In this document: one piece after another, positions 1 to 64,000 of the stretch
Layout of the letters: each line of letters starts with the position of its first letter
Numbering within the stretch: the first letter of the stretch is position 1
NCBI GenBank assembly: GCA_963377175.1
Contig: CAUJNA010003749.1
Span: 755,383 to 819,382 of the forward strand
DNA length: 64,000 nt
Direction: 5' to 3'
Source of the DNA: Effrenium voratum
Taxonomy: Eukaryota > Sar > Dinophyceae > Suessiales > Symbiodiniaceae
The notes under the pieces: model-generated
The model's database searches: none
The model's input: the letters and a program-made list of their open reading frames with translations, nothing else
What the model was told of the DNA's origin: nothing
Position numbers and translations under genes: made by a program

Positions 1-22
1 GATCGTTCCGGAGCAGCACGTC

Positions 23-830
23 TTGAAGGACATTTTCTTGCGACAGATTCGTGGATGTCACAAGATCAAGTATGACCTCGATACATACGAGCGTGCAAAA
101 GATGGGTCGTATGACAAGAGCTACGAGTTTCTTGTTCAAGCCGTTCGTGATGTTTTGACTCGGGAGCGATTGCAGTCAAATCGTGATCGTGTTGCTCGAG
201 CTCACAATCAGAAGGTCGGTGCTCCAGCTCCCAAGGCAAATCCTGGGCGTGCAAGAGATCCTTCAGCGGTCAAGTATTGCTACGATTTTCAGAAAGGCAA
301 GTGCACTCGGGATAATTGCATTTACAAGCATGAGAAAGACCCAAGACCCCCGAGCCAAAATCCGAAAGGAAAGGGTCGGGGGCGCTTTGACGGGGAGAGA
401 CAGGGATCGGTCGGCATCGAGAAAGAGAGCGGAGCTGAAAAAGATCCCGTGCAGGTTTTTCAAAGGCGGTCAGGGGAAATGCACTCGCGGAGACAACTGT
501 GCGTTTTCGCATGAGACTCGGTCTGCTGCACCAGCAACAGATAAGCCGAGCCCAAAGAAAGGAGCCAGCAGAAGTAGGTCTCCCACCCCAAAGGGAAAAG
601 GGAGAAAGCGATCCCAGAGCAAAAAGGGCGAGTCCTCAGCCGCTGTGTGTCTGAGGGTGAAAGAGATCAATGCATGCCTCGCAGCATGCCGCCCAAAGCA
701 AGATTTCTGGGAAGTTGACTCGGTGAACGAGATGGTCATTCGACACCATGTGATGCCCCGAAAAGCGCTTTATGATCCGAAGAGTGCAAAAGACCTTCCA
801 ATTTCGCTGGAATTTTATTGGATCAGCGCA
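23..830 (+). pseudogene. gag: Element 1 gag-like protein with two CCCH zinc fingers (frame-broken)
   Basis: Nucleocapsid-type region that would bind element RNA. The first frame (from 23) holds a CCCH finger, CYDFQKGKC followed by C and H (Cys-x7-Cys-x4-Cys-x3-His). The second finger, starting CRFFKGGQGKC and ending CAFSH, lies in the next frame, so a one-base shift falls at about 370-420. Between and after the fingers the protein is rich in Lys, Arg, Ser and Pro, usual for a gag tail. Most Copia gags use a CCHC knuckle; CCCH fingers here are also found in element 2, which suggests a lineage trait. The N-terminal capsid part is cut by the window edge. A second shift near 830 leads into the protease frame. 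Confidence 0.7.
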
Positions 831-2647
831 TCACCAAAGCCAACATCAATGGCAAAGAGCAAGTGTTTGGTGATTTCTGGGCGGATCCTGATGAAGGTTT
901 GGAGCAATACTGGACTGGGCAAACAATTTTCATTTGCAGTACAGATGTTTCCAATACCCGCAGATGCGTCAAATTCGCAGACTATGTCGAGATCGTCGAG
1001 ATCGAGGCCAAAGGGCTATGCCTATCATGTGCTCCAAAGCCGAATGACCCTGAGGTTGTGTGGTATGATGGTTGTGCGCCTGGCTCAAATCCCAAGGATC
1101 TGATCGATGCTAAAGACAAAGCTTTGATACTGGAGGGGGTTGTTGAGTTGATGCATGCAAACTACAACGCGCCTTGTGGGTTCTATTGCGAATACTACGA
1201 TGACAATGACCCAATTTATTGCGGTTTGTATTGTCCTGGCTGTTGGATTGATGATGATGAAACGAACCTTGACGATGTGCCGGAGTATATTGCTACGCCA
1301 GCACCAGCAGGGCTTCGTCAGTGGTTTGTCGACACAGGTAGTGAACAAGATCTGGTTGACGCTGAGCGTGCAGTTACACTTCAAAAGAAGATAAATCCTG
1401 CATTGACTCCAATCAATCTTTCAACAGCAAATGGTTCAATTTGCGCAGACAAGATTGCGGACTTCTCCATTGATCAGTTGAACGAGGTCGTCACTCCGTA
1501 TGTCTTGCCGAGCACGCCAGCTGTTCTTTCTGTTGGTCAAAGATGTTTGGAAAAGGGGTACGATTTCGTATGGAGAAAGAACAGTGCTCCGTACTTTGTG
1601 CGACCTGATGGCAAGGCGGTAATATTGAAGCTCGATGGGCGAGTTCCGTATGTTGACGATCAGTGCGAGGTCATAGCTTCTGAATCTGCTATGCCTGTTG
1701 CGCTTGCTGCATCCGATCAGAAGATCGGGGGCGTTGAAAAGCCTTCATTTTCAAGCGGGGGGCAACCTCCGCCGGATGCTGCATCGTTTCCATTGCGCCC
1801 TGATGAAGCTGAACCGCCGGAACCGGAGTTTGATCCGGAATTGGAGGACAACCCTCAGGTTGCGGAAGCTCCAAAACCGATGTCAAAGCGTTCAAAAGAC
1901 ATGATGATGCGTGAGGCCAAAAGTGAAGAGCATCTTTTCACCCACAGGCCCAAGAACCCATTTTGCGAAACGTGTGTGCGATCAAAGATGCAAGCACCTC
2001 AGGCTCGTCGCAGACATGGATCTTCTTCGGTGGATGCAAAAGCATTTGGAGATCATGTGACTGCTGACCACGTCATTTCAAATGATGAGACGTATGGGTT
2101 CAAGGGCGAGTGGAATGCTTTGGTCGTGAAAGATGTGTTCACGCAGTTCCGGTATTTTTATCCTTCAGCAAGGCAAGATGCTGACAGTTGCGTTCGTGCA
2201 TTTCAACATTTCACGAAGCCAGATGATCATGTTGGGATTTTCTATTCCGACAATTCTGGCGAAATTGCAGCTGCAGTAAAGAGTATGGGTTGGAGACACG
2301 TGCTGAGCCAGCCATATGTCAGTCAATCTTCCGGGGTGATCGAGCGCGAGATCCGTACAATTCTGGAGGGAGCAAGGGCAAATCTGTTTCAGAGTGGTTT
2401 GCCGGTTGAGCTTTGGCCTTTGGCAGCCCAACATCATGCATTTGCTCTCCATGTTACAATTCCAGATGACAAGGACAAGTCGCCGTGGGCTTTGCGTTTT
2501 GGTGATGAGTTTCCTGACACGAAGATCCCATTTGGTGCAAAATTGTCGTATTGGATCAATCGTCAGCGCGTCGATTCGAAGCAGTCCAAGTTTCTGCCAA
2601 CTTCGGATGTCGGCATTTTTGTTGGCTATCATGTGCCACACGCATGA
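818..2647 (+). CDS. pol: Element 1 protease-integrase segment of pol
   Basis: The first ~170 residues are acidic and Cys-rich and unassigned. The retropepsin motif WFVDTGSEQDLV has its catalytic Asp at about residue 172. The integrase zinc-binding His-x3-His and Cys-x2-Cys lie at about 372-387 (HLFTH, CETC), and the catalytic triad is best placed at D417 (TADHV), D478 (YSDNSG) and E509 (GVIERE). The protease matures the polyprotein and the integrase inserts cDNA. The stop at 2645-2647 is premature: coding goes on in another frame from about 2640 (THEILVLPLKNL), fitting a one-base indel. The chosen start is only the first in-frame one; the true product continues from gag. Confidence 0.85.
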   Translation: MDQRITKANINGKEQVFGDFWADPDEGLEQYWTGQTIFICSTDVSNTRRCVKFADYVEIVEIEAKGLCLSCAPKPNDPEVVWYDGCAPGSNPKDLIDAKDKALILEGVVELMHANYNAPCGFYCEYYDDNDPIYCGLYCPGCWIDDDETNLDDVPEYIATPAPAGLRQWFVDTGSEQDLVDAERAVTLQKKINPALTPINLSTANGSICADKIADFSIDQLNEVVTPYVLPSTPAVLSVGQRCLEKGYDFVWRKNSAPYFVRPDGKAVILKLDGRVPYVDDQCEVIASESAMPVALAASDQKIGGVEKPSFSSGGQPPPDAASFPLRPDEAEPPEPEFDPELEDNPQVAEAPKPMSKRSKDMMMREAKSEEHLFTHRPKNPFCETCVRSKMQAPQARRRHGSSSVDAKAFGDHVTADHVISNDETYGFKGEWNALVVKDVFTQFRYFYPSARQDADSCVRAFQHFTKPDDHVGIFYSDNSGEIAAAVKSMGWRHVLSQPYVSQSSGVIEREIRTILEGARANLFQSGLPVELWPLAAQHHAFALHVTIPDDKDKSPWALRFGDEFPDTKIPFGAKLSYWINRQRVDSKQSKFLPTSDVGIFVGYHVPHA

Positions 2648-4091
2648 AATTTTGGTATTGCCGCTCAAGAATTTGCCGGACAAGTTGCGGACGGGTGACA
2701 TTAATCCCCTCCGCGTCAAGCAGTATGAGTTCAGTCTGCTTGATGAGACGTTTGTTTTTCCCGCAAAGCAAGCTATTGCCGACGACAAACCGTGTTCTCC
2801 GGACGAATTGGAATATGAGCCGGAGTCGCATTTGCAGCCTGGCGAAGCAGCTGTGCCGGAGGAGGTTTTGATGGAAGATCCTCCCGCACCTGCCGAGGGA
2901 CTTGCTGATCACGATCCTGATCACATGCCGGATGGGTCGGCAGTTCCACCTGGGTTTCAATGGGATGGTTTTCGTTTGGTGAGAGCCCGAAAGTCAAGTC
3001 GTCCACCTGGTATTCCATCAGATATGTGGAAACTTGCCTCTCCCAAAGAACGCGCTCGTGTTGCTGAGGAGTATCGCAAGGAGCTCGCGATGAAGAAGGA
3101 GGCAAAGCCAGCTGCTGCAGACGTAGCTGCCACGGCCGTCTGTGTTCAGCCCAATCGCGCTGTTCATGGTCAGGGGGGCACAGTCACTAAGCTCCCGTCG
3201 CCGGCAGCCGTTGCATCAGCTATTCCCGAAACGCTTGCCCCTGCGATGCCTGTCACAGTCAACGAAAAAGGAAAGACTGTTCATGAGCATCGAGCGTGTG
3301 TCACTGCAGTTATTGAAGAGCATATCAAAGACAACCGTGAAGATTTGGTCAATGCTTTGTTGATGACTGCAGCAGTTGCAAGGCTTATCCCGCGCTCGGA
3401 AGTTGCAAACACTCCTGAGGCAAAGAAGGCTTTGGATGTCGAATGGGAGAAGCTCAGAAGCAAAGGTACCTGGGACGAGTCGCGGGTAAAAGAATGCAAG
3501 ACAGTCATTGCTGAAGCTAAGGCAAAGGGGGAAAAGGCCCACATAGCCCGTATCTTTGAGGCGTGTTACCTCAAGGGAAGCGAGCTCGCTGTGGGCGACC
3601 CCAGCCGAAAGTATAAAGGCAGAACTGTTTTCGAAGGAAACCGTGTTGTTGATGAGAACTATGAGCAAGCGATGTTTGCTGAACTTGGTTCTTCCCCTGC
3701 GAGCATGGAAGCAGGCAAGATTGTCGACCTGTATGGTTCTCAGCCTGGATTTGGTAAGCAGCAGGGGGATGCAAAGCAGGCATACACGCAGGCATTGTTC
3801 GAAGGCATCACTACATGGGTGAGACTTCCACGAGACCGTTGGCCCAAAGAATGGATTGGCAAGTACAATGATCCACTGTCACCTTTGATTTTGGCATTGT
3901 ATGGTCACATTGACAGCGGTGGCTTGTGGGAGAACCATTTCGAAACTGGTCTTCGAAAGAACAAGTGGAGGCCATTGTTGAAAGGCATTTGGCAAAGCGT
4001 ATTCTTCCATGATGAGCTCAAGCTTTTGTTGGTTGTTTATGTTGATGACCTCAAGCTGGCTGGCCCAACTGCTAATTTGGCAAAAGGGTGA
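2640..4091 (+). CDS. pol: Element 1 reverse transcriptase segment of pol
   Basis: Copia-type RT (RVT_2 family), making cDNA from element RNA. After a Pro/Glu-rich linker, RT signatures include GDPSRKYKGRTVFEGNRV, GDAKQAYTQALFEG, ILALYGHIDSGGLWE and the catalytic box VVYVDDLKLAGP near 4036-4060. The frame stops at 4089-4091 just after ANLAKG. The expected continuation (KNIES...) lies one frame over, so one base is probably missing in AAAGGGTGAAAG. The acidic residues of the YVDD box are intact. Confidence 0.85.
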   Translation, partial: THEILVLPLKNLPDKLRTGDINPLRVKQYEFSLLDETFVFPAKQAIADDKPCSPDELEYEPESHLQPGEAAVPEEVLMEDPPAPAEGLADHDPDHMPDGSAVPPGFQWDGFRLVRARKSSRPPGIPSDMWKLASPKERARVAEEYRKELAMKKEAKPAAADVAATAVCVQPNRAVHGQGGTVTKLPSPAAVASAIPETLAPAMPVTVNEKGKTVHEHRACVTAVIEEHIKDNREDLVNALLMTAAVARLIPRSEVANTPEAKKALDVEWEKLRSKGTWDESRVKECKTVIAEAKAKGEKAHIARIFEACYLKGSELAVGDPSRKYKGRTVFEGNRVVDENYEQAMFAELGSSPASMEAGKIVDLYGSQPGFGKQQGDAKQAYTQALFEGITTWVRLPRDRWPKEWIGKYNDPLSPLILALYGHIDSGGLWENHFETGLRKNKWRPLLKGIWQSVFFHDELKLLLVVYVDDLKLAGPTANLAKG

Positions 4092-4160
4092 AAGAACATC
4101 GAGTCTGCAATCGAGATCGACACGCCGGAGTCGCTCGGAAGGTATTTTGGCTGCGAACAT

Positions 4161-7100
4161 GTGGAGCAGAATCAGGTGACATTGACAAAAGAACATCACC
4201 CATTTGCTCATGTGTTCGAAAAGCAGAGCGCAAGTCCTGCCGTCCCTCACAGAACGGAAGATTATTGGGAGCATTTCCCTGAGGAAAAGATTTGGGTTCG
4301 ACACCATCTTTATCCCAGAAGGAAGAGGTATGCCCCCGAGAAATTTGAGGGACTGCTGGATCTCCGCGTGACCTGTGTCGCAAAGGGCAACACATATGAG
4401 TATCTCGAGGACTCGTGGAAAGCACAAGCCGATGTCAAGGAGAAGAATTGGTGGACCGGCTGCACAGTTTTCAGCTATGCCGACCAGGTGGGAGGACACG
4501 CAGCCGCGGCAGCAATGAGAAACAAAACTGCTGCGAAGAAACAGTCAAAGAAGTCCAAGTTCAAGGAGCTCATTGACATGGATCACCCAAAAGACGGTTG
4601 CATGAAGAAACCCGTCAACATCGTCCATTATGACATGGCCGATTTCTTGGATTCATGCGTTGAGTCTTATTGTGAGCTTGCGAAGACTTCTCGTGCTACC
4701 CTCAAGAATGTTTCGACCCCGTTTCATGAAATGAGGACAGCACTTCCGCGTGAGAGCGAGAAAGAACCAACTGGTAAGTTGCAACCCATAGCAAGCCGGG
4801 TTTTGATGAAGATTCTTTTTGCTGCAAGAATGGCGAGATACGATCTTCTTCGAGCAACTCAGTCACTTGCTTCGCGCGTTACAAAATGGTCCAAAGACTG
4901 TGATGAGGGATTGCATCGTTTGGTTGCTTACATCAATTCGACCCTCAATCACAGGATGTCATGTTTTATTGGGGACAGTTTGCTGGATTGCCGACTGTGG
5001 GTTTTCGGAGATGCCGACTATGCAGGTGAGTTCGACTCGAGGTCAACTACTGGCTGTGTGGCGGTCATCGTCGGTCCCAACACGTATTACCCCATCAATG
5101 CGTTTTCGAAGAAGCAGACTAGTACTGCTATGTCATCAACCGAAGCCGAAGTTGTTGCTGCCAATCACTCTGTGCGAGCGCAAGGTTTACCAACGCTTTC
5201 ACTCATGAGTGTGCTGTGGGAATTGCTTGATGCACCCAAGGAAAAGCAGCCAGCTGGTGGCAACGCCAAGCCGATTCCGTTTCCAGGCCGGGACAACTCC
5301 GGTCAGGGGGGCAATCCCGTGTTGGTTTATGTCGACCCCGAGTTGGACGAGATTCGGTATGGTGGTTTTGAGCAGCATGAAAGGACGATAGCACCTCTTC
5401 GCGGATTGAATGTTCATTTGAATGAGAAGTTTAAAGTTGCATTTTGTGAAGACAATCAAGCAACAATTCACATCATTCAGACTGGAAATTCCGCACAGCT
5501 TCGTCATGCTGACAGAACTCAAAGAACTTCTTTGGCGTGGCTTCGAGAACAATTCACGAAAGGTTTCTTCAATCTCGTCAACGTCAACACTGTGTATCAG
5601 GTTGTGGACATCTTGACCAAGCCGTTTACGAGCAAAGCAAAATGGGATCACGCTTGCAATCTTATTGGAGTACGGTGGGTGCAGTTGGATGGAAACATTA
5701 CAATCAAACCAGCCCCCACTAGCGAGGCGCAAGCTTCCGCCGTTTCCACGCATGAAACCTATGATCGGTTCTTGTGCGAATCTTGCTGTTCTGATGATTC
5801 CAAGCTCGGCGACAAATCAAGATTACCAGCATTTGGTTGCAAGGTGCTTAGAGTAACTGAGCGTCAAAATGCGTTGGTTGCTGATACATTGCAATGGGTA
5901 TTTGACGAGGTGCAACTTTTCAGGAAGAATGTCAAGTCCAAAACACCGCCCTGCGTGATGCTTCATGCTTCACTTCCGTGTACGGGTGGGTGCCCCTGGA
6001 ACAATATCAATGGTCAGACTCAAGAAGGTCAAGCCAAGATCCAGGAGCACAAGGCGTTGTTTCGCAAACTGCTGAAGCGTTTGGACAAACTTATCACTAT
6101 GCTTCGACAGCTTGACATTGTGCTTGTGATCAACATGGAACTTCCTAAGCTTTGCAGTTATTGGAAGAACTATTTCGTGCATGATTTCCTCATGAAATAT
6201 GAGTTGGTCAAGTACAATTGCGATGGTTGCATGTTTGGTGTTCTGGACAAGGATGGAAATTTGTTGCAAAAGTCATGGACTATTGCTTCTTCCTGTCAAT
6301 CGTTGGCCAAACTGCAACAGTATAAGTGCACAAAGGATCATCAGCATGGACAGTCCAGGGGGGCGGCCCTCAAACGTGCTGAATCTTACACGTATGAAAT
6401 GACTGACCTGATCCATGGATGTTTTTCTGAGTTTGCTGACAGCATGAAACAGGTTGTCACCGATAGCTCGGCTCAGAGACCCACAAAACGTGCACTTGTT
6501 GCTCTTAAGCTTCCCTCACCGGTAGCCGCAATGGCTGCTTACAACCTCGGGGAGTATTCGGAGGGCAACTTGGAGTACTGGCGAGGAGTGATGACGAGCT
6601 TTACGTCGAACACTCTGTTCCAGGAGACGAGGCCCGAGGACCGCAAGACAATGGAGCAGATTCTCGGAGCACAGGCCACTCTCCAAAGCTCATGCGCTAT
6701 GTGGGCGGCTGACTACGCGCCGGAGCTCATGGACACGCTTTGCGCTGTCAATGACAAAGGCCTTGGCCGCATCACGCCCGGGGCAACCTGTGGCCGAAAT
6801 AGCGTGTACCTCGTCGTGAGTGACTCCAGCCTCGCCCTCGGTGGCAAGAGGAACCGCAAGAGGGCGGACCTGGCGCAGGACATGAACTACAACCGCAGCA
6901 CGAGTTGTAGCCACTGTGAGGTGAGAATGTCTTGGGGAAAGGACCTCACATTTCTCACGTGGACAGTGAAGAGCGCCCTGAAGGACCTCAAGAAGCGTCC
7001 TGAGTTTAAGGACCATGAATTCTTCGTGACGGTGTACTGGTCCGGGAACGAGCTCGTTGGCAGCGGTGGGATCTGCGATGAGCCCGAATGGCCATACCGA

Positions 7101-8054
7101 TGCGGAGACGGTCACTGGCCCGAGCTGTTCAACAAGTGCGCCAAGGCGATCGATGTGCTTGAGGAGTGCAGGAGTTGGTGGGGCATTGCGAACATCACGA
7201 TCTTGGCCAACACCGAGGGTTCGTACTATATGCTCCCGCCCATCTACAACCAGTTCATGGAAAAGTTGTTGGATGAGTCGCTCAACAAGCACAAGCTCCT
7301 TCGCAAGAAGGAGTCGACGTTCTTGGTGTCTCGACAGGACAGGCTTGACAACTACCACATGGTGGACTCCATCGAGAACCGGAAGACGACGGTGGAGTGG
7401 TTGTGGTCGCTGTTCAACGTCATGAAGTGTGTCGCTGTCGTTGAGTCCCACAAAGAAGATTTCAACAACGTGAGGTTGTACCTGGAATATTCCCATGACG
7501 CCGAAGCTGGACTCAATCCGTACACTTTGGCTGAGTATGAGGCGAACAGGAAGCTCACGCTTGAGTCATGGGAAAGCCTTCAACGTCCGATCAAGCTCGC
7601 GAAGGGCCGCATCCTCGAAAAGATCGAGGAAGTCGAAGTCAAGGAGGAGATCGAATATGATGACGATGACGCACTCCCGCAAGGGAGTGCCGCTGAGGCT
7701 GCGCTTGGCGTCAAGGCCGCTCCGGCTACACCCAAGTTCACCGCGAAAGCATCGCCAAAGGTACAGGCGAAAACATCGACTGCTGCGGTGGCATCGGATG
7801 TGCGGGGGGCAACCCCTGCCGGAAGCGCATTGCCAGGCAAGCCCGGCGGAACCGTCATCTTCCGCGGCCAGGAGTACGAGGCGAGGATTCTCCCGGGCAC
7901 GATCCTGAAGGTGCCCAACTTCATGAAGGGAGAGACGTCCTCGACCGATCGGTGCACAACCATATCTGGAATGCTTCGTGGCAGGTTTCAAGAACAGAGG
8001 CCACTCGACTTCGATGAGAACTATTTTGTCGACGTCCACCAGCCAGCTATGTGA
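4161..8054 (+). CDS. pol: Element 1 polyprotein: RT tail, RNase H, then methyltransferase-like and SGNH-like domains
   Basis: One 1297-residue open frame. Residues ~1-270 are the RT connection region. Copia RNase H follows: DADYAGEFDSRSTTG (Asp284), SSTEAEVVAANHS, CEDNQATIHI, RHADRT and DILTKPF (to about residue 510). A Copia polyprotein normally ends here; this one continues for ~780 residues. About 590-755 holds a PCTGG methyltransferase-like domain, about 880-1085 an SGNH-like fold, then an acidic/Ala-Pro-Lys linker, and the last ~60 residues look like the start of the Tpt1-like domain. The frame ends at 8052-8054 by a shift; coding continues in the 7978-9777 frame. The accessory part is either fused to pol or expressed from a processed RNA; the sequence does not say which. 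Confidence 0.8.
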   Translation: MEQNQVTLTKEHHPFAHVFEKQSASPAVPHRTEDYWEHFPEEKIWVRHHLYPRRKRYAPEKFEGLLDLRVTCVAKGNTYEYLEDSWKAQADVKEKNWWTGCTVFSYADQVGGHAAAAAMRNKTAAKKQSKKSKFKELIDMDHPKDGCMKKPVNIVHYDMADFLDSCVESYCELAKTSRATLKNVSTPFHEMRTALPRESEKEPTGKLQPIASRVLMKILFAARMARYDLLRATQSLASRVTKWSKDCDEGLHRLVAYINSTLNHRMSCFIGDSLLDCRLWVFGDADYAGEFDSRSTTGCVAVIVGPNTYYPINAFSKKQTSTAMSSTEAEVVAANHSVRAQGLPTLSLMSVLWELLDAPKEKQPAGGNAKPIPFPGRDNSGQGGNPVLVYVDPELDEIRYGGFEQHERTIAPLRGLNVHLNEKFKVAFCEDNQATIHIIQTGNSAQLRHADRTQRTSLAWLREQFTKGFFNLVNVNTVYQVVDILTKPFTSKAKWDHACNLIGVRWVQLDGNITIKPAPTSEAQASAVSTHETYDRFLCESCCSDDSKLGDKSRLPAFGCKVLRVTERQNALVADTLQWVFDEVQLFRKNVKSKTPPCVMLHASLPCTGGCPWNNINGQTQEGQAKIQEHKALFRKLLKRLDKLITMLRQLDIVLVINMELPKLCSYWKNYFVHDFLMKYELVKYNCDGCMFGVLDKDGNLLQKSWTIASSCQSLAKLQQYKCTKDHQHGQSRGAALKRAESYTYEMTDLIHGCFSEFADSMKQVVTDSSAQRPTKRALVALKLPSPVAAMAAYNLGEYSEGNLEYWRGVMTSFTSNTLFQETRPEDRKTMEQILGAQATLQSSCAMWAADYAPELMDTLCAVNDKGLGRITPGATCGRNSVYLVVSDSSLALGGKRNRKRADLAQDMNYNRSTSCSHCEVRMSWGKDLTFLTWTVKSALKDLKKRPEFKDHEFFVTVYWSGNELVGSGGICDEPEWPYRCGDGHWPELFNKCAKAIDVLEECRSWWGIANITILANTEGSYYMLPPIYNQFMEKLLDESLNKHKLLRKKESTFLVSRQDRLDNYHMVDSIENRKTTVEWLWSLFNVMKCVAVVESHKEDFNNVRLYLEYSHDAEAGLNPYTLAEYEANRKLTLESWESLQRPIKLAKGRILEKIEEVEVKEEIEYDDDDALPQGSAAEAALGVKAAPATPKFTAKASPKVQAKTSTAAVASDVRGATPAGSALPGKPGGTVIFRGQEYEARILPGTILKVPNFMKGETSSTDRCTTISGMLRGRFQEQRPLDFDENYFVDVHQPAM
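5935..6440 (+). other. Methyltransferase-like (PCTGG) domain in element 1
   Basis: Seen: a segment with SLPCTGGCPW (Cys607 of the 4161-8054 frame), a hydrophobic strand ending in MELPKLCSYW, then CDGCMFG, KSW and a C...H.HG ending. The same pattern in the same order occurs in element 2 at 32.75-33.37 kb although the two elements are otherwise very different. Inference: the order (strand with Pro-Cys, strand with Glu, GC.(F/Y)G) resembles motifs IV, VI and VIII of cytosine-C5 methyltransferases, so this may be a captured, diverged DNA or RNA methyltransferase. Retrotransposon-borne cytosine methyltransferases have been reported in Symbiodinium. Motif I (SAM binding) is not evident, so a catalytically dead relative is possible. 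Confidence 0.45.
6780..7420 (+). other. SGNH/GDSL-hydrolase-like domain in element 1
   Basis: Three blocks fit the SGNH esterase family in the right order: block I YLVVSDSSLALG, with nucleophile candidate Ser889 of the 4161-8054 frame; block III VTVYWSGNELVG, with the Gly-Asn pair (Asn963); and block V DNYHM, a D-x-x-H pair (Asp1063, His1066). Spacing of ~175 residues between block I and block V is usual for the family. Substrate unknown. SGNH esterases occur in ORF1 proteins of CR1/L2-type LINEs, so capture by a retroelement has precedent; I know of none in Copia. Block II was not found with certainty. Element 2 does not show the same blocks at the corresponding place. Confidence 0.5.
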
Positions 8055-9777
8055 CAAATTCAACAGAAAGACCCGCAGCAATATCGGGTACAAGACGCTG
8101 TTGAAGATTTTTGCACTCGATCCGAAATGCAGATACACCGTCCTTGCGATCAAGCATCCTTCGGCTGCCGAGAACAACCAGGAGTGGGTTGTCATCAAGG
8201 TTCGTGCCAGTCAGGGACACGCCAGCAGCGTTGATGCTGATGGCGACATCAGCCGAAACCAGTACGCACTTGCGAAGGCCATCTACGGGAAGTTTCTCCC
8301 GGAGGACGCTCGCAAGGTCGGACTGCAGCTTTCGTCGATAGATGATGGCCCTGGCAAACTATACCATCGCACGAGCAAGAACGCAGCCGAGAACATCGTC
8401 AGGACAGGTTTGATCCCGGGTGGCGTTGGGGCCACGGAGAGTGGCCGCTCGCAGAGCCACTTCTCCATCCACCCGGTAGAGAGTTCATCGTACAATGCTG
8501 GAGTTCGAGCAACAATGCCCATTGAGCTTGTCATCGACTTCAAGTATGCGATTGAGCTCGGAGTGGTGTTTTTCCTTTCGGAGTCTGACGTCATGCTGAC
8601 CGCCGACATCGTTCCCAATGACTCCATTCTGTACTACACAGATGCGAAGACAGGTGAAGTGCTTTGGAGAAACGCCCTTCGTCTTGAGGCATTGGAGAAT
8701 AAAACGACTGTCGACACGCTCGCCGCAAGGCGAGCCGTCACTGTGACTGCAGACGAGGCCTTTCAGACCGATGCGGGGGGAAACAGGGCCACAAATCCTG
8801 AAGAAGAGCAGACGAATGAGGACACGGCCGCCTCTCGCCCGGGGCAACCCGCGGCCGACACCTCAGTCGTCAGGTTCAAGACTTTTGCTATGCCCGTCCA
8901 CTACACGGACTGCAGCCTCTGCGGCGAGGACATGATGCAGGGGCAGCTCAAGTGCCAGCGTTGCGGACGGAGTACCAAGGAGAACAATGATGTTCAGCTC
9001 TTCAGAGCCGCAAAGCGGATAACGCAGATGCTTGAGGAGGTGAGTCACCGCGTTGGCAAGACGGTTGATCAGCTCCTCATCAACGATTTCAAGGGCTATG
9101 CTGATGTTGCGAAGAGAGGAGCAACATCCTTCGAAGCCAAGCAGATTGAGGCTTCGAAGAACTACGATAGCAGGGCCCGCAAGCTTGGATACGACAATGT
9201 GGTGGATCGGTTTGACAAAGATGCGACCTTTGCCCTTCGCATGGTGGAGCAAGGACACAATCGCGACAGCCTCTACCAAATGTCTATCTATAGGTTTTGT
9301 GTCCTCCCCGAATTTCCACGGAGTTACGATCAGCGACTTCTCGGGGTTGGGCCAGGCTATGGAAAACGAGGTCTCCATTACGTGAGGACTGTCTACGTCA
9401 CCGGCGGCAAGGTCGGGGACTATGACGCCAGCCTGCACACGTTTCCATGGCTATTCTCGTATAACGGGAAAATGCTGAGCCTTCATCAAGTCGTCGCCCA
9501 GGTCAACATCCTCCCGGGGATGCGCAACCTTGTCACCTTTGGCGGGAAGTTCCCTACGCTCCGGGCAACCGGAGCCGAGGACCTCGAAGCTGAAGTCAAG
9601 GAGATTTGCTGCCAGGCGGAGGACGATGCGAAGAAGCCTCAGCCCGCCTCCAGCTCCGCTGCCAGAAGCCGAAGCTGGAGAGATTGGGGCAGTCAGGACT
9701 GGAGCAGTCAGGACTGGAGCAGTTGGCAGTGGTCGACCTGGAGTTCGCGCGGCTGGTCTACTAGCGGAAGGTGGTGA
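7920..9777 (+). CDS. Element 1 Tpt1/KptA-like RNA 2'-phosphotransferase domain with zinc ribbon
   Basis: Coordinates include the last ~45 codons of the previous frame, which hold the N-terminal Tpt1-like part (ISGMLRGR); the main frame is 7978-9777. Matches to Tpt1/KptA: VRASQGHAS (Arg76), LYHRTS (His130; family HGT), a GL turn followed by PGG, and GRSQSHFSIH (Arg157), then a GVVFFLSESDVMLT strand like the family's C-terminal half. Tpt1 moves an RNA 2'-phosphate to NAD+. The family's first Arg-His dyad reads LRG here, so the His is missing and activity is doubtful. A four-Cys zinc ribbon (CSLC...CQRC, from Cys312) and a Trp/Ser-rich tail follow. The stop at 9777 is followed by non-coding DNA. 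Confidence 0.6.
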
Positions 9778-10224
9778 ACGCAATCGTCATCACAACGGAG
9801 CCCTTCTGAGAGAGTAGCAATTTGCATGCACGACGGATGTGTAATGTCCATTTTCAACGTGCAATGGATGTGCATATGGAATCAAAGCGGGTTGCAAAAC
9901 CTGCCGACATTTTCGTTGTTGCTCAATCTCAAATGAGGGGGGTGTGGATTCAGGTTCCAACCCTGTGCATGAGTGTACTTGTACATGCTCCGCCGCTACA
10001 GACTTCAAGATCACTGACAGCAGTGTGAAAAGGTAGTCAACGGTTTGCTGCTTGCCTAGGTATTCCCTTAGGTGGCCTAGGCTTGATAACACACAACCTC
10101 TGTCTACTGTGCACCCCAATCCCTTCCCGCTTCTCAAAGCCTTGAGCCAAGCAACTCCTTGCCCAGCACGAGGGTGAGTGATGATCTCACTGCCTCCAAT
10201 GATGCCTTTCGCCTTTCCAGACCC
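9778..10224. other. Non-coding tail of element 1 (candidate PPT and partial 3' LTR)
   Basis: About 450 bases with no credible gene. AAATGAGGGGGG at about 9931-9942 followed by TGTGGATTC would suit a polypurine tract and LTR start (TG). The region ends where CACTA-like outer-element sequence begins. With no second LTR in the window the assignment is tentative. Confidence 0.35.
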
Positions 10225-10365
10225 TGCTAAATACACCGGGGGGACTTATGCTACTTATAAGTTAGTTGTGGAACTTATAAGTTACTTATACATGACTGCT
10301 TGTAAGTTAACTTAGGGGACTTATAAGCTACTTATAAGTTACTTATAAGTTCCCCGTAAGTTCAC
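10225..10365. repeat. Left TIR and subterminal repeats of outer element
   Basis: TGCTAAATACACCG (10225-10238) is the inverted partner of the right end. It is followed by a dense run of ACTTATAAGTT and GTAAGTT copies and AAGTTCCCCGTAAGTTC. ACTTATAAGT is itself a palindrome. Such arrays are normally transposase binding sites. Confidence 0.6.
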
Positions 10366-10529
10366 CGCGCGCCCCATGTTTTTCGTTGAAAACCACACAC
10401 GCACGGGCAGCAAAGAAGAAAGCAAGTACTGAAAAAGCAGACAGCCACGTGCCAGCTGCAGACCGCGAAGCAGTGAAAGCAGCATTTTGACAACTTCACC
10501 GGAAAGATTAGCCGCAAGCGCTTTTTTTT

Positions 10530-12664
10530 TCAATGCAAGCAGGTCACCTCAAGGTCTTGAAACCGCCACCAGCTGGGCGTGGTCCACGGCTCCGAGACCA
10601 CCGGCTTCCACACACAAGTGGCGTCTGAGAGCCTCCAAACGCTCCCAAACGGCTCACTTCGAATTTTTTCGAGCTTTTGCAGAACAAGGAAGAGACCGCA
10701 GCGTTCCCCTTCGAGGCAGTGCTCCACTCGTCCGCCGACAGCAGACCACAGCAGCAAGTCCCCGCGAGTGACTTTGCGCTGCAGCAGTTGGACCGACTTC
10801 GCTTCTTGCAGCGAGTCATCCCGCAGAAAGTTCGCCCACGCATGTGGCCGCTTCTGGTAGGGGTTTTGAATCCCCCACATGAAGAGACCGAAGTCATTCG
10901 CGCCCTGTAATGTTTTTTCAAGCAGTCTGGGCAGTAGACTTTCTTGAAGACTCAAGCTGCTGTGCAGGCGTTTCTTTTGGTTATCCAGCAGGCCCGAGCT
11001 CTTGAGCGCGCGGTGTTTTTTTTCGTGCGCCGCCACGGTGGACAGACAGCGGAGTCTCAGGCAGGCGTCCACCAGATGGAACCTATAGTGGTGCTTTGGT
11101 CGCAGCAGCTCAGCGCCGTGGGCGACCAGGAAGGCTTGCTGGTGGTCTCTCTGGAGATCGCTAAGTGCCTGCAGTTCTTCCTGGTCACGCAGGGGTAGCC
11201 AGCGCCACCGCAGCACACGCAGCTCGGAGCATATAGCTTTCAAGAGCGTGAAGCTGCGCAGCACGGCGGGCGCAGCACGCGCGAGGCCTGCTTGACACGC
11301 CAAAAAGAAGAGTAGGAACGCGACACTCCAAGTCTCTTCGGCCTGCCCCCTGTAGTTGCTGTGCTCGTCTATCATTTTGCCATCCAGAAGGTTCTGCATC
11401 CGCCCGCTACCGATCCCTCCGCAGAGGCCCGGGTAGCGCCACTTTTGCGCAAGAGCTCTGGCGCGGAGGTCTTCCAGCGGAAGTCCCGCAGAGTGCAAGT
11501 GAGAAAGCAGAAGCCCGCACTCTTGTGACGCGATCCCTTGCGAGAAGTAGATATGAAACGCGTCCACACAAAAGGACGACGGCGGGAGATGTTGTCTGGC
11601 TGATGGGTCTAGCATCATGCCATCGGGTACATGGTTGAGGCCCATGGCGACGCCGAGGCTGTCGCGCTCCTTTCGAGTAGGCGCAGAGGCAAGTACCTCT
11701 GCAGCTTCAAATAGGCTTTGGTCACTGGCTTGGATAAACATCGCGGTCCGCCACTCCGTGATGTCGACAAAAGGCGCAGTGGCCGCACAGTGCTTTTTTT
11801 TAGGAGGTTGCAGCACTGCAGGCAAGGCTTGGTTGCGCTGCTGCCTTTGTTTGACCACGTGGCCCTCTGGCCTTCGAAGTCCGCCAGCAGCCAAGAGGGG
11901 CTCCGAAGCCGAAACGTGAGCGACTCGTCGCCTATTCGGAGCTCGAACCCCTGGGTGGCTTCCCGGCCATGCAGTGTTTGAATTATAGCGGTCATGAAGT
12001 GGTTCATGCCTGCGCTAATTAGCTCCAGCTCAGAGTGCTGCATCATCGCGATGGTGAGCCAGCCGTCCTCCCTGTGCATCATAGGAGGCAGCAGTTCTGC
12101 AAAGCTGAGGTAGACCAAGGTGATCTTCTTCTTGGACTTCCTTGGGGCTAGGATATTCCCGCAAGTGCATTCATCGTGGTATAAGACAGCACGAGCGCCT
12201 GTGGCGCCGCCCACGCACGCACGCAGCGCTTCGCTCCACTGACGGGAGTTGTCAGCTGCGTACTGCAGTAGCAGAGGCAAGTCTGCAATCAGGACAGGAA
12301 GCTCGGCTTCTCCTTCGCCGCCTCGCAAGGCATGCTGCTTGAAGCAGCTGCGAGGACTCTGCAGCTTCCGACTCCGGAGTCGGCTGGCACTGGTGGAGGA
12401 GATAGCTTTGCCGTCTTCTCTCAGGCTAGCAGCTATGTTCCAGACCTTCACCGCGTGCGCATCCGAGCCACCGCCGACACAAAGACACTCATAGAGGTTG
12501 TCTTTTTCAGCGGCGCTCAGTTCGCTGTGCTTCCTCTTCATGCTATATATGTCTGTTTGGAGCCAGAGCTGCGAGGCGCGGAGCTGTGAAACACGCGTAT
12601 ACATTTGCTGCGCCCGAGGATATACGCATGGGCCTTGATTTCGCGGCCAACAGAGAGGACACAT
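10530..12664 (-). CDS. Outer-element transposase (CACTA-like), two frames
   Basis: Two overlapping minus-strand frames (12664-11615 and 11894-10530) make one protein with a shift near 11800, at a run of eight T. The N-terminal half includes WLLADFEGQRATWSNKG, a Cys-rich KPCLQCC, and an upstream acidic part. The second half has DAFHIYFSQGI, the probable second catalytic Asp region, and RPKHHYRFHL with a following E..HR.LK, a pattern shared with the inner-element transposase (LHY...NPRYVW). These DDE-type proteins cut and paste the element. Assignment to CACTA/EnSpm rests mainly on the termini. No TIR-binding domain is obvious. Probably inactive if the frame shift is real. Confidence 0.5.
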
Positions 12665-13109
12665 ATATTGCTACGCCTCAGACCATGGGCGCGCACAAAC
12701 TTGCGCCGCAAACTCACGCTATATACTCGCGCGTATAGAGGCACACGAGGAACACTATACGACAAGGGTGCGCTGCGCGATAGAAGCGTCCACACACATG
12801 GCGCCGGCGACCCCTGTCGACAGAATCAGGCCCACGTCGCAACACCACTGGCCGCTACATAGATATATCTATATATACGATATGCAAGCGCAGCGCAAAA
12901 ACCTTCCCAGACGCGTCAAGAAACCACGAGACAGACAAGTCATTCGATGCGTGTGACATATTCTGATGAGGAGGCGCCATTTTCCCCGCGCCCCCATGCG
13001 ATGCATAGTGTCGAGCTAAACACTATGACCTATAGCATGCGCAGACCCTAATTGGAAGCACGAGTTTCACTCAAGCTTCGCAAAGCAGACCTGAGATTGA
13101 GCGATGCCA
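12665..13109. other. Spacer between outer-element genes
   Basis: No gene is supported. It contains several TATATACG-like stretches and a short ATATAT run near 12860-12885. It may hold promoter sequence for the transposase on the minus strand, but nothing recognisable was found. Confidence 0.4.
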
Positions 13110-14189
13110 CTACGCCTTTTTGGCGCGCCGCTTTCCGACTGGAGGAGCCCCTGCAGCCTCGGCCGCTTGCTCCTGCTTCAGCTTTTCTCGCTTCACTTCT
13201 GCGCGAGCATCCCTGACCAGCGCAGCAAAAGCGGAGCAGTCATCCTGCAAGTCTTTCAGACTGAACGGGAGCGGTTGCACGCGCATACCATCAGTTATGG
13301 ACCTGGTTTCGAGCAGCTGCAGCATCTCGGCGCTGGCTTTTTTCCAGGCTGCCAGCTTGGTGGATCCGTCCGCAAGCGCTGCCTGGGTGGGCTCGGCCAC
13401 TTTGAGCTTTGCCAGGGCCTTGGAGACCGCTTCCGCGGACTGGAGCTTTGCGGTCAAAGTGGCCGCAGCCTTTGCCGCCAAGCCTTGCTGCTGCTGGTTG
13501 AACTTGCTGGCCTGGGCTTGCTGGGCGGCAAGCTTCTTCTCTGACGGCGCTTTGGTGGCTGGTGCACCGCGAGCTTTGGAAGACTCACCACCGCCCCCGT
13601 TGGCTGGCTCGGGCACGTCCAGGTCATCTTCACTGGCCTCCGGACACACCGTGTCTTGGCATGGGGCCTTGCGCTTCTTTTGCTTTTGCAGCTGCAGGGC
13701 CTGCTCTCTCTCCATGACACGCTCGGCAACTTCCCGCTCGATTTGGCGCAAGTGCTCTTGGTGGATAGGCGCTTTGACAACCGGGCCCAGCACAGGGCAC
13801 ACCCAGCTTGGGCATTTGGTGAGTTGTTCCTCCGTGTACCCAAGCGTTTTCCAGACAGCGATCGGCTTCGACTCGGTGAACACATTGTCCTCAGACTCGG
13901 TCAGAGTCTGGGAGGTCTTGCGCTCTATGATCACCGCTCGCACGGTCGGCCACTTATATCGACCCGAGCCCTCCGCGCTGGCCTTGCTCTTCTTGAAGAA
14001 GTGCGTTCGCTCCTCCGGGCTGAAGCTCGCGAGCATGTCCATGCCCAGGTTTCGGTGCACCAGAGAGGTCAGGGTCAGACAGCCGCGACAGTCGAACGCA
14101 CCAGACCGCGCGCGGCCCTGGTCGCCCTGCACCTTCTCTCCGCAGAGACGGCATGTGCGCTCGGTCACCATTGGAGTTGCCGACATCAC
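13110..14189 (-). CDS. Outer-element accessory protein with N-terminal zinc motif
   Basis: A 359-residue open frame on the minus strand, same direction as the transposase. The N-terminus has TCRLCGEKV and FDCRGC (Cys-x2-Cys pairs), a likely zinc-binding module; a second Cys pair lies in CPSWVC. The middle is a Lys/Glu/Gln-rich coiled-coil, the C-terminal half is Ala/Lys-rich and ends RRAKKA. Unbroken over its whole length. In plant CACTA elements a second protein (TnpA type) binds subterminal repeats; the position and basic nature fit such a role, but this is inference. No named family recognised. Confidence 0.5.
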   Translation of the reverse strand: MMSATPMVTERTCRLCGEKVQGDQGRARSGAFDCRGCLTLTSLVHRNLGMDMLASFSPEERTHFFKKSKASAEGSGRYKWPTVRAVIIERKTSQTLTESEDNVFTESKPIAVWKTLGYTEEQLTKCPSWVCPVLGPVVKAPIHQEHLRQIEREVAERVMEREQALQLQKQKKRKAPCQDTVCPEASEDDLDVPEPANGGGGESSKARGAPATKAPSEKKLAAQQAQASKFNQQQQGLAAKAAATLTAKLQSAEAVSKALAKLKVAEPTQAALADGSTKLAAWKKASAEMLQLLETRSITDGMRVQPLPFSLKDLQDDCSAFAALVRDARAEVKREKLKQEQAAEAAGAPPVGKRRAKKA

Positions 14190-14274
14190 GCTCCTACAGC
14201 AGCTGGGCGGGAACCACGAACCAAAACAGCCAAACTGCTACGGGGGCAGGGCAAGGCGGATGAAACTAAAAATG

Positions 14275-14430
14275 TGTATGTCGGACTCGCATGCGATGTC
14301 GGCCAAATGTCGGCCAATGTCGGCCGGGATTGGCCGGCGCATGGTTTGCTCAATGTCGGCCTACATGTTAGCATACAGACCTGCCTGGCCTAAATGTCGG
14401 CCAAATGTCGGCCAACTTTCTCGGCCCGGC
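14275..14430. repeat. Cluster of ATGTCGGCC repeats
   Basis: About seven copies of ATGTCGGCC(A) lie within 130 bp, mixed with one or two inverted GGCCGACAT-like pieces around GGGATTGGCCGGC. They sit upstream of the minus-strand zinc-protein gene. Function unknown; could be a protein-binding array. Confidence 0.6.
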
Positions 14431-14554
14431 TCACTTTGAGGTTCACTGCACGTCAGACGCACAGACGGGAAAAGCCCCGAACTGGGACTTCGAGGATACA
14501 TATAAGTCCTACACACAGAGCACTTACACACATAATTTCCATACATACATGCCG

Positions 14555-14643
14555 CATCACAACAATATATATATATAGTCTATAAATATATTTAACATAT
14601 ATATATATATATATAGTATCTTTTAGATTCTGCGCGCCTTTTT

Positions 14644-14681
<38 letters not shown>

Positions 14682-14690
14682 GCGTCGGAC
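14555..14690. repeat. TA and TC microsatellites
   Basis: A (TA)n run near 14563-14613 and a (TC)n run near 14647-14678. No coding content between 14431 and 14762 is supported. Confidence 0.85.
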
Positions 14691-14762
14691 TCCGCAGGGC
14701 TTGCGCGCGCCACAGCGCACCCACGCATGGGCGCGCCTCACGCATGGCGCGCTCACGCGCCA

Positions 14763-15111
14763 TCACCGCCCCTGCAGCTGCACCAAAGCGTTCAGGGCGG
14801 ACTGGAACAGCGCGGTGACGGCGCGGCTTGCACCGCCACCGTCGCCGTCCGGATCCGGGCCATCTTTCTTCTGGCCTGGCGCCAGCGGCGCCAGCGGCGC
14901 ATCGGGCGGAGGCGACTTGGCACGCGTGCGCTTGCGCTTCTTCACCCTCCCGCGCTCGCTGGCGCTGGCTGCCTCAGCGGCCGGGGCGCGCTGCTTTTTC
15001 TCTCGCGAGACGCGCTTCTTCTTTCCCTTCTCCTGCGCAGGGAGGTGCGCCACGGGCTCGGCCTTGACCGGCTCGTCCTTGGCTGGCCTCGAGGTGGCAT
15101 CGCTCTTCTCT
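14763..15111 (-). pseudogene. Outer-element Lys-rich protein, C-terminal part (split by inner element)
   Basis: Minus-strand coding, rich in Lys, Arg, Ala and Glu (GKKKRVSREKKQRAP; RVKKRKRTRAKSPPP) and ending at 14763. The upstream half lies 32 kb away at 47372-48064. Removing 15114-47369 and one copy of the 2-bp TT duplication joins ...WYGQ to KEKSDA... in frame, which shows that one gene was split by the insertion. Likely a nucleic-acid-binding accessory protein of the outer transposon; no family recognised. Confidence 0.6.
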
Positions 15112-15113
15112 TT

Positions 15114-15250
15114 CCCTAAGTCTCCGGTATTGGTTTGTTTCGCGCGAGATGGAAAAAACCAATCGAGATTGGTATTTCCCATCGTGGATTGGTAAGTGGT
15201 GTAATATCAATATTGCAAGATTGGTTTGTCAAAAATATCAATATTTGACC
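15114..15250. repeat. Left TIR and subterminal region of inner element
   Basis: The 20-bp TIR is followed by copies of ATTGGT/ACCAAT and a TTTCCCATC block that also occur, inverted, at 47230-47369. Confidence 0.75.
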
Positions 15251-15289
15251 TTCCCTAGCAACTAGCTATTTTGAAGGTTTCCTTCCTAA

Positions 15290-15400
15290 ATTGCTTTGAC
15301 TTTGCAATTAGGAACCTTCTGACTTTGCAGTCACATTTATGACTTTGCAGTCATTTCCCACCCTCCCACCACCCCCAGAGAACATGACTTTGCAGTTATG
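15290..15400. repeat. Left subterminal GACTTTGCAGTC dyads
   Basis: Four or more copies of TGACTTTGCAGTCA or close variants (near 15297, 15318, 15339, 15384). The motif is a dyad: GACT and AGTC are inverted around TTGC. Matching copies lie at the other end of the element. Confidence 0.7.
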
Positions 15401-15567
15401 CCCCACCTTCCCACCACCCCCAGCCCCACCTGAAAGCTGTTGGCAAATGCCCTCCTCACCACGAACCTTAAATTTAGGATTGCCACAACTTCGCACCCCC
15501 CAGCCCCACATCACAATTAACCACTCCTGGCCCCAGACAAGAGCTGCTGGCAAAAGCACTTTTTTCC

Positions 15568-17482
15568 TTAGGCAGATTGGCCCAGCTGCAAAGTCATTGC
15601 TACATCAAGTTTCTCTGACAGCAAAAATGGCATGTCGCAAGTTGACACCCCCCTCAGGCAGCTGGAGCCAAGCTCAGACAGCCTTCCAACAAAGTCTTCA
15701 CTTCCATAACACCACACATAGCGAGGGTTCAGAGTCAAGCCTTGAATGGCTAGCTCATTGCAGTAATGCAATTTTGGAACCATTGACCATTGGCAGGTTT
15801 TTTCCTTCACTGTTTTTGCAGCCAGGAACTGGTATGTTTGCAAAGCAGCTTCCATGTGACCCAAGGCTGCCCTTGCTTCTTGTTTCTCAGGAACCAGGCC
15901 AGAGTCATACACATGGTTGTAGTACATGTCCAAGTGTGCCAGGAGGTCCTTCCTTTTCAAGGAGTAAGTGCTTCCATCACACCAGTCTCTGCAGAGCTTG
16001 GAAAACACTGGCACCAAAGTCCTCACCTTAGAGCCAACTTTGACACAAGAGTTCCGCAAACTTGGTGGAAACAAAGACCCTTTATGATGCCAAGGGTCCT
16101 GGGCAGCCTTCAGGTGTGCCAGGCAAGGGTAGGTGGTACTCAGTGCCTTGGGTTTGGTAAAGTTGTTCAGGGTAAACTTGGACAGTGGCTTGCCATGGCC
16201 AGCTTCTCCTTGGTGTTCTTGTATGTAGGCCCAAAGTTTTTTCAGGGCAAGCTGCCTTTGTGCAGCTGGAACCTTGCAAACAACAGTCAAAGCAAACATT
16301 GCCAATGCAATGGCTGCTGAAGCCCAAGTCCAGCACATGGAGGATGTCGAGGCACAAGGTGTAGATGGACACACCAGGGGCTTTGAAAATAGGGTGTGCT
16401 GGGTTTCTCTGCCTGAGACTTCTTGAAGTTCTGCACATGGCATTGCTGACAAAACCATTCCAAGGCTTGTCCTTTGGATCCCTGTTGGCACCACAAAGGT
16501 AGCAAGGGGTGTTGCTGCCCTGGTGCCTCATGCCCAAGCCATTTTGGAAAAATTCCATGTCACCCATGAAGCCAAATAGGACTGCAAAATAATTGTTTGG
16601 CAGTATCTCCTTCCCAACACGTGGAAAAAGTGGGTGGGGGGGCTGGAGTTCATATCCAAAAGGATCTGTGTCAGGCCATTTGTTCTCCAGAAGGGCTTTC
16701 AAGCTCCATGCCACCCATGAATACAATGTGTGTTCTGTACCATTTTCCCCATGGGCAGTGCAGCTCTTGGGGTAGGAAAAGATCCACAAATGCTCTTCCA
16801 TGCCGGGCTCAGAGCTCAGCAGGCCCCTGAAACTCACAGTCATCAGGCTGTCAGTGGACTGAAACTCTGCTGCATCTGCATGCAGTAGCAAAGGAATGCA
16901 CCTTCTCTTCCAGTTGTGTTTCTTCAGCATGGGGTGGCCCTTCAGCCTTTTGTCTTCCATGGGCATTGCTTCCCAAAAGTTCTCCAGGTTGCTGGTGCCA
17001 AAGATGCTTTCGAAAACAAGATTTGATGCAGAGCTTGAGGACAGGTGGTGCATCCACATGCATGGCAGCTTCACAGGAACTTCCCCCTGATCATGGTGCA
17101 GCCCCACAGCCTTGGGGTCCAACCTAGGGCACTTGAGTGGCACACTTGTTGGGGCAAGGCTGGAGGAGACCTTCTGGAGCAAATCTCTATGACAATTGTT
17201 TGAAGCCATTCCGTAGTTGCCAAGCAAAGCCAGCCCATGGATGTCATCTTGCAGGCACCCTGACAGCCTGGCAGAGTGAGCAATAGCCTGAACATCAACT
17301 GCTGATATCTTGCCCCAGGCCCATTTGGTCAGCAAGCAATGGGCCAGTGGGGACAAGGACTGGGCCCACCCAATAGCAGCAGCAGCCAAGTCTGCATGTT
17401 TCCTCTTTCCCATTGCAACCTGCCAGCAGCTGCCAGAACAATGGAAATGCATAAAACATATGGGGTTTTGCAACTGAAGCAT
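15568..17482 (-). CDS. Inner-element transposase-like protein
   Basis: Two overlapping minus-strand frames (17482-16082 and 16494-15568) give one protein of ~600 residues with a shift near 16300-16490. Motifs: GFMGDMEFFQNGLG with a following PCYLCGANRDP zinc-like pair, LDILHVLDLG (candidate catalytic Asp region), and near the C-terminus VPKLHYCNELAIQG and NPRYVWCYGSEDFVGRL. The order GD.E, D.LH..DLG, K.HY parallels the outer transposase and is typical of DDE transposases with a Cys-rich insertion. A short Ser/Pro-rich N-terminus precedes. It is the last gene on the minus strand, near the left TIR. Superfamily is inferred mostly from the CCCTA ends. Confidence 0.5.
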
Positions 17483-17549
17483 GCACAGGTCCTACCAGTC
17501 TGACAAATACATGTATGTCTGTTGTAGTGCTGGTGCAATGCTACAAATG

Positions 17550-18060
17550 GCTGCAAAGTTGCAACTGCAATCTTGAAAATGGCTGCAAAGCCCACTGAGA
17601 GTGGCTGCAAAGCCACTTGAAACTGACTGCAAAGTCAACCCAATGGCTGCAAAGCCACTAGAAAAGCCTCCCAGCATGAGTGAACAGCCACCTACAAATC
17701 ACCACACTTACAGCCCAGCCAACAAAGAATGACTGCAAGGTCACCTATGGCTGCAAAGCCACCCATGACTGCAAAGCCACCCATGGCTGCAAAGCCACTC
17801 ATGACTGCAAAGTCATTCATGCTAAATGCAAAGGTGATGAAACATAAGTGCAGCTGTCCAGAAACACATGGCGCACAAAGGCCACCACCAACAGGTGGCT
17901 GCAAATTCACCCAGCATGATTGCACAAGGCCACCCAACATGGCAGCATGACTGTCCCAACATGACTGCATAAGCCACCCAGCATTACTGCATCAGGTTTG
18001 CAACTGTAGCTCCACTTGGCTGCACAAACTATTCGAGGGAGCAAGTGATTTGTTGCAAAT
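17550..18060. repeat. Array of GGCTGCAAAGCCAC / GACTGCAAAGTCAC dyads
   Basis: No gene. About fifteen near-palindromic units alternate between TGACTGCAAAGTCA and TGGCTGCAAAGCCA, in which both half-sites change together so that pairing is kept. It lies between two minus-strand coding blocks and could be an intron. Confidence 0.65.
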
Positions 18061-18142
18061 CTATTGCACATTCATGCTCTGTCCCTGGACAAAGCTGCAA
18101 GCTCACCCTTTGCTCCTCCATGTTGCTGCACTTTCAAACTAG

Positions 18143-18684
18143 TCACCCAAACACTTTGGCTTGCTGGCTCACCCACCCCTGAATCTCCTTCACCTTGCTG
18201 TAGATCTCCAACAGCTTTTCCTGGCCAGGCTTGTGGGTTCCCTTGTTGCCCTTCTGCAGGTACAAGTTCTTGCAAGTGTTGATGTGGCCTGCAATGTTCT
18301 CCCTGCACAAGCCAATCTCCTTGATCACTGTCTTGGACCCATACTTGCTAGACTTGGCCTTGCCCTGCATAATCTCCACCTTTGTGGCCAGCCCCTCCAA
18401 GCCAGACTTCATTTTGCTGGCATTGTTGATGACATCAGCAACGCACACGATGGACTCTAAGGCCTTCAGGATTTTGTCCTTGTCCTTATCCTTCTCCTTG
18501 TTGTCTGGCAGGGCCTTCTGGCCCTGGCTCTTGTCATTGCTAAAGCCACCAGTTTCCACATTGTACCTCAAGAACGTCGACTGCCAGTCCTCCATTGCAT
18601 CTGGATCATCAGAAGTCACTTTCTTCACTCCCTGGGATTGCTGTCTTTTTTTTGAGTTGATTTCCTTCTTGTGCACATCATGGT
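18143..18684 (-). pseudogene. Inner-element accessory protein, C-terminal part (split by element 2)
   Basis: Minus-strand coding of about 180 residues: a Lys/Gln-rich start (VHKKEINSKKRQQSQG), an acidic middle (SDDPDAMEDW), KEKDKDKDKIL, and a helical C-terminus ending QQAKVFG. The N-terminal half is at 41391-42175. Removing element 2 with one ATGGT copy joins ...IYIDNH to DVHKKE... in frame. Basic N-terminus and coiled-coil C-terminus suggest a DNA-binding accessory factor; no family recognised. Confidence 0.6.
18680..18684. repeat. Target site duplication (left), ATGGT
   Basis: Five bases directly before the 5' LTR, identical to 41391-41395 after the 3' LTR. A 5-bp duplication is typical of Copia integrases. 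Confidence 0.9.
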
Positions 18685-19033
18685 TGTTAAAACCCTCTAG
18701 GCCCCGTGCCGAAATTGGGTAGCTGTTCTGAGGTCCTTGTTGGTGTTGCTTCCCAAGTTCCATTGATCGCCATCTGGCTCAAGACACAATTGAGGTTCAA
18801 GATCTGATGTGTGACTGCATACATACGTGATCGGCATTGAGAGCGAAAACTCTTTGCTTGCGCTGCATTTGTCAGGACCACTGTTGTAACTATCATTCCT
18901 TCTCCCTTACAACGTTTACACGGGTTCGGCTATAACGGCATCGTCCGTATACACCTTTCTACGTGGTTGGTATTACAGCTTGAGGGTTCGGTGCATAGCG
19001 TCCCACGGGACGTCACCTTGCCGTCTCTTGACA
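18685..19033 (+). repeat. 5' LTR of element 2 (349 bp)
   Basis: Starts TGTTAAAACC and ends GTCTCTTGACA. It differs from the 3' LTR by scattered substitutions, one single-base indel in the spliced-leader-like segment (here GCCATCTGGCTCAAG, 18769-18783) and the absence of a 73-bp internal duplication. Confidence 0.9.
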
Positions 19034-19050
19034 GGTTATCAGCCGTAACT
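19034..19050 (+). other. Candidate primer binding site of element 2
   Basis: GGTTATCAGCCG starts directly after the 5' LTR. It resembles, with an extra T, the TGGTATCAG start of the initiator-Met tRNA site used by many Copia elements. The match is short. Confidence 0.4.
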
Positions 19051-19131
19051 ACAAGCTCTACACTGGACTGGGAGACAGCTGGTTTATTGCGGGTACAGGG
19101 ACAATAAAGGAACGATAACCTACACAGTACA

Positions 19132-22100
19132 ATGGCGTCTTCGGCGAGCCCAAGTACTGCAACTTTTGGGAACAGCAGCTCAGAGGGATCCAATGGATTG
19201 ATGGCTCTTCCTGCGGTGATGGATATGATTGCAGATTCACAGGATGAACCTGGGAGCGGAGGATCCGCGCTATTCAGCGACATATCCACTCCCACAAGAT
19301 CATGGAAGCAGATCGATGTTCATCAGGAGTCGAAGCAAAGAGAATCCCCACCGAGAAGATCATCATCTTCGCCTGCGACACCACGGACGTCGCAGAAGGG
19401 CGTGAGATCGACATCGAAGGGTGGGAGGTCAAAATCACCCACCAGTGCAGATTTTCGCGCCGTGATCAAAGAGAAGAATAAGATGGAGGTGGAGATCGGG
19501 GAATATCAGAAGACACTTGATGAGATGTCGGCAGCAATGGCGAATCTTAACAAGAAGACTATGGAAGCACCATCCGGATCCAGGAGCTGGAAAGACGATG
19601 CGAGATTGCCAGCAAGCAGTCGGGACATCTAGTGAGTCACCACCAACACCACATGGCTGAGGCATGGCGCAAGTTTGAGGAAGAAGCCCAACAGATGCGC
19701 AAGGTGGAAATGAACGCATTTCAGTACGGGGAGAAGAAAGACATGGAGTCGAATATTATAATGCAACAGATGAGGCAAGCTGAAGGAACTATCATGGAGC
19801 AGAAGCGGGAGATTGCATTGATGAAATCCTACATGGCAAGCGAGAAGTCGGCCGCGCAGGAATCAGCTATACGTGCTCAGATACACCGTGAGGCTTCACA
19901 ACAGATATCAGTTTATCAGCAACAGATCAGAGGCATAGAATCTTCTACATCTATCGAGAAGTTCAACGAGGAGGAGATGGTCCAAAGTCTGAAATCACAG
20001 TTGGAGCATGCACTCGTCAAGCGCCCCGAGACGTACTCTTTGGAGGACTCCAGAGAACAGTTGATGACGAGGCTGAATGACGTTACAGTATTTGCGGAAC
20101 AGGAATCGAAGAGAGCGGATTGCTTGCTTCGCGAAAAGGAAGAGATCGTCAAACAGTATGAGTCCGACGTGTCGATGAAGGACCAGATGATTGCTGTCGA
20201 AGGTGGTCATCGTCAGGATGCGATCTTGGAGTTAGCCCAGGTCAAAGAAGAGAAACAAGAGGAACGGTACACGATGGACGAGAAGTCGAAGGAGGCTGAG
20301 TACTGGAGATTGACAGCTAAGGGAATGTACGATGAGTACCTCGAGGAGATGCATGAGCTTCAGGGACAACTGAAGGAAAGAGAGGCGACGCTCAAACAAG
20401 AAGAGAGTTTTGTACGCCAACTCGATGCTGACAACGAGGAACTACGTGCACACAAGAAGCTGGAGACACAGGAAGCCTCCAGCAGCAAAGATGGACATCG
20501 TGAACGAGCAGTAGTGAAACGCGCTGAGGGAGGAACCCAGGCTAATTCAAATAGGATAGACAAGAAGGTGGCTGGGTCGGTCCCGTCATCGTCTTCAAAT
20601 CAAATCCCTAATTCGTCGCTGATGCCAGGTTCGATCCTCTTTCCGTCTTTCGGTGATCCAATGATCGATGTACACCTATCCCAGATGCAAGGGGTTGTTG
20701 GGCATGTCCCACAATCCACTACTACGACTGGTGGTGGTGATGGGGGGGGGAAACAACGGTACTACGCCCCCATTGGATTACGGTGGATTCCCGCCCAATG
20801 GGAATGGGCAGGGAGCGGGTCGACGTCAGTTGAGCCTCGCTGGTGGCGGCGGAGGACCTCCGGATGATCCACCCGATGATGAGGATGAGGATGACGACGA
20901 CGAAGGAGATGAGGAAGACGAGGAAGAAGAAGAGGAAGAAGACGATCGGACACGGAGGAGGCGAAGGAGATCGAGAGATAACCGAGAGATCAAGAATGAT
21001 CGACCGAGAATCTCGAGGAAAGAGGCCGAGAGAGTATCTATTCCGGCCTGGCCAAAGATCCATCAACTTGACACCTGGAAGATGCAACTGCTGATGAATG
21101 TTCTGAGCGCATGTGCAGATCCAGATACCGACGCATGGACAAATGGCTGGAGCAGGCTCTTGGGTTGAACCCAGACCTGGATTTGCTTAGCGATTCAGGT
21201 GGCGACAGATTTGCTACGATAGATATTAAGATGGCCATGGGCATGCAGAACATGCTGAAACAAGCACCTGACGAAGCCAAGGACGTATACCTCGATGCTA
21301 CACGACACTCTGAACTACGACGTCAACAAGGGGTGATCGTGAAGGGACGAGAGTTGGTGGCATTAGTTATGCAATCATTCAGAACTTCCGATAGAACGGA
21401 TCTTGTCTACCACATCGAGCATCTATTCAACCTTGACTTTCCTGGCGACAAGAACTTGGTCATGTTCAGGAACAAATGGTATGATTTGCTGCTGAAGATG
21501 AGGAGCGAGGACAGACCCAGTAAGCTGGCTCTCAGAGACATCCTTTACAGGAAGATGAAAGGGAGCAAGAAGATGGAGTTCGGCCTCAATGCCTACCATA
21601 GGCTACCGGACAAGCATCCTCAGAAGACGTATGAATTCTTATTGGCGTTGATCGACTATCAGATCAAGGCAGATCGGGAAGACCTGATGCTCGACATGAA
21701 GGAGAGATCGGTCAAATCGATGATGAAGTCAGGCGGGAAGGATGCGGCTCCAGCAACTGGCAAACAGGAGAATCAGGGTGGCAAGGGCAGAAAGGGGAAA
21801 CCCGGCGGACCTGATGCTGCTCCCGTACTCCCAAAAGCCAAGGCAAAGGGCCACGCTGGCAAGAGCGGCAAGTCCGACGGTGCCAGTGACAGAGGCAAGA
21901 GTCCGGGCGGAGGCAAGGATAACCCCTGCTGGTACCACTTCAAATCGGCGAAGGGGTGCGTGAAAGGAAATGAATGCACTTTTTCCCACAGCAAGAAGAC
22001 GGAGCATAAGTTGGAGAGCATGTCCAAGGGGAAAGGAAAGGGCAAATCCAAATCCAGATCATCGTCACCAAAGAGAGATGATGGGGCATGCTTCGCGTTT

Positions 22101-22775
22101 CAGAAGGGGAAGTGCGATAAGGGAAGCGCTTGCAAGTATAGGCATGAGCTCATCAAGAACAGTTCAGCTCCAGCAACGTCAAATGACAAGGCGCAAGCCA
22201 AGTCGAAGGCTGCCGCCAAAGCCGCAGCGCCAGCCATTGCAAGGAGGGCCATCGCAATGCCCGCGATAGTCCTGAAGCAATCGGCTCCTGCAGGGAAGGT
22301 AAGCTTCAAGAAGGACGTTGACCAGATCGAGCCGGATGAAGCCGAGACTGTCTACCACGAGCACGATGACGACGCGATGAGCGAATCATCGAGATGGTCT
22401 GGCGAGTCCGAGATCCCCGAGAAAATGGTGTGGTTCAAGGAAGTGCTCGACGTCGACGAGGATGGGGAGATCACCTACCTCGAAGACGAGAGAAGGCAAT
22501 GGGAACGAAAAGGGGAATGGTACGGTTATGAGGACAATGAGAATGAGCCTTATCAGTACGTGTACGTCGACGAGAAGAAGTTCAAAAGCAGTGATCATCG
22601 TGAATTATCAGCCTATCAGGTCCAACGATCATTGATACGTGCGAAGATACTGAGAGAAGTGGTGGATGATATATACAAGAAGCACTACTTCCCGGTGACC
22701 AAGGAAAGCAGCATAATGTTCGAGTATGATCGGAACAAGGACGAGATCAAGGAATCGGCTGTCGACTGGAAGTAG
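19132..22775 (+). CDS. gag: Element 2 gag-like protein with coiled coil and two CCCH fingers (frame-broken)
   Basis: Four frame blocks on the plus strand: 19132-19632, about 19632-20750, about 20750-21168, and 21111-22775. The N-terminus is Ser/Pro-rich, then a ~350-residue Glu/Gln/Lys coiled coil, a Gly/Asp/Glu-rich acidic run (20.85-20.95 kb), and a globular gag region (MDKWLEQALGLNPDLDLL to about residue 200 of the last frame). Two CCCH fingers follow in Gly/Lys-rich surroundings (CWYHFKSAKGC...CTFSH and CFAFQKGKC...CKYRH). One shift lies at a run of nine G (~20741-20750). The last block stops at TAG 22773-22775, in frame with pol. Confidence 0.75.
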
Positions 22776-22787
22776 CAGCATGGTATG
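22773..22787 (+). promoter_or_regulatory. In-frame UAG between gag and pol (possible read-through site)
   Basis: The gag frame ends TGG AAG TAG CAG CAT GGT ATG; pol continues in the same frame directly after. A single amber codon between gag and pol is the arrangement of read-through retroviruses and some plant viruses; UAG followed by CAG is a moderately leaky type of context. It may also be a simple nonsense mutation. Confidence 0.4.
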
Positions 22788-25700
22788 CCGAAGAACGTTT
22801 TCGCCATGTCAACGTGCATCAGCAAACGGGTGAAATGGTTGATGGACACCGGATGTGGTCATGACCTCATCGGAAGAGCCAAGGCGAAGAGCCTGGGTGT
22901 CGACATCGTGAAAGATGACGATGAGATCGTGTTCCAGACCGCGAATGGTTCCACTTCCACATCTGATGTGGCCAAGATAGTCGTGGACGAGTTGGACGAG
23001 ACTGTCGAGCCGCATGTGTTGGATGAGACACCCACGGTATTGTCAGTGGGGAGGAGATGCATGAAGATGGGTTATGCATTTCACTGGATGCCTGGTAAAC
23101 TACCTTTCATGGTTACGCCAAAGCAGGGATTCGTGCACTTTCAGGTCAAGGACGACATCCCGTACCTAGTGAGTGATGGTAAGCTTCGGAGTAACAGGCA
23201 TCGCCCTACGATAGACGACCTCAAGGAGCACTTTTCGGAAGTATTGGCGATGGTAACGAACGACGAGGCAGATCAGGGAGGTGACAACGAAAACGACGTC
23301 ACACCCGCCGCTGTCGGTGAGTCCGCAGAGGCCGAGGGCGAACACCACGACGGGGCATTCGACTTCGGGCCACCCGGAGGAGCCGGTCCGGTACGTCCGC
23401 CTCCAGTGGCTGAGGAAATACCTGTAGATGTTGGGTCAGTCCCGCATCGACATGGTGATGCCGAAGCTCACGAGGAAGAGGCTGACGAAGATGATCCAGA
23501 TGCCGGAATCGAAGTAGACGTTTACGAAGGATCATCAATAAAGAGGAAAGTGGGAGTCCTCAAGAAGGACGCCAACTCCATAGCTCATTTGCTTACACAC
23601 AGATACCGAAATCCCTTCTGCGAATCATGCGTCAAGGCAAGGATGAGACACTTCAGATCACGAACGGGAGCATTCAAAAGAGAAGTGAAGACGTTCGGTG
23701 ACCTGGTGACGTTCGACTTTGTGACGGCATCAGGAGATCATGAGGTGGAAGGCAGGTATGCGCTCATCATCCGGGACATATATACCGGAATTATCATGGC
23801 TTATCCCACCGCGAGAAGAGACACTGACTCAGTCGTCAGGGCTATCAAGCACTTCTGCGGGAGGAGGAAGATCAAGCAGGTATATTCGGATGATGGCCCG
23901 GAACTGATCAATGCGTGCGTGGAGCTGAAGCTGAACCACGACCTATCGCTGCCTGGACGACCGCAGAATAACTCCCTTGCTGAAAGAACAAATCAATTCA
24001 TCATTGACCAGACTTCGGCTTGTCTTGTACATGCCGGTCTACCCACGGGTTATTGGGTGCAGGCCATCACCACTCTGTGCCACCTCATGAACATCGAAGA
24101 GGTGAATGGATCGAGTGCATGGATGAGACTGCATGGTGAGGAGTTCAAGGGCGAGAAGATACCTTTTGGTGCGCTAGTGGACTTCAAGCCGAGTGAAGCA
24201 CGAGGGGGGAAGAGGGAGAAGTTCGAGCCGAGAGGGGAAACTGGTATATTTGCTGGATATGTGTTGAGCACCGGTATGCGTTGGGCAAACAAGTATCGTG
24301 CTTGGGCACTTACTGCATTTGCGGGTGCAGAGCTGAACATCAAGAAGGCAAAGGTTCCACCTCGGTTGAGAATGCCACATCAGACGGAGAGGATGATCCT
24401 GAAATCTCCTCTGACATTTCCAATACAACAGAAGTACAAGGTTGCCAACGAGACTTTGGAAGGAATAGAGATGTCTATCGATGCAATCGGTCTGGATGCA
24501 CGTGACCGCCTGATCGAGGATGAGGACTACGAGCCTGATTTGTTGCAGAGTGACGAGAAGCGACTGCTTGACGATGAAGTCGATCAGATCGCTGGTCTAC
24601 TGCTCGACGATGGCCCGGAAGTAATCGCCGGAGATCGGGGGGATCATGCAGGAGAAGAAGATGCTAGACCGAGCTCCTCGAAAGGGAAAGGAGATGGACA
24701 CTCTAAGGGCGATGAGAAGGTTGCGAAGTCCGACCTTCCACACGTGTCAGTTGGGCTACCCGGGGATGGTATCACGTACGTCAACGACGTTGGCAAGGAG
24801 GTTAAGATCGACAAGGCCGGGAGACCGTATCCTGTCGGGAAGGACGGATTCAGGCTAATGAAGACATCGAGACCTCCAGAGTTCACTCCTGAAGAATGGA
24901 AGATGATGAGTAAATATTACACCAAGGAAGAGAAGGCCGAGGTGAAGGGCGGTGGCAAAAGGAAAGAGGAAGATCCCAAGAGTAAAGAGTCTGATATTTC
25001 CGCGCCGGCAGAGGCACGGACATTACAGATGCCCGGTGGTAAGAGAATTCGAGCGATGCTTCGGAACCGCTGGGGTGGAGTAGAATGGCAGTACAATTGG
25101 GGATTGCGGAAGAACATATCAAAGATCAAGAACCCAATGGATGGGAAGCACTTGGCTGAGCTTGAATGGGTCAGGATTGTTGTTAATCCTGTCGACGGGA
25201 TGGTTGTTCTCATGGATTCCAAGCAGTCCCAAGACGTCTTGAGACGAAACGTTCAGCTTGAGAAAGAATTTGAGTGTCTGGTAGTAATTTATGCCTGGAA
25301 GTTCAAGTCTGAGGAGCGATCAAAGTCGACTCCAAACTGGACGAAGGCGGTTGCATCAGTCATGGAGAGTCATAAAGACGAAGCTGAAACGGCATCGGGG
25401 ACGGATCCATCGGTCGACGAATCGACGGATCTTACTTGGTATGAATGGGAGGAATCTGCTGAGGTAGTTTCTGGAAAAGTGCCACTCGCAATGCCTGCGA
25501 TAGGCGAAGACGGTGAAGCCAAGAAGTACCCATCGATGCCGTGCGTGACTTCTGAGCGAATACAGCACAGAGAGAAAGCTGCGAAAGTTGTACGATTCTT
25601 CGACGCTTTAGTATCCAGGCCGGTAGGCCGGAAAGAGATGTTGACCAACCCTGATGCGTTGGCATCGATGAAGAAAGAATGGTCGGGATTAATCGACCAG

Positions 25701-28004
25701 GGCGTCTTCGATCTTGGCGCGGTGCGTGAATATGACGCTGTAGCCAGAGAAGCAAAAGCGAAGGGGGAAGAAATACACATGGCTCGCGCACATGGCATTT
25801 GCGTTGAAAAGCACTCACAGTTGCCTGTTGGTGATCCTAAGAGGAAGTTCAAGGGTATAGGCGTGTTGCTGGGGAACCAAGTGAAGAACCAAAGCTTTGA
25901 GGCTGCGATGTTTCAAGATTTGGGGAACTCCCCTGCTTCATTTGAAGCCTCGCGTTGGGCGGATTTTCTGGGTTGTCACGATGGCTGGGATGTGCAGATG
26001 GCCGACGCTGTTCAGGCGTATATACAGGCCACCTTGAGAGGCACGCCGTGTTGGATTGAATTGCCACCGGAGGCCGTGCCAAGTGAATGCAAATGGGATA
26101 AGTACAGAAGACCAGTCGTCCCGTTGAGGAAGGCGCTGTACGGACACCCAGATGCGGGAACATTTTGGGAGCAGCACTGCGATGAGTCGGTGCGTGCCGT
26201 TGGTTTTGAGCCCATCGGCGAAGAATGGCCTTCAGTGTACATTCATGAAAAGCTCCAGCTTGTTCTGGTTGTGTGTGTCGACGACTTCAAAATGGCAGGG
26301 CCGCAGAAGAACCTTGCCCAAGGGTGGAGCATGTTGCGTACACGTTTGAAGATTGAGCCCGAGACTGGACTTGACATGTACCTTGGTTGCAATCAAAGCA
26401 AGGGAAACGTCACTCTCGGGAACGGACACCGAGTAACAACGGTGACCTATGACATGGAACAGTTCCTACGTTCCTGTGTCGACCGCTATCTTGAAGTGGC
26501 GGGCGACGTGAAGTTGAATAAGGTTGTCACCCCTGAGTTGCATGAAGAAACAAAGAATCACGTCTCACGGAAGCCTGCCAGAGAGGGGCCGTCAGTCGTG
26601 TGCAATTGGTGTAACAATCTTGTGCCCACCGACGGTTCTGCCACAGTGCCGGACCAACGGGGAGGGACTCCTGAGTTGGCCATGAAGGAGCCCGTGCGTG
26701 GACACCTTGCTCCGCATGCCGCTAGCGTACTGATGAAGTTGCTGTACGGTGCGCGGATTGCTCGCTTCGATTTGTTGCGGCAAGTGAATCGCCTAGCACG
26801 GAACGTGCATAGGTGGACTGACTCCGATGATCGGGGTTTGCATCACTTGATGTGCTGTGTGCATCATACCAAACATTGGCGCATGGTCGGTTGGGTTGGA
26901 GACCCTATGGACGATGTGCACTTGGCCTTGTATGCGGACGCTGACTTTGCGGGATGCATTGACTCGCTGCGTTCCACCTCCGGTGGACACTTGAATATAC
27001 AAGGGCCTAATACCCGGTTTCCGTTGTCTGGCGGCTCTAAAAGACAGGGTTGTGTGAGTCACTCCACTCCCGAGGCCGAGATTGTTGCGGCCGATGTTGC
27101 CATGAGATCGATGGGTATGCCCGCTCTCAAGCTGGTATAGCGGATTCTCAAGAAGTCACCGAACTTTGTGTTCTATGACGATAACAAGGCTATGATCGGT
27201 GTTGTGCGATCGGGGAGAAACCCCACGATGCGCCACCTTGAGAGAAGCCATGGTGTTAGCATTTCGTGGATGCATGGGATGTTCACACGTGATTACATGT
27301 ACTTGGCGTATGAGGTCACCGACAGGATGGCGGCCGATATTTACACCAAGGCGTTCAATGATGGGCGCAAATGGAAACATGCATGTTTGCAGATTGGTCT
27401 ACTTGATCCGAGCTTGCTGTCTGACCCGGATACCCTCAAGGCGCTCACACCCACGTGTGATCCCATTTAGGGGACCATGCAGACCGCTTCGGGGACAGTT
27501 GTCGGAGTTCCAACATTTCCGTACACACACATACCGATCATGCCCCCGGACCTATGGTGGTCTGGATTAACATCTAAAGAGGGATTGCATGAGCATGAAG
27601 GACATGATCCGGTTGTTGTTGCCAAGGGACCCGGATTGATGCGTGTGAAACCTCCACTCGCGGTTATGACACCGTTTGGGAGCAAGTGGCTTCGTTCCAC
27701 TTGGTTTCTGAAGAATGGGTCATGGCTCAAAGTTAAGGATAGAGTTGACCCGGGGCTACAATGTGTGCGAATTGATGGTTGGGTTGAACGCGCAGTTTGG
27801 CAGTTTCATCCCGTACCGGTCGCTGCACCGGCGCGGGAACGGTCTCCACGACCACGACCAATTCACGTCGGGTCCGGGGATGTTGACATACAGTCCGTGC
27901 TGGCCGCATTTGTTGAAGAACTGTCGAACGAGCGCATAGAATTGAAGTGTGTTAACGACCTTGCTTTGGAAACGTTGCTCCGATTGAAATTGCTCATGCG
28001 TTGT
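22785..28004 (+). CDS. pol: Element 2 pol, copy A (protease, integrase, RT, RNase H; two nonsense codons)
   Basis: Protease KWLMDTGCGHDLIG (Asp21); integrase zinc pairs HLLTHRYRNPFCESC; catalytic acids in VTFDFVTA, YSDDGPEL and NSLAERTNQ; RT blocks RKFKGIGVLLGNQV, ADAVQAYIQATLRG, RKALYGHPDAGTFWE and CVDD at 26274-26285; RNase H ALYADADFAG, STPEAEIVAAD and YDDNKAMIGV. In-frame TAG codons at 27138-27140 and 27468-27470 interrupt the frame; copy B has sense codons there. The catalytic box reads CVDD instead of YVDD. The open frame runs into the N gap at 28005. Likely one of two overlapping contigs. Confidence 0.85.
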
Positions 28005-28104
28005 NNNNNNNNNNNNNNNNNNNNNNNNNNNNNNNNNNNNNNNNNNNNNNNNNNNNNNNNNNNNNNNNNNNNNNNNNNNNNNNNNNNNNNNNNNNNNNNN
28101 NNNN
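28005..28104. other. Assembly gap (100 N)
   Basis: Exactly 100 Ns, a conventional unknown-size gap. Sequence after the gap (from 28105) matches sequence from about 23520 onward. Confidence 1.
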
Positions 28105-31100
28105 GTGTACGAAGGATCATCAATAAAGAGGAAAGTGGGAGTCCTCAAGAAGGACGCCAATTCCATAGCTCATTTGCTTACACACAGATACCGAAATCCC
28201 TTCTGCGAATCATGCGTCTAGGCAAAGATGAGACACTTCAGATCACGAACGGGAGCATTCAAAAGAGAAGTGAAGACGTTCGGTGACCTGGTGACGTTCG
28301 ACTTTGTGACGGCATCAGGAGATCATGAAGTGGAAGGCAGGTATGCGCTCATCATCCGGGACATATATACCGGAATTATCATGGCTTATCCCACCGCGAG
28401 AAGAGACACTGCCTCAGTCGTCAGGGCTATCAAGCACTTCTGCGGGAGGAGGAAAATCAAGCAGGTATATTCGGATGATGGCCCGGAACTGATCAATGCG
28501 TGCGTGGAGCTGAAGCTGAACCACGACCTATCGCTGCCTGGACGGCCGCAGAACAATTCCCTTGCTGAAAGAACAAATCAATTCATCATTGACCTGACTT
28601 CGGCTTGTCTAGTACATGCCGGTCTACCCACGTGTTATTGGGTGCAGGCCATCACCACTCTGTGCCATCTCATGAACATCGAAGAGGTGAATGGATCGAG
28701 TGCATGGATGAGGCTGCATGGCGAGGAGTTCAAGGGCGAGAAGATACCTTTTGGTGCGCTAGTGGACTTCAAGCCGAGTGAAGCACGAGGGGGGAAAGAG
28801 GGAGAAGTTCGAGCCGAGAGGGGAAACTGGTATATTTGCTGGATATGTGTTGAGCACCGGTATGCATTGGGCAAACAAGTATCGTGCTTGGGCCCTTACT
28901 GCATTTGCGGGTGCAGAGCTGAACATCAAGAAGGCAAAGGTTCCGCCTCGGTTGAGAATGCCACATCAGACGGAGAGGATGATTCTGAAATCTCCTCTGA
29001 CATTCCCGATACAACAGAAGTACAAGGTTGCCAACGAGACTTTGGAAGGAATAGAGATGTCTGTCGATGCAATCGGTCTGGATGCGCGTGACCGCCTGAT
29101 CGAAGATGAGGACTACGAGCCTGAATTGCTGCAGAGTGACGAGAAGCGACTGCTTGACGATGAGGTTGATCAGATCGCTGGTCTACTGCTCGACGATGGC
29201 CCGGAGGTAATCGCCGGAGATCGGGGGGATCATGCAGGAGAAGAAGATGCTAGACCGAGCTCCTCAAAAGGGAAAGGAGATGGACACTCTAAGGGCGATG
29301 AGAAGGTTGCGAAGTCCGACCTTCCACCCGTGTCAGTTGGGCTACCCGGGGATGGTATCACGTACGTCAACGACGATGGCAAGGAGGTTAAGATCGACAA
29401 GGCCGGGAGACCGTATCCTGTCGGGAAGGACGGATTCAGGCTAATGAAGACATCGAGACCTCCAGAGTTCACTCCTGAAGAATGGAAGATGATGAGTAAA
29501 TATTACACCAGGGAAGAGAAGGCCGAGGTGAAGGGCGGTGGCAAAAGGAAAGAGGAAGATCCCAAGAGTAAAGAGTCTGATATTTCCGCGCCGGCAGAGG
29601 CACGGACATTACAGATGCCCGGTGGTAAGAGAATTCGAGCGATGCTTCGGAACCGCTGGGGTGGAGTAGAATGGCAGTACAATTGGGGATTGCGTAAGAA
29701 CATATCAAAGATCAAGAACCCAATGGATGGGAAGCACTTGGCTGAGCTTGAATGGGTCAGGATTGTTGTTAATCCTGTCGACGGGGTGGTTGTTCTCATG
29801 GATTCCAAACAGTCCCAAGACGTCATGAGACGAAACGTTCAGCTTGAGAAAGAATTTGAGTGTCTGGTAGTAATTTATGCCTGGAAGTTCAAGTCTGAGG
29901 AGCGATCAAAGTCGACTCCAAACTGGACGAAGGCGGTTGCATCAGTCATGGAAAGTCATAAAGACGAAGCTGAGACGGCATCGGGGACGGATCCATCGGT
30001 CGACGAATCGACGGACCTCATCTGGTATGAATGGGAGGAGTCTGCTGAGATAGTTTCTGGAAAAGTGCCACTCGCAATGCCTGCGATAGGCGAGGACGGT
30101 GAAGCCAAGAAGTACCCATCGATGCCGTGCGTGACTTCTGAGCGAATACAGCACAGAGAGAAAGCTGTGAAAGTTGTACGATTCTTCGACGCTTTTGTAT
30201 CCAGGCCGGTAGGCCGGAAAGAGATGTTGACCAACCCTGATGCATTGGCATCAATGAAGAAAGAGTGGTCGGGATTAATCGACCAGGGGGTCTTCGATCT
30301 TGGCGCGGTGCGTGAATATGACGCTGTAGCCAGAGAAGCAAAAGCGAAGGGGGAGGAAATACACATGGCTCGCGCACATGGCATTTGCGTTGTAAAGCAC
30401 TCACAGTTGCCTGTTGGTGATCCTAAGAGGAAGTTCAAGGGTAGAGGCGTGCTGCTGGGGAACCAAGTGAAGAACCAAAGTTTTGAGGCTGCGATGTTTC
30501 AAGATTTGGGGAACTCTCCTGCTTCATTTGAAGCCTCGCGTTGGGCGGATTTTCTGGGTTGTCATGAGGGCTGGGATGTGCAGATGGCCGACGCTGTTCA
30601 GGCGTACATACAGGCCACCTTGAGAGGCACGCCGTGTTGGATTGAATTGCCACCGGAGGCCGTGCCGAGTGAATGCAAATGGGATAAGTACAGAAGACCA
30701 GTCGTCCCGTTGAGGAAGGCGCTGTACGGACACCCAGATGCGGAAACATTTTGGGAGCAGCACTGCGATGAGTCGGTGCGTGCCGTTGGTTTTGAGCCCA
30801 TCGGCGAAGAATGGCCTTCAGTGTACATTCATGAAAAGCTCCAGCTTGTTCTGGTTGTGTATGTCGACGACTTCAAAATGGCAGGGCCGCAGAAGAACCT
30901 TGCCCAAGGGTGGAGCATGTTGCGTACCCGTTTGAAGATTGAGCCCGAGACTGGACTTGACATGTACCTTGGTTGCAATCAAAGCATGGGAAACGTCACT
31001 CTCGGGAACGGACACCGAGTAACAACGGTGACCTATGACATGGAACAGTTCCTACGTTCCTGTGTCGACCGCTATCTTGAAGTGGCGGGCGATGTGAAGT

Positions 31101-32749
31101 TGAATAAGGTTGTCACCCCTGAGTTGCATGAAGAAACAAAGAATCACGTCTCACGGAAGCCTGCCAGAGAGGGGCCGTCAGTCGTGTGCAATTGGTGTAA
31201 CATTCTTGTGCCCACCGACGGTTCTGCCACAGTGCCGGACCAACGGGGAGGGACTCCTGAGTTGGCCATGAAGGAGCCCGTGCGTGGACACCTTGCTCCG
31301 CATGCCGCTAGCGTACTGATGAAGTTGCTGTACGGTGCGCGGATTGCTCGCTTCGATTTGTTGCGGCAAGTGAATCGCCTAGCACGGAACGTGCATAGGT
31401 GGACTGACTCCGATGATCGGGGTTTGCATCACTTGATGTGCTATGTGCATCATACCAAACATTGGCGCATGGTCGGTTGGGTTGGAGATCCTATGGACGA
31501 TGTGCACTTGGCCTTGTATGCGGACGCTGACTTTGCGGGATGCATTGACTCGCTGCGTTCCACCTCCGGTGGACACTTGAATATACAAGGGCCTAATACC
31601 CGGTTTCCGTTGTCTGGCAGCTCTAAAAGACAGGGTTGTGTGAGTCACTCCACTCCCGAGGCCGAGATTGTTGCGGCCGATGTTGCCATGAGATCGATGG
31701 GTATGCCCGCTCTCAAGCTGGTAGAGCGGATTCTCAAGAAGTCACCGAACTTTGTGTTCTATGACGATAACAAGGCTATGATCGGTGTCGTGCGATCGGG
31801 GAGAAACCCCACGATGCGCCACCTTGAGAGAAGCCATGGTGTTAGCATTTCGTGGATGCATGAGATGTTCACACGTGATTACATGTACTTGGCGTATGAG
31901 GTCACCGACAGGATGGCGGCCGATATTTACACCAAGGCGTTCAATGATGGGCGCAAATGGAAACATGCATGTTTGCAGATTGGTCTACTTGACCCGAGCT
32001 TGCTGTCTGACCCGGATACCCTCAAGGCGCTCACACCTACGTGTGATCCCATCAAGGGGACCATGCAGACCGCTTCGGGGACAGTTGACGGAGTTCCAAC
32101 ATTTCCGTACACACACATTCCGATCATGCCCCCGGACCTATGGTGGTCTGGATTAACATCTAAAGAGGGATTGCATGAGCATGAAGGACATGATCCGGTT
32201 GTTGTTGCCAAGGGACCCAGATTGATGCGTGTGAAACCTCCACTCGCGGTTATGACACCGTTTGGGAGCAAGTGGCTTCGTTCCACTTGGTTTCTGAAGA
32301 ATGGGTCATGGCTCAAAGTTGAGGATAGAGTTGACCCGGGGCTACAATGTGTGCGAATTGATGGTTGGGTTGAACGCGCAGTTTGGCAGTTTCATCCCGT
32401 ACCGGTCGCTGCACCGGCGCGGGAACGGTCTCCACGGCCACGACCAATTCACGTCGGGTCCGGGGATGTTGACATGCAGTCCGTGCTGGCCGCATTTGTT
32501 GAAGAACTGTCGAACGAGCGCATAGAGTTGAAGTGTGTTAACGACCTTGCTTTGGAAACGTTGCTCCGATTGAAATTGCTCATGCGTTGCCTGCATATCA
32601 ATCACGAGCAGCTTGTCCCTGGTCGTTGTTTTGTTCCGTATCGCATTGCGGTGAAGCACAAGCCACAGTTAGCGCCGGGTATTGAACTCGCGATGGTCAA
32701 ACAAACCTGGTATGAGAACTCGCACAGTCGTCACTCTTTACAGTGTTGA
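28105..32749 (+). CDS. pol: Element 2 pol, copy B (integrase, RT, RNase H; stop and frameshift in integrase)
   Basis: Near-identical to 23520-28004 (about 1% difference by eye), shifted by 4585-4586 bases. It has TAG at 28219-28221 in the integrase zinc motif (CESCV then stop, where copy A has Lys) and one extra A near 28795-28797, which moves the frame; after that it is open to 32749. RT is intact with YVDD near 30862-30873. Beyond RNase H (DIYTKAF) it encodes ~240 residues rich in Trp and Pro (GSKWLRSTWFL, WVERAVWQFHPVP) with no family recognised, and a Leu-rich helix. The frame shifts again between 32682 and 32749 into the methyltransferase-like segment. Confidence 0.8.
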
Positions 32750-33390
32750 CTTGGCTCGGCCTATCGTGCTGATGGCATGTTCCGAACCACGTAACTGGTT
32801 CACTGCTCTTGCCCGCCATGACGGGCCGCAGGTTGTCACCATAACTCTGGTTGATGACTTACTGAGCGAGTACGGGGGGAGAATCGCCAGACATGTGCTT
32901 ACCAAACCTTCCGATTTGTTGTTCTTCGCCGGGCCTTGCACGGGGGGATCATCATGGGCACGCCTCAACAAGACTCGCGGAATTGACACCGCAGAGAAAA
33001 TCGAGGCCAAACAAAGAGAATTTTGGAGATTGTTTGAACGGTTCGTTGAAATTAAACGGCATGCCATGACAAAACGAGCCGCGATTTTGTTTGAGTTGCC
33101 TGGAAGTTGTGATTATTGGAAAGATGAGAGACTGCATGAGGTTGTGCATGATGGGACTAGTCACGAGTTTGATGGGTGTCGCTATGGCTTGAAACAAAGA
33201 TATGCAAAGAAACCCATGCCAATCAAGAAACCATGGAGAGTTGTCTCATGGAACTTTGAACTTGGTGGCTCGTTGTCTAAGAAATGCAATGGAAACCATG
33301 AGCATGGACCTTGTGCTGGTCGTGAAACCAAAGAAACCCAGTTGTACACGTCTATAATTGTGGGTGTGATCCTTCGCCGTTTTCGTGCTC
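32682..33390 (+). CDS. Element 2 methyltransferase-like (PCTGG) domain
   Basis: First ~230 residues of the frame 32682-36335. Order of motifs: VVTITLVDDLLSEYG strand, DLLFFAGPCTGGSSW (Cys86), AILFELPGSCDYW (Glu138), FDGCRYGL, KKPWRVVSWNF, then C...HEHG. The same order occurs in element 1 (5.94-6.44 kb). Inference: Rossmann-type methyltransferase related to cytosine-C5 enzymes, where Pro-Cys carries the catalytic Cys and the later Glu lies in the ENV-like motif. A classic FxGxG SAM motif is not obvious. The domain sits directly after pol; it may be part of the polyprotein, since the joining frame break is only one base. Confidence 0.45.
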
Positions 33391-33700
33391 GAGCAAGGTG
33401 CCTCAAACCGGCACCGTTGAAACTCGCTCTTGCTTGCATTACGCGAAGGAGATCGCGGAAGCACCAAGCTACTGCGAGCGAAATCTGCACCACCCCAACT
33501 GCACAACCGAGGTGCTGGGTCAGTCCCGAACCTCTGGTGCATACGGGGAGCTGGGTCAGTCCCGAACCCCAAGCTTCAAGGAGGAGCTGGACGAGTTTGT
33601 CACCTCAATCTGAAGCTGGGATCGTATTGGGACAATTCCGTGGCTTCATTTGCAGCTGCTTATTTTGGATTTTCCTGGGTCTGGAGAACATCATCAAGAT
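33391..33700 (+). other. Low-complexity linker with duplicated GGGTCAGTCCC motif
   Basis: Open in the same frame but Arg/Ser/Pro-rich, with two copies (33517-33527, 33553-33563) of a GGGTCAGTCCC micro-hairpin inside a 36-bp tandem repeat. A short hydrophobic stretch (GFICSCLFWIFLG) follows at about 33640-33680. Confidence 0.5.
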
Positions 33701-36335
33701 GACCGCCAATCCGACTGTCGTCAATGCGAATGAGTTCTTCTGCGTGCCTGTCGGGAAATCTAGGCAAGCGGCAGTCTTCTTGGGAAATTTGGTGAAGAAC
33801 GCCATCGAGGAAGGCAAGAGGATACCCAAGAGGATGGAGATGAACAGCGACCTGGGTATGTGCGTGAAGTGGATCGAGGACATCGGCGTCCCCGCTATTT
33901 ATGCATACTCTGCGTACTACTCTGCCAAGGGCCGCGGGATGATGAAAGGTGAAGGGCAGTCTATGAGGGTTGCCTTAGAGTTCATCAGCAAAGTTTTCGG
34001 ACAGCTTTCTGCCGACGAATGTATGCTTGGATGGAGGGAATTCTGCAGCAAGGGAAAGAAGATAGTGTCGGCGCTGAACCAACTTTGCGGTGAGGCAACG
34101 ATGCTAGCGAAGAACCCCGAGTTGCTCGACGTAACCAAGTACTGCATAGAAGGGGCGGATATGTTGAGGTCAATCGCGAACATCTGGGATCTCGCACTAG
34201 GCGTGGCCGAGGACAACGATGAACGGTCGTTCAAAGCTGCATTCCACCAGAACACCCCGGTTGGGGAGGTGTACAAAGAATTCATCAGCGACGAGTCATC
34301 TAGGGCATCGTCATCGAGAAGGTGGAGGAGCTCCGAGGAGTTCCAGACGACTGCAGAGTTTGAGAGGCACGATCGGAGAATTGCAAGGTACAGAGATCGA
34401 AACTGGGGGAAAGTGTTCACGTTGAGCGTGATCAAGGCTCCCAAGATCGACTCCTACGGTCGTGGTTCCAAGGACGACTACCAGAAGAATTGGGACCTTG
34501 GGTTGGTCTACCAGAATGAGCTGCAGGCATCGATGAAGAACCTCGCATATGCACTGAGGAGGGATGAGAATGCCAGCCAGAACAATCTGTTGCGCTGGAT
34601 GATCTGTGGGTCAACCCCCAGTGACATCTCTGATGCGTGCATCGGGGCGGTCAATTCGCTCATGTGCGTATCGTTCATCATGAGGAGATTGCAGCCATTG
34701 CTCGGTGAGAAGGACTCCAAAGATCAGTCGTATACAGCTTATTTCCGTCCAGACAAAAGGGAGCTGAACGATCTCTACCGGGAGATCGAGTACGCCAGGG
34801 ATTTCCTATGGTGCATCGATATGATCTATGAGTCGAAGCTGCCTGCGATGAACATCAACTCCATCAGTTTGGCACCGCACGCGGCTGACAGGGCCGCTGA
34901 GAACCAAGATCGGCGCAAGTGGGTAAGCTGGATGAAGGAGATCGAGAAGAAGGCCGAGAAGGACGTCATGATCGAATTCTTCCAGAATAAATACTGCACG
35001 ATTCATGAAATCGAGAGGGAACTGGAGAAGTACCCCGAGGATTTCGTGGTTGGGGAAGAGCCGACATGGTGGGTGATGGGCTCATCGAAGACGGAGCCGC
35101 CACGGAAGACGGAGCGACAGCAGAAGTCGGCATCAAGCTCCGGACAAAGGAGTCAAACCGCTGGTGGGTCAGTCCCCCAGCCGGGAGCTCCAAGTGGGGG
35201 GTCGCAAGCCAGCGATGCTGTCAAGATCGACAACGAGATCATCGACTCCATTTTCCGAATGAACTCTGGCGGTGACGACGACAGATGGGTGATTATTAAC
35301 CCAACTGCTGGACATGATACCTACACTTCATTCGAAGGGGGTATTACTTTGGGCGGCGCGACTGTCAATGTGAAGTTCAACATAGACAACAATACGGGGT
35401 ACCCGATCATACAAACTGTATTTGGGCCGTGTCTTGCAGAAGGTAAGAACGCAACATACTGGGAGTGTATGCTGAGATGCCTGACCTCTTCGCTATTGCA
35501 CTTCGAGGAGAAGACCAGCGCGGAGAAGATTATTCTTTCATATGTTGGAAAGGGGAACGCGGCATGGCTACAGCTATATGCTTTCTTGTGTGCCCAAACA
35601 GGATGCTTGTTTACTGGACGCCTTCCGGGCGCCAAAGCCATCAACGCGTTGATCCAGGCGGAGATGAACCCGGACAACGCACCTGGACAGTTGAACCGGA
35701 TTATCAAGAGACAGAAGAGGAGCCCCATTGGTGAGGCAACGATTCGCGACATGATGATCCAGAAGAAGAGCTTCTTGGTCCTGGACTGGCCCCTGAGGGC
35801 CGTCAACTCGAAAGGGAGCACGAAGACCTTCCAGATGATGGTCAACGAACAGGGATGGACAAATATCGAAGAGAGATCATACTATGGGTCGAGTGAGCAA
35901 GTCTCCTCACCCAGCGACACGTTGAATATCATCTCCCGATTGCAGAAGCTGGATAAGCTCATCGCTGGACGGCGGAGGCGAGACATGGATGACTCACCAA
36001 TGTCGGTGCACATTTGGATGTCGCTATATGATTGGGTGTGCATGAGAGGATGTGGGTGGCAGGTGACCGCCAATCCCATCATCGACTCCCTGCAAAAGGC
36101 GGTATCTGACCTCGTCAACACGTGCAAGGGCCTGGTCGTGGTGTGCGTGAATCGTGATGTTGCTTTCCATGGAGGGAGAGGGGACTTGGGGACGATCGCC
36201 AACAAGGTTAGCGAGATCTGCAAGGCGGCAGGCGCGCTGGTGACCGAGAACGATCGCCTGTGGCGCGTGGTCCATGCGCTCACAGGAAAGAACTACAAGA
36301 TCCCTGGGAGCTCGAACTGCAACATTTCCTCCTGA
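33697..36335 (+). CDS. Element 2 large accessory protein of unknown function
   Basis: Part of the open frame 32682-36335; an internal Met near 33697 (KMTANPTVVNANEFF) could start a separate protein of ~880 residues. Residues 1-470 are largely alpha-helical (TVVNANEFFCVPVGK; many Leu/Ala/Lys heptads; charged DRRIARYRDRNWGK). A Ser/Gln/Pro-rich linker near 35080-35220 separates this from a second globular part (RWVIINPTAGHDTY; GPCLAEGKNATYWECML; KGLVVVCVNRD). No family recognised. It replaces, in position, the SGNH-like part of element 1. The frame ends at 36335 and coding continues in another frame from about 36260. Confidence 0.5.
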
Positions 36336-39300
36336 AACGACTGCTGATTGAGAAATCCATCGATGCGGTCGCACCAAGCAACGCGTTTGTGTGTGAGCTG
36401 GAGGGGACGTGCATAAACGAGCCCGACCTTCGATTCAACATCCCGAAGAACATGGAAGAGTCGAAGGTGAAGTTTGAATACAAGCCGACCTTCACTGCGC
36501 AGTCAAAGAGGAAACAAGAACAGCAAGATGAAGGGCACGGCGAACAGGATGCGTTTGGGAAAGCCGATGTCGGTGATCAACGTCTTCGATGGTATACGGT
36601 CACGGAGCTCAGCAAGTTTATCTGCGAACTTTGCGCTAAAGAGATGCAGATGAGCAAGTCGAAGGTGCTCGGACCGAACTCGAAGTACAATCCCTCTTCT
36701 TGCGTGAACTGTTGCGCGAACTGGAACGCGGACACGAACGGTATTGCAAGGTCTATCGAAGGGAAGAAGCTGTACACGCGCCTCTTCGCGGAATGCGTGG
36801 TTGCAATCCCTGACCTTCAGAACCTCATGGTGGACGTCAACAACATCCAGGCCATGATCACGATTATACGGGAGCTCGCGTATTCTAAGCTGAAGAAGGA
36901 GCTCTCCCACGTGGGCTTCGTGAGCATGACAGTGGATCAGGCAGCACAGTTCTACAACAACGGTCACGGGAAGCAATTATGTGCATCCCGGGATGTGATC
37001 GTGTGCAAGAATTCCGAGGGAGTCGAGGAGAGAATGTCCATCTTCATGATAGACAAGGATCTCGGCAACGTGGCCTATTCCTCCTGGATCAAGAGCGTGC
37101 TCGACCAAGGGACGATGTATGAACTCCTAGGACAAACCTCAAACGAGGAATCCTTGGGAGACGTCGTCGAGATGGTATTGGGGTTCTTTGAGGTGATGTC
37201 GTACTTTCAGCACGAACTGCCACTGTGGAAGGATGTGTGGAAGATCAAGAGGGAGTTCGAGCAGTCAATCGTACGACACCTCGCCGGGAACGTGACCCAC
37301 ACGACGGGCCAGAACCGAAAGCGGAACAAACCTTCCGCTCAACTCGGGGCGCCCACGAAAGAAGTGCTGGACATCATGAACAAGGCTAAGCCCAGACACC
37401 CGCGATCCCTGATAACCGAGCCTGCTGCCCAAGGGTCCAAGAGAAAGGCAACGGAGGGCGAAGGTGACGGTCTTGGTCAAGCACCAGACCCGAGCCGAAG
37501 CTCTCAGCCCAACGCTGAGAAGGAAGAGAAGAAGCAGCGAGTGATCGACGGGCGGAGAGCGGCACTAGGATTCCTGGAGTCAATGGAGAAGTGCATGGGA
37601 GAAATGGGAATCTGCAAGAAGTGCGCGAACCTGGCCCACGACGGCGACTGCAAAGACATTGAGGAGGCTGCTGGCAACGAGAAAGCGATGAAGATGCTCC
37701 GTAAGCTACTCAGCAGTGATCCCGTGTCATCGGATGAAGATATGGGGGATACGGAGGAACCGCCCTCATCAACGTCCAAAGAAAGAAAGAGAGGAGGACA
37801 AGCAGGGAAAGAAACAATTGAGATGTATAGCTATACCATCAACTTGGTGGAGATGGCTGACACGGCAGAGGGAGGAGAGCTACAATGTGGTGGCGTGGAC
37901 CTCACCTACAACCCGTGCGGGGACAACAGGACGTTCAAGAGGACGCTTGAGATGGGATGCGACACCATCCCGTGCTACATCCCGAAGTACGGCGACGTGA
38001 GTGATGTGCACTTGCCATGGGCGTATGCGTCCATCGTTGACCCCAGATACTTTCCCAAAGGTGCCATCCTTGAGCAGGTGGACGTGATGCAGCTTGGCAA
38101 GAGTGTCATTTTCTGCGTTGCTCCTTTTGACGGCGCTCCACTGTGCAGGATTGGCGATGATCGCTCGGTATTTGCTACGAAAGACCAAGCAAACCAGCTA
38201 TCTCATGACCTATGCCGAGTCCTTCGACACAAGATCGGCAGCTGCCGAGGAAGTGCTTTCAGGTGCGACGAAGGTGGATGGGTCGACATTGACGCAGTCA
38301 TTGACGACCGGAACAACGACATATTCCCGCCAGGCACCTCGAGAGCGAAGCGATACATGGGCATCATGGAGGTGATCAAGTGGCAGGAATCTGGAAGCAA
38401 GAAATCGAGATTTCAGGTCCTGGCAGCAAGGTGTCCAAGCATCATGAACCCGAACGACACCAAGGCGGCCAGGGAGGAAATGACCAAAGCTGGCATGGAT
38501 CGGGACGACATCGACAGGATGTTCAACAGATGCGATGGTTGGTACAGACCTTGGTGCATCCGAGTCACAACTGGTCACAGTGATTTTGGATTCATGAGCT
38601 CATCCGCACTGGCAAATAGGTATTCCGCAAGGATGGGTGATTCTCTCGGAGGAGCATTCCATGTGACGTATGTGGAAAAACTGCCAAGCATCGTACGCTG
38701 TGGGTTAGTCCCCGGCGGAATCGATGGCGGTAACAGGCTAGCACTGCACTTCGGAGCGTTCGCTCCATGGGATGAGATGAACGTGGCAACACAGGTGACG
38801 CTGCGGAACGTAAGGAAGGGGGACCCGATTGCGATCATCTACATTCCCAGTGCAACCCTCGCGCGGTATGGAGCTGGAGTCGCGGCAAATGGGACTTTCA
38901 TGGTCTTTGACGTGGTCCCGTTCTATGAGGTCAAGTCCATTTGGATTGGCAGAAGCAACGGAGGGAAACGCCTGGAGTACGTTGATGTCAAGAGAGCGTA
39001 CTCGATGTGTGTGGAGAACGAGATCTGCCCTGGCTTCGTCAACTCATCCCAAGAGTCGGCTGCGATGTTCCTCCAGAACGTCACAAAGATCAGCGAGAGG
39101 ATGCCCGAGACCGAGACAGGTGCCGATAATCTGCACTACATCAGGGACATGGTTGATCGTGCATGCGAACTCTATCGGAACAACAAGATGGAGGAGTTCA
39201 ACGCGCAGGTCAACGAGGTCAGGGACGAAATCAGCAAAGTCGTCATCCTGCATGATGAGACATGGGAGGGACTGAGATGCCGGATATGTCCATCGTGTGC

Positions 39301-40339
39301 GACCGCGATCCCCACATGCTTCTGCTTATGCCTGGAATGTGAGGCGCAACTGATCTCCACCGGGAGGTACTACATCCACGTCAACTCCGACGATGAGGAG
39401 GACAATCAAAACCCCAACGTATCGGGAGATGCCAAGCGCGCACAGGAAGAAGCTAACCACGGTGCGGCGGCACAGGAGGATGATGACGAAGCGGAGGAAG
39501 TTCCGGGAGAAGAAGACGACATGGACACGCAAGGATATACATCCGGATATGCGTCAGAAGAGGATGACAGCGGTTGGTATTACCGCGACACTGATCTGAC
39601 GTCACGGGATATCATAAATTCCCAGCGGATGGCGATCTGCCTTGACGAGCCGCGTGAGGCTCAGTACATGGCAGGGTTTATCGCACTCCAGATGTCCAAG
39701 ATGGGGGGGATGTTCGAGGGTGGTGAGGAGAGAACGATGAATGCCCAACTCGAGGGGAGACCGGGCTGCCCTTACCACAATGACTTCAAGAGATACCCCA
39801 ACATGACTGAGCACGATCAGGAAGGTATACTTTTGCCATCAACAACACCGAAGATTTCTCAATCGGAGAATGTTCGGACAAGAGCCTTCCGATCGGTTGA
39901 GGAGCGTGACGAATATATTCGTATGATGGTGAACAAATGCGAGGGACTATACACATTTTACAAGCTGTGGATTGCAGCAAGAATCCTCGATGTCACCAAG
40001 GAAGAAATGAAGCTCCTGGTCAAGGACCGAGTGCACCCGGTGGGTGAAATTATTTTCAGATGTTTTGCACTAGCTTTCAACTGTAAGTATATATCATTCG
40101 TGAGGGATGGCCTAAACCTTGGCAAGCATGGCTACGCGGTCAATGTGAGCGCCATCATCTCGGCCGTCGACCCGAACAACTGCGACACACCCCTGCTGGA
40201 TTGGTGCCTTCGGAAAGGGCACTGGTTGCCAGAGGACTACAACAAGAAGTGTGTCCGGGCACGAGAAGCCCAGAAGAACTTGGACGAGGAGTTCCGTCGA
40301 CGCACTCACAGACTGTCCATTGTGGACCGGTATGCGTAG
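36260..40339 (+). CDS. Element 2 accessory protein with Tpt1/KptA-like RNA 2'-phosphotransferase domain
   Basis: 1359 residues, unbroken. Residues 1-370: unrecognised, with Cys pairs (FICELCAKEM, CVNCCANW). 370-540: Lys/Glu-rich linker with CKKCANLAHDGDC. About 645-930: Tpt1-like. LSHDLCRVLRHKIG gives Arg656-His657, GGWVDIDAVI follows as in the family's N-terminal winged helix, then IRVTTGHS (Arg768), HVTYVEKLP (His801), CGLVPGG and NRLALHFG (Arg826). Thus the known Arg-His, Arg, Arg active-site set is kept. Tpt1 removes an RNA 2'-phosphate using NAD+, making ADP-ribose 1'',2''-cyclic phosphate. A Cys-rich segment (CRICPSC...CLCLEC, from Cys1007), an acidic run and a ~200-residue C-terminal domain follow. 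The first in-frame start is GTG; it probably continues the previous frame. Confidence 0.7.
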   Translation: MARGPCAHRKELQDPWELELQHFLLKRLLIEKSIDAVAPSNAFVCELEGTCINEPDLRFNIPKNMEESKVKFEYKPTFTAQSKRKQEQQDEGHGEQDAFGKADVGDQRLRWYTVTELSKFICELCAKEMQMSKSKVLGPNSKYNPSSCVNCCANWNADTNGIARSIEGKKLYTRLFAECVVAIPDLQNLMVDVNNIQAMITIIRELAYSKLKKELSHVGFVSMTVDQAAQFYNNGHGKQLCASRDVIVCKNSEGVEERMSIFMIDKDLGNVAYSSWIKSVLDQGTMYELLGQTSNEESLGDVVEMVLGFFEVMSYFQHELPLWKDVWKIKREFEQSIVRHLAGNVTHTTGQNRKRNKPSAQLGAPTKEVLDIMNKAKPRHPRSLITEPAAQGSKRKATEGEGDGLGQAPDPSRSSQPNAEKEEKKQRVIDGRRAALGFLESMEKCMGEMGICKKCANLAHDGDCKDIEEAAGNEKAMKMLRKLLSSDPVSSDEDMGDTEEPPSSTSKERKRGGQAGKETIEMYSYTINLVEMADTAEGGELQCGGVDLTYNPCGDNRTFKRTLEMGCDTIPCYIPKYGDVSDVHLPWAYASIVDPRYFPKGAILEQVDVMQLGKSVIFCVAPFDGAPLCRIGDDRSVFATKDQANQLSHDLCRVLRHKIGSCRGSAFRCDEGGWVDIDAVIDDRNNDIFPPGTSRAKRYMGIMEVIKWQESGSKKSRFQVLAARCPSIMNPNDTKAAREEMTKAGMDRDDIDRMFNRCDGWYRPWCIRVTTGHSDFGFMSSSALANRYSARMGDSLGGAFHVTYVEKLPSIVRCGLVPGGIDGGNRLALHFGAFAPWDEMNVATQVTLRNVRKGDPIAIIYIPSATLARYGAGVAANGTFMVFDVVPFYEVKSIWIGRSNGGKRLEYVDVKRAYSMCVENEICPGFVNSSQESAAMFLQNVTKISERMPETETGADNLHYIRDMVDRACELYRNNKMEEFNAQVNEVRDEISKVVILHDETWEGLRCRICPSCATAIPTCFCLCLECEAQLISTGRYYIHVNSDDEEDNQNPNVSGDAKRAQEEANHGAAAQEDDDEAEEVPGEEDDMDTQGYTSGYASEEDDSGWYYRDTDLTSRDIINSQRMAICLDEPREAQYMAGFIALQMSKMGGMFEGGEERTMNAQLEGRPGCPYHNDFKRYPNMTEHDQEGILLPSTTPKISQSENVRTRAFRSVEERDEYIRMMVNKCEGLYTFYKLWIAARILDVTKEEMKLLVKDRVHPVGEIIFRCFALAFNCKYISFVRDGLNLGKHGYAVNVSAIISAVDPNNCDTPLLDWCLRKGHWLPEDYNKKCVRAREAQKNLDEEFRRRTHRLSIVDRYA
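38195..38960 (+). other. Tpt1/KptA-like domain core in element 2
   Basis: Spacing between the Arg-His dyad (656/657), Arg768 and Arg826 is longer than in yeast Tpt1 (24, 71, 138) because of an insertion of ~60 residues between the N- and C-terminal lobes (SKKSRFQVLAARCPSIMNP to RCDGWYRPW). The C-terminal lobe keeps the HxT, GL and RxxxH positions. A strand-rich tail with MVFDVVPFYEV follows. Confidence 0.65.
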
Positions 40340-40967
40340 TGAAGATGCTGATTGCGGCACGATGTGGGTTAGTCCCCATCTGTTGCTTGCGTCTCATCAA
40401 CACCATTGCGATGGAACGACTTTACATTATGATATGATTTCATATATCCAAGTTGAATGGATGTGTACATGGTTACATATTCCGATGACTATGACGCTCT
40501 GGATATTCATGGATGGAACTATTACCTTATAGATGATATCTTTTAATTATTTATGCATTGTCCATGGTATCTGGAATGGCTATGATTTGCATTGATTACT
40601 CACCGATGTTTCTTTGCCGGAAATATGCAGACCGATTACAAGCAGGCGCCTCTGGTGGACTTTTGTGGCCAACCCATTTATGGATGACAGCTGCGCGATG
40701 CGCAAATGCGGCAGCTGGATTGTTCGTTGGTGGTCAAATGACGTGACGATTGTGTATTATATACACCTGCATATGGATGTGTGCTTCGATTGGAGGATGA
40801 ATGTTTCACTTTTCGTACAATCGAACCCGGCATGTTTCACAGCGAATGAACGGTGTAGTGATAGCAAGTAAAAGAGTGCACGACACGATTTGTAGTTGAA
40901 GCCGTGGCCAGTGGAACGTTTTGTGGTGTTTGGACCGCATGATGAACAATGCGACCCAAATGGGGGA
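40340..40967. other. Untranslated tail of element 2
   Basis: About 630 bases without a supported gene, AT-rich relative to the coding part. One GGGTTAGTCCC micro-hairpin at 40366-40376. Ends in the polypurine tract. Confidence 0.6.
40958..40967 (+). other. Polypurine tract of element 2
   Basis: AAATGGGGGA directly before the TGTTAAAACC start of the 3' LTR; a G-run of this sort primes plus-strand DNA in LTR elements. Confidence 0.75.
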
Positions 40968-41390
40968 TGTTAAAACCCTCTAGGCCCCGTGCCGAAATTG
41001 GGTAGCTGTTCTGAGGTCATTGTTGGTGTTGCTTCCCAAGTTCCATTGATCGCCATTTTGGCTCAAGACACAATTAAGGTTCAAGATCTGATGTGTGACT
41101 GCATACATACGTGATCGGCATTGAGAGCGAAAACACTTCGCTTGCGCTGCATTTGTCAGGACCACTGTTTTAACTATCATTCCTTCTCCCTTACAACGTT
41201 TACACGGGTTCGGCTATAACGGCATCGTCCGTATACACCTTTCTACGTGGTTGGTATTACAGCTTGAGGGGTCGGTGCATAGCGTCCCACGGGACGTCAC
41301 CTTGCCGTCTCTTTTCTACGTGGTTGGTATTACAGCTTGAGGGTTCGGTGCATAGCGTCCCACGGGACGTCACCTTGCCGTCTCTTGACA
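40968..41390 (+). repeat. 3' LTR of element 2 (423 bp) with 73-bp internal duplication
   Basis: Same ends as the 5' LTR. The extra length is a tandem copy of a 73-bp block (about 41243-41315 and 41316-41388) from TTCTACGTGG to the CCGTCTCT end, plus one extra base near 41058. Confidence 0.9.
41052..41067 (+). other. Embedded dinoflagellate spliced-leader sequence
   Basis: GCCATTTTGGCTCAAG is identical to the last 16 nt of the conserved dinoflagellate spliced leader. The upstream six bases differ from it. The 5' LTR carries a decayed copy (18769-18783). Confidence 0.8.
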
Positions 41391-41395
41391 ATGGT
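41391..41395. repeat. Target site duplication (right), ATGGT
   Basis: Identical to 18680-18684. Confidence 0.9.
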
Positions 41396-42175
41396 TGTCA
41401 ATGTAGATTGTCACATCCTTTGCCCTTGGATGTTTCTTTTCTGTTATGTCACCACATTCCACCAGAGCATCTATCTCTTCAGCAGAGTACCTCTTCAGAA
41501 GGGAGGTGTAGGACTCTTCTTTGATTGTCTTGACAAACTCCTGATTGTTCTGGATCTTCTGCACTGCCTCCTGCCAGCCATCACCAAAGGTGGGGTCCAG
41601 CAGCCATGAAATTGCACACTGCCTTTTGGCATGATCTTGCCTTCACCCCTTGCCACATTGGATGCAGCTTCCCATACCTTCTTGCCCTCCACATTCTTGG
41701 AAATGGCAGTCTTGAGGCGACCATTGACTGCAGACCATTCTGCATTGCTCAGAGCAGGCCCTTCTGAGGCAACAGACTCATCCTCAACAGCCTTTTGCCT
41801 CCACAGCTCAATCTTTTCCTGCAATGACATGGGCTTCTCCTTGCTGCCAGATGCAGATGCCTTGGCAGCTGCTGGCTTCTTCATCACAGCCTTCATCACC
41901 TTCATTGCCTTCTTGGGGGCCATAGCTGCCAGAATACCAAGGCAAACAGGCGCACAACTAGCTTGGCAATGCTTGAGCACAGGGTTCATGAAGTCAAGCC
42001 CTTTCATTGTCAGCCACACGCAAGCCCTTGGTTTGTGCAGTACGGCATGCCAGTACAAAGCACCATGCAAGCAGCCAGCATGTTTTCCCATCATATGCCA
42101 GCATGACAAGCCACCTGCAAGCTGCTTCTTCTTGTTAGAGAAAACCGGCTGTCTACAAATAGCTGGTTCTTCCAT
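41391..42175 (-). pseudogene. Inner-element accessory protein, N-terminal part
   Basis: Minus-strand coding toward the element 2 insertion at 41390. A Met/Lys/Ala-rich basic start (MAPKKAMKVMKAVMKKPAAA, near 41921) precedes a helical region (PMSLQEKIELWRQKAVEDES; LSNAEWSAVNGRLKTA). After IMPK the frame shifts by one base near 41630; the second frame continues WLLDPTFGDGWQEAV and AEEIDALVECGDI to ...IYIDNH at 41391, where 18684 continues in frame. The KKPAAA repeat resembles AT-hook-like basic tails. The 5' start may be the internal Met near 41920 since the part upstream of it looks like intron or leader. Confidence 0.55.
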
Positions 42176-42520
42176 GCTTCAAATAATTGCAGGGCTCTGT
42201 TGACTTCATTCATCACAAGGAATTGTTGGACCTCAGTGCATGACATTGAGTTCATGTAGTTCAAAAACTCCCTGGTGTTCACTTTCATGCCCTCCCACAG
42301 GTCCCGGTTCTTCAGAAGCTGGTCAGAGGTGATGGCCAGCTCCACCCTGTCACGGGTTGTATTGTACAGGAACACCCTGATCTTCTTCCCTGGATCCTCC
42401 AAGTGGGTCACCACCTCCAGGTTGAAGGAAGTCCACACCAGCCATTTTCCATGCCACTCCATTGCAATGAGGTGCCCCTACCCAGCGCACATGTGGCTGG
42501 CAGAGGCTGGTGGGCTATGC

Positions 42521-42641
42521 ACTTTTAAGATACTTTTAAGACCAAATCTTAAAAGTATCTTAAAAGTATCTTAAAAGTTGAACTTTTAAGATACTTTTAA
42601 GATACTTTTAAGATACTTTTAAGATTTGGTCTTAAAAGTTG
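42521..42641. repeat. Long palindrome of CTTTTAAGATA units
   Basis: Repeated ACTTTTAAGAT units on one arm and ATCTTAAAAGT on the other, with outer GACCAAATCTT / AAGATTTGGTC pairing, form an almost perfect hairpin about 120 bp long. It could be a small foldback MITE or a cruciform-forming site in the inner element. Confidence 0.8.
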
Positions 42642-43262
42642 ACCAGTCCCGTCCATATTTGCAAGCACCAGTCAGGCCACAAAGTTCTCATTGCAGTGCA
42701 GTTGCCAGGCTTTGGAGCAGGCTTTTGGGCAGCCACAGGTGCACCAGGCTTGCTTCACCTCACATTTGCATTATTTGGTTGAACAAGTCACCACAGGTTA
42801 GACTGAACAGCTCAGACCCATTGACTGAAAAGTCAGCTAGCATCATGGGCTACAGTTGCATGCAACTTGCATGTATTTGCTGCTGAACATGGCCATGCCC
42901 ATAGGCTTTGCAGCCTTCCAAGCTTGACTTTGCAGTCATTTCTAACCCACCCACCCTTCCTGACTTTTCAGTCACACATGCCACAATCACCTAGCACATG
43001 ACCATGTTCCTTGCCAACACTGGTGCATGCCCCACATCCTGCCCACAATGCACAAGCCAGCCCATTTTACTAGAGCCTCCCAGCCCGCCCACCCCATCCC
43101 AGCAGCAGCCATGTGCCTTTTACCAGCTGTGCACATGCTCCACAACCGTCCAGTATGATACAGGCCTTTTGCAAAGGCCATTCCCATTGCCTTTATGACA
43201 CAGGCCTTTTGCAAAGGCCATTCCCATTGCCTTTTTTTTCAAGGCTAGTTTACATCCATGCT
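42642..43262. repeat. Non-coding stretch with 40-bp tandem duplication
   Basis: No gene supported. Two TGACTTTGCAGTCA-type dyads near 42928 and 42960. A 40-bp unit (43161-43200, CAGGCCTTTTGCAAAGGCC...) is repeated at 43201-43234. Confidence 0.6.
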
Positions 43263-43760
43263 TCAATCAATTTGCATGGCCTCTTTGTCCTCAGATTGGC
43301 TCTCTTCTGTGCCAACCTTTATGGCTGCAGCCTTCACAATCTCCTTCATGGCCTCGTCCTTTTTCTCCATGGCCACCAGGTGCTGCTTGTCAATCTTCTG
43401 GATCAGCTCCTTGTACTTCTGCTCCTGCATCACCTTCTCCTTCAGAATGTACTCCATCTGCTCATTGTGCTGAGCCTCCTTCTTTTTCATGGCTATCTTC
43501 ATCTGCTCCTCATAATCTTCTTCCAGCTGGTTCACTTCTGCTTGCCATTTGTCATTGACCGCCTCGGCCTCCTTGAGATAGCCCTCCTGGTGTGCCACCT
43601 GGGCAGCAGTGAACTCCTTCTCTTGGCGGGAAAGCTGCTTGCGAATCTCGGCATTCTTCCAGTGTGCAATCGTTGAATTTGCAGCACATTCATGGTTATA
43701 GCAGCTCTTGTAGAGGTAGGACTTCATGCCACAGCTTTTGCACCACCATGCATTGTGCTT
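43263..43760 (-). CDS. Inner-element coiled-coil protein with zinc ribbon
   Basis: Minus-strand open frame ending EAMQID. Extending just upstream of the first Met (43727) gives WWCKSCG, so with YKSCYNHEC it forms a Cys-x2-Cys...Cys-x4-Cys zinc-ribbon. The remaining ~120 residues are a long Glu/Lys/Gln heptad coiled coil. Probably one exon of a larger inner-element gene. Zn-ribbon plus coiled coil suggests a dimeric DNA-binding protein; inference only. Confidence 0.45.
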   Translation of the reverse strand, partial: KHNAWWCKSCGMKSYLYKSCYNHECAANSTIAHWKNAEIRKQLSRQEKEFTAAQVAHQEGYLKEAEAVNDKWQAEVNQLEEDYEEQMKIAMKKKEAQHNEQMEYILKEKVMQEQKYKELIQKIDKQHLVAMEKKDEAMKEIVKAAAIKVGTEESQSEDKEAMQID

Positions 43761-44212
43761 CCTGGGAGCGTCTTGTCCAGCAGCATGTATCTTCTTGAAC
43801 TCTTTCTCCGTTTTCCAGGCTTCAAAGCCTTTTTCTCTCCATGGTCCATGCCCATCCAGCCTTCAGCTCCTTCATCTCACTGGCCATCTCATGCTCTGCT
43901 GCTAGCAAAGCAGAGGTTTTGGCTGTGGCAGCCTCAGGTCACAGGTTTCTCCACATGTCCACCCTGACCATGTGTTTTTCATGTGCTACCACAATGATTC
44001 CAAAGCCAGTCTCCACCACAAACAGTTGCCACTACCCCCCCCCCCCCAGCACCCAATAGTTTGTGTGACAAGTGGCTTGCACCTCAGTGGACTCATGCAG
44101 CAGCTGGGCTTCCTGATGTGCTCAATTTCACCAACAAGACATGGCAACACCAGCAGCACATGGTAAAGAGCTTGGTGCTGGCATATGTTAATAACATTTT
44201 ACAAATTTACAG
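43761..44212. other. Probable intron or spacer
   Basis: No gene supported; a run of about ten C near 44036-44047. Confidence 0.4.
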
Positions 44213-44914
44213 TTAAGTGTCTTTGCTGGCAAGCTCAACCTTCAGCTCCTCAAGGGCACTGTCATGCTCCAGCTGCAATTGATGCAGCTCCAATTGGTGT
44301 TGCTGCTTCTGCTCGTGCAGCATTGCATGGGGCATGGGTGGTGGCATGGCTGGCTGGGGTGGTGGCATGGCTGGCTGCTTGGGCTGAAGGGGCAGCATAT
44401 TGGAGGGGCCGGGTGCTGGCTGGGGTGGTGGCAGCACATGCTGCCCAAGGCTTGGTGGTGCGGGGGGCTGCATTGGCATTGCCTGTTGCATGTTTGCTGG
44501 CTGTGCTTGCTGCTGTTGCTGCTGTTGCTGCTGCCTCTGGTAGTCGCTCATCACGTCAATGACCACATTCCTGATGGAGGACATCTCATCATCTTGCTGA
44601 AAAACAGCTGCTGCATTGCCAGCTTGAATCAGCCAATCATGAAAAGGCAGGTTACCTGGGCAAGGCATTGCAGGCTTCACCAAATAAAAATGCAAAACTA
44701 ACAACCAGGTTTGTAAAACTGCTATAGCTGCAACTGAGGCTCTTCCACTCTCTGCCCACATCACTCTCAGCTGCACCCTTGAACTCCTGGCCCCTTTGCC
44801 ACCATAGTTTCCTCCATATCCACCCCAGGACCCCGACTGGTAAGGGCCCATCCTCCAGCTGCCTCCCTTGGACGTGGCTCTGGCGGATTTCTGGCAGATT
44901 TCCAGGCACACCAA
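44213..44914 (-). CDS. Inner-element Gln/Pro/Met-rich protein with coiled-coil end
   Basis: Minus-strand frame. N-terminal Gly/Ser/Tyr-rich piece (YQSGSWGGYGGNYGGKG), a middle stretch (about 44650-44780) that looks intronic since it is hydrophobic and flanked by GT- and AG-like borders, then MSSIRNVVIDVMSDYQR, a poly-Gln run, Pro/Met-rich repeats (QPAMPPPQPAMPPPMP) and a final His/Gln/Leu/Glu coiled coil. Composition resembles intrinsically disordered scaffold proteins. Function unknown. Confidence 0.4.
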   Translation of the reverse strand: MVCLEICQKSARATSKGGSWRMGPYQSGSWGGYGGNYGGKGARSSRVQLRVMWAESGRASVAAIAVLQTWLLVLHFYLVKPAMPCPGNLPFHDWLIQAGNAAAVFQQDDEMSSIRNVVIDVMSDYQRQQQQQQQQQAQPANMQQAMPMQPPAPPSLGQHVLPPPQPAPGPSNMLPLQPKQPAMPPPQPAMPPPMPHAMLHEQKQQHQLELHQLQLEHDSALEELKVELASKDT

Positions 44915-45159
44915 ATCTAACTAGCCTGGGCCACAACCAGCTGGCACCAACCAATATAGTTTCCCACAGCCAAGCTGAACTGCCAACCTTCATCAACCCT
45001 CAGATCACCAACAGCAAGCTGCATTCAGTGCCTGCAGCAAGCCATGACATTGCATGGCTTGCATGGGCAATCCAATAGGGCAAGGTTTCACAAGCTCACA
45101 AGGGGAAACCACAGCAATCAATCATGTACGGGCTAAACTGCTTCAACCCTACAAACCTT

Positions 45160-45430
45160 GCAAAACCAAGGCATGACTGCAAAGTCAGGGTTGCCAAGGA
45201 GCCTCTCCACAAGTATGGCAGCAGAGCCAAACACATGCAGTCGCAAAGCCATTTAATTAGTAGCACAAGGGTGCCCTGTCATGGGTGCAAAGCCAGGCAC
45301 ATGACTGCGAAGCCAGGCACATGACTGCAAGGCCAGGCACATGACTGCAAAGTCAAACACATGACTGCAAAGTCAACCACATGACTGAAAGTCAGGCAGG
45401 ACCAGACATGACTGCAAAGTCAAACAGGTG
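45160..45430. repeat. Array of ATGACTGCAAAGTCA dyads
   Basis: About ten units spaced ~20 bp (CACATGACTGCAAAGTCAA and variants such as GACTGCGAAGCC). Same motif as at both element ends and at 17.55-18.0 kb. No gene between 44915 and 45681 is supported. Confidence 0.7.
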
Positions 45431-45681
45431 ACTGCCAACTCAAACACATGGCCAACATGTGAACCCAAAGACAGGCTGAACATTGCAAGCATGCTTGCAT
45501 GCCTGCAATTGAAACCTGCAAGCAAGGCCTTGTAAGAGCACAAAACCAGTGTAACCAACAGTAGCTGCTATAATCATGCCTGGTTCTTATTGTTTGCCTT
45601 GTGCCAGGGTTTGCAGTGTTTGCAGTTGCGATTTTCCACTGCAGCCTCTTGCATATGACCACACCAAAGTGAGACAACACA

Positions 45682-46467
45682 TCAATCTGAGAGCAAAAAG
45701 TTCCTGAGCTTCACTGCCAATTTCTTGTTCTTGGGCTTCTCCTGTCTGATCAACTCAATGATGGTTTTGTGATCAGGGCTCTGCTTTTCACTCACTGCCA
45801 CCAGAAGCTTCCACTTCCCATCAACTGGGTCTTTGGTCTGTATGTAGGACTGCTGCTTGGCAAAAACCAATTTCATGCCAATGTCACTGCCTTGTGTGTC
45901 CTTCTTGTTTGCTGCTGGTTTCTTTAGGATACCAGGGATGGCTGCTGTTGTTTCCCACATTTTTTTGATGGCATCCTTGCTGGTAGGCACTTTGTCAATG
46001 CTGCCTTGGCTGGAGCATTTCTTGGGTGTGTTCCATTCCATCTCTTCCTGGCTGCTGTCATTGCAGTTAGCTGGGTCATCAGGCTGGTGTGTGTCTGTGT
46101 GTGATTTGTCCTTTTGGAGGGTTGAAGGCAAGGAGGCCCTTGCAGGCCCAGGTTCATCATCCACCAGTTTGCTGACCAGGTTTTCCAGCACAGAAATTTC
46201 TTTGTCTGTCAAGCCCCTCTTGCACTGTTGCCACTTGACAGGGTTCTTCAGGCGCCTCACATGGCTAAGGATCACCACCATCCTTTCATACAGCTCATGG
46301 GAGTAGTTCTTCAGCTGCTGCTTTTGGCACAACTCATACTTGATGGCCAAGTTAGCCAAGGTCTTCTCAGTTTCCACCTGTAGCAGCCTTCCTTGTGGGT
46401 TCCTGGGTTGTGTGCTGCAAGCAAACCCATTTTCACAGCAACTAGATGCTAGAACCATAAAATGCAA
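45682..46467 (-). CDS. Inner-element protein of unknown function
   Basis: Open minus-strand frame. The part from about 46400 (QGRLLQVETEKTLANLAIKY) looks coding: a helical region (ELYERMVVILSHVRRLKN), an acidic/Ser-rich linker (SSQEEMEWNTPKK), and a basic C-terminus (EKPKNKKLAVKLRNFLLSD). The first ~20 residues are likely intron. It follows 46736-46500 in the same direction and is probably the next exon of the same gene. No family recognised. Confidence 0.45.
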   Translation of the reverse strand: MHFMVLASSCCENGFACSTQPRNPQGRLLQVETEKTLANLAIKYELCQKQQLKNYSHELYERMVVILSHVRRLKNPVKWQQCKRGLTDKEISVLENLVSKLVDDEPGPARASLPSTLQKDKSHTDTHQPDDPANCNDSSQEEMEWNTPKKCSSQGSIDKVPTSKDAIKKMWETTAAIPGILKKPAANKKDTQGSDIGMKLVFAKQQSYIQTKDPVDGKWKLLVAVSEKQSPDHKTIIELIRQEKPKNKKLAVKLRNFLLSD

Positions 46468-46499
46468 TAAACTTGTATCAAGTACTGTAAGGCAGGTGT

Positions 46500-46736
46500 C
46501 ACTTCCAAAATGGTCCGCACCAAAGGTTCCAGAGCCACCACAGCCCTCCCCCTCACTGCAAAAGTTGCAGGCATAGACTTGTAGGGGCCAAAGTCGAAAC
46601 AGTGCTCCACCCCTGTGTGCCTGATGTAGGCCCCCAGTTTGTCTTCAAGGTCTCCTGAGTCATACTTCTTCACAGCACCCTTGATGGTTGCCTTCCTTGA
46701 AGCATCCCTGGCAAGCTTGAGGGATCTGCTGGCCAT
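46500..46736 (-). CDS. Probable first exon of an inner-element gene
   Basis: Starts MASRSLKLARDASRKATIK, followed by VKKYDSGDLEDKLGAYIRH and CFDFGPYKSMPATF. A good Met start and compact composition. The end (after about 46500) reads into hydrophobic intron-like sequence. No family recognised. Confidence 0.4.
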
Positions 46737-47039
46737 GGCTCACTCACCAGAAGGATGAAACAAAACAGTTGGCAGCACTGCCAAAATATATGCTGCAGCA
46801 AACAAACCGCAAGCACACAACCTGATGAGTCCTCAATTTCAATTGTGCAGCATCTGCAAAACCTGTTGGAAGGAACATCGCACAATAGCGTGTCAATCAA
46901 CAAATTCTGCCTGTCTTGCTCCATGTTTGGTGCCTGTGTGTGCTGCCATTGCATTTGACAATCTGCAATCCTATCCTTAAGCTTTGCATTTGACAATCTG
47001 CTCAAGCTTGTCTTGCTCTAGCCCTTTTTGCAATCCTGC

Positions 47040-47150
47040 GTGGACTTTTCAGTCCACCCCTGACCCCGTTGGACTTTGCAGTCCTTCGTTGGACTTTGCA
47101 GTCCTTCCTTGGACTTTGCAGTCCTTCCTTGGACTTTGCAGTCCCAAGTA
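47040..47150. repeat. Right subterminal GGACTTTGCAGTCC dyads
   Basis: Four tandem copies of TTGGACTTTGCAGTCCTTC (about 19-20 bp each) and one TGGACTTTTCAGTCC variant. The partner of the left-end dyads at 15.29-15.40 kb. Confidence 0.75.
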
Positions 47151-47199
47151 TAGGAACCCCAAGAACAAACACAATGCAACTTCTTCATCACATGAAAAC

Positions 47200-47369
47200 A
47201 TGTAAAAATATCAATATTTAAATATCAATATTTTCTTGGAAATCTTAATATCATTTTTTTCGAGCGAGCAAGATGGGAAAAACCAATATTTGTAAATTAC
47301 CGAGCGAGGATTGGTTTCCTTTTTGAAAACCGAGCGATATTGGTAAAAACCAATACCCGAGACTTAGGG
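47200..47369. repeat. Right TIR and subterminal region of inner element
   Basis: Inverted partner of 15114-15250: ATATCAATATT and ACCAAT repeats, then the TIR ending CTTAGGG at 47369. Confidence 0.75.
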
Positions 47370-47371
47370 TT

Positions 47372-48064
47372 CTGGCCGTACCACCCCGCCCAGGCGAGGT
47401 CGCTGAGCCTAGCGCCAGTGGCTTGGCATGCCGACCATGGCCGCACCCCGGCACTCCACTCCAGCATGCTGAAGTGGTAAGCCGACCGCTGGTGGCTGGC
47501 CGTGGCCTGCGCCTCCTGTTGGTGCCAGCGGCCGCAGCCGTCGCAGCGCACCTGCGCAGCTGGCTTGCCGCGGCGCTTGGGCTCGCCCGCAGGCACCGCC
47601 GGCTTGCGAGAGTCCGCGGCGCTCGCTTGGGCCGCTGCCTCGCGCTCCTTCGCTGCTCCCTGCTTCTTCTCCTCTTCTCCTGAGCTCTGATCAGGGCCCT
47701 TGCCCTGCTGTAGCTGAGCTTTCAGCGCCGCAGCGCGCTCGGACGTGCTTGGCTTCGCAGGTGAGCCCGGCTCCTCTTCGCTTGTAGCGTCTTCCGACTC
47801 ATCTTCTTCCTCCCCTTCCTTTCCCGCAGGAGTGCAGGGGGAGTTGGAGACTTCTGCGTCCTCGGACTCGCTGCTGCTCTTCTTCTTCCCCTTCGCTGCT
47901 TTGCTCTTCGCTTTCTCTGCTGCTTTCTCCTCCTTCACTTTCTCTGCATCTGTTTTGTCCTGCTTTGCCTCCTGCTCCTCGCTGCTCTGCTTCTCCTTGT
48001 CCTTCTTATCGCGCTTCTTCGCCTGGCAGAGGGGCGAAGGTCGATGGAATTGCTGCATCTGCAC
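47372..48064 (-). pseudogene. Outer-element Lys/Glu-rich protein, N-terminal part (split by inner element)
   Basis: Minus-strand coding: CQAKKRDKKDKEKQSSEE, a long Lys/Glu/Ala/Ser stretch, then RCDGCGRWHQQ (Cys-x2-Cys with His, zinc-like) and a Trp-rich region WSAGVRPWSACQ and LAWAGWYGQ, where it is cut by the inner element at 47371. It continues in frame at 15111. The zinc-like motif with Trp residues suggests nucleic-acid or protein binding. Confidence 0.55.
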
Positions 48065-48074
48065 TTATACTGCG

Positions 48075-48190
48075 CGCGCGAGATATATATGTGTGTATAT
48101 ATATATATGTGTATATATATATATATATGTGTATATGTGGCACGCACGCCCGCGCGTTGTCTATATATATATATATATATATGTGTAAAT
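48075..48190. repeat. TATATG microsatellite
   Basis: Runs of TATATA(TG) between 48080 and 48185, also near 48765-48785 and 48952-48970. Confidence 0.9.
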
Positions 48191-48194
48191 GCCG

Positions 48195-48745
48195 CGCTCA
48201 GGCCGCTCGACGGCGTCCTCCGGGCCGCAACCGCGGAGGATCGCCTGCCGCCCCACCGGGCCGCGGCCGCAACCTCGCCGTGTTTCTCCCAAGGCGTCCT
48301 CCGGGCCGCAACCGCGGAGGATCGCCTGCCACCCCACCGGGCCGCAGCCGCGGGGTGTGCGACAACGACGACTGTTTCTCTCAAGGCGTCCTCCGGGCCG
48401 CAACCGCGGAGGATCGCCTGCCACCCCACCGGGCCGCAGCCGCGGGGTGTGCGACGACGACGACTGTTTCTCTCAAGGCGTCCTCCGGGCCGCAACCGCG
48501 GATCGCCTGCCGCCCCACCGGGCCGCAGCCGCGGGGTGTGCGACGACGACGAGGCCGCAACCTCGCCGTGTTTCTCCCAAGGCGTCCTCCGGAGGTTCGC
48601 CCGCCTCCCCCCCCCCACCCCCCTGGACCGCGACCGCGTGGCGCGTATAGCGACGACGTGGCCGCAGCCTCGCCGTGGCTCTTTATTATATGGCGTCCTC
48701 TGCGGCCGCAGCCGCTGAGGCTGCCTCGCGGCCGCGTCGAGGAGG
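48195..48745. repeat. GC-rich minisatellite, ~81-111 bp units
   Basis: Units start GGCGTCCTCC at about 48212, 48293, 48385, 48477, 48581 and 48692. They share GGGCCGCAACCGCGGAGG and CCCCACCGGGCCGCAGCC blocks; two units also carry a GACGACGACGAC stretch. Open in several frames on both strands because it is stop-poor, so not called as coding. Confidence 0.8.
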
Positions 48746-48984
48746 GCGCGTGAGCGCCGCGTGATGTATATATATATATATATATAGGTTGCGCGCATAT
48801 GTATTAAATGTATATATGTGGAAAGTGCCGCCAGCGACGCGAGCGCGATGCCCGCCTTGGCTTTCTTCATCGCGGCCCGCTCGGTGGGCCGAAACGGCTG
48901 CGGCGCGTACACGTGAGTGGAACGAGCGACGTGACGAGATGACCCTCTCAGCCAATATATATATATATATACACCGTAGACACA

Positions 48985-50287
48985 TGAAAATTGACCTTGC
49001 TGTGTATATATTTACACACAGTGCATCTAGGTAAAAGTGGAGAGCATGGTATCAGGATGATCCAACTACTCAAAGGACCGCGCATACTTTGCACTGAGAT
49101 CCCGATGTGCTTCCATGGTTTACGAACAGAGAGTTCGGCGTGATCAGATGATGATCCGACGGAAAGTCTTCGCCCGCGACTGTATGAAGAAACGCTACAG
49201 CAAGGAGAACGAGAAAGCGGAGCTTGCCCGGATGCCCCTACCGCCTGCAAACGTCGCCCCCAACGACAGCGGCCTGCCGGCGCCAACCTTGAGTGAGCGA
49301 GCAAAGATGGCGGAGGCCTGGTGCAAGCACGGCTCTTGGCAGATCTGCGAAGGCTGCAGCAGCGTCCGGCCGCGGCCGCTCCAGCCCGTGGATCTTCGGA
49401 GCGTCCGGCAGCCGACGATCAAGAAATGTCTCCTGTGCCGGCGTGGCGTCTACGTCCCGCAACCAGAGGATGTCCCGGAAGCGTTGCGGAACTTGCCGGA
49501 TGAGGTAGTCAAAGCGCTGCGGCCTGTGGAGGTAGACAGTGGCCGCTACGAGCGGGCGGAACACGGCTACCGGGTCCACACAACGATGATTCGCTTTGCG
49601 TGGGCGGCCGAGAGCGTCGGCGCCAAGATCCAGGCGCTGGAAACGCACGGTCTGCGCAGCAAGGCGCGCAAGGCCTTCCGCTACCTAGCCCGGTCCGACG
49701 ACAGCGCCTACGGCGACTTCGTCGACAAGCACGAGGAATTCTTGGAGAAGCATCCAGGAGCGCCAGAGCAAGTTCGGAAGAGGCCTTTGCGGCTCATCGA
49801 GGAGCAGGGGCTTGAAAACGCCGTTTGGCCGCATCTCTACTGGCACAAGAACCTTTGCGAGACGGTCGTCCGCGCCACAGACGAGCGTCGGCGCGTCCGG
49901 ACGGGCCTCTCGGACGAGGAGGCGCTGGAGGAGGCGAGTGACGCGGCGGACGACGGACCGGCGTTGCGCAAGGGGCGCCACAGTGTCCGACGCAGTTGGA
50001 TGAAGAAGGTCTTCAGCCCGGTTGTTGGCTATTCAGAGGACTTTGAGTTGCTCCACTTCGTGTACGATCTGGTCCTGTGGAGCAACCTGGGTGGCTGCAA
50101 GAACGCGACGCGCGGCATGCCCCTCCGCCTAGCCGTGAAGGGCTCGCCAATCTTCCCAGAGTACTGGCGAGTCCGACACCAAGGTCTGATCGATATGCAA
50201 CGGCAAGCGGGAGCGCCAGCGCTGTTCCGGACGCGCGCGCCCTACGAGCGCTCCTTCCCTGAAATCCGGAAGTGCGCACGTACGTGA
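48985..50287 (+). mobile_element. Helitron-like fragment inserted in outer element
   Basis: A plus-strand coding block inside an otherwise minus-strand transposon, bounded by outer-element coding at about 50290. The exact Helitron ends (TC and CTRR with hairpin) were not identified, so it is probably a truncated piece. Confidence 0.5.
49115..50287 (+). CDS. Helitron-like Rep N-terminal protein (truncated)
   Basis: 390 residues, unbroken. Cys motifs CKHGSWQICEGC and KKCLLCRRG form a zinc-binding start; VPQPEDVPEALRNLPDE and a conserved GYRVHTTMIRFAW follow. The C-terminus FPEYWRVRHQGLIDMQRQAG then APALFRTRAPYERSFP matches the start of the Helitron-like N-terminal domain found before the Rep/helicase of Helitrons. 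The HUH nuclease and the helicase are missing, since the frame ends at 50287 shortly after ERSFP. Such proteins recur in dinoflagellate genomes. Not functional alone for rolling-circle transposition. Confidence 0.6.
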   Translation: MVYEQRVRRDQMMIRRKVFARDCMKKRYSKENEKAELARMPLPPANVAPNDSGLPAPTLSERAKMAEAWCKHGSWQICEGCSSVRPRPLQPVDLRSVRQPTIKKCLLCRRGVYVPQPEDVPEALRNLPDEVVKALRPVEVDSGRYERAEHGYRVHTTMIRFAWAAESVGAKIQALETHGLRSKARKAFRYLARSDDSAYGDFVDKHEEFLEKHPGAPEQVRKRPLRLIEEQGLENAVWPHLYWHKNLCETVVRATDERRRVRTGLSDEEALEEASDAADDGPALRKGRHSVRRSWMKKVFSPVVGYSEDFELLHFVYDLVLWSNLGGCKNATRGMPLRLAVKGSPIFPEYWRVRHQGLIDMQRQAGAPALFRTRAPYERSFPEIRKCART

Positions 50288-50289
50288 AC

Positions 50290-51542
50290 CGGGTCCAGCC
50301 CCCTTGTAGACGCACTTGCGCTGACAGGCCGCCGGAAGGAGTCGAGGAGCTTGCCGCCGCAGCGGGCCGCTTCAGCACGGTCGGCTTCGGTGGATCCTGA
50401 GACTGACCTTTGGCCGCAGCCGGTCGCTTGAGCGCCGAAGCTGTCTGCTTTTTGCCGGGTCTTTTGTATACCTTCGGGCTGCCTGCGCTGGGGACGCCTG
50501 GCTGCTCGCGTTTGCTCTCGGCAATGCGATCGCCTAGTATGTTGGCGAGGGAGAGCACTGTGTGCGTCGTCGTCAGGTTCACGTCCCCCTGCGCGTTGGC
50601 CGCGGGCGAGCGGCCTCGTGCGTCTTGCGACTCTGGCCCCGCACGCGCGGCCTCTTGCGCCCTCGGGCTCGCCGTGTCGAGGCCCTGGCTCGAGCTCGCC
50701 AGTGCGGACTCCACCGCGTCTTGCCTTTCACTTCGAGCAGCGTCCTCAATCTGCAGAGGACGGGGATTTCCAGTGGCTTGCGCTTGGCCGCGCGCGGCTG
50801 CTATGGGCGCGCGCGCCGCATTTGGCCTCTGGATGATCTCTATGTTGGCCGGCGGTGGCTGCGGCGGCAAGGGAACCCTGGCAGACATCATCTGCATTAA
50901 CGCGGCCCCCGCAACGGCCATAATGTCTCGTCCTGCATGAGTGGACTGCTGCTCTGCGCTCACAGACGCATTGCTGACTCGAAGGGGCACGCGGCTCGCG
51001 AGCACGCTGATGGCGCCCGTATCAAAGGGTCTCTCTCCCTCGCCCGCCGGACGGTGCTCGCCATAGTTGGCCTGCAGGTGGGCAGGCAAGCCCTCGAAGG
51101 TCAAAGGCAGAGCCGCCAGGAGCCCGCGAGTGGTAAAATGGGGCTCTCGTGCGTACCTTCTTTGGCACTGCTTCCAAGTCGTTTTCACGACTTGGTACAT
51201 GCTGTGAAGCTGAAAAGAGCTCTGCCGTCCGGAGTCTGCTAGGCACAGCACTGCCGCAACAGTGGCGAGAGTGAGCTCGGTAGGCAGGCTCAGCCCGAGC
51301 AGCTGATGCAGCGCCTCCAGCAAGCCCTCCGCTTTCTCGCGGGCTGAGCCACGCCCGGCGCAACATGCCCACACGTGCTGCGGAAGGAGAGCTGGAAACG
51401 CGGAGAAGTCCTGGTTTGGGCGTCGCGCAGCCCGGTCCGTCCTGGGAGCTCCGTCGTCGGCCATGGCAGAAATGCACAAAAGAGCACTAGATGGCTGCGC
51501 TAGAAAGCCCCCGCAAACATGACCAAATGCTACCTCAGACAT
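50290..51542 (-). CDS. Outer-element first protein (5' gene)
   Basis: Minus-strand frame; the best start is MADDGAPRTD near 51464, giving ~390 residues before the Helitron-like fragment. The N-terminal 200 residues are globular (LLPQHVWACCAGRG; LTLATVAAVLCLAD; SMYQVVKTTWKQCQRR), then Ala/Pro/Gln-rich, ending with repeated LKRPAAA motifs. Its position as first gene, and the KRPAAA tail resembling the KKPAAA tail of the inner-element protein, suggest related accessory DNA-binding proteins. No family recognised. Confidence 0.5.
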
Positions 51543-51654
51543 GAAAAACGGCCTACGCTAGCAAGAAAACACATAATTTCCATGCGACACACAGAATGTC
51601 TGCTTTGTCCTCTTTTCATGGAGGCTTCGCGCGGCCATGGATTTCAAAAAAACA

Positions 51655-51882
51655 AAATCCACAGTGTTCGTAAGTTCCCCGTAAGTTCTCCGTAAGTTCC
51701 CCGTAAGTTCCCGGTAAGTTCCCCCTCTTAAGTTGCATAAGTTGCCTAAGTTCTCCCCAACTAACTTGTATGTGAACCCTGAAGCTGGGGGAACTTAGCC
51801 AACTTGTGGTGTGCATGAGTAACTTGCATGTTAAGTTGCAAGTTAGTTGATGTTAACCTCAAGCCAAGCGGTGTATTTAGTG
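51655..51882. repeat. Right subterminal repeats and TIR of outer element
   Basis: Five near-tandem GTAAGTTCCCC copies (51667-51725), then looser AAGTTG/AACTT copies and the terminal CGGTGTATTTAGTG ending at 51882. Confidence 0.65.
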
Positions 51883-53900
51883 CCAGCTCCATCGGGACCG
51901 CCATGTCATTGGCCCTCCTGCTTCGAATGGTTCTCCAAGTCCATGCAAAGAACCATCTTCTTCTGCGTCGACAGCTCCTTCTTGCGCCCTTCTCGCGCAT
52001 CCGGCCCCTGGCCGCTGGCGAGGAACCTGCTCCAGGTCTCCAGCAAAGCATCTGCAGCCAATAGACGACTCCTTGTGGAGGGTGTGACGGGGTGCTGCAG
52101 TTTCCTCACTTTGGGCACCTGATCAACCAAGCGTCCCTTTTCCGGGTACGCAGTGCGGCGGACATCTTACCGTTGAGTGTGAATGTGAGCACGGGCCAAG
52201 CTTCGAAGCTCCATGTAGTTGTAGCTTACAAGGTTTGGCGGCTAGATTTGCTCTGCAGATCAACGTGGTCTTTGTAGAGAATCTCCTGTAAGGGGCCCGT
52301 ATCGGGCTGCCATGTCAAGTTGCGGTCAATTATGGCTTCATGATGGGAAACCAGCTGCTTTGCAGGCTCGATGTTTGATCATGCGCGGGTGCGCATGCTT
52401 GGTCAACTATAGCAAAGGAAAATGGGCACAACAAAGACGGTTTCATGCTCCCTTGGCTTCGTAACTTTCGCCCGGCGAATAAAACAAAGACGAATAAGAT
52501 CACAAAAACGAAGAAACATCAGAAGAAGAAGAAGAAGAAGACACATATGGAATAAGACTGTAGAAGAGTATAGAGGAAGAGGAGGAACAGACCCCCCTGG
52601 GTGGAGTTCGCGCAGTTTGGGGGTGGGGGCGCCTGGGCCTGGCGAAGGAATGAGTGAGGCGCAGCCGGAGCTTGGTGACGCAGCTGCGAAATTGGGGCTC
52701 TCCGGGTCGTTGTTTTTTCCATAGAGGAAGACATCCAGAGCAAAACTTTGGATTTTTCTTGTATTGGCCACAAACGTAACTTTTGTTGCGGGGGGGGTTC
52801 AGCAGGGTTGGGACTGCATTGAACCACGTTTTTGTTTGAGCGACCTCAACCCACCGCTGTGCGGCAAAAGTTGTCGCCGAACCGGCCTATTCCACCAACC
52901 TCCTTTGTCTGTCCGTCTGTCCGTCTGGGTCCCGGGGTCTGGTGAGAAAATGAACGATCAGCCCTAGGGTTAAAGAAATGCGTGCTGTGTGCTTGAGCTG
53001 TCTCGTTTGTGGGAGGGGGCGGCTTTGGGGCCCTTAATGTGTGGGGGTGGAACAGGGGTTGGGCCCCTTTTTCATTTTTAGTTTTATTTGGTGGGTGGGT
53101 GGCTGGGTGGCTGGGCGGATGGGTGGCTGTGTGGCTGGTGGGTGGCTGGGTTGGGCTGACCCTTAGTTGAGACATGCTTCAACATCCGTTGATGAAACAA
53201 CCTGCTTCTGGGCCCGTCTGAAGGAGCCCGGGGCTGGTTATTTAAGCAAAATTTGCCTATGCCTGGGAATTAACGTATTGGGTTTTTGAGCCGTTTGTTG
53301 GTCTTAGCTTTTGTTGAGCCTTTTGTTTTTTCCTGGGAGGGGGCGGCCATGTTTGAGCATTCTTGGGCCTCGGGGTGTTCGAGCCTTCGTGCCCCTCTTT
53401 GCATTTGTTCAGGGTTTGGGTCTTTAGCCTTGGTGGTTTTCCAGAGGTGGTTTGCGCCAAGGGTTTGATGCTCAGGATGTTGCATGGTTTTGGCAGTCGT
53501 TGCTTTCGGCAGCCTGAGGTGAGTTGCGCCAGCTGTTGAGATGTGCCTTGGGCCGAGCGGCGGATGGATGGCTGCAGAGGGAGCTCAGCCAGCTGAGGCC
53601 AGCGGAGTGTGAGGAACTCGTTTCCGAAGGTCTGGTGGCCCGAGCTGAGACAAGTGAGGACAGGGTTCATTGCCTTTTAAAGCGAGCTCACCAGTGGAAT
53701 TTGTCAGTGGGGAAAAACGAGCTCGCCAGGGTTCAGGCGCTTTACTTGTGGATTGCTTGCTTTCGGGGTTCGGAACTATTGCTTTTTTTTGAGGGGGGTG
53801 TTGCGAAAAGATGACCGCCGCAAAGGGGCAGAAATTGGGTGAATGGCTGCCTTTGGGTTTCCCTTTGTCACGCCCCATGTCTACCTTAGCCCTGATTCTT
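51883..53900. other. Non-coding flank with small repeats
   Basis: No gene is supported. A GAA microsatellite near 52519-52545, a Gly/Ser-poor T-rich part, and a GGTGGGTGGCTG minisatellite near 53090-53155. Short open stretches (for example 53524-53814) lack recognisable features. Confidence 0.6.
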
Positions 53901-53919
53901 TGGAGCAACACCGGAGGAG

Positions 53920-55843
53920 GTGCCAGCATCAGGTGGCCAACCTCCTGACCCTGCGTCTGAAGTAGACGGTGGCGAACCTGGGCTTGAGCATGAGGAGCCG
54001 CAGATGCCTGCAGCAACTCGGGCAACATCTGACTCTGCGTCTGAAGCAGACGGTGGCGAACCTGGGCTTGAGCATGAGGAGCCGCAGATGCCTGCAGCAA
54101 CTCGGGCAACACCTGATTCTGCGTCTGAAGCAGACGGTGGCGAACCTGGGCTTGAGCATGAGGAGCCGCAGATGCCTGCAGCAACTCGGGCAACACCTGA
54201 CTCTGCGTCTGAAGCAGACGGTGGCGCACCTGGGCTTGGGGCAACACCTGACTCTGCGTTCGAAGCAGACGGTGGCGAACCTGGGCTTGAGGAGCCGCAT
54301 TTCCGTGCAACTCGCAAACATCTGACCCCAGGTCTACAGCTATCAGGGCGAACCTGGGCTTGAGCATGAGGAGCCGCAGATGCCTGCAGCAACTCGGGCA
54401 ACATCTGACTCTGCGTCTGAAGCAGACGGTGGCGAACCTGGGCTTGAGCATGAGGAGCCGCAGATGCCTGCAGCAACTCGGGCAACATCTGACTCTGCGT
54501 CTGAAGCAGACGGTGGCGAACCTGGGCTTGAGCATGAGGAGCCGCAGATGCCTGCAGCAACTCGGGCAACACCTGATTCTGCGTCTGAAGCAGACGGTCT
54601 TGAGCGTGAGGAGCCGCAGATGCCTGCAGCAACTCGGGCAACACCTGACTCTGCCTCTGACGCAGACGGTGGCGAACCTGTGGTTGAAAATCAGGAGCCG
54701 CAGATGCCTGCAGCAACTCGGGCAACACCTGACTCTGCGTCTGAAGCAGACGGTGGCGAACCTGGGCTTGGGGCAACACCTGACTCTGCGTTCGAAGCAG
54801 ACGGTGGCGAACCTGGGCTTGAGGAGCCGCAGATGCCTGCAGCAACTCGGGCAACACCTGTCTCTGCGTCTGAAGTAGACGGTGGCGAACCTGTGGTTGA
54901 AAATGAGGAGCCGCAGATGCCTGCAGCAACTCGGGCAACACCTGACCCAGCGTCCGACACAGATAGCGGCGAACCTGAGCTTGAGAATGAGGAGGCGCAG
55001 TTGCCTGCAGCAACTCGGGCAACACCTGACCCGGCGTCTGACGCAGATAGCGGCGAACCTGGGCTTGAGCATGAGGAGCCGCAGCTGCCTGCAGCAACTC
55101 GGGCAACACCTGACCCGGCATCTGACGCAGACGGCGGCGCACCTGGGCTTGAGCACGAGGAGCCGCAGATGCCTGCAGCAACTCGGGCAACACCTGGCCC
55201 GCAGTCTGACGCAGACGATGGCGAACCTGGGCTTGAGAATGAGGAGCCGCAGCTGCCTGCAGCAACTCGAGCAACACCTGCGGAGCCGCTGCTGACCAGT
55301 AGCAGGCAGGAAGCGCCTGACACGGCCATCGCACCAGACGGCGGTGAGGATTCAACACAGGCATGGGCAAAGACGGAACTGCCGGACCCAGCAAGCGACC
55401 CATGCCCCAGCCTGAGTTCAACAAGGGCGCCCAGCCATGAGCTACAGAGAGCTTTGGGTTCATCCGAGGGCGCCTGGCAAAGGCCGCCCATTGAGATCCC
55501 GCCCCTCCGAGTACCACCGGACCGCAAGCGCAGCCGCGGCTCGCGGCTGGCGCCGGGCTTGCTGGTGGCTTCGGCCCCCGAGCTTCCGCAACCTCCGGTC
55601 AAGCCGGAGGTGCGCCGACGCGGCCGAGGCCAACCACGGCCGCCTGAGTTGCCGCCTGCACCCAAGGCGTTGCGCCGCGAAAGGAGTGCACCCTCCGAAA
55701 GGAGCGCTCCCTCCGAGCCAAGGGCGCAGAACGGGGACTTGAAGCTGCCAGAGTTGCTGCCAAAGGAAGCTGCAGGTGCCATCGCAAGATTTGGCTGCCC
55801 TCTTTACGACTTAGGCTGTTCTTCCCATCGTCTTCCCGGCTAG
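53920..55843 (+). CDS. Possible repeat protein with 28-residue units (frame broken near 54300-54360)
   Basis: Plus-strand frames 53920-54363 and 54380-55843. The repeat reads EPQMPAATRATPDSASEADG then GEPGLEHE; it is acidic and probably disordered. After the array come ~180 unique residues rich in Pro, Arg and Ser, ending RFGCPLYDLGCSSHRLPG. The unique C-terminus stays open, which favours the plus strand as coding. The opposite strand is also open for over 500 residues, so the coding strand is not proven. No family recognised; a host exon is possible. Confidence 0.4.
53940..55290. repeat. 84-bp minisatellite (about 16 units)
   Basis: The unit GAGCCGCAGATGCCTGCAGC... repeats every 84 bp (for example starts near 53992, 54076, 54160), with shorter units at 54230-54300 and 54590-54620. 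Since 84 is a multiple of 3, it stays open in several frames. Homogeneous in the left and middle part, more diverged on the right. Confidence 0.9.
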
Positions 55844-56139
55844 GTTGGGTGTATTTTGAATGTAATATGCCGTCTCACTGCTCCATCCAAAGATTCCCCC
55901 CAAGCCCACCCTCCCCCAATGTGATAAGGCTTGAGGCAAAAGGCCAAAGGCAACTCGGAGGTCTTTGCAATTCTTTGCGTGAGTGGTAGGGTCCCTGAAA
56001 CCTTCCGAGGTTCTTCTGGAGCTCGGGCGGCCATCTACTCGCAGAGCTTCTCACTTGCAAGCGCATCCGCCTTTTGGCTTTGGGTTTCGTGAATTGGTCG
56101 GCCTAAAAGTGACCACCTTTGTGTTCACCAATTTTCCCA

Positions 56140-56141
<2 letters not shown>
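55844..56141. other. Non-coding spacer
   Basis: No gene or repeat of note. Confidence 0.5.
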
Positions 56142-56230
<89 letters not shown>

Positions 56231-56247
56231 CCACACCCACGCACACA

Positions 56248-56283
<36 letters not shown>

Positions 56284-56287
56284 CGGA

Positions 56288-56359
<72 letters not shown>

Positions 56360-56400
56360 CGTACGCACGCACGCACGCACGCACGCACCCACGCACGCAC
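56142..56400. repeat. CA then ACGC microsatellite up to a gap
   Basis: (CA)n from 56142 changes to (GCAC)n from about 56250 and runs into the gap. Confidence 0.95.
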
Positions 56401-56500
56401 NNNNNNNNNNNNNNNNNNNNNNNNNNNNNNNNNNNNNNNNNNNNNNNNNNNNNNNNNNNNNNNNNNNNNNNNNNNNNNNNNNNNNNNNNNNNNNNNNNNN
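56401..56500. other. Assembly gap (100 N)
   Basis: 100 Ns at the end of a microsatellite, where assembly is expected to fail. Confidence 1.
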
Positions 56501-56629
56501 CTAAAAAGGCAGGAAGGCCCAGATGAAATAAGCTTGATGGCCATGGCCATGTTGGGTTCCAAACCACAAGCCAACAGGTCAACCGGGAGTTGCTCATGGG
56601 ATCTATTCCAAATGGCCGAAAGTCAGGGA

Positions 56630-58430
56630 ACATACACACACACACAAACACAAAAGCAAAAGCACAAACAACACAAACACAAACAGAAACAGAAGCACAA
56701 ACACAAACACAGACACAGACACAGACACAGACACAGACACAGACACAGACACAGACACAGACACAGACACAGACACAGACACAGACGCGCACACACACAC
56801 AGACACACACAGACACACACCCACACCCACACCAACACCCACACCCACACGCACACGCACACGCACACGCACACGCACACGCACGCACGCGCGCGCACGC
56901 GCACGCACACGCACACGCACACCGCCGTGCACGCACACGCACACGCGCACACACACACACACACACACACGCCCACACACACGCCCACACACACACACGC
57001 CCACACACACGCCCACACACACGCACACGCCCACACACACGCCCACACACACGCCCACACACACGCCCACACACACGCCCACACACACGCCCACACACAC
57101 GCCCACGCACACGCGCACACACACGCCCACACACACACACGCCCCCACACGCCAACACACACGCGCACGCGCGCCTGCGCCCGCGCACGCGCGCACGCGC
57201 ACGCACCCGCACCCGCACCCGCACCCGCACACGCACACGCACATGCACACACACACACACCCACACACCCACACACCCACACACGCACACACACACACAA
57301 ACACACAAAGAGAAACAAACAAACAAGCAATCAAGCAAACGAACAAACAAACAAACACAAACACAAACACACAAGCACAAACGTACAAACACACCAAAAC
57401 ACCAACACCCACAAACACATCAAAGCACCAACACCCAGCATCCCCCCCCAAATAATCCACCCCCCCCCCCAGAACCCCCCCTACCCCCCCCCCCCCACAC
57501 CCCCCCACCCACACCCCACCCCACCCCCCCCCCCCCCCCACCCCCCTCCCCCCCCCCTCACCACCCCCCCCCCACCCCCCCCACCCCCCCCCCCCCCCCA
57601 CCCCACACCACCCCCCCCCCCAAACACCACACCACACCCCCACACTCCCCCCCCCCCCCCCCCCCCCACCCCACCCCCACTCCCCCACACCCCCCCCCCA
57701 CCCCCACACACAAACCCCCCCCCACACACCAAACACACACCCAGCCCTCACCACACACCAACACACACCAACACACACCAACACACACCAACACACACCA
57801 ACACACACCAACACACACCAACACAAACCAACACACACCAAAACACACCAACACACACCAACACACACCAACACACACCAACACACACCAACACACACCA
57901 ACACACACCAACACACACCAACACACACACACCAACACACACACCAACACACACAGCAACACACACACACACACCAACACACACACCAACACACACACCA
58001 ACACACACCAACACACACACACCAACACACACACACACCAACACACACACACACACACCAACACACACACCAACACACACACACACACCAACACACACAC
58101 ACACCAACACACACCAACACACACCAACACACACCAACACACAACAACACACAACAACACACAACAACACACAACAACACACAACAACACACAACAACAC
58201 ACAACAACGCACGACAACACAACAACACAACAACACAACAACACAACAACACACAACAACACACAACAACACACAACAACACACAACAACACACAACAAC
58301 ACACAACAACACACGACAACACACAACAACACACAACAACACAAACACACAAGCAAACAAACAAGCAAGCTAGCAAGCAAGCAAATAAACAAGCAAACAA
58401 ACAAACAAGCAAACCAACTTCCTGGCTTGG
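56630..58430. repeat. Compound AC-rich microsatellite block (1.8 kb)
   Basis: Successive sub-blocks: ACACAG (56.70-56.78), ACCC/ACGC mixtures (56.8-57.25), AAAC (57.3-57.4), C-rich runs (57.44-57.73), ACACACCA (57.75-57.93), (AC)n with CCA (57.93-58.13), ACACAACA (58.14-58.34) and AAGC/AAAC. Long open frames over it are artefacts. Confidence 0.95.
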
Positions 58431-58439
58431 CGACGACAA

Positions 58440-60970
58440 AAAACTACAATCTGATTTGAGGTTTTCACGCGCACACACACGCATGCGCCAGGGACTTCCG
58501 GGAATTCAGTTGGGCACGTGGCACGTAAGGTTTCCGGAAGGCATCCGTGGAAGAAGTGGAGAGGCATCGGCTCTACAGATCCAGCCTGAAGCTCCCAGCC
58601 ATCCCGGTGCGGCATCGTAGCTCCCCGGAGCCTCCCGCACGCATGTGGCGCTAAGGCATCCGAAAGCTTTCGCTGCATCAATGCAGAAACGGGGCTGGAC
58701 AGCCGTGGCATGGTTTTCTTTTCCTATTCGGCCGATTTCAGCCACCTCTGTGCAAAAAGAGTGCTGCCACCTGTTGGGACCCTTTGTTTCTTCTTGATTT
58801 GCTTGTGTTTTTTGAGGGTACGTTTTGCACCTTGGCTACGCAAATATAGCCTCCAATTTTTGACGTCCCCCTATCTTGACAAATGTCCACTTGGCACCCC
58901 TCATGCAATTGCAGCCTTGAAGTGCGAGCCAAGGGGTTGGTTGGACAGGCCAGTAAGCTGAAAGCTTGCTGCTTTGCGCGCGAATTCGGGGGCCGGGCTG
59001 CCAAGAGTGCCGCCGGGCGTTCCTGCTGTTTCACCTTCTTGAAAAAATGCAGCAATGGGCTGGTATGACTGGTGTCTTCTCCTTTTCGGTGGCCAGTCAA
59101 GTCCGTCAACCTCATTGCACAGGCTTAAGCACGGCGAGTTCCACGACTGGTCCCCCGGACCATTTGGGGACCAAAGTGAGTGAATAGAACCAAGGACCCC
59201 ACAAGCAACTACAAGGAACAAGCATGCAGGGACTGGAGAAGACTTGGGCATGACTTACCAACCATATAATGTAAGCAAGTTTGCCCATGCGCCCTCTTAC
59301 TAGTCCCAAAGCACGCCAGGAATGTGGTCACATCCCCTCTTACCCAATCCACACGCATGACTGTGCTCAAAACACAGCCTCCGCCAGCCCGGGTTCAAGT
59401 GCAACTCGGGTCCTTGCATGCTGTGCTGCGACGACATGGCCTCCACCTCCACGGATCAAGAAGAGGCAGGGTCGGGCAATCTCGTCTAGACAAGGCCGAG
59501 GTCCCCCCAGTAGTGCCAACTTTTTTGGGGAGGGTTCCCCTACTAAAATAGACTACAGAAAAAATGGCACCCTTATTCTAACCTCTCCACTGGAGGACCT
59601 AGAGGCCCTTATCCCTTCTCATGAATTCCCGAATGCGCTGGGTAGCTTTTCCATTTTGTCTTCTTCAAAGGAAATCCGGCAGTTGAATCCAACAGGCGGT
59701 GGGTAGCTTTTGATTTTGCAGACCCCTGTTTCACACCCAGCTTGTTTAAAGAGTCACGGGGAAAAGGAACATGTCTCAACCAAACCCTGAGAATAGGATT
59801 CTCAACCTCCGCTGGTGGCACTCACGCGAGAGCTGGGGATCAAAGCGTCGCCGCTGACCTTGCCAAAGGACTGCCTGGATTACTCCGCAGGGTATCCCTC
59901 TTTGGATGAACGAAAGTCTGGCACCGCCTAAGACACCCTGGAATGATGACACCCCTGCAACACCAACGCACGATGGTTTCCCATGGTTTCACAGTGGTGC
60001 GGTATTTCGTCCATCCACAGTATTTCGTTGCATAGGCTTAAACAGGCACCACGTTCGGTTGGCCTTTTGGACGACTCATGTTCGGAAACAGGGGCGCCTG
60101 GTCCAAGGGCGAAATCCTGGCCTGAGCATAGGTCATGCCTGCCCATGAGGTGCAGCATGCAGCATGATCGTGGGGGACTCTTGCTGAGCTGTTTGGATGG
60201 CAAGCTTTATCAACTTGTTAGTGGTACCGCTTCTCCCACTAGCATGGAACCCATCAGCATGGAGCCTACGAGAGGGTTCCTTTTGAAAGAGAAATGTCGA
60301 TTAGATTTTATGTAAGTGAGTGGGAAGGCGGATGTCTTCAGCATCCGCCGAGGCACAAGTTGCAACTTGTTCTGGCCAAGCGTCGTCTGAGATCAAGTTG
60401 CATGTTTCCAAGTCTCCACGGCACGGCGTGAGAAGTACCGGTGGTACCTGGGGATGGCCGGGCCAGGTCTTGTGCTGTCCGAGTAGCATCGCGCTACTCC
60501 ATACTGTCGCCCAAGAGACGGGTATAGAAACCTTTTGGCCGAAAGCTTGCAATCTCAGGTTTTTTTTCAAAGGAGGTTCCTCTAGACATGGTGGCCTTTT
60601 TGGTTCTGTTTGCCCCATATTCAGATGATAGCTATAAACCTGAACATGTCAAATGATAACCCTCTTAAGGGGTGCCTGAGTGCCCGCAACTGAAGGGAAA
60701 TGGGTTGGAGACCACCAGTGACAGGCCCTCTCCAAGCAAATCCATGAAGTGGGTGGGAAAAATGATGTCATGAGAAGTCAAACAGATCAGCCTGGGTCGA
60801 TGTTCGATCTGTTGGTTTTTCAGTTGCCTTTGCTCCAGGGATTGGCTTTTAACTGGGTGCTTTGGTTGCTTGTCCATCTGGTCCCTCTGCTGGTTGGCCT
60901 GTTTCTGAGGATCCGGTGTTAATAAAGCCTGTTCCTACCTCTGGTTTGTGCTTGCTAGGGCTGATTTTTG
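58440..60970. other. Non-coding, probably intronic or intergenic
   Basis: No gene is supported. It contains one copy (about 59518-59600) of a dispersed repeat that recurs at 63822-63890. Confidence 0.5.
59518..59605 (+). repeat. Dispersed hairpin repeat, copy 1
   Basis: TTTTTTGGGGAGGGTTCCCC, then ACTAAA, and further on CTTATTCTAACCTCTCCACT and GGAGGACCTAG. The second copy is at 63822-63890 in the same orientation. Confidence 0.7.
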
Positions 60971-60976
60971 TTTGCT

Positions 60977-61064
60977 AGGGATGGGTTGGTTGGTTGGCTG
61001 GCTGGCTGGCTGGCTGGCTGGGTGGTTGGTTGGTTGGTTGGGGTTGGTTGGTTGGTTGGTTGGT

Positions 61065-61115
<51 letters not shown>

Positions 61116-61213
61116 GTGGGTGGGTGGTTGGTTGGTTGGTTGGGGTTGGTTGGTGTTGGTTGGTGTTGGTTGGTGTTGGTTGGTGTTGGTTGGTGTTGGT
61201 TGGTGTTGGTTAT

Positions 61214-61276
<63 letters not shown>

Positions 61277-61288
61277 TTGGTTGGTTGG
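60977..61288. repeat. TGGC/TTGG tetranucleotide repeat
   Basis: Blocks of GGCT and GGTT repeats, with a central TGGTGTTGGT decamer run (61140-61205). Directly precedes the candidate exon at 61329 and probably lies in an intron. Confidence 0.9.
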
Positions 61289-61328
61289 AAACAAAGCCGC
61301 CTCGACCTTTCTTCCTGTGCTTCGCCAG

Positions 61329-61430
61329 GAGTGCTACACGGCCTTCGTGTTGCCCAAGGGCCGGCCCAGCTGCGGCCTGGTGTGGATGCATGGGCTTGGG
61401 GACACCGAGGAGTGGGGGTTCTGGGTTCAG
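61329..61430 (+). CDS. Probable exon of an acyl-protein-thioesterase-like hydrolase
   Basis: Between an AG acceptor (61327-61328) and a GT donor (61431-61432), an open frame reads ECYTAFVLPKGRPSCG then LVWMHGLGDTEEWGFW. The HGLGDT loop preceded by a hydrophobic strand is the N-terminal hallmark of acyl-protein thioesterases/carboxylesterases (Abhydrolase_2). The GxSxG nucleophile and Asp/His of the family would lie on later exons, not seen in the remaining 2.5 kb. It is the best host-gene evidence in the window. Upstream tetranucleotide repeats fit an intron. Confidence 0.5.
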
Positions 61431-62180
61431 GTTACCGAAAACTCAGGGGCGAGTGAGTCTCTTATGAACCATCTAAGGGTAACTTCCCCATTCTGTCCAG
61501 GGATGCTTCTTTTTCAGAAAACCATCAAAACATCCAGTGAAACGGCTGGTTTTCGAAAAGAGCGATGGTTGAAAAGAATGGGGAGTCATCCCCTAGAAAC
61601 AAGTTAAAGCTTTCCCCCTACACTATTCTTGGGCGGTTTCAAAGGGAAAGCAAGGGGAGAGCGACAGTTTTGGGAGTCACCCTATTCTAACACACACCCA
61701 TAAAAGGTTCCGTTGCAAGAGGTACATGGTTTCAGTCATGGTTGTGGAAAACGGGTCTTAGCTACCCTGCTTGGGGTGGTTTAAAAGGCAAAGCCACCAT
61801 TTTTCGGGGGCCCCTAGTTTAACACTCACAGGTATAGATCGGGTTTTATGTTGCCAATCTTTGTAGAATGGCCCGCGACGAAGTAGTCTTGGATGGCCGG
61901 TTTTGAAAATCAGCCGGTTCCCCCTCTCTTGCACACCCATATGCATGAAGGGGACCACCCTTGCGAAACTGGGTAGGGCTGGTTGAAGCATGACAAGGGG
62001 CCAGCCCTTTGACGAGATTGGGGATCGGGGAGTCTTTGAGTGATTTTCGCAGGAGGGCTGGGCCGAGAATCTGGAGGAGGACTTTCGGATTCCCAAGGCG
62101 GGCTTTTCGAAAGTGGTGGGGGGAACTTGGGGTCAGTCCTTTTCGTAGGGGGCATGGGCGTGCTTTGTTTGGCTCGAGCG
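61431..62180. other. Non-coding after the candidate exon
   Basis: No further exon could be supported. Several similar short phrases recur (for example GGTTTTGAAAA/GGTTTTCGAAAA). Confidence 0.45.
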
Positions 62181-62182
62181 TT

Positions 62183-62656
62183 TGTGTGTGTTTGTGTGTT
62201 TGTGTTTGTGTTTTGTGTTTTGTGTTTTGTGTTTTTGTTTTGTGTTTTTTTTTGTGTGTTTTTTTTTGTGTGTGTGTGTGTGTCTGTGTCTGTGTCTGTG
62301 TCTGTGTCTGTGTCTGTGTCTGTGTCTGTGTCTGTGTCTGTGTCTGTGTCTGTGTCTGTGTCTGTGTCTGTGTCTGTGTCTGTGTGTGTGTTTGTTTGTG
62401 TTTGTTTGTGTGTGTGTTTGTGTGTGTTTGTGTGTGTTTGTGTGTGTTTGTGTGTGTTTGTGTGTGTTTGTGTGTGTTTGTGTGTGTTTGTGTGTGTTTG
62501 TGTGTGTGTGTCTGTGTGTCTGTGTGTGTCTGTGTGTGTCTGTGTGTGTCTGTGTGTGTCTGTGTGTGTCTGTGTGCGTGTCTGTGTCTGTGTCTGTGTC
62601 TGTGTCTGTGTCTGTGTCTGTGTCTGTGTCTGTGTCTGTGTCTGTGTCTGTGTCTG

Positions 62657-62687
<31 letters not shown>

Positions 62688-62690
62688 TTC
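62183..62690. repeat. TGTGTC / TGTGTT microsatellite
   Basis: GTTT-rich start, then (TGTGTC)n (62279-62385), (TGTGTGTT)n (62400-62500), TGTGTGTC units and (TGTGTC)n again (62575-62660). Confidence 0.95.
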
Positions 62691-62817
62691 GGATGTTTGG
62701 TGTTCGGGGGGGTGTTTGGCGGGAGGTTTCTTGTTTTGATTTTGTTTGGGAGGCGTTGGGCCCACTTCACCCCCGACATTTTCCTTCACCTCGCTGGAGG
62801 ATAGGAAGAGGATGAAT

Positions 62818-62872
62818 ATGTATATATATATATATATATACATATATATGTGTGTATATATATATATATATC
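62818..62872. repeat. TA/TATG microsatellite
   Basis: TATATA with GTGTGTATATA between 62818 and 62872. Confidence 0.9.
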
Positions 62873-64000
62873 CACGGATTTGCTTGGAATCACAGGTGAA
62901 ACCTAAAACAATCCAGCAATTGCCAGCTGCGCCTGTCCTTGCTGAGTTCCCTTAACATGGTCAACCCCAAGAAGGGTTCCGTTTTTCTGGCAGGGTCACA
63001 CATCTGGGTTTGTTCACGGGTCAAAGCGAACTCGCTTCCCAAGTTGCTGGATTTTTTAGTCACTGAGCGCACTGAAGAAAAGTGTAAACTCTTGGGGGCC
63101 AATCACCTCTTCAGAAGTGAGTGAAAGCAAATTGAAACCACCTCATTTAAGGCCTTCCTGTTGACACATAGTGTGCTGGGAATTGGTAGGACCCCTTCAC
63201 TGGCGCCAGGGCGGTTCGACACGACTGGGTAAGTGCTTTGAAATGCCAAGCTTATCGCGCCCTTTTCAGGTTAAGGCCTGGATGCGGACTAGTTTGTTTC
63301 GTAGTGCATATGGCTGTGGCTCAAGAAACCGGTACCAAAATATGGAACCCTGGGAAGTGGAAACATGGACCAAAACCTGCGGTTTGCTTCTATGTTGAAC
63401 TGGGTGCTTTTCGTTGCGCGGAACCCCCACTTCAGTCAACAAAAGCAACACTAGTGCCCTTTTTTTTTTCCGTGGGCACGCATGAATGATTGATCCGGCA
63501 ATGGGTCCAGGTTGGTGGTGCACTGGGTCCAAGAAGGTGACATCCATCGTAGCTTTTGCTCTAAAGTGCGAGGGAAGAGATCCACCGCGTCCCAAAAGCA
63601 ATCTTGAGAACCCCTCAAAATGCAAAGAGTTTAACGGACACAGTTGCATGCTTTTGCCTATTTTATGGCCAGCTCAGCTGGCTAAGATGAGCTTAGCTTG
63701 AAGGCACCATTCTCGCAGGAGCAATTCCTCTTTGAGACCTTGGAAGTGCTGTAAAAATTGCAGATTATTACATTGCCAGACGTAGCTTTCCCTTTTTACG
63801 TCCTAGGTCCCGCCCTTTTACCCACTTTTTGGGGGGAGGCTCCCCCCACTAAAGGGTAGCCTTATTCTAACCTCTCTACTGGAGGACCTAGCGTCTCCTT
63901 TTTTTTTCTGGGCTCCTTTGATTTCCGCTTCCCAGCAGCGAAGTCTGCGGCCTTTGTCGGGCCTTTGTCGGGCCTTTGTCGGGCTCTGCAGGCGCTGGGG
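62873..64000. other. Non-coding right edge
   Basis: No gene is supported. It holds copy 2 of the dispersed repeat (63822-63890) and, at 63955-63985, three tandem copies of GGGCCTTTGTCG. Confidence 0.5.
63822..63890 (+). repeat. Dispersed hairpin repeat, copy 2
   Basis: CTTTTTGGGGGGAGGCTCCC, a strong GGGGGGAGGCTCCCCCC hairpin, then ACTAAA and CTTATTCTAACCTCTCTACT with GGAGGACCTAG. Confidence 0.7.

What the first reader, a model, noticed from the sequence alone, without database searches (positions are those of the whole stretch)
36260..40339. A giant Copia element encodes a Tpt1/KptA-like RNA 2'-phosphotransferase with the active-site set intact
Seen: LSHDLCRVLRHKIG (Arg656-His657), GGWVDIDAVI, IRVTTGHS (Arg768), a His801 HxT position, CGLVPGG and NRLALHFG (Arg826), in family order, inside a protein between pol and the 3' LTR. 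Known: Tpt1/KptA removes RNA 2'-phosphates using NAD+ and uses an Arg-His / Arg / Arg set; some family members also ADP-ribosylate nucleic-acid 5' ends. Inference: the element may use it to heal RNA or tRNA-fragment ends or to modify nucleic-acid ends. I know of no described LTR retrotransposon with this enzyme.
Basis: partly seen in the sequence, partly recalled or inferred. Interest (0 to 1): 0.92.

Follow-up and report, generated by a model that had tools for sequence, protein, structure and literature searches.

The report
Giant Copia retrotransposon carrying Tpt1 enzyme
A very large jumping gene in what looks like a dinoflagellate alga carries, behind its copying machinery, a recognisable RNA-repair enzyme domain with its catalytic residues conserved, a combination not found in our searches of the literature.

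Summary
ORF 36260-40339 contains a Tpt1/KptA domain: Pfam PTS_2-RNA 31.5 bits, cut-off 26; profile-profile score 65.9 against at most 26.0 in 100 column-permuted controls. It lies inside one Copia-type LTR element, 18685-41390, with matching LTRs and an exact 5-bp target duplication; removing the element and one duplication restores a 262-codon open frame. Correction: the essential tetrad is R656-H657-R717-R826. The tetrad is intact in 19 of 21 relatives covering all four positions. Of 15 ORF2 relatives, 10 continue into the Tpt1-bearing ORF and 1 begins in the pol tail, so in other copies the domain may sit in a giant Pol-linked polyprotein; these are gene models. The window copy is frame-broken at both joints. 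Chemistry and role are inferred: most likely NAD+-dependent processing of phosphates on element RNA or primer ends. Giant LTR elements with captured enzymes (AlkB in Gypsy) and KptA in RNA-virus polyproteins are known; Tpt1 in a Copia element was not found in our searches.

The parts
18680..18684 (.). 5' target-site duplication ATGGT
   Evidence: empty-site test
18685..19033 (+). 5' LTR, 349 nt, TGTTA..TGACA
   Evidence: 97.4% to 3' LTR over 349 alignment columns; alignment
19034..19050 (+). putative primer-binding site, starts GGTTATCAGCCG, no TGG next to the LTR; reads like the complement of a tRNA anticodon loop (inference)
   Evidence: sequence; the anticodon-loop reading and the copia primer site are recalled, not from a call
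19132..22775 (+). gag-like ORFs (19132-19632, 19632-20867, 21111-22775); the last has CCCH zinc-finger matches below Pfam cut-offs
22785..27140 (+). pol ORF, first assembled copy: protease, integrase, RVT_2 in Copia order
   Evidence: PF13650 22.6 bits (cut-off 24.3), rve 20 (32.6), RVT_2 30.2 (31.6), all below cut-off; motifs
28005..28104 (.). 100-N assembly gap; 23520-28003 and 28105-32589 are 98% identical, probably two overlapping contigs (inference)
28778..32749 (+). pol ORF, second assembled copy (RT, RNase H), no N between it and the Tpt1 ORF and 3' LTR
   Evidence: RVT_2 34.9 bits, cut-off 31.6; N runs
32682..36335 (+). ORF2 (PRNWF module, then MTANP region from 33699), no Pfam match at E up to 1; out of frame with pol and with ORF3 in this copy
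36260..40339 (+). ORF3 with the Tpt1 domain
38189..38845 (+). Tpt1/KptA domain, Pfam match residues 644-862
   Evidence: profile-profile; model and fold
38225..38230 (+). tetrad R656-H657
38426..38551 (+). family-specific insertion, about residues 723-764, in the RNA-lobe hairpin; less conserved than the lobes
   Evidence: alignment; conservation 0.69 against 0.86
38660..38668 (+). H801-V-T803, equivalent of HGT
38735..38737 (+). tetrad R826
40958..40967 (+). short putative polypurine tract AAATGGGGGA (inference from position)
40968..41390 (+). 3' LTR, 423 nt, with an internal tandem copy of 74 nt
41052..41067 (+). GCCATTTTGGCTCAAG, match to the 3' part of the dinoflagellate spliced leader, inside the LTR
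   Evidence: leader and relic sequences in PMC12014239 (passages)
41391..41395 (.). 3' target-site duplication ATGGT

Best explanation
This is a giant (22.7 kb as assembled, about 18.1 kb if the 4.6-kb pol duplication is an assembly overlap) Copia-type LTR retrotransposon whose coding region continues past RNase H into a very long extension that contains a Tpt1/KptA domain. Shown here: the family match, the conserved tetrad, the element boundaries, many relatives in the database. Inferred: the domain is an active NAD+-dependent ADP-ribosyltransferase that works on phosphates of the element's RNA or of its primer, with 2'-phosphate removal after RNA damage or ligation as the canonical reaction, delivered in the virus-like particle or cytoplasm as part of the polyprotein. 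This particular copy is no longer intact; the activity would belong to intact relatives.
For: PF01885 above gathering score in the window and in 5 of 9 relatives scanned, up to 36.4 bits in P0029. Profile-profile match far above 100 permuted controls, with all four tetrad residues paired to the right columns. Tetrad complete in 19 of 21 relatives covering it; random position quadruples average 56%, and 3.4% of 5000 do as well. The two lobes are better conserved (0.86) than the insertion (0.69). The tetrad is essential for 2'-phosphotransfer and for 5'-end ADP-ribosylation in studied enzymes (PMC6333775; PMC6582358; passages seen). One insertion with LTRs, TSD and restored open frame. One 90% cluster alone, P0005, stands for 1765 sequences.
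Against: No activity was measured. The match is remote: 22-31% identity to the 42 KptA rows, and single-sequence tests are weak. HGT is HVT. 2 of 21 relatives lack tetrad residues; R717 is K or T in 3 of 60; among 31 more divergent relatives the tetrad positions are conserved above average but are not the most conserved. P0028, which covers the domain, had no PF01885 match, and P0022 scored 24.0, under the cut-off. Many relatives are fragments. No Ka/Ks: DNA of other copies was not available. The window copy is frame-broken. No partner enzyme of an RNA-repair pathway was recognised in ORF2 or ORF3 by Pfam; a motif scan found one K-x-N-G site in ORF2, of no shown meaning.
Confidence: 0.45

Rival explanations
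1. Same element and domain, but the working reaction is 5'-phospho-ADP-ribosyl capping of RNA or cDNA ends, protecting them from decay, ligation or sensing, not 2'-phosphate removal.
For: Human TRPT1 and Streptomyces KptA modified 5'-phosphorylated but not 3'-phosphorylated ends in the cited tests, and in TRPT1 this needs the same tetrad (PMC6582358, passages). PDB entries titled KptA with DNA and NAD+ or 5'-p-ADPR-DNA exist (titles only).
Against: Nothing in the sequence separates the two reactions; both use the same tetrad.
Confidence: 0.25
2. Inert passenger: a captured host Tpt1 gene that has kept its fold motifs by recency but does nothing for the element.
For: Window copy is frame-broken; many relatives are fragments; remote similarity; HVT in place of HGT.
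Against: In 31 relatives at about 50-80% identity over the domain, those covering each position keep R656 16/17, H657 16/17, R717 18/20, R826 10/12, against a mean of 0.70 (H801 only 12/16), and the lobes are more conserved than the insertion.
Confidence: 0.17
3. The fold is reused as an ADP-ribosyltransferase on proteins, or as an NAD+ sink or RNA-binding module, against host silencing.
For: The NAD lobe also resembles other ADP-ribosyltransferases at lower rank; viral members of the superfamily have diverse roles (PMC9503650, passages).
Against: The RNA-binding tetrad is kept; the 19 Foldseek matches with E up to 0.001 are all Tpt1/KptA (the model is not independent of KptA).
Confidence: 0.1
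4. The Tpt1 ORF is a host gene or another element that merely lies next to, or is nested in, a Copia element.
For: Assembly has an N gap and a 4.5-kb repeat within the element. Only 1 of 15 ORF2 relatives shows the pol junction.
Against: RT, RNase H, Tpt1 and 3' LTR lie on a stretch without N; exact TSD and restored frame bracket all of it; P0111 joins pol tail to ORF2, and 10 of 15 relatives join ORF2 to ORF3.
Confidence: 0.03

Closest known systems
Tpt1/KptA/TRPT1 RNA 2'-phosphotransferase family (PF01885)
   Same: Order of motifs, Arg-His-Arg-Arg tetrad, H-x-T, RxxxH block; Pfam score above cut-off
   Different: Embedded in a retrotransposon protein of 1359 aa or more, insertion of about 42 residues in the RNA lobe, HVT not HGT, low identity
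Giant Phalaenopsis Ty3/Gypsy elements with a functional AlkB RNA demethylase ORF (PMC9289625, passages seen)
   Same: Giant LTR element (25 kb) with an added RNA-acting enzyme
   Different: Gypsy not Copia, plant, other chemistry; the authors saw no domain gain in plant Copia-type elements
DNMT-bearing LINE and DIRS retrotransposons of Symbiodinium (PMC5890265, passages seen)
   Same: Dinoflagellate retrotransposons with a captured nucleic-acid enzyme inside or beside Pol
   Different: LINE/DIRS, methyltransferase; the paper says the abundant Symbiodinium Copia elements lack a DNMT
KptA domains in two positive-strand RNA-virus polyproteins, sawfly nucleopolyhedroviruses and Bodo saltans mimivirus (PMC9503650, passages seen)
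   Same: KptA carried by a selfish replicator, in the RNA viruses inside a polyprotein
   Different: Not reverse-transcribing elements; no hit for retrotranspos or retroelement in that text
LTR elements with additional ORFs between pol and 3' LTR (PMC7264820, part 1 of 3 read)
   Same: Same place for the extra coding region
   Different: Described there as env-like or of unknown function, in plants
Pseudoviridae, genus Hemivirus (Copia elements primed by a short tRNA segment; PMC8515867 and PMC5371799, passages seen)
   Same: Copia order of pol; primer site here does not begin with TGG
   Different: Genomes 4 to >9 kb in that profile; no Tpt1 mentioned in the passages; primer here not identified

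Membership tests
Tpt1/KptA (PF01885) | Sequence score above the curated family cut-off | tested here: met
   31.5 bits, cut-off 26. The NCBIfam equivalog cut-off, a narrower model, is not reached: 12.7 of 239
Tpt1/KptA (PF01885) | Arg-His-Arg-Arg tetrad | tested here: met
   R656, H657, R717, R826 paired with E. coli R21, H22, R69, R125; same columns in a separate alignment
Tpt1/KptA (PF01885) | HGT motif contacting NAD | tested here: inconclusive
   His and Thr present, Gly replaced by Val (H801-V-T803)
Tpt1/KptA (PF01885) | Winged-helix RNA lobe plus ART NAD lobe | tested here: inconclusive
Tpt1/KptA (PF01885) | NAD+-dependent 2'-phosphotransferase activity | not testable with these tools
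   needs an assay
Copia LTR retrotransposon (Pseudoviridae-like) | Two LTRs and short target-site duplication | tested here: met
Copia LTR retrotransposon (Pseudoviridae-like) | pol order protease-integrase-RT-RNase H with RVT_2 | tested here: met
   RVT_2 34.9 bits, cut-off 31.6; order PF13650, rve, RVT_2 in the first copy, scores 22.6, 20 and 30.2, all under their cut-offs; RNase H only by the recalled YADAD motif
Hemivirus-type half-tRNA priming | PBS complementary to an internal tRNA segment | tested here: inconclusive
   Region after the LTR starts GGTTATCAG, no TGG; host tRNAs not available, none found in the window

The most novel reading that the evidence does not exclude
A retrotransposon that brings its own primer-healing enzyme: the element primes reverse transcription with a cleaved tRNA half (its primer site lacks the usual TGG and its complement reads like a tRNA anticodon loop), and the polyprotein-borne Tpt1 removes the blocking 2'-phosphate left by anticodon-loop nucleases, so stress-made tRNA halves become primers.
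Probability: 0.1. Interest if true: 0.93.

Novelty: new variant of a known kind. Interest (0 to 1): 0.72.

Why it matters
It would add an NAD+-dependent RNA-repair or RNA-end-modifying activity to the enzymes that LTR retrotransposons can carry, in the Copia superfamily, where a survey of plant elements saw no domain gain (PMC9289625, passages). It also gives a concrete test of what Tpt1 does outside fungal tRNA splicing, which PMC6333775 and PMC6582358 call unclear (passages).

Tried and rejected
Nested or neighbouring host gene: rejected on the LTR/TSD and empty-site evidence. AlphaFold on the shallow family alignment failed, pLDDT 36.5. A four-sequence HMM of bacterial/archaeal Tpt1 matched P0001 only at 2.7 bits, and no relative above 9.2 bits. 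PDB profile search with A4 hit Tpt1 chains but is circular, because A4 holds KptA rows. PDB profile search with A1, which contains no KptA rows, found no Tpt1 chain up to E 10, only a dynein row at E 0.015. Relatives of this protein in viral contigs (2 scans), genome contigs and phages: none; the tool says records of the window's own genome may be left out. A motif scan for 2H, ligase and kinase signatures in ORF2/ORF3 gave nothing convincing. PHROGs: only an insignificant row, E 0.07. Foldseek rows beyond rank 19 (ADP-ribosylating proteins, E 0.01 and worse) cover mainly the NAD lobe and were not pursued. The search of the window's own assembly did not complete, so copy number, Ka/Ks and long-range linkage stay untested.

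Literature: searches aimed at Tpt1/KptA with retrotransposons were made, and for Tpt1 in general; some searches were on related topics. None of the titles and abstract starts listed describes an LTR retrotransposon with Tpt1/KptA. Lists were capped (30 of 68; 20 of 11,696; 8 of 79,421). Papers that hold the terms but were not opened: PMC4504042, PMC4053983, PMC3549820, PMC11817969. The library is open-licence PMC only; PMC5776459 on heat-activated Symbiodinium Copia elements was not held.
Full report
What was checked. Pfam assigns residues 644-862 to PTS_2-RNA, the Tpt1/KptA family, at 31.5 bits against a gathering score of 26 (E 2.2e-7). Of nine relatives scanned, six were listed for PF01885: P0029 36.4, P0040 31.8, P0005 31.1, P0032 29.0, P0052 26.6 and, under the cut-off, P0022 24.0. 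P0028 covers the domain and had no such match; P0111 and P0102 do not reach the domain. Weaker tests: NCBIfam 12.7 bits, no Tpt1 chain in PDB by phmmer or by a profile of close relatives, 1 of 1000 shuffles reaching the Smith-Waterman score against E. coli KptA, 2.7 bits with a four-sequence HMM. The strongest test is profile against profile: 59 rows of this family against 137 KptA sequences (136 unique from bacterial and viral loci plus E. coli) gave probability 96.3% and score 65.9; 100 column-permuted versions gave at most 26.0.

Active site. PMC6333775 (passages) gives the essential tetrad of CthTpt1 as Arg18, His19, Arg68 and Arg121. Counting along the sequence printed, Arg68 is the Arg of KKR(Y/F); the Arg of IRA-x-x-GHS is residue 77 and is not in the tetrad. 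In the profile alignment and in a separate MAFFT alignment of 59 sequences the tetrad columns hold R656, H657, R717 and R826 of the window, the HGT columns H801 and T803, and R849 pairs with E. coli R143, the column of CthTpt1 Arg139, which contacts NAD.

Conservation. Two protein searches gave 12 and 86 relatives, all from ENA without organism names. Of these 98, 97 align somewhere in residues 636-930. Among those covering each position, R656 is kept in 49 of 52, H657 in 49 of 52, R717 in 57 of 60, R826 in 46 of 48, H801 in 46 of 51. Twenty-one cover all four tetrad positions and 19 keep all four; P0015 and P0018 lack residues at 656/657. Random position quadruples average 0.56, and 3.4% of 5000 reach the observed 0.905. 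In a divergent subset of 31 (about 50-80% identity) the counts are 16/17, 16/17, 18/20 and 10/12, above the mean of 0.70 but not the most conserved positions, and H801 is 12/16. The lobes (0.86) are more conserved than the insertion at 723-764 (0.69).

The element. LTRs at 18685-19033 and 40968-41390 begin TGTTA and end TGACA, are 97.4% identical over 349 columns, and are flanked by ATGGT. Joining the flanks with one ATGGT gives a 262-codon open frame across the junction on the minus strand; read from the same start, keeping both copies or shifting by one base gave 103, 101 and 91. Open flanks would join in phase by chance one time in three, so the weight lies on the TSD and the frame together. 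The insertion, N gap included, thus has two matching ends. Pol has RVT_2 above cut-off in its second copy and protease, integrase core and RVT_2 in Copia order, under cut-off, in its first. The stretch 23520-28003 is repeated at 28105-32589 at 98% around a 100-N gap, most simply two overlapping contigs; without it the element would be about 18.1 kb. RT, RNase H, Tpt1 and 3' LTR lie on the gap-free side.

Other copies. A search with ORF2 gave 15 relatives. Ten of 15 join ORF2 to ORF3; P0005 and P0008 do so through the whole Tpt1 domain, P0012 with a large internal skip. One, P0111, runs from pol residues 1117-1307 into ORF2. P0080, from the earlier search, joins gag to part of the Tpt1 domain. 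These are gene models; predicted introns could have made some joins, and pol to ORF2 rests on one of them. They suggest that in other copies pol, ORF2 and Tpt1 share one frame, and that the window copy is broken at both joints, near 32.7 kb and 36.3 kb.

Host. The window's own assembly could not be searched. The 3' LTR holds an exact 16-nt match to the 3' part of the dinoflagellate spliced leader, the 5' LTR a degraded one; leader and relic are given in PMC12014239 (passages). Controls: at up to 2 mismatches 7 of 100 shuffles held a match, and the 21-nt pattern with up to 3 mismatches found none. This supports a dinoflagellate host and suggests that the element RNA was trans-spliced at some time.

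How it may work. Studied Tpt1 enzymes use the tetrad both to remove internal 2'-phosphates and to ADP-ribosylate 5'-phosphate ends. For RNA viruses with KptA in polyproteins, PMC9503650 raises processing of RNA termini as a possibility (passages). By analogy I favour RNA-phosphate processing on the element's own RNA or primer. The region after the 5' LTR starts GGTTATCAG and lacks TGG. Its complement ends CTGATAA-CC, like an anticodon loop, and Drosophila copia uses a half-tRNA (passage); the copia primer sequence itself is recalled. This is the basis of the boldest reading, which is untested. Against it: CthTpt1 contacts the 3'-phosphate next to the 2'-phosphate, which a cut tRNA end would lack, and human TRPT1 and Streptomyces KptA modified 5' but not 3' phosphates in the tests seen.

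Novelty. Our searches found no LTR retrotransposon with Tpt1/KptA (calls and limits under Tried and rejected). The nearest cases are giant orchid Gypsy elements with AlkB, Symbiodinium LINE and DIRS elements with DNMT, and KptA in RNA-virus polyproteins.

Noticed in passing
41052-41067 and 18770-18783: The LTR contains what looks like a relic of the dinoflagellate spliced leader (exact 16 nt in the 3' LTR, degraded in the 5' LTR), which suggests that element RNA is or was trans-spliced and that the leader became part of the LTR.
   Followed up: partly
19034-19050: Primer site starts GGTTATCAGCCG with no TGG; complement resembles a tRNA anticodon loop (CUGAUAA-CC, recalled rule), as in half-tRNA primed Copia elements.
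   Followed up: partly
23520-28003 and 28105-32589: 4.5-kb direct repeat at 98% around a 100-N gap, probably an uncollapsed assembly overlap.
   Followed up: partly
21111-22775: Gag-like ORF carries CCCH zinc-finger matches (Pfam, below cut-offs).
   Followed up: no
32706-33500: PRNWF module directly after the pol tail, no Pfam match; present in the 4 of 15 ORF2 relatives that reach it (P0102, P0107, P0108, P0111).
   Followed up: no
18001-18684 and 41396-42200: The element interrupts a minus-strand open frame, perhaps a host gene; the frame is continuous across the empty site.
   Followed up: yes
53935-55280: Array of degenerate tandem repeats (self-comparison), not examined.
   Followed up: no
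P0029 (protein): A divergent Tpt1 relative whose gene model continues into a different, integrase-like sequence (by eye).
   Followed up: no
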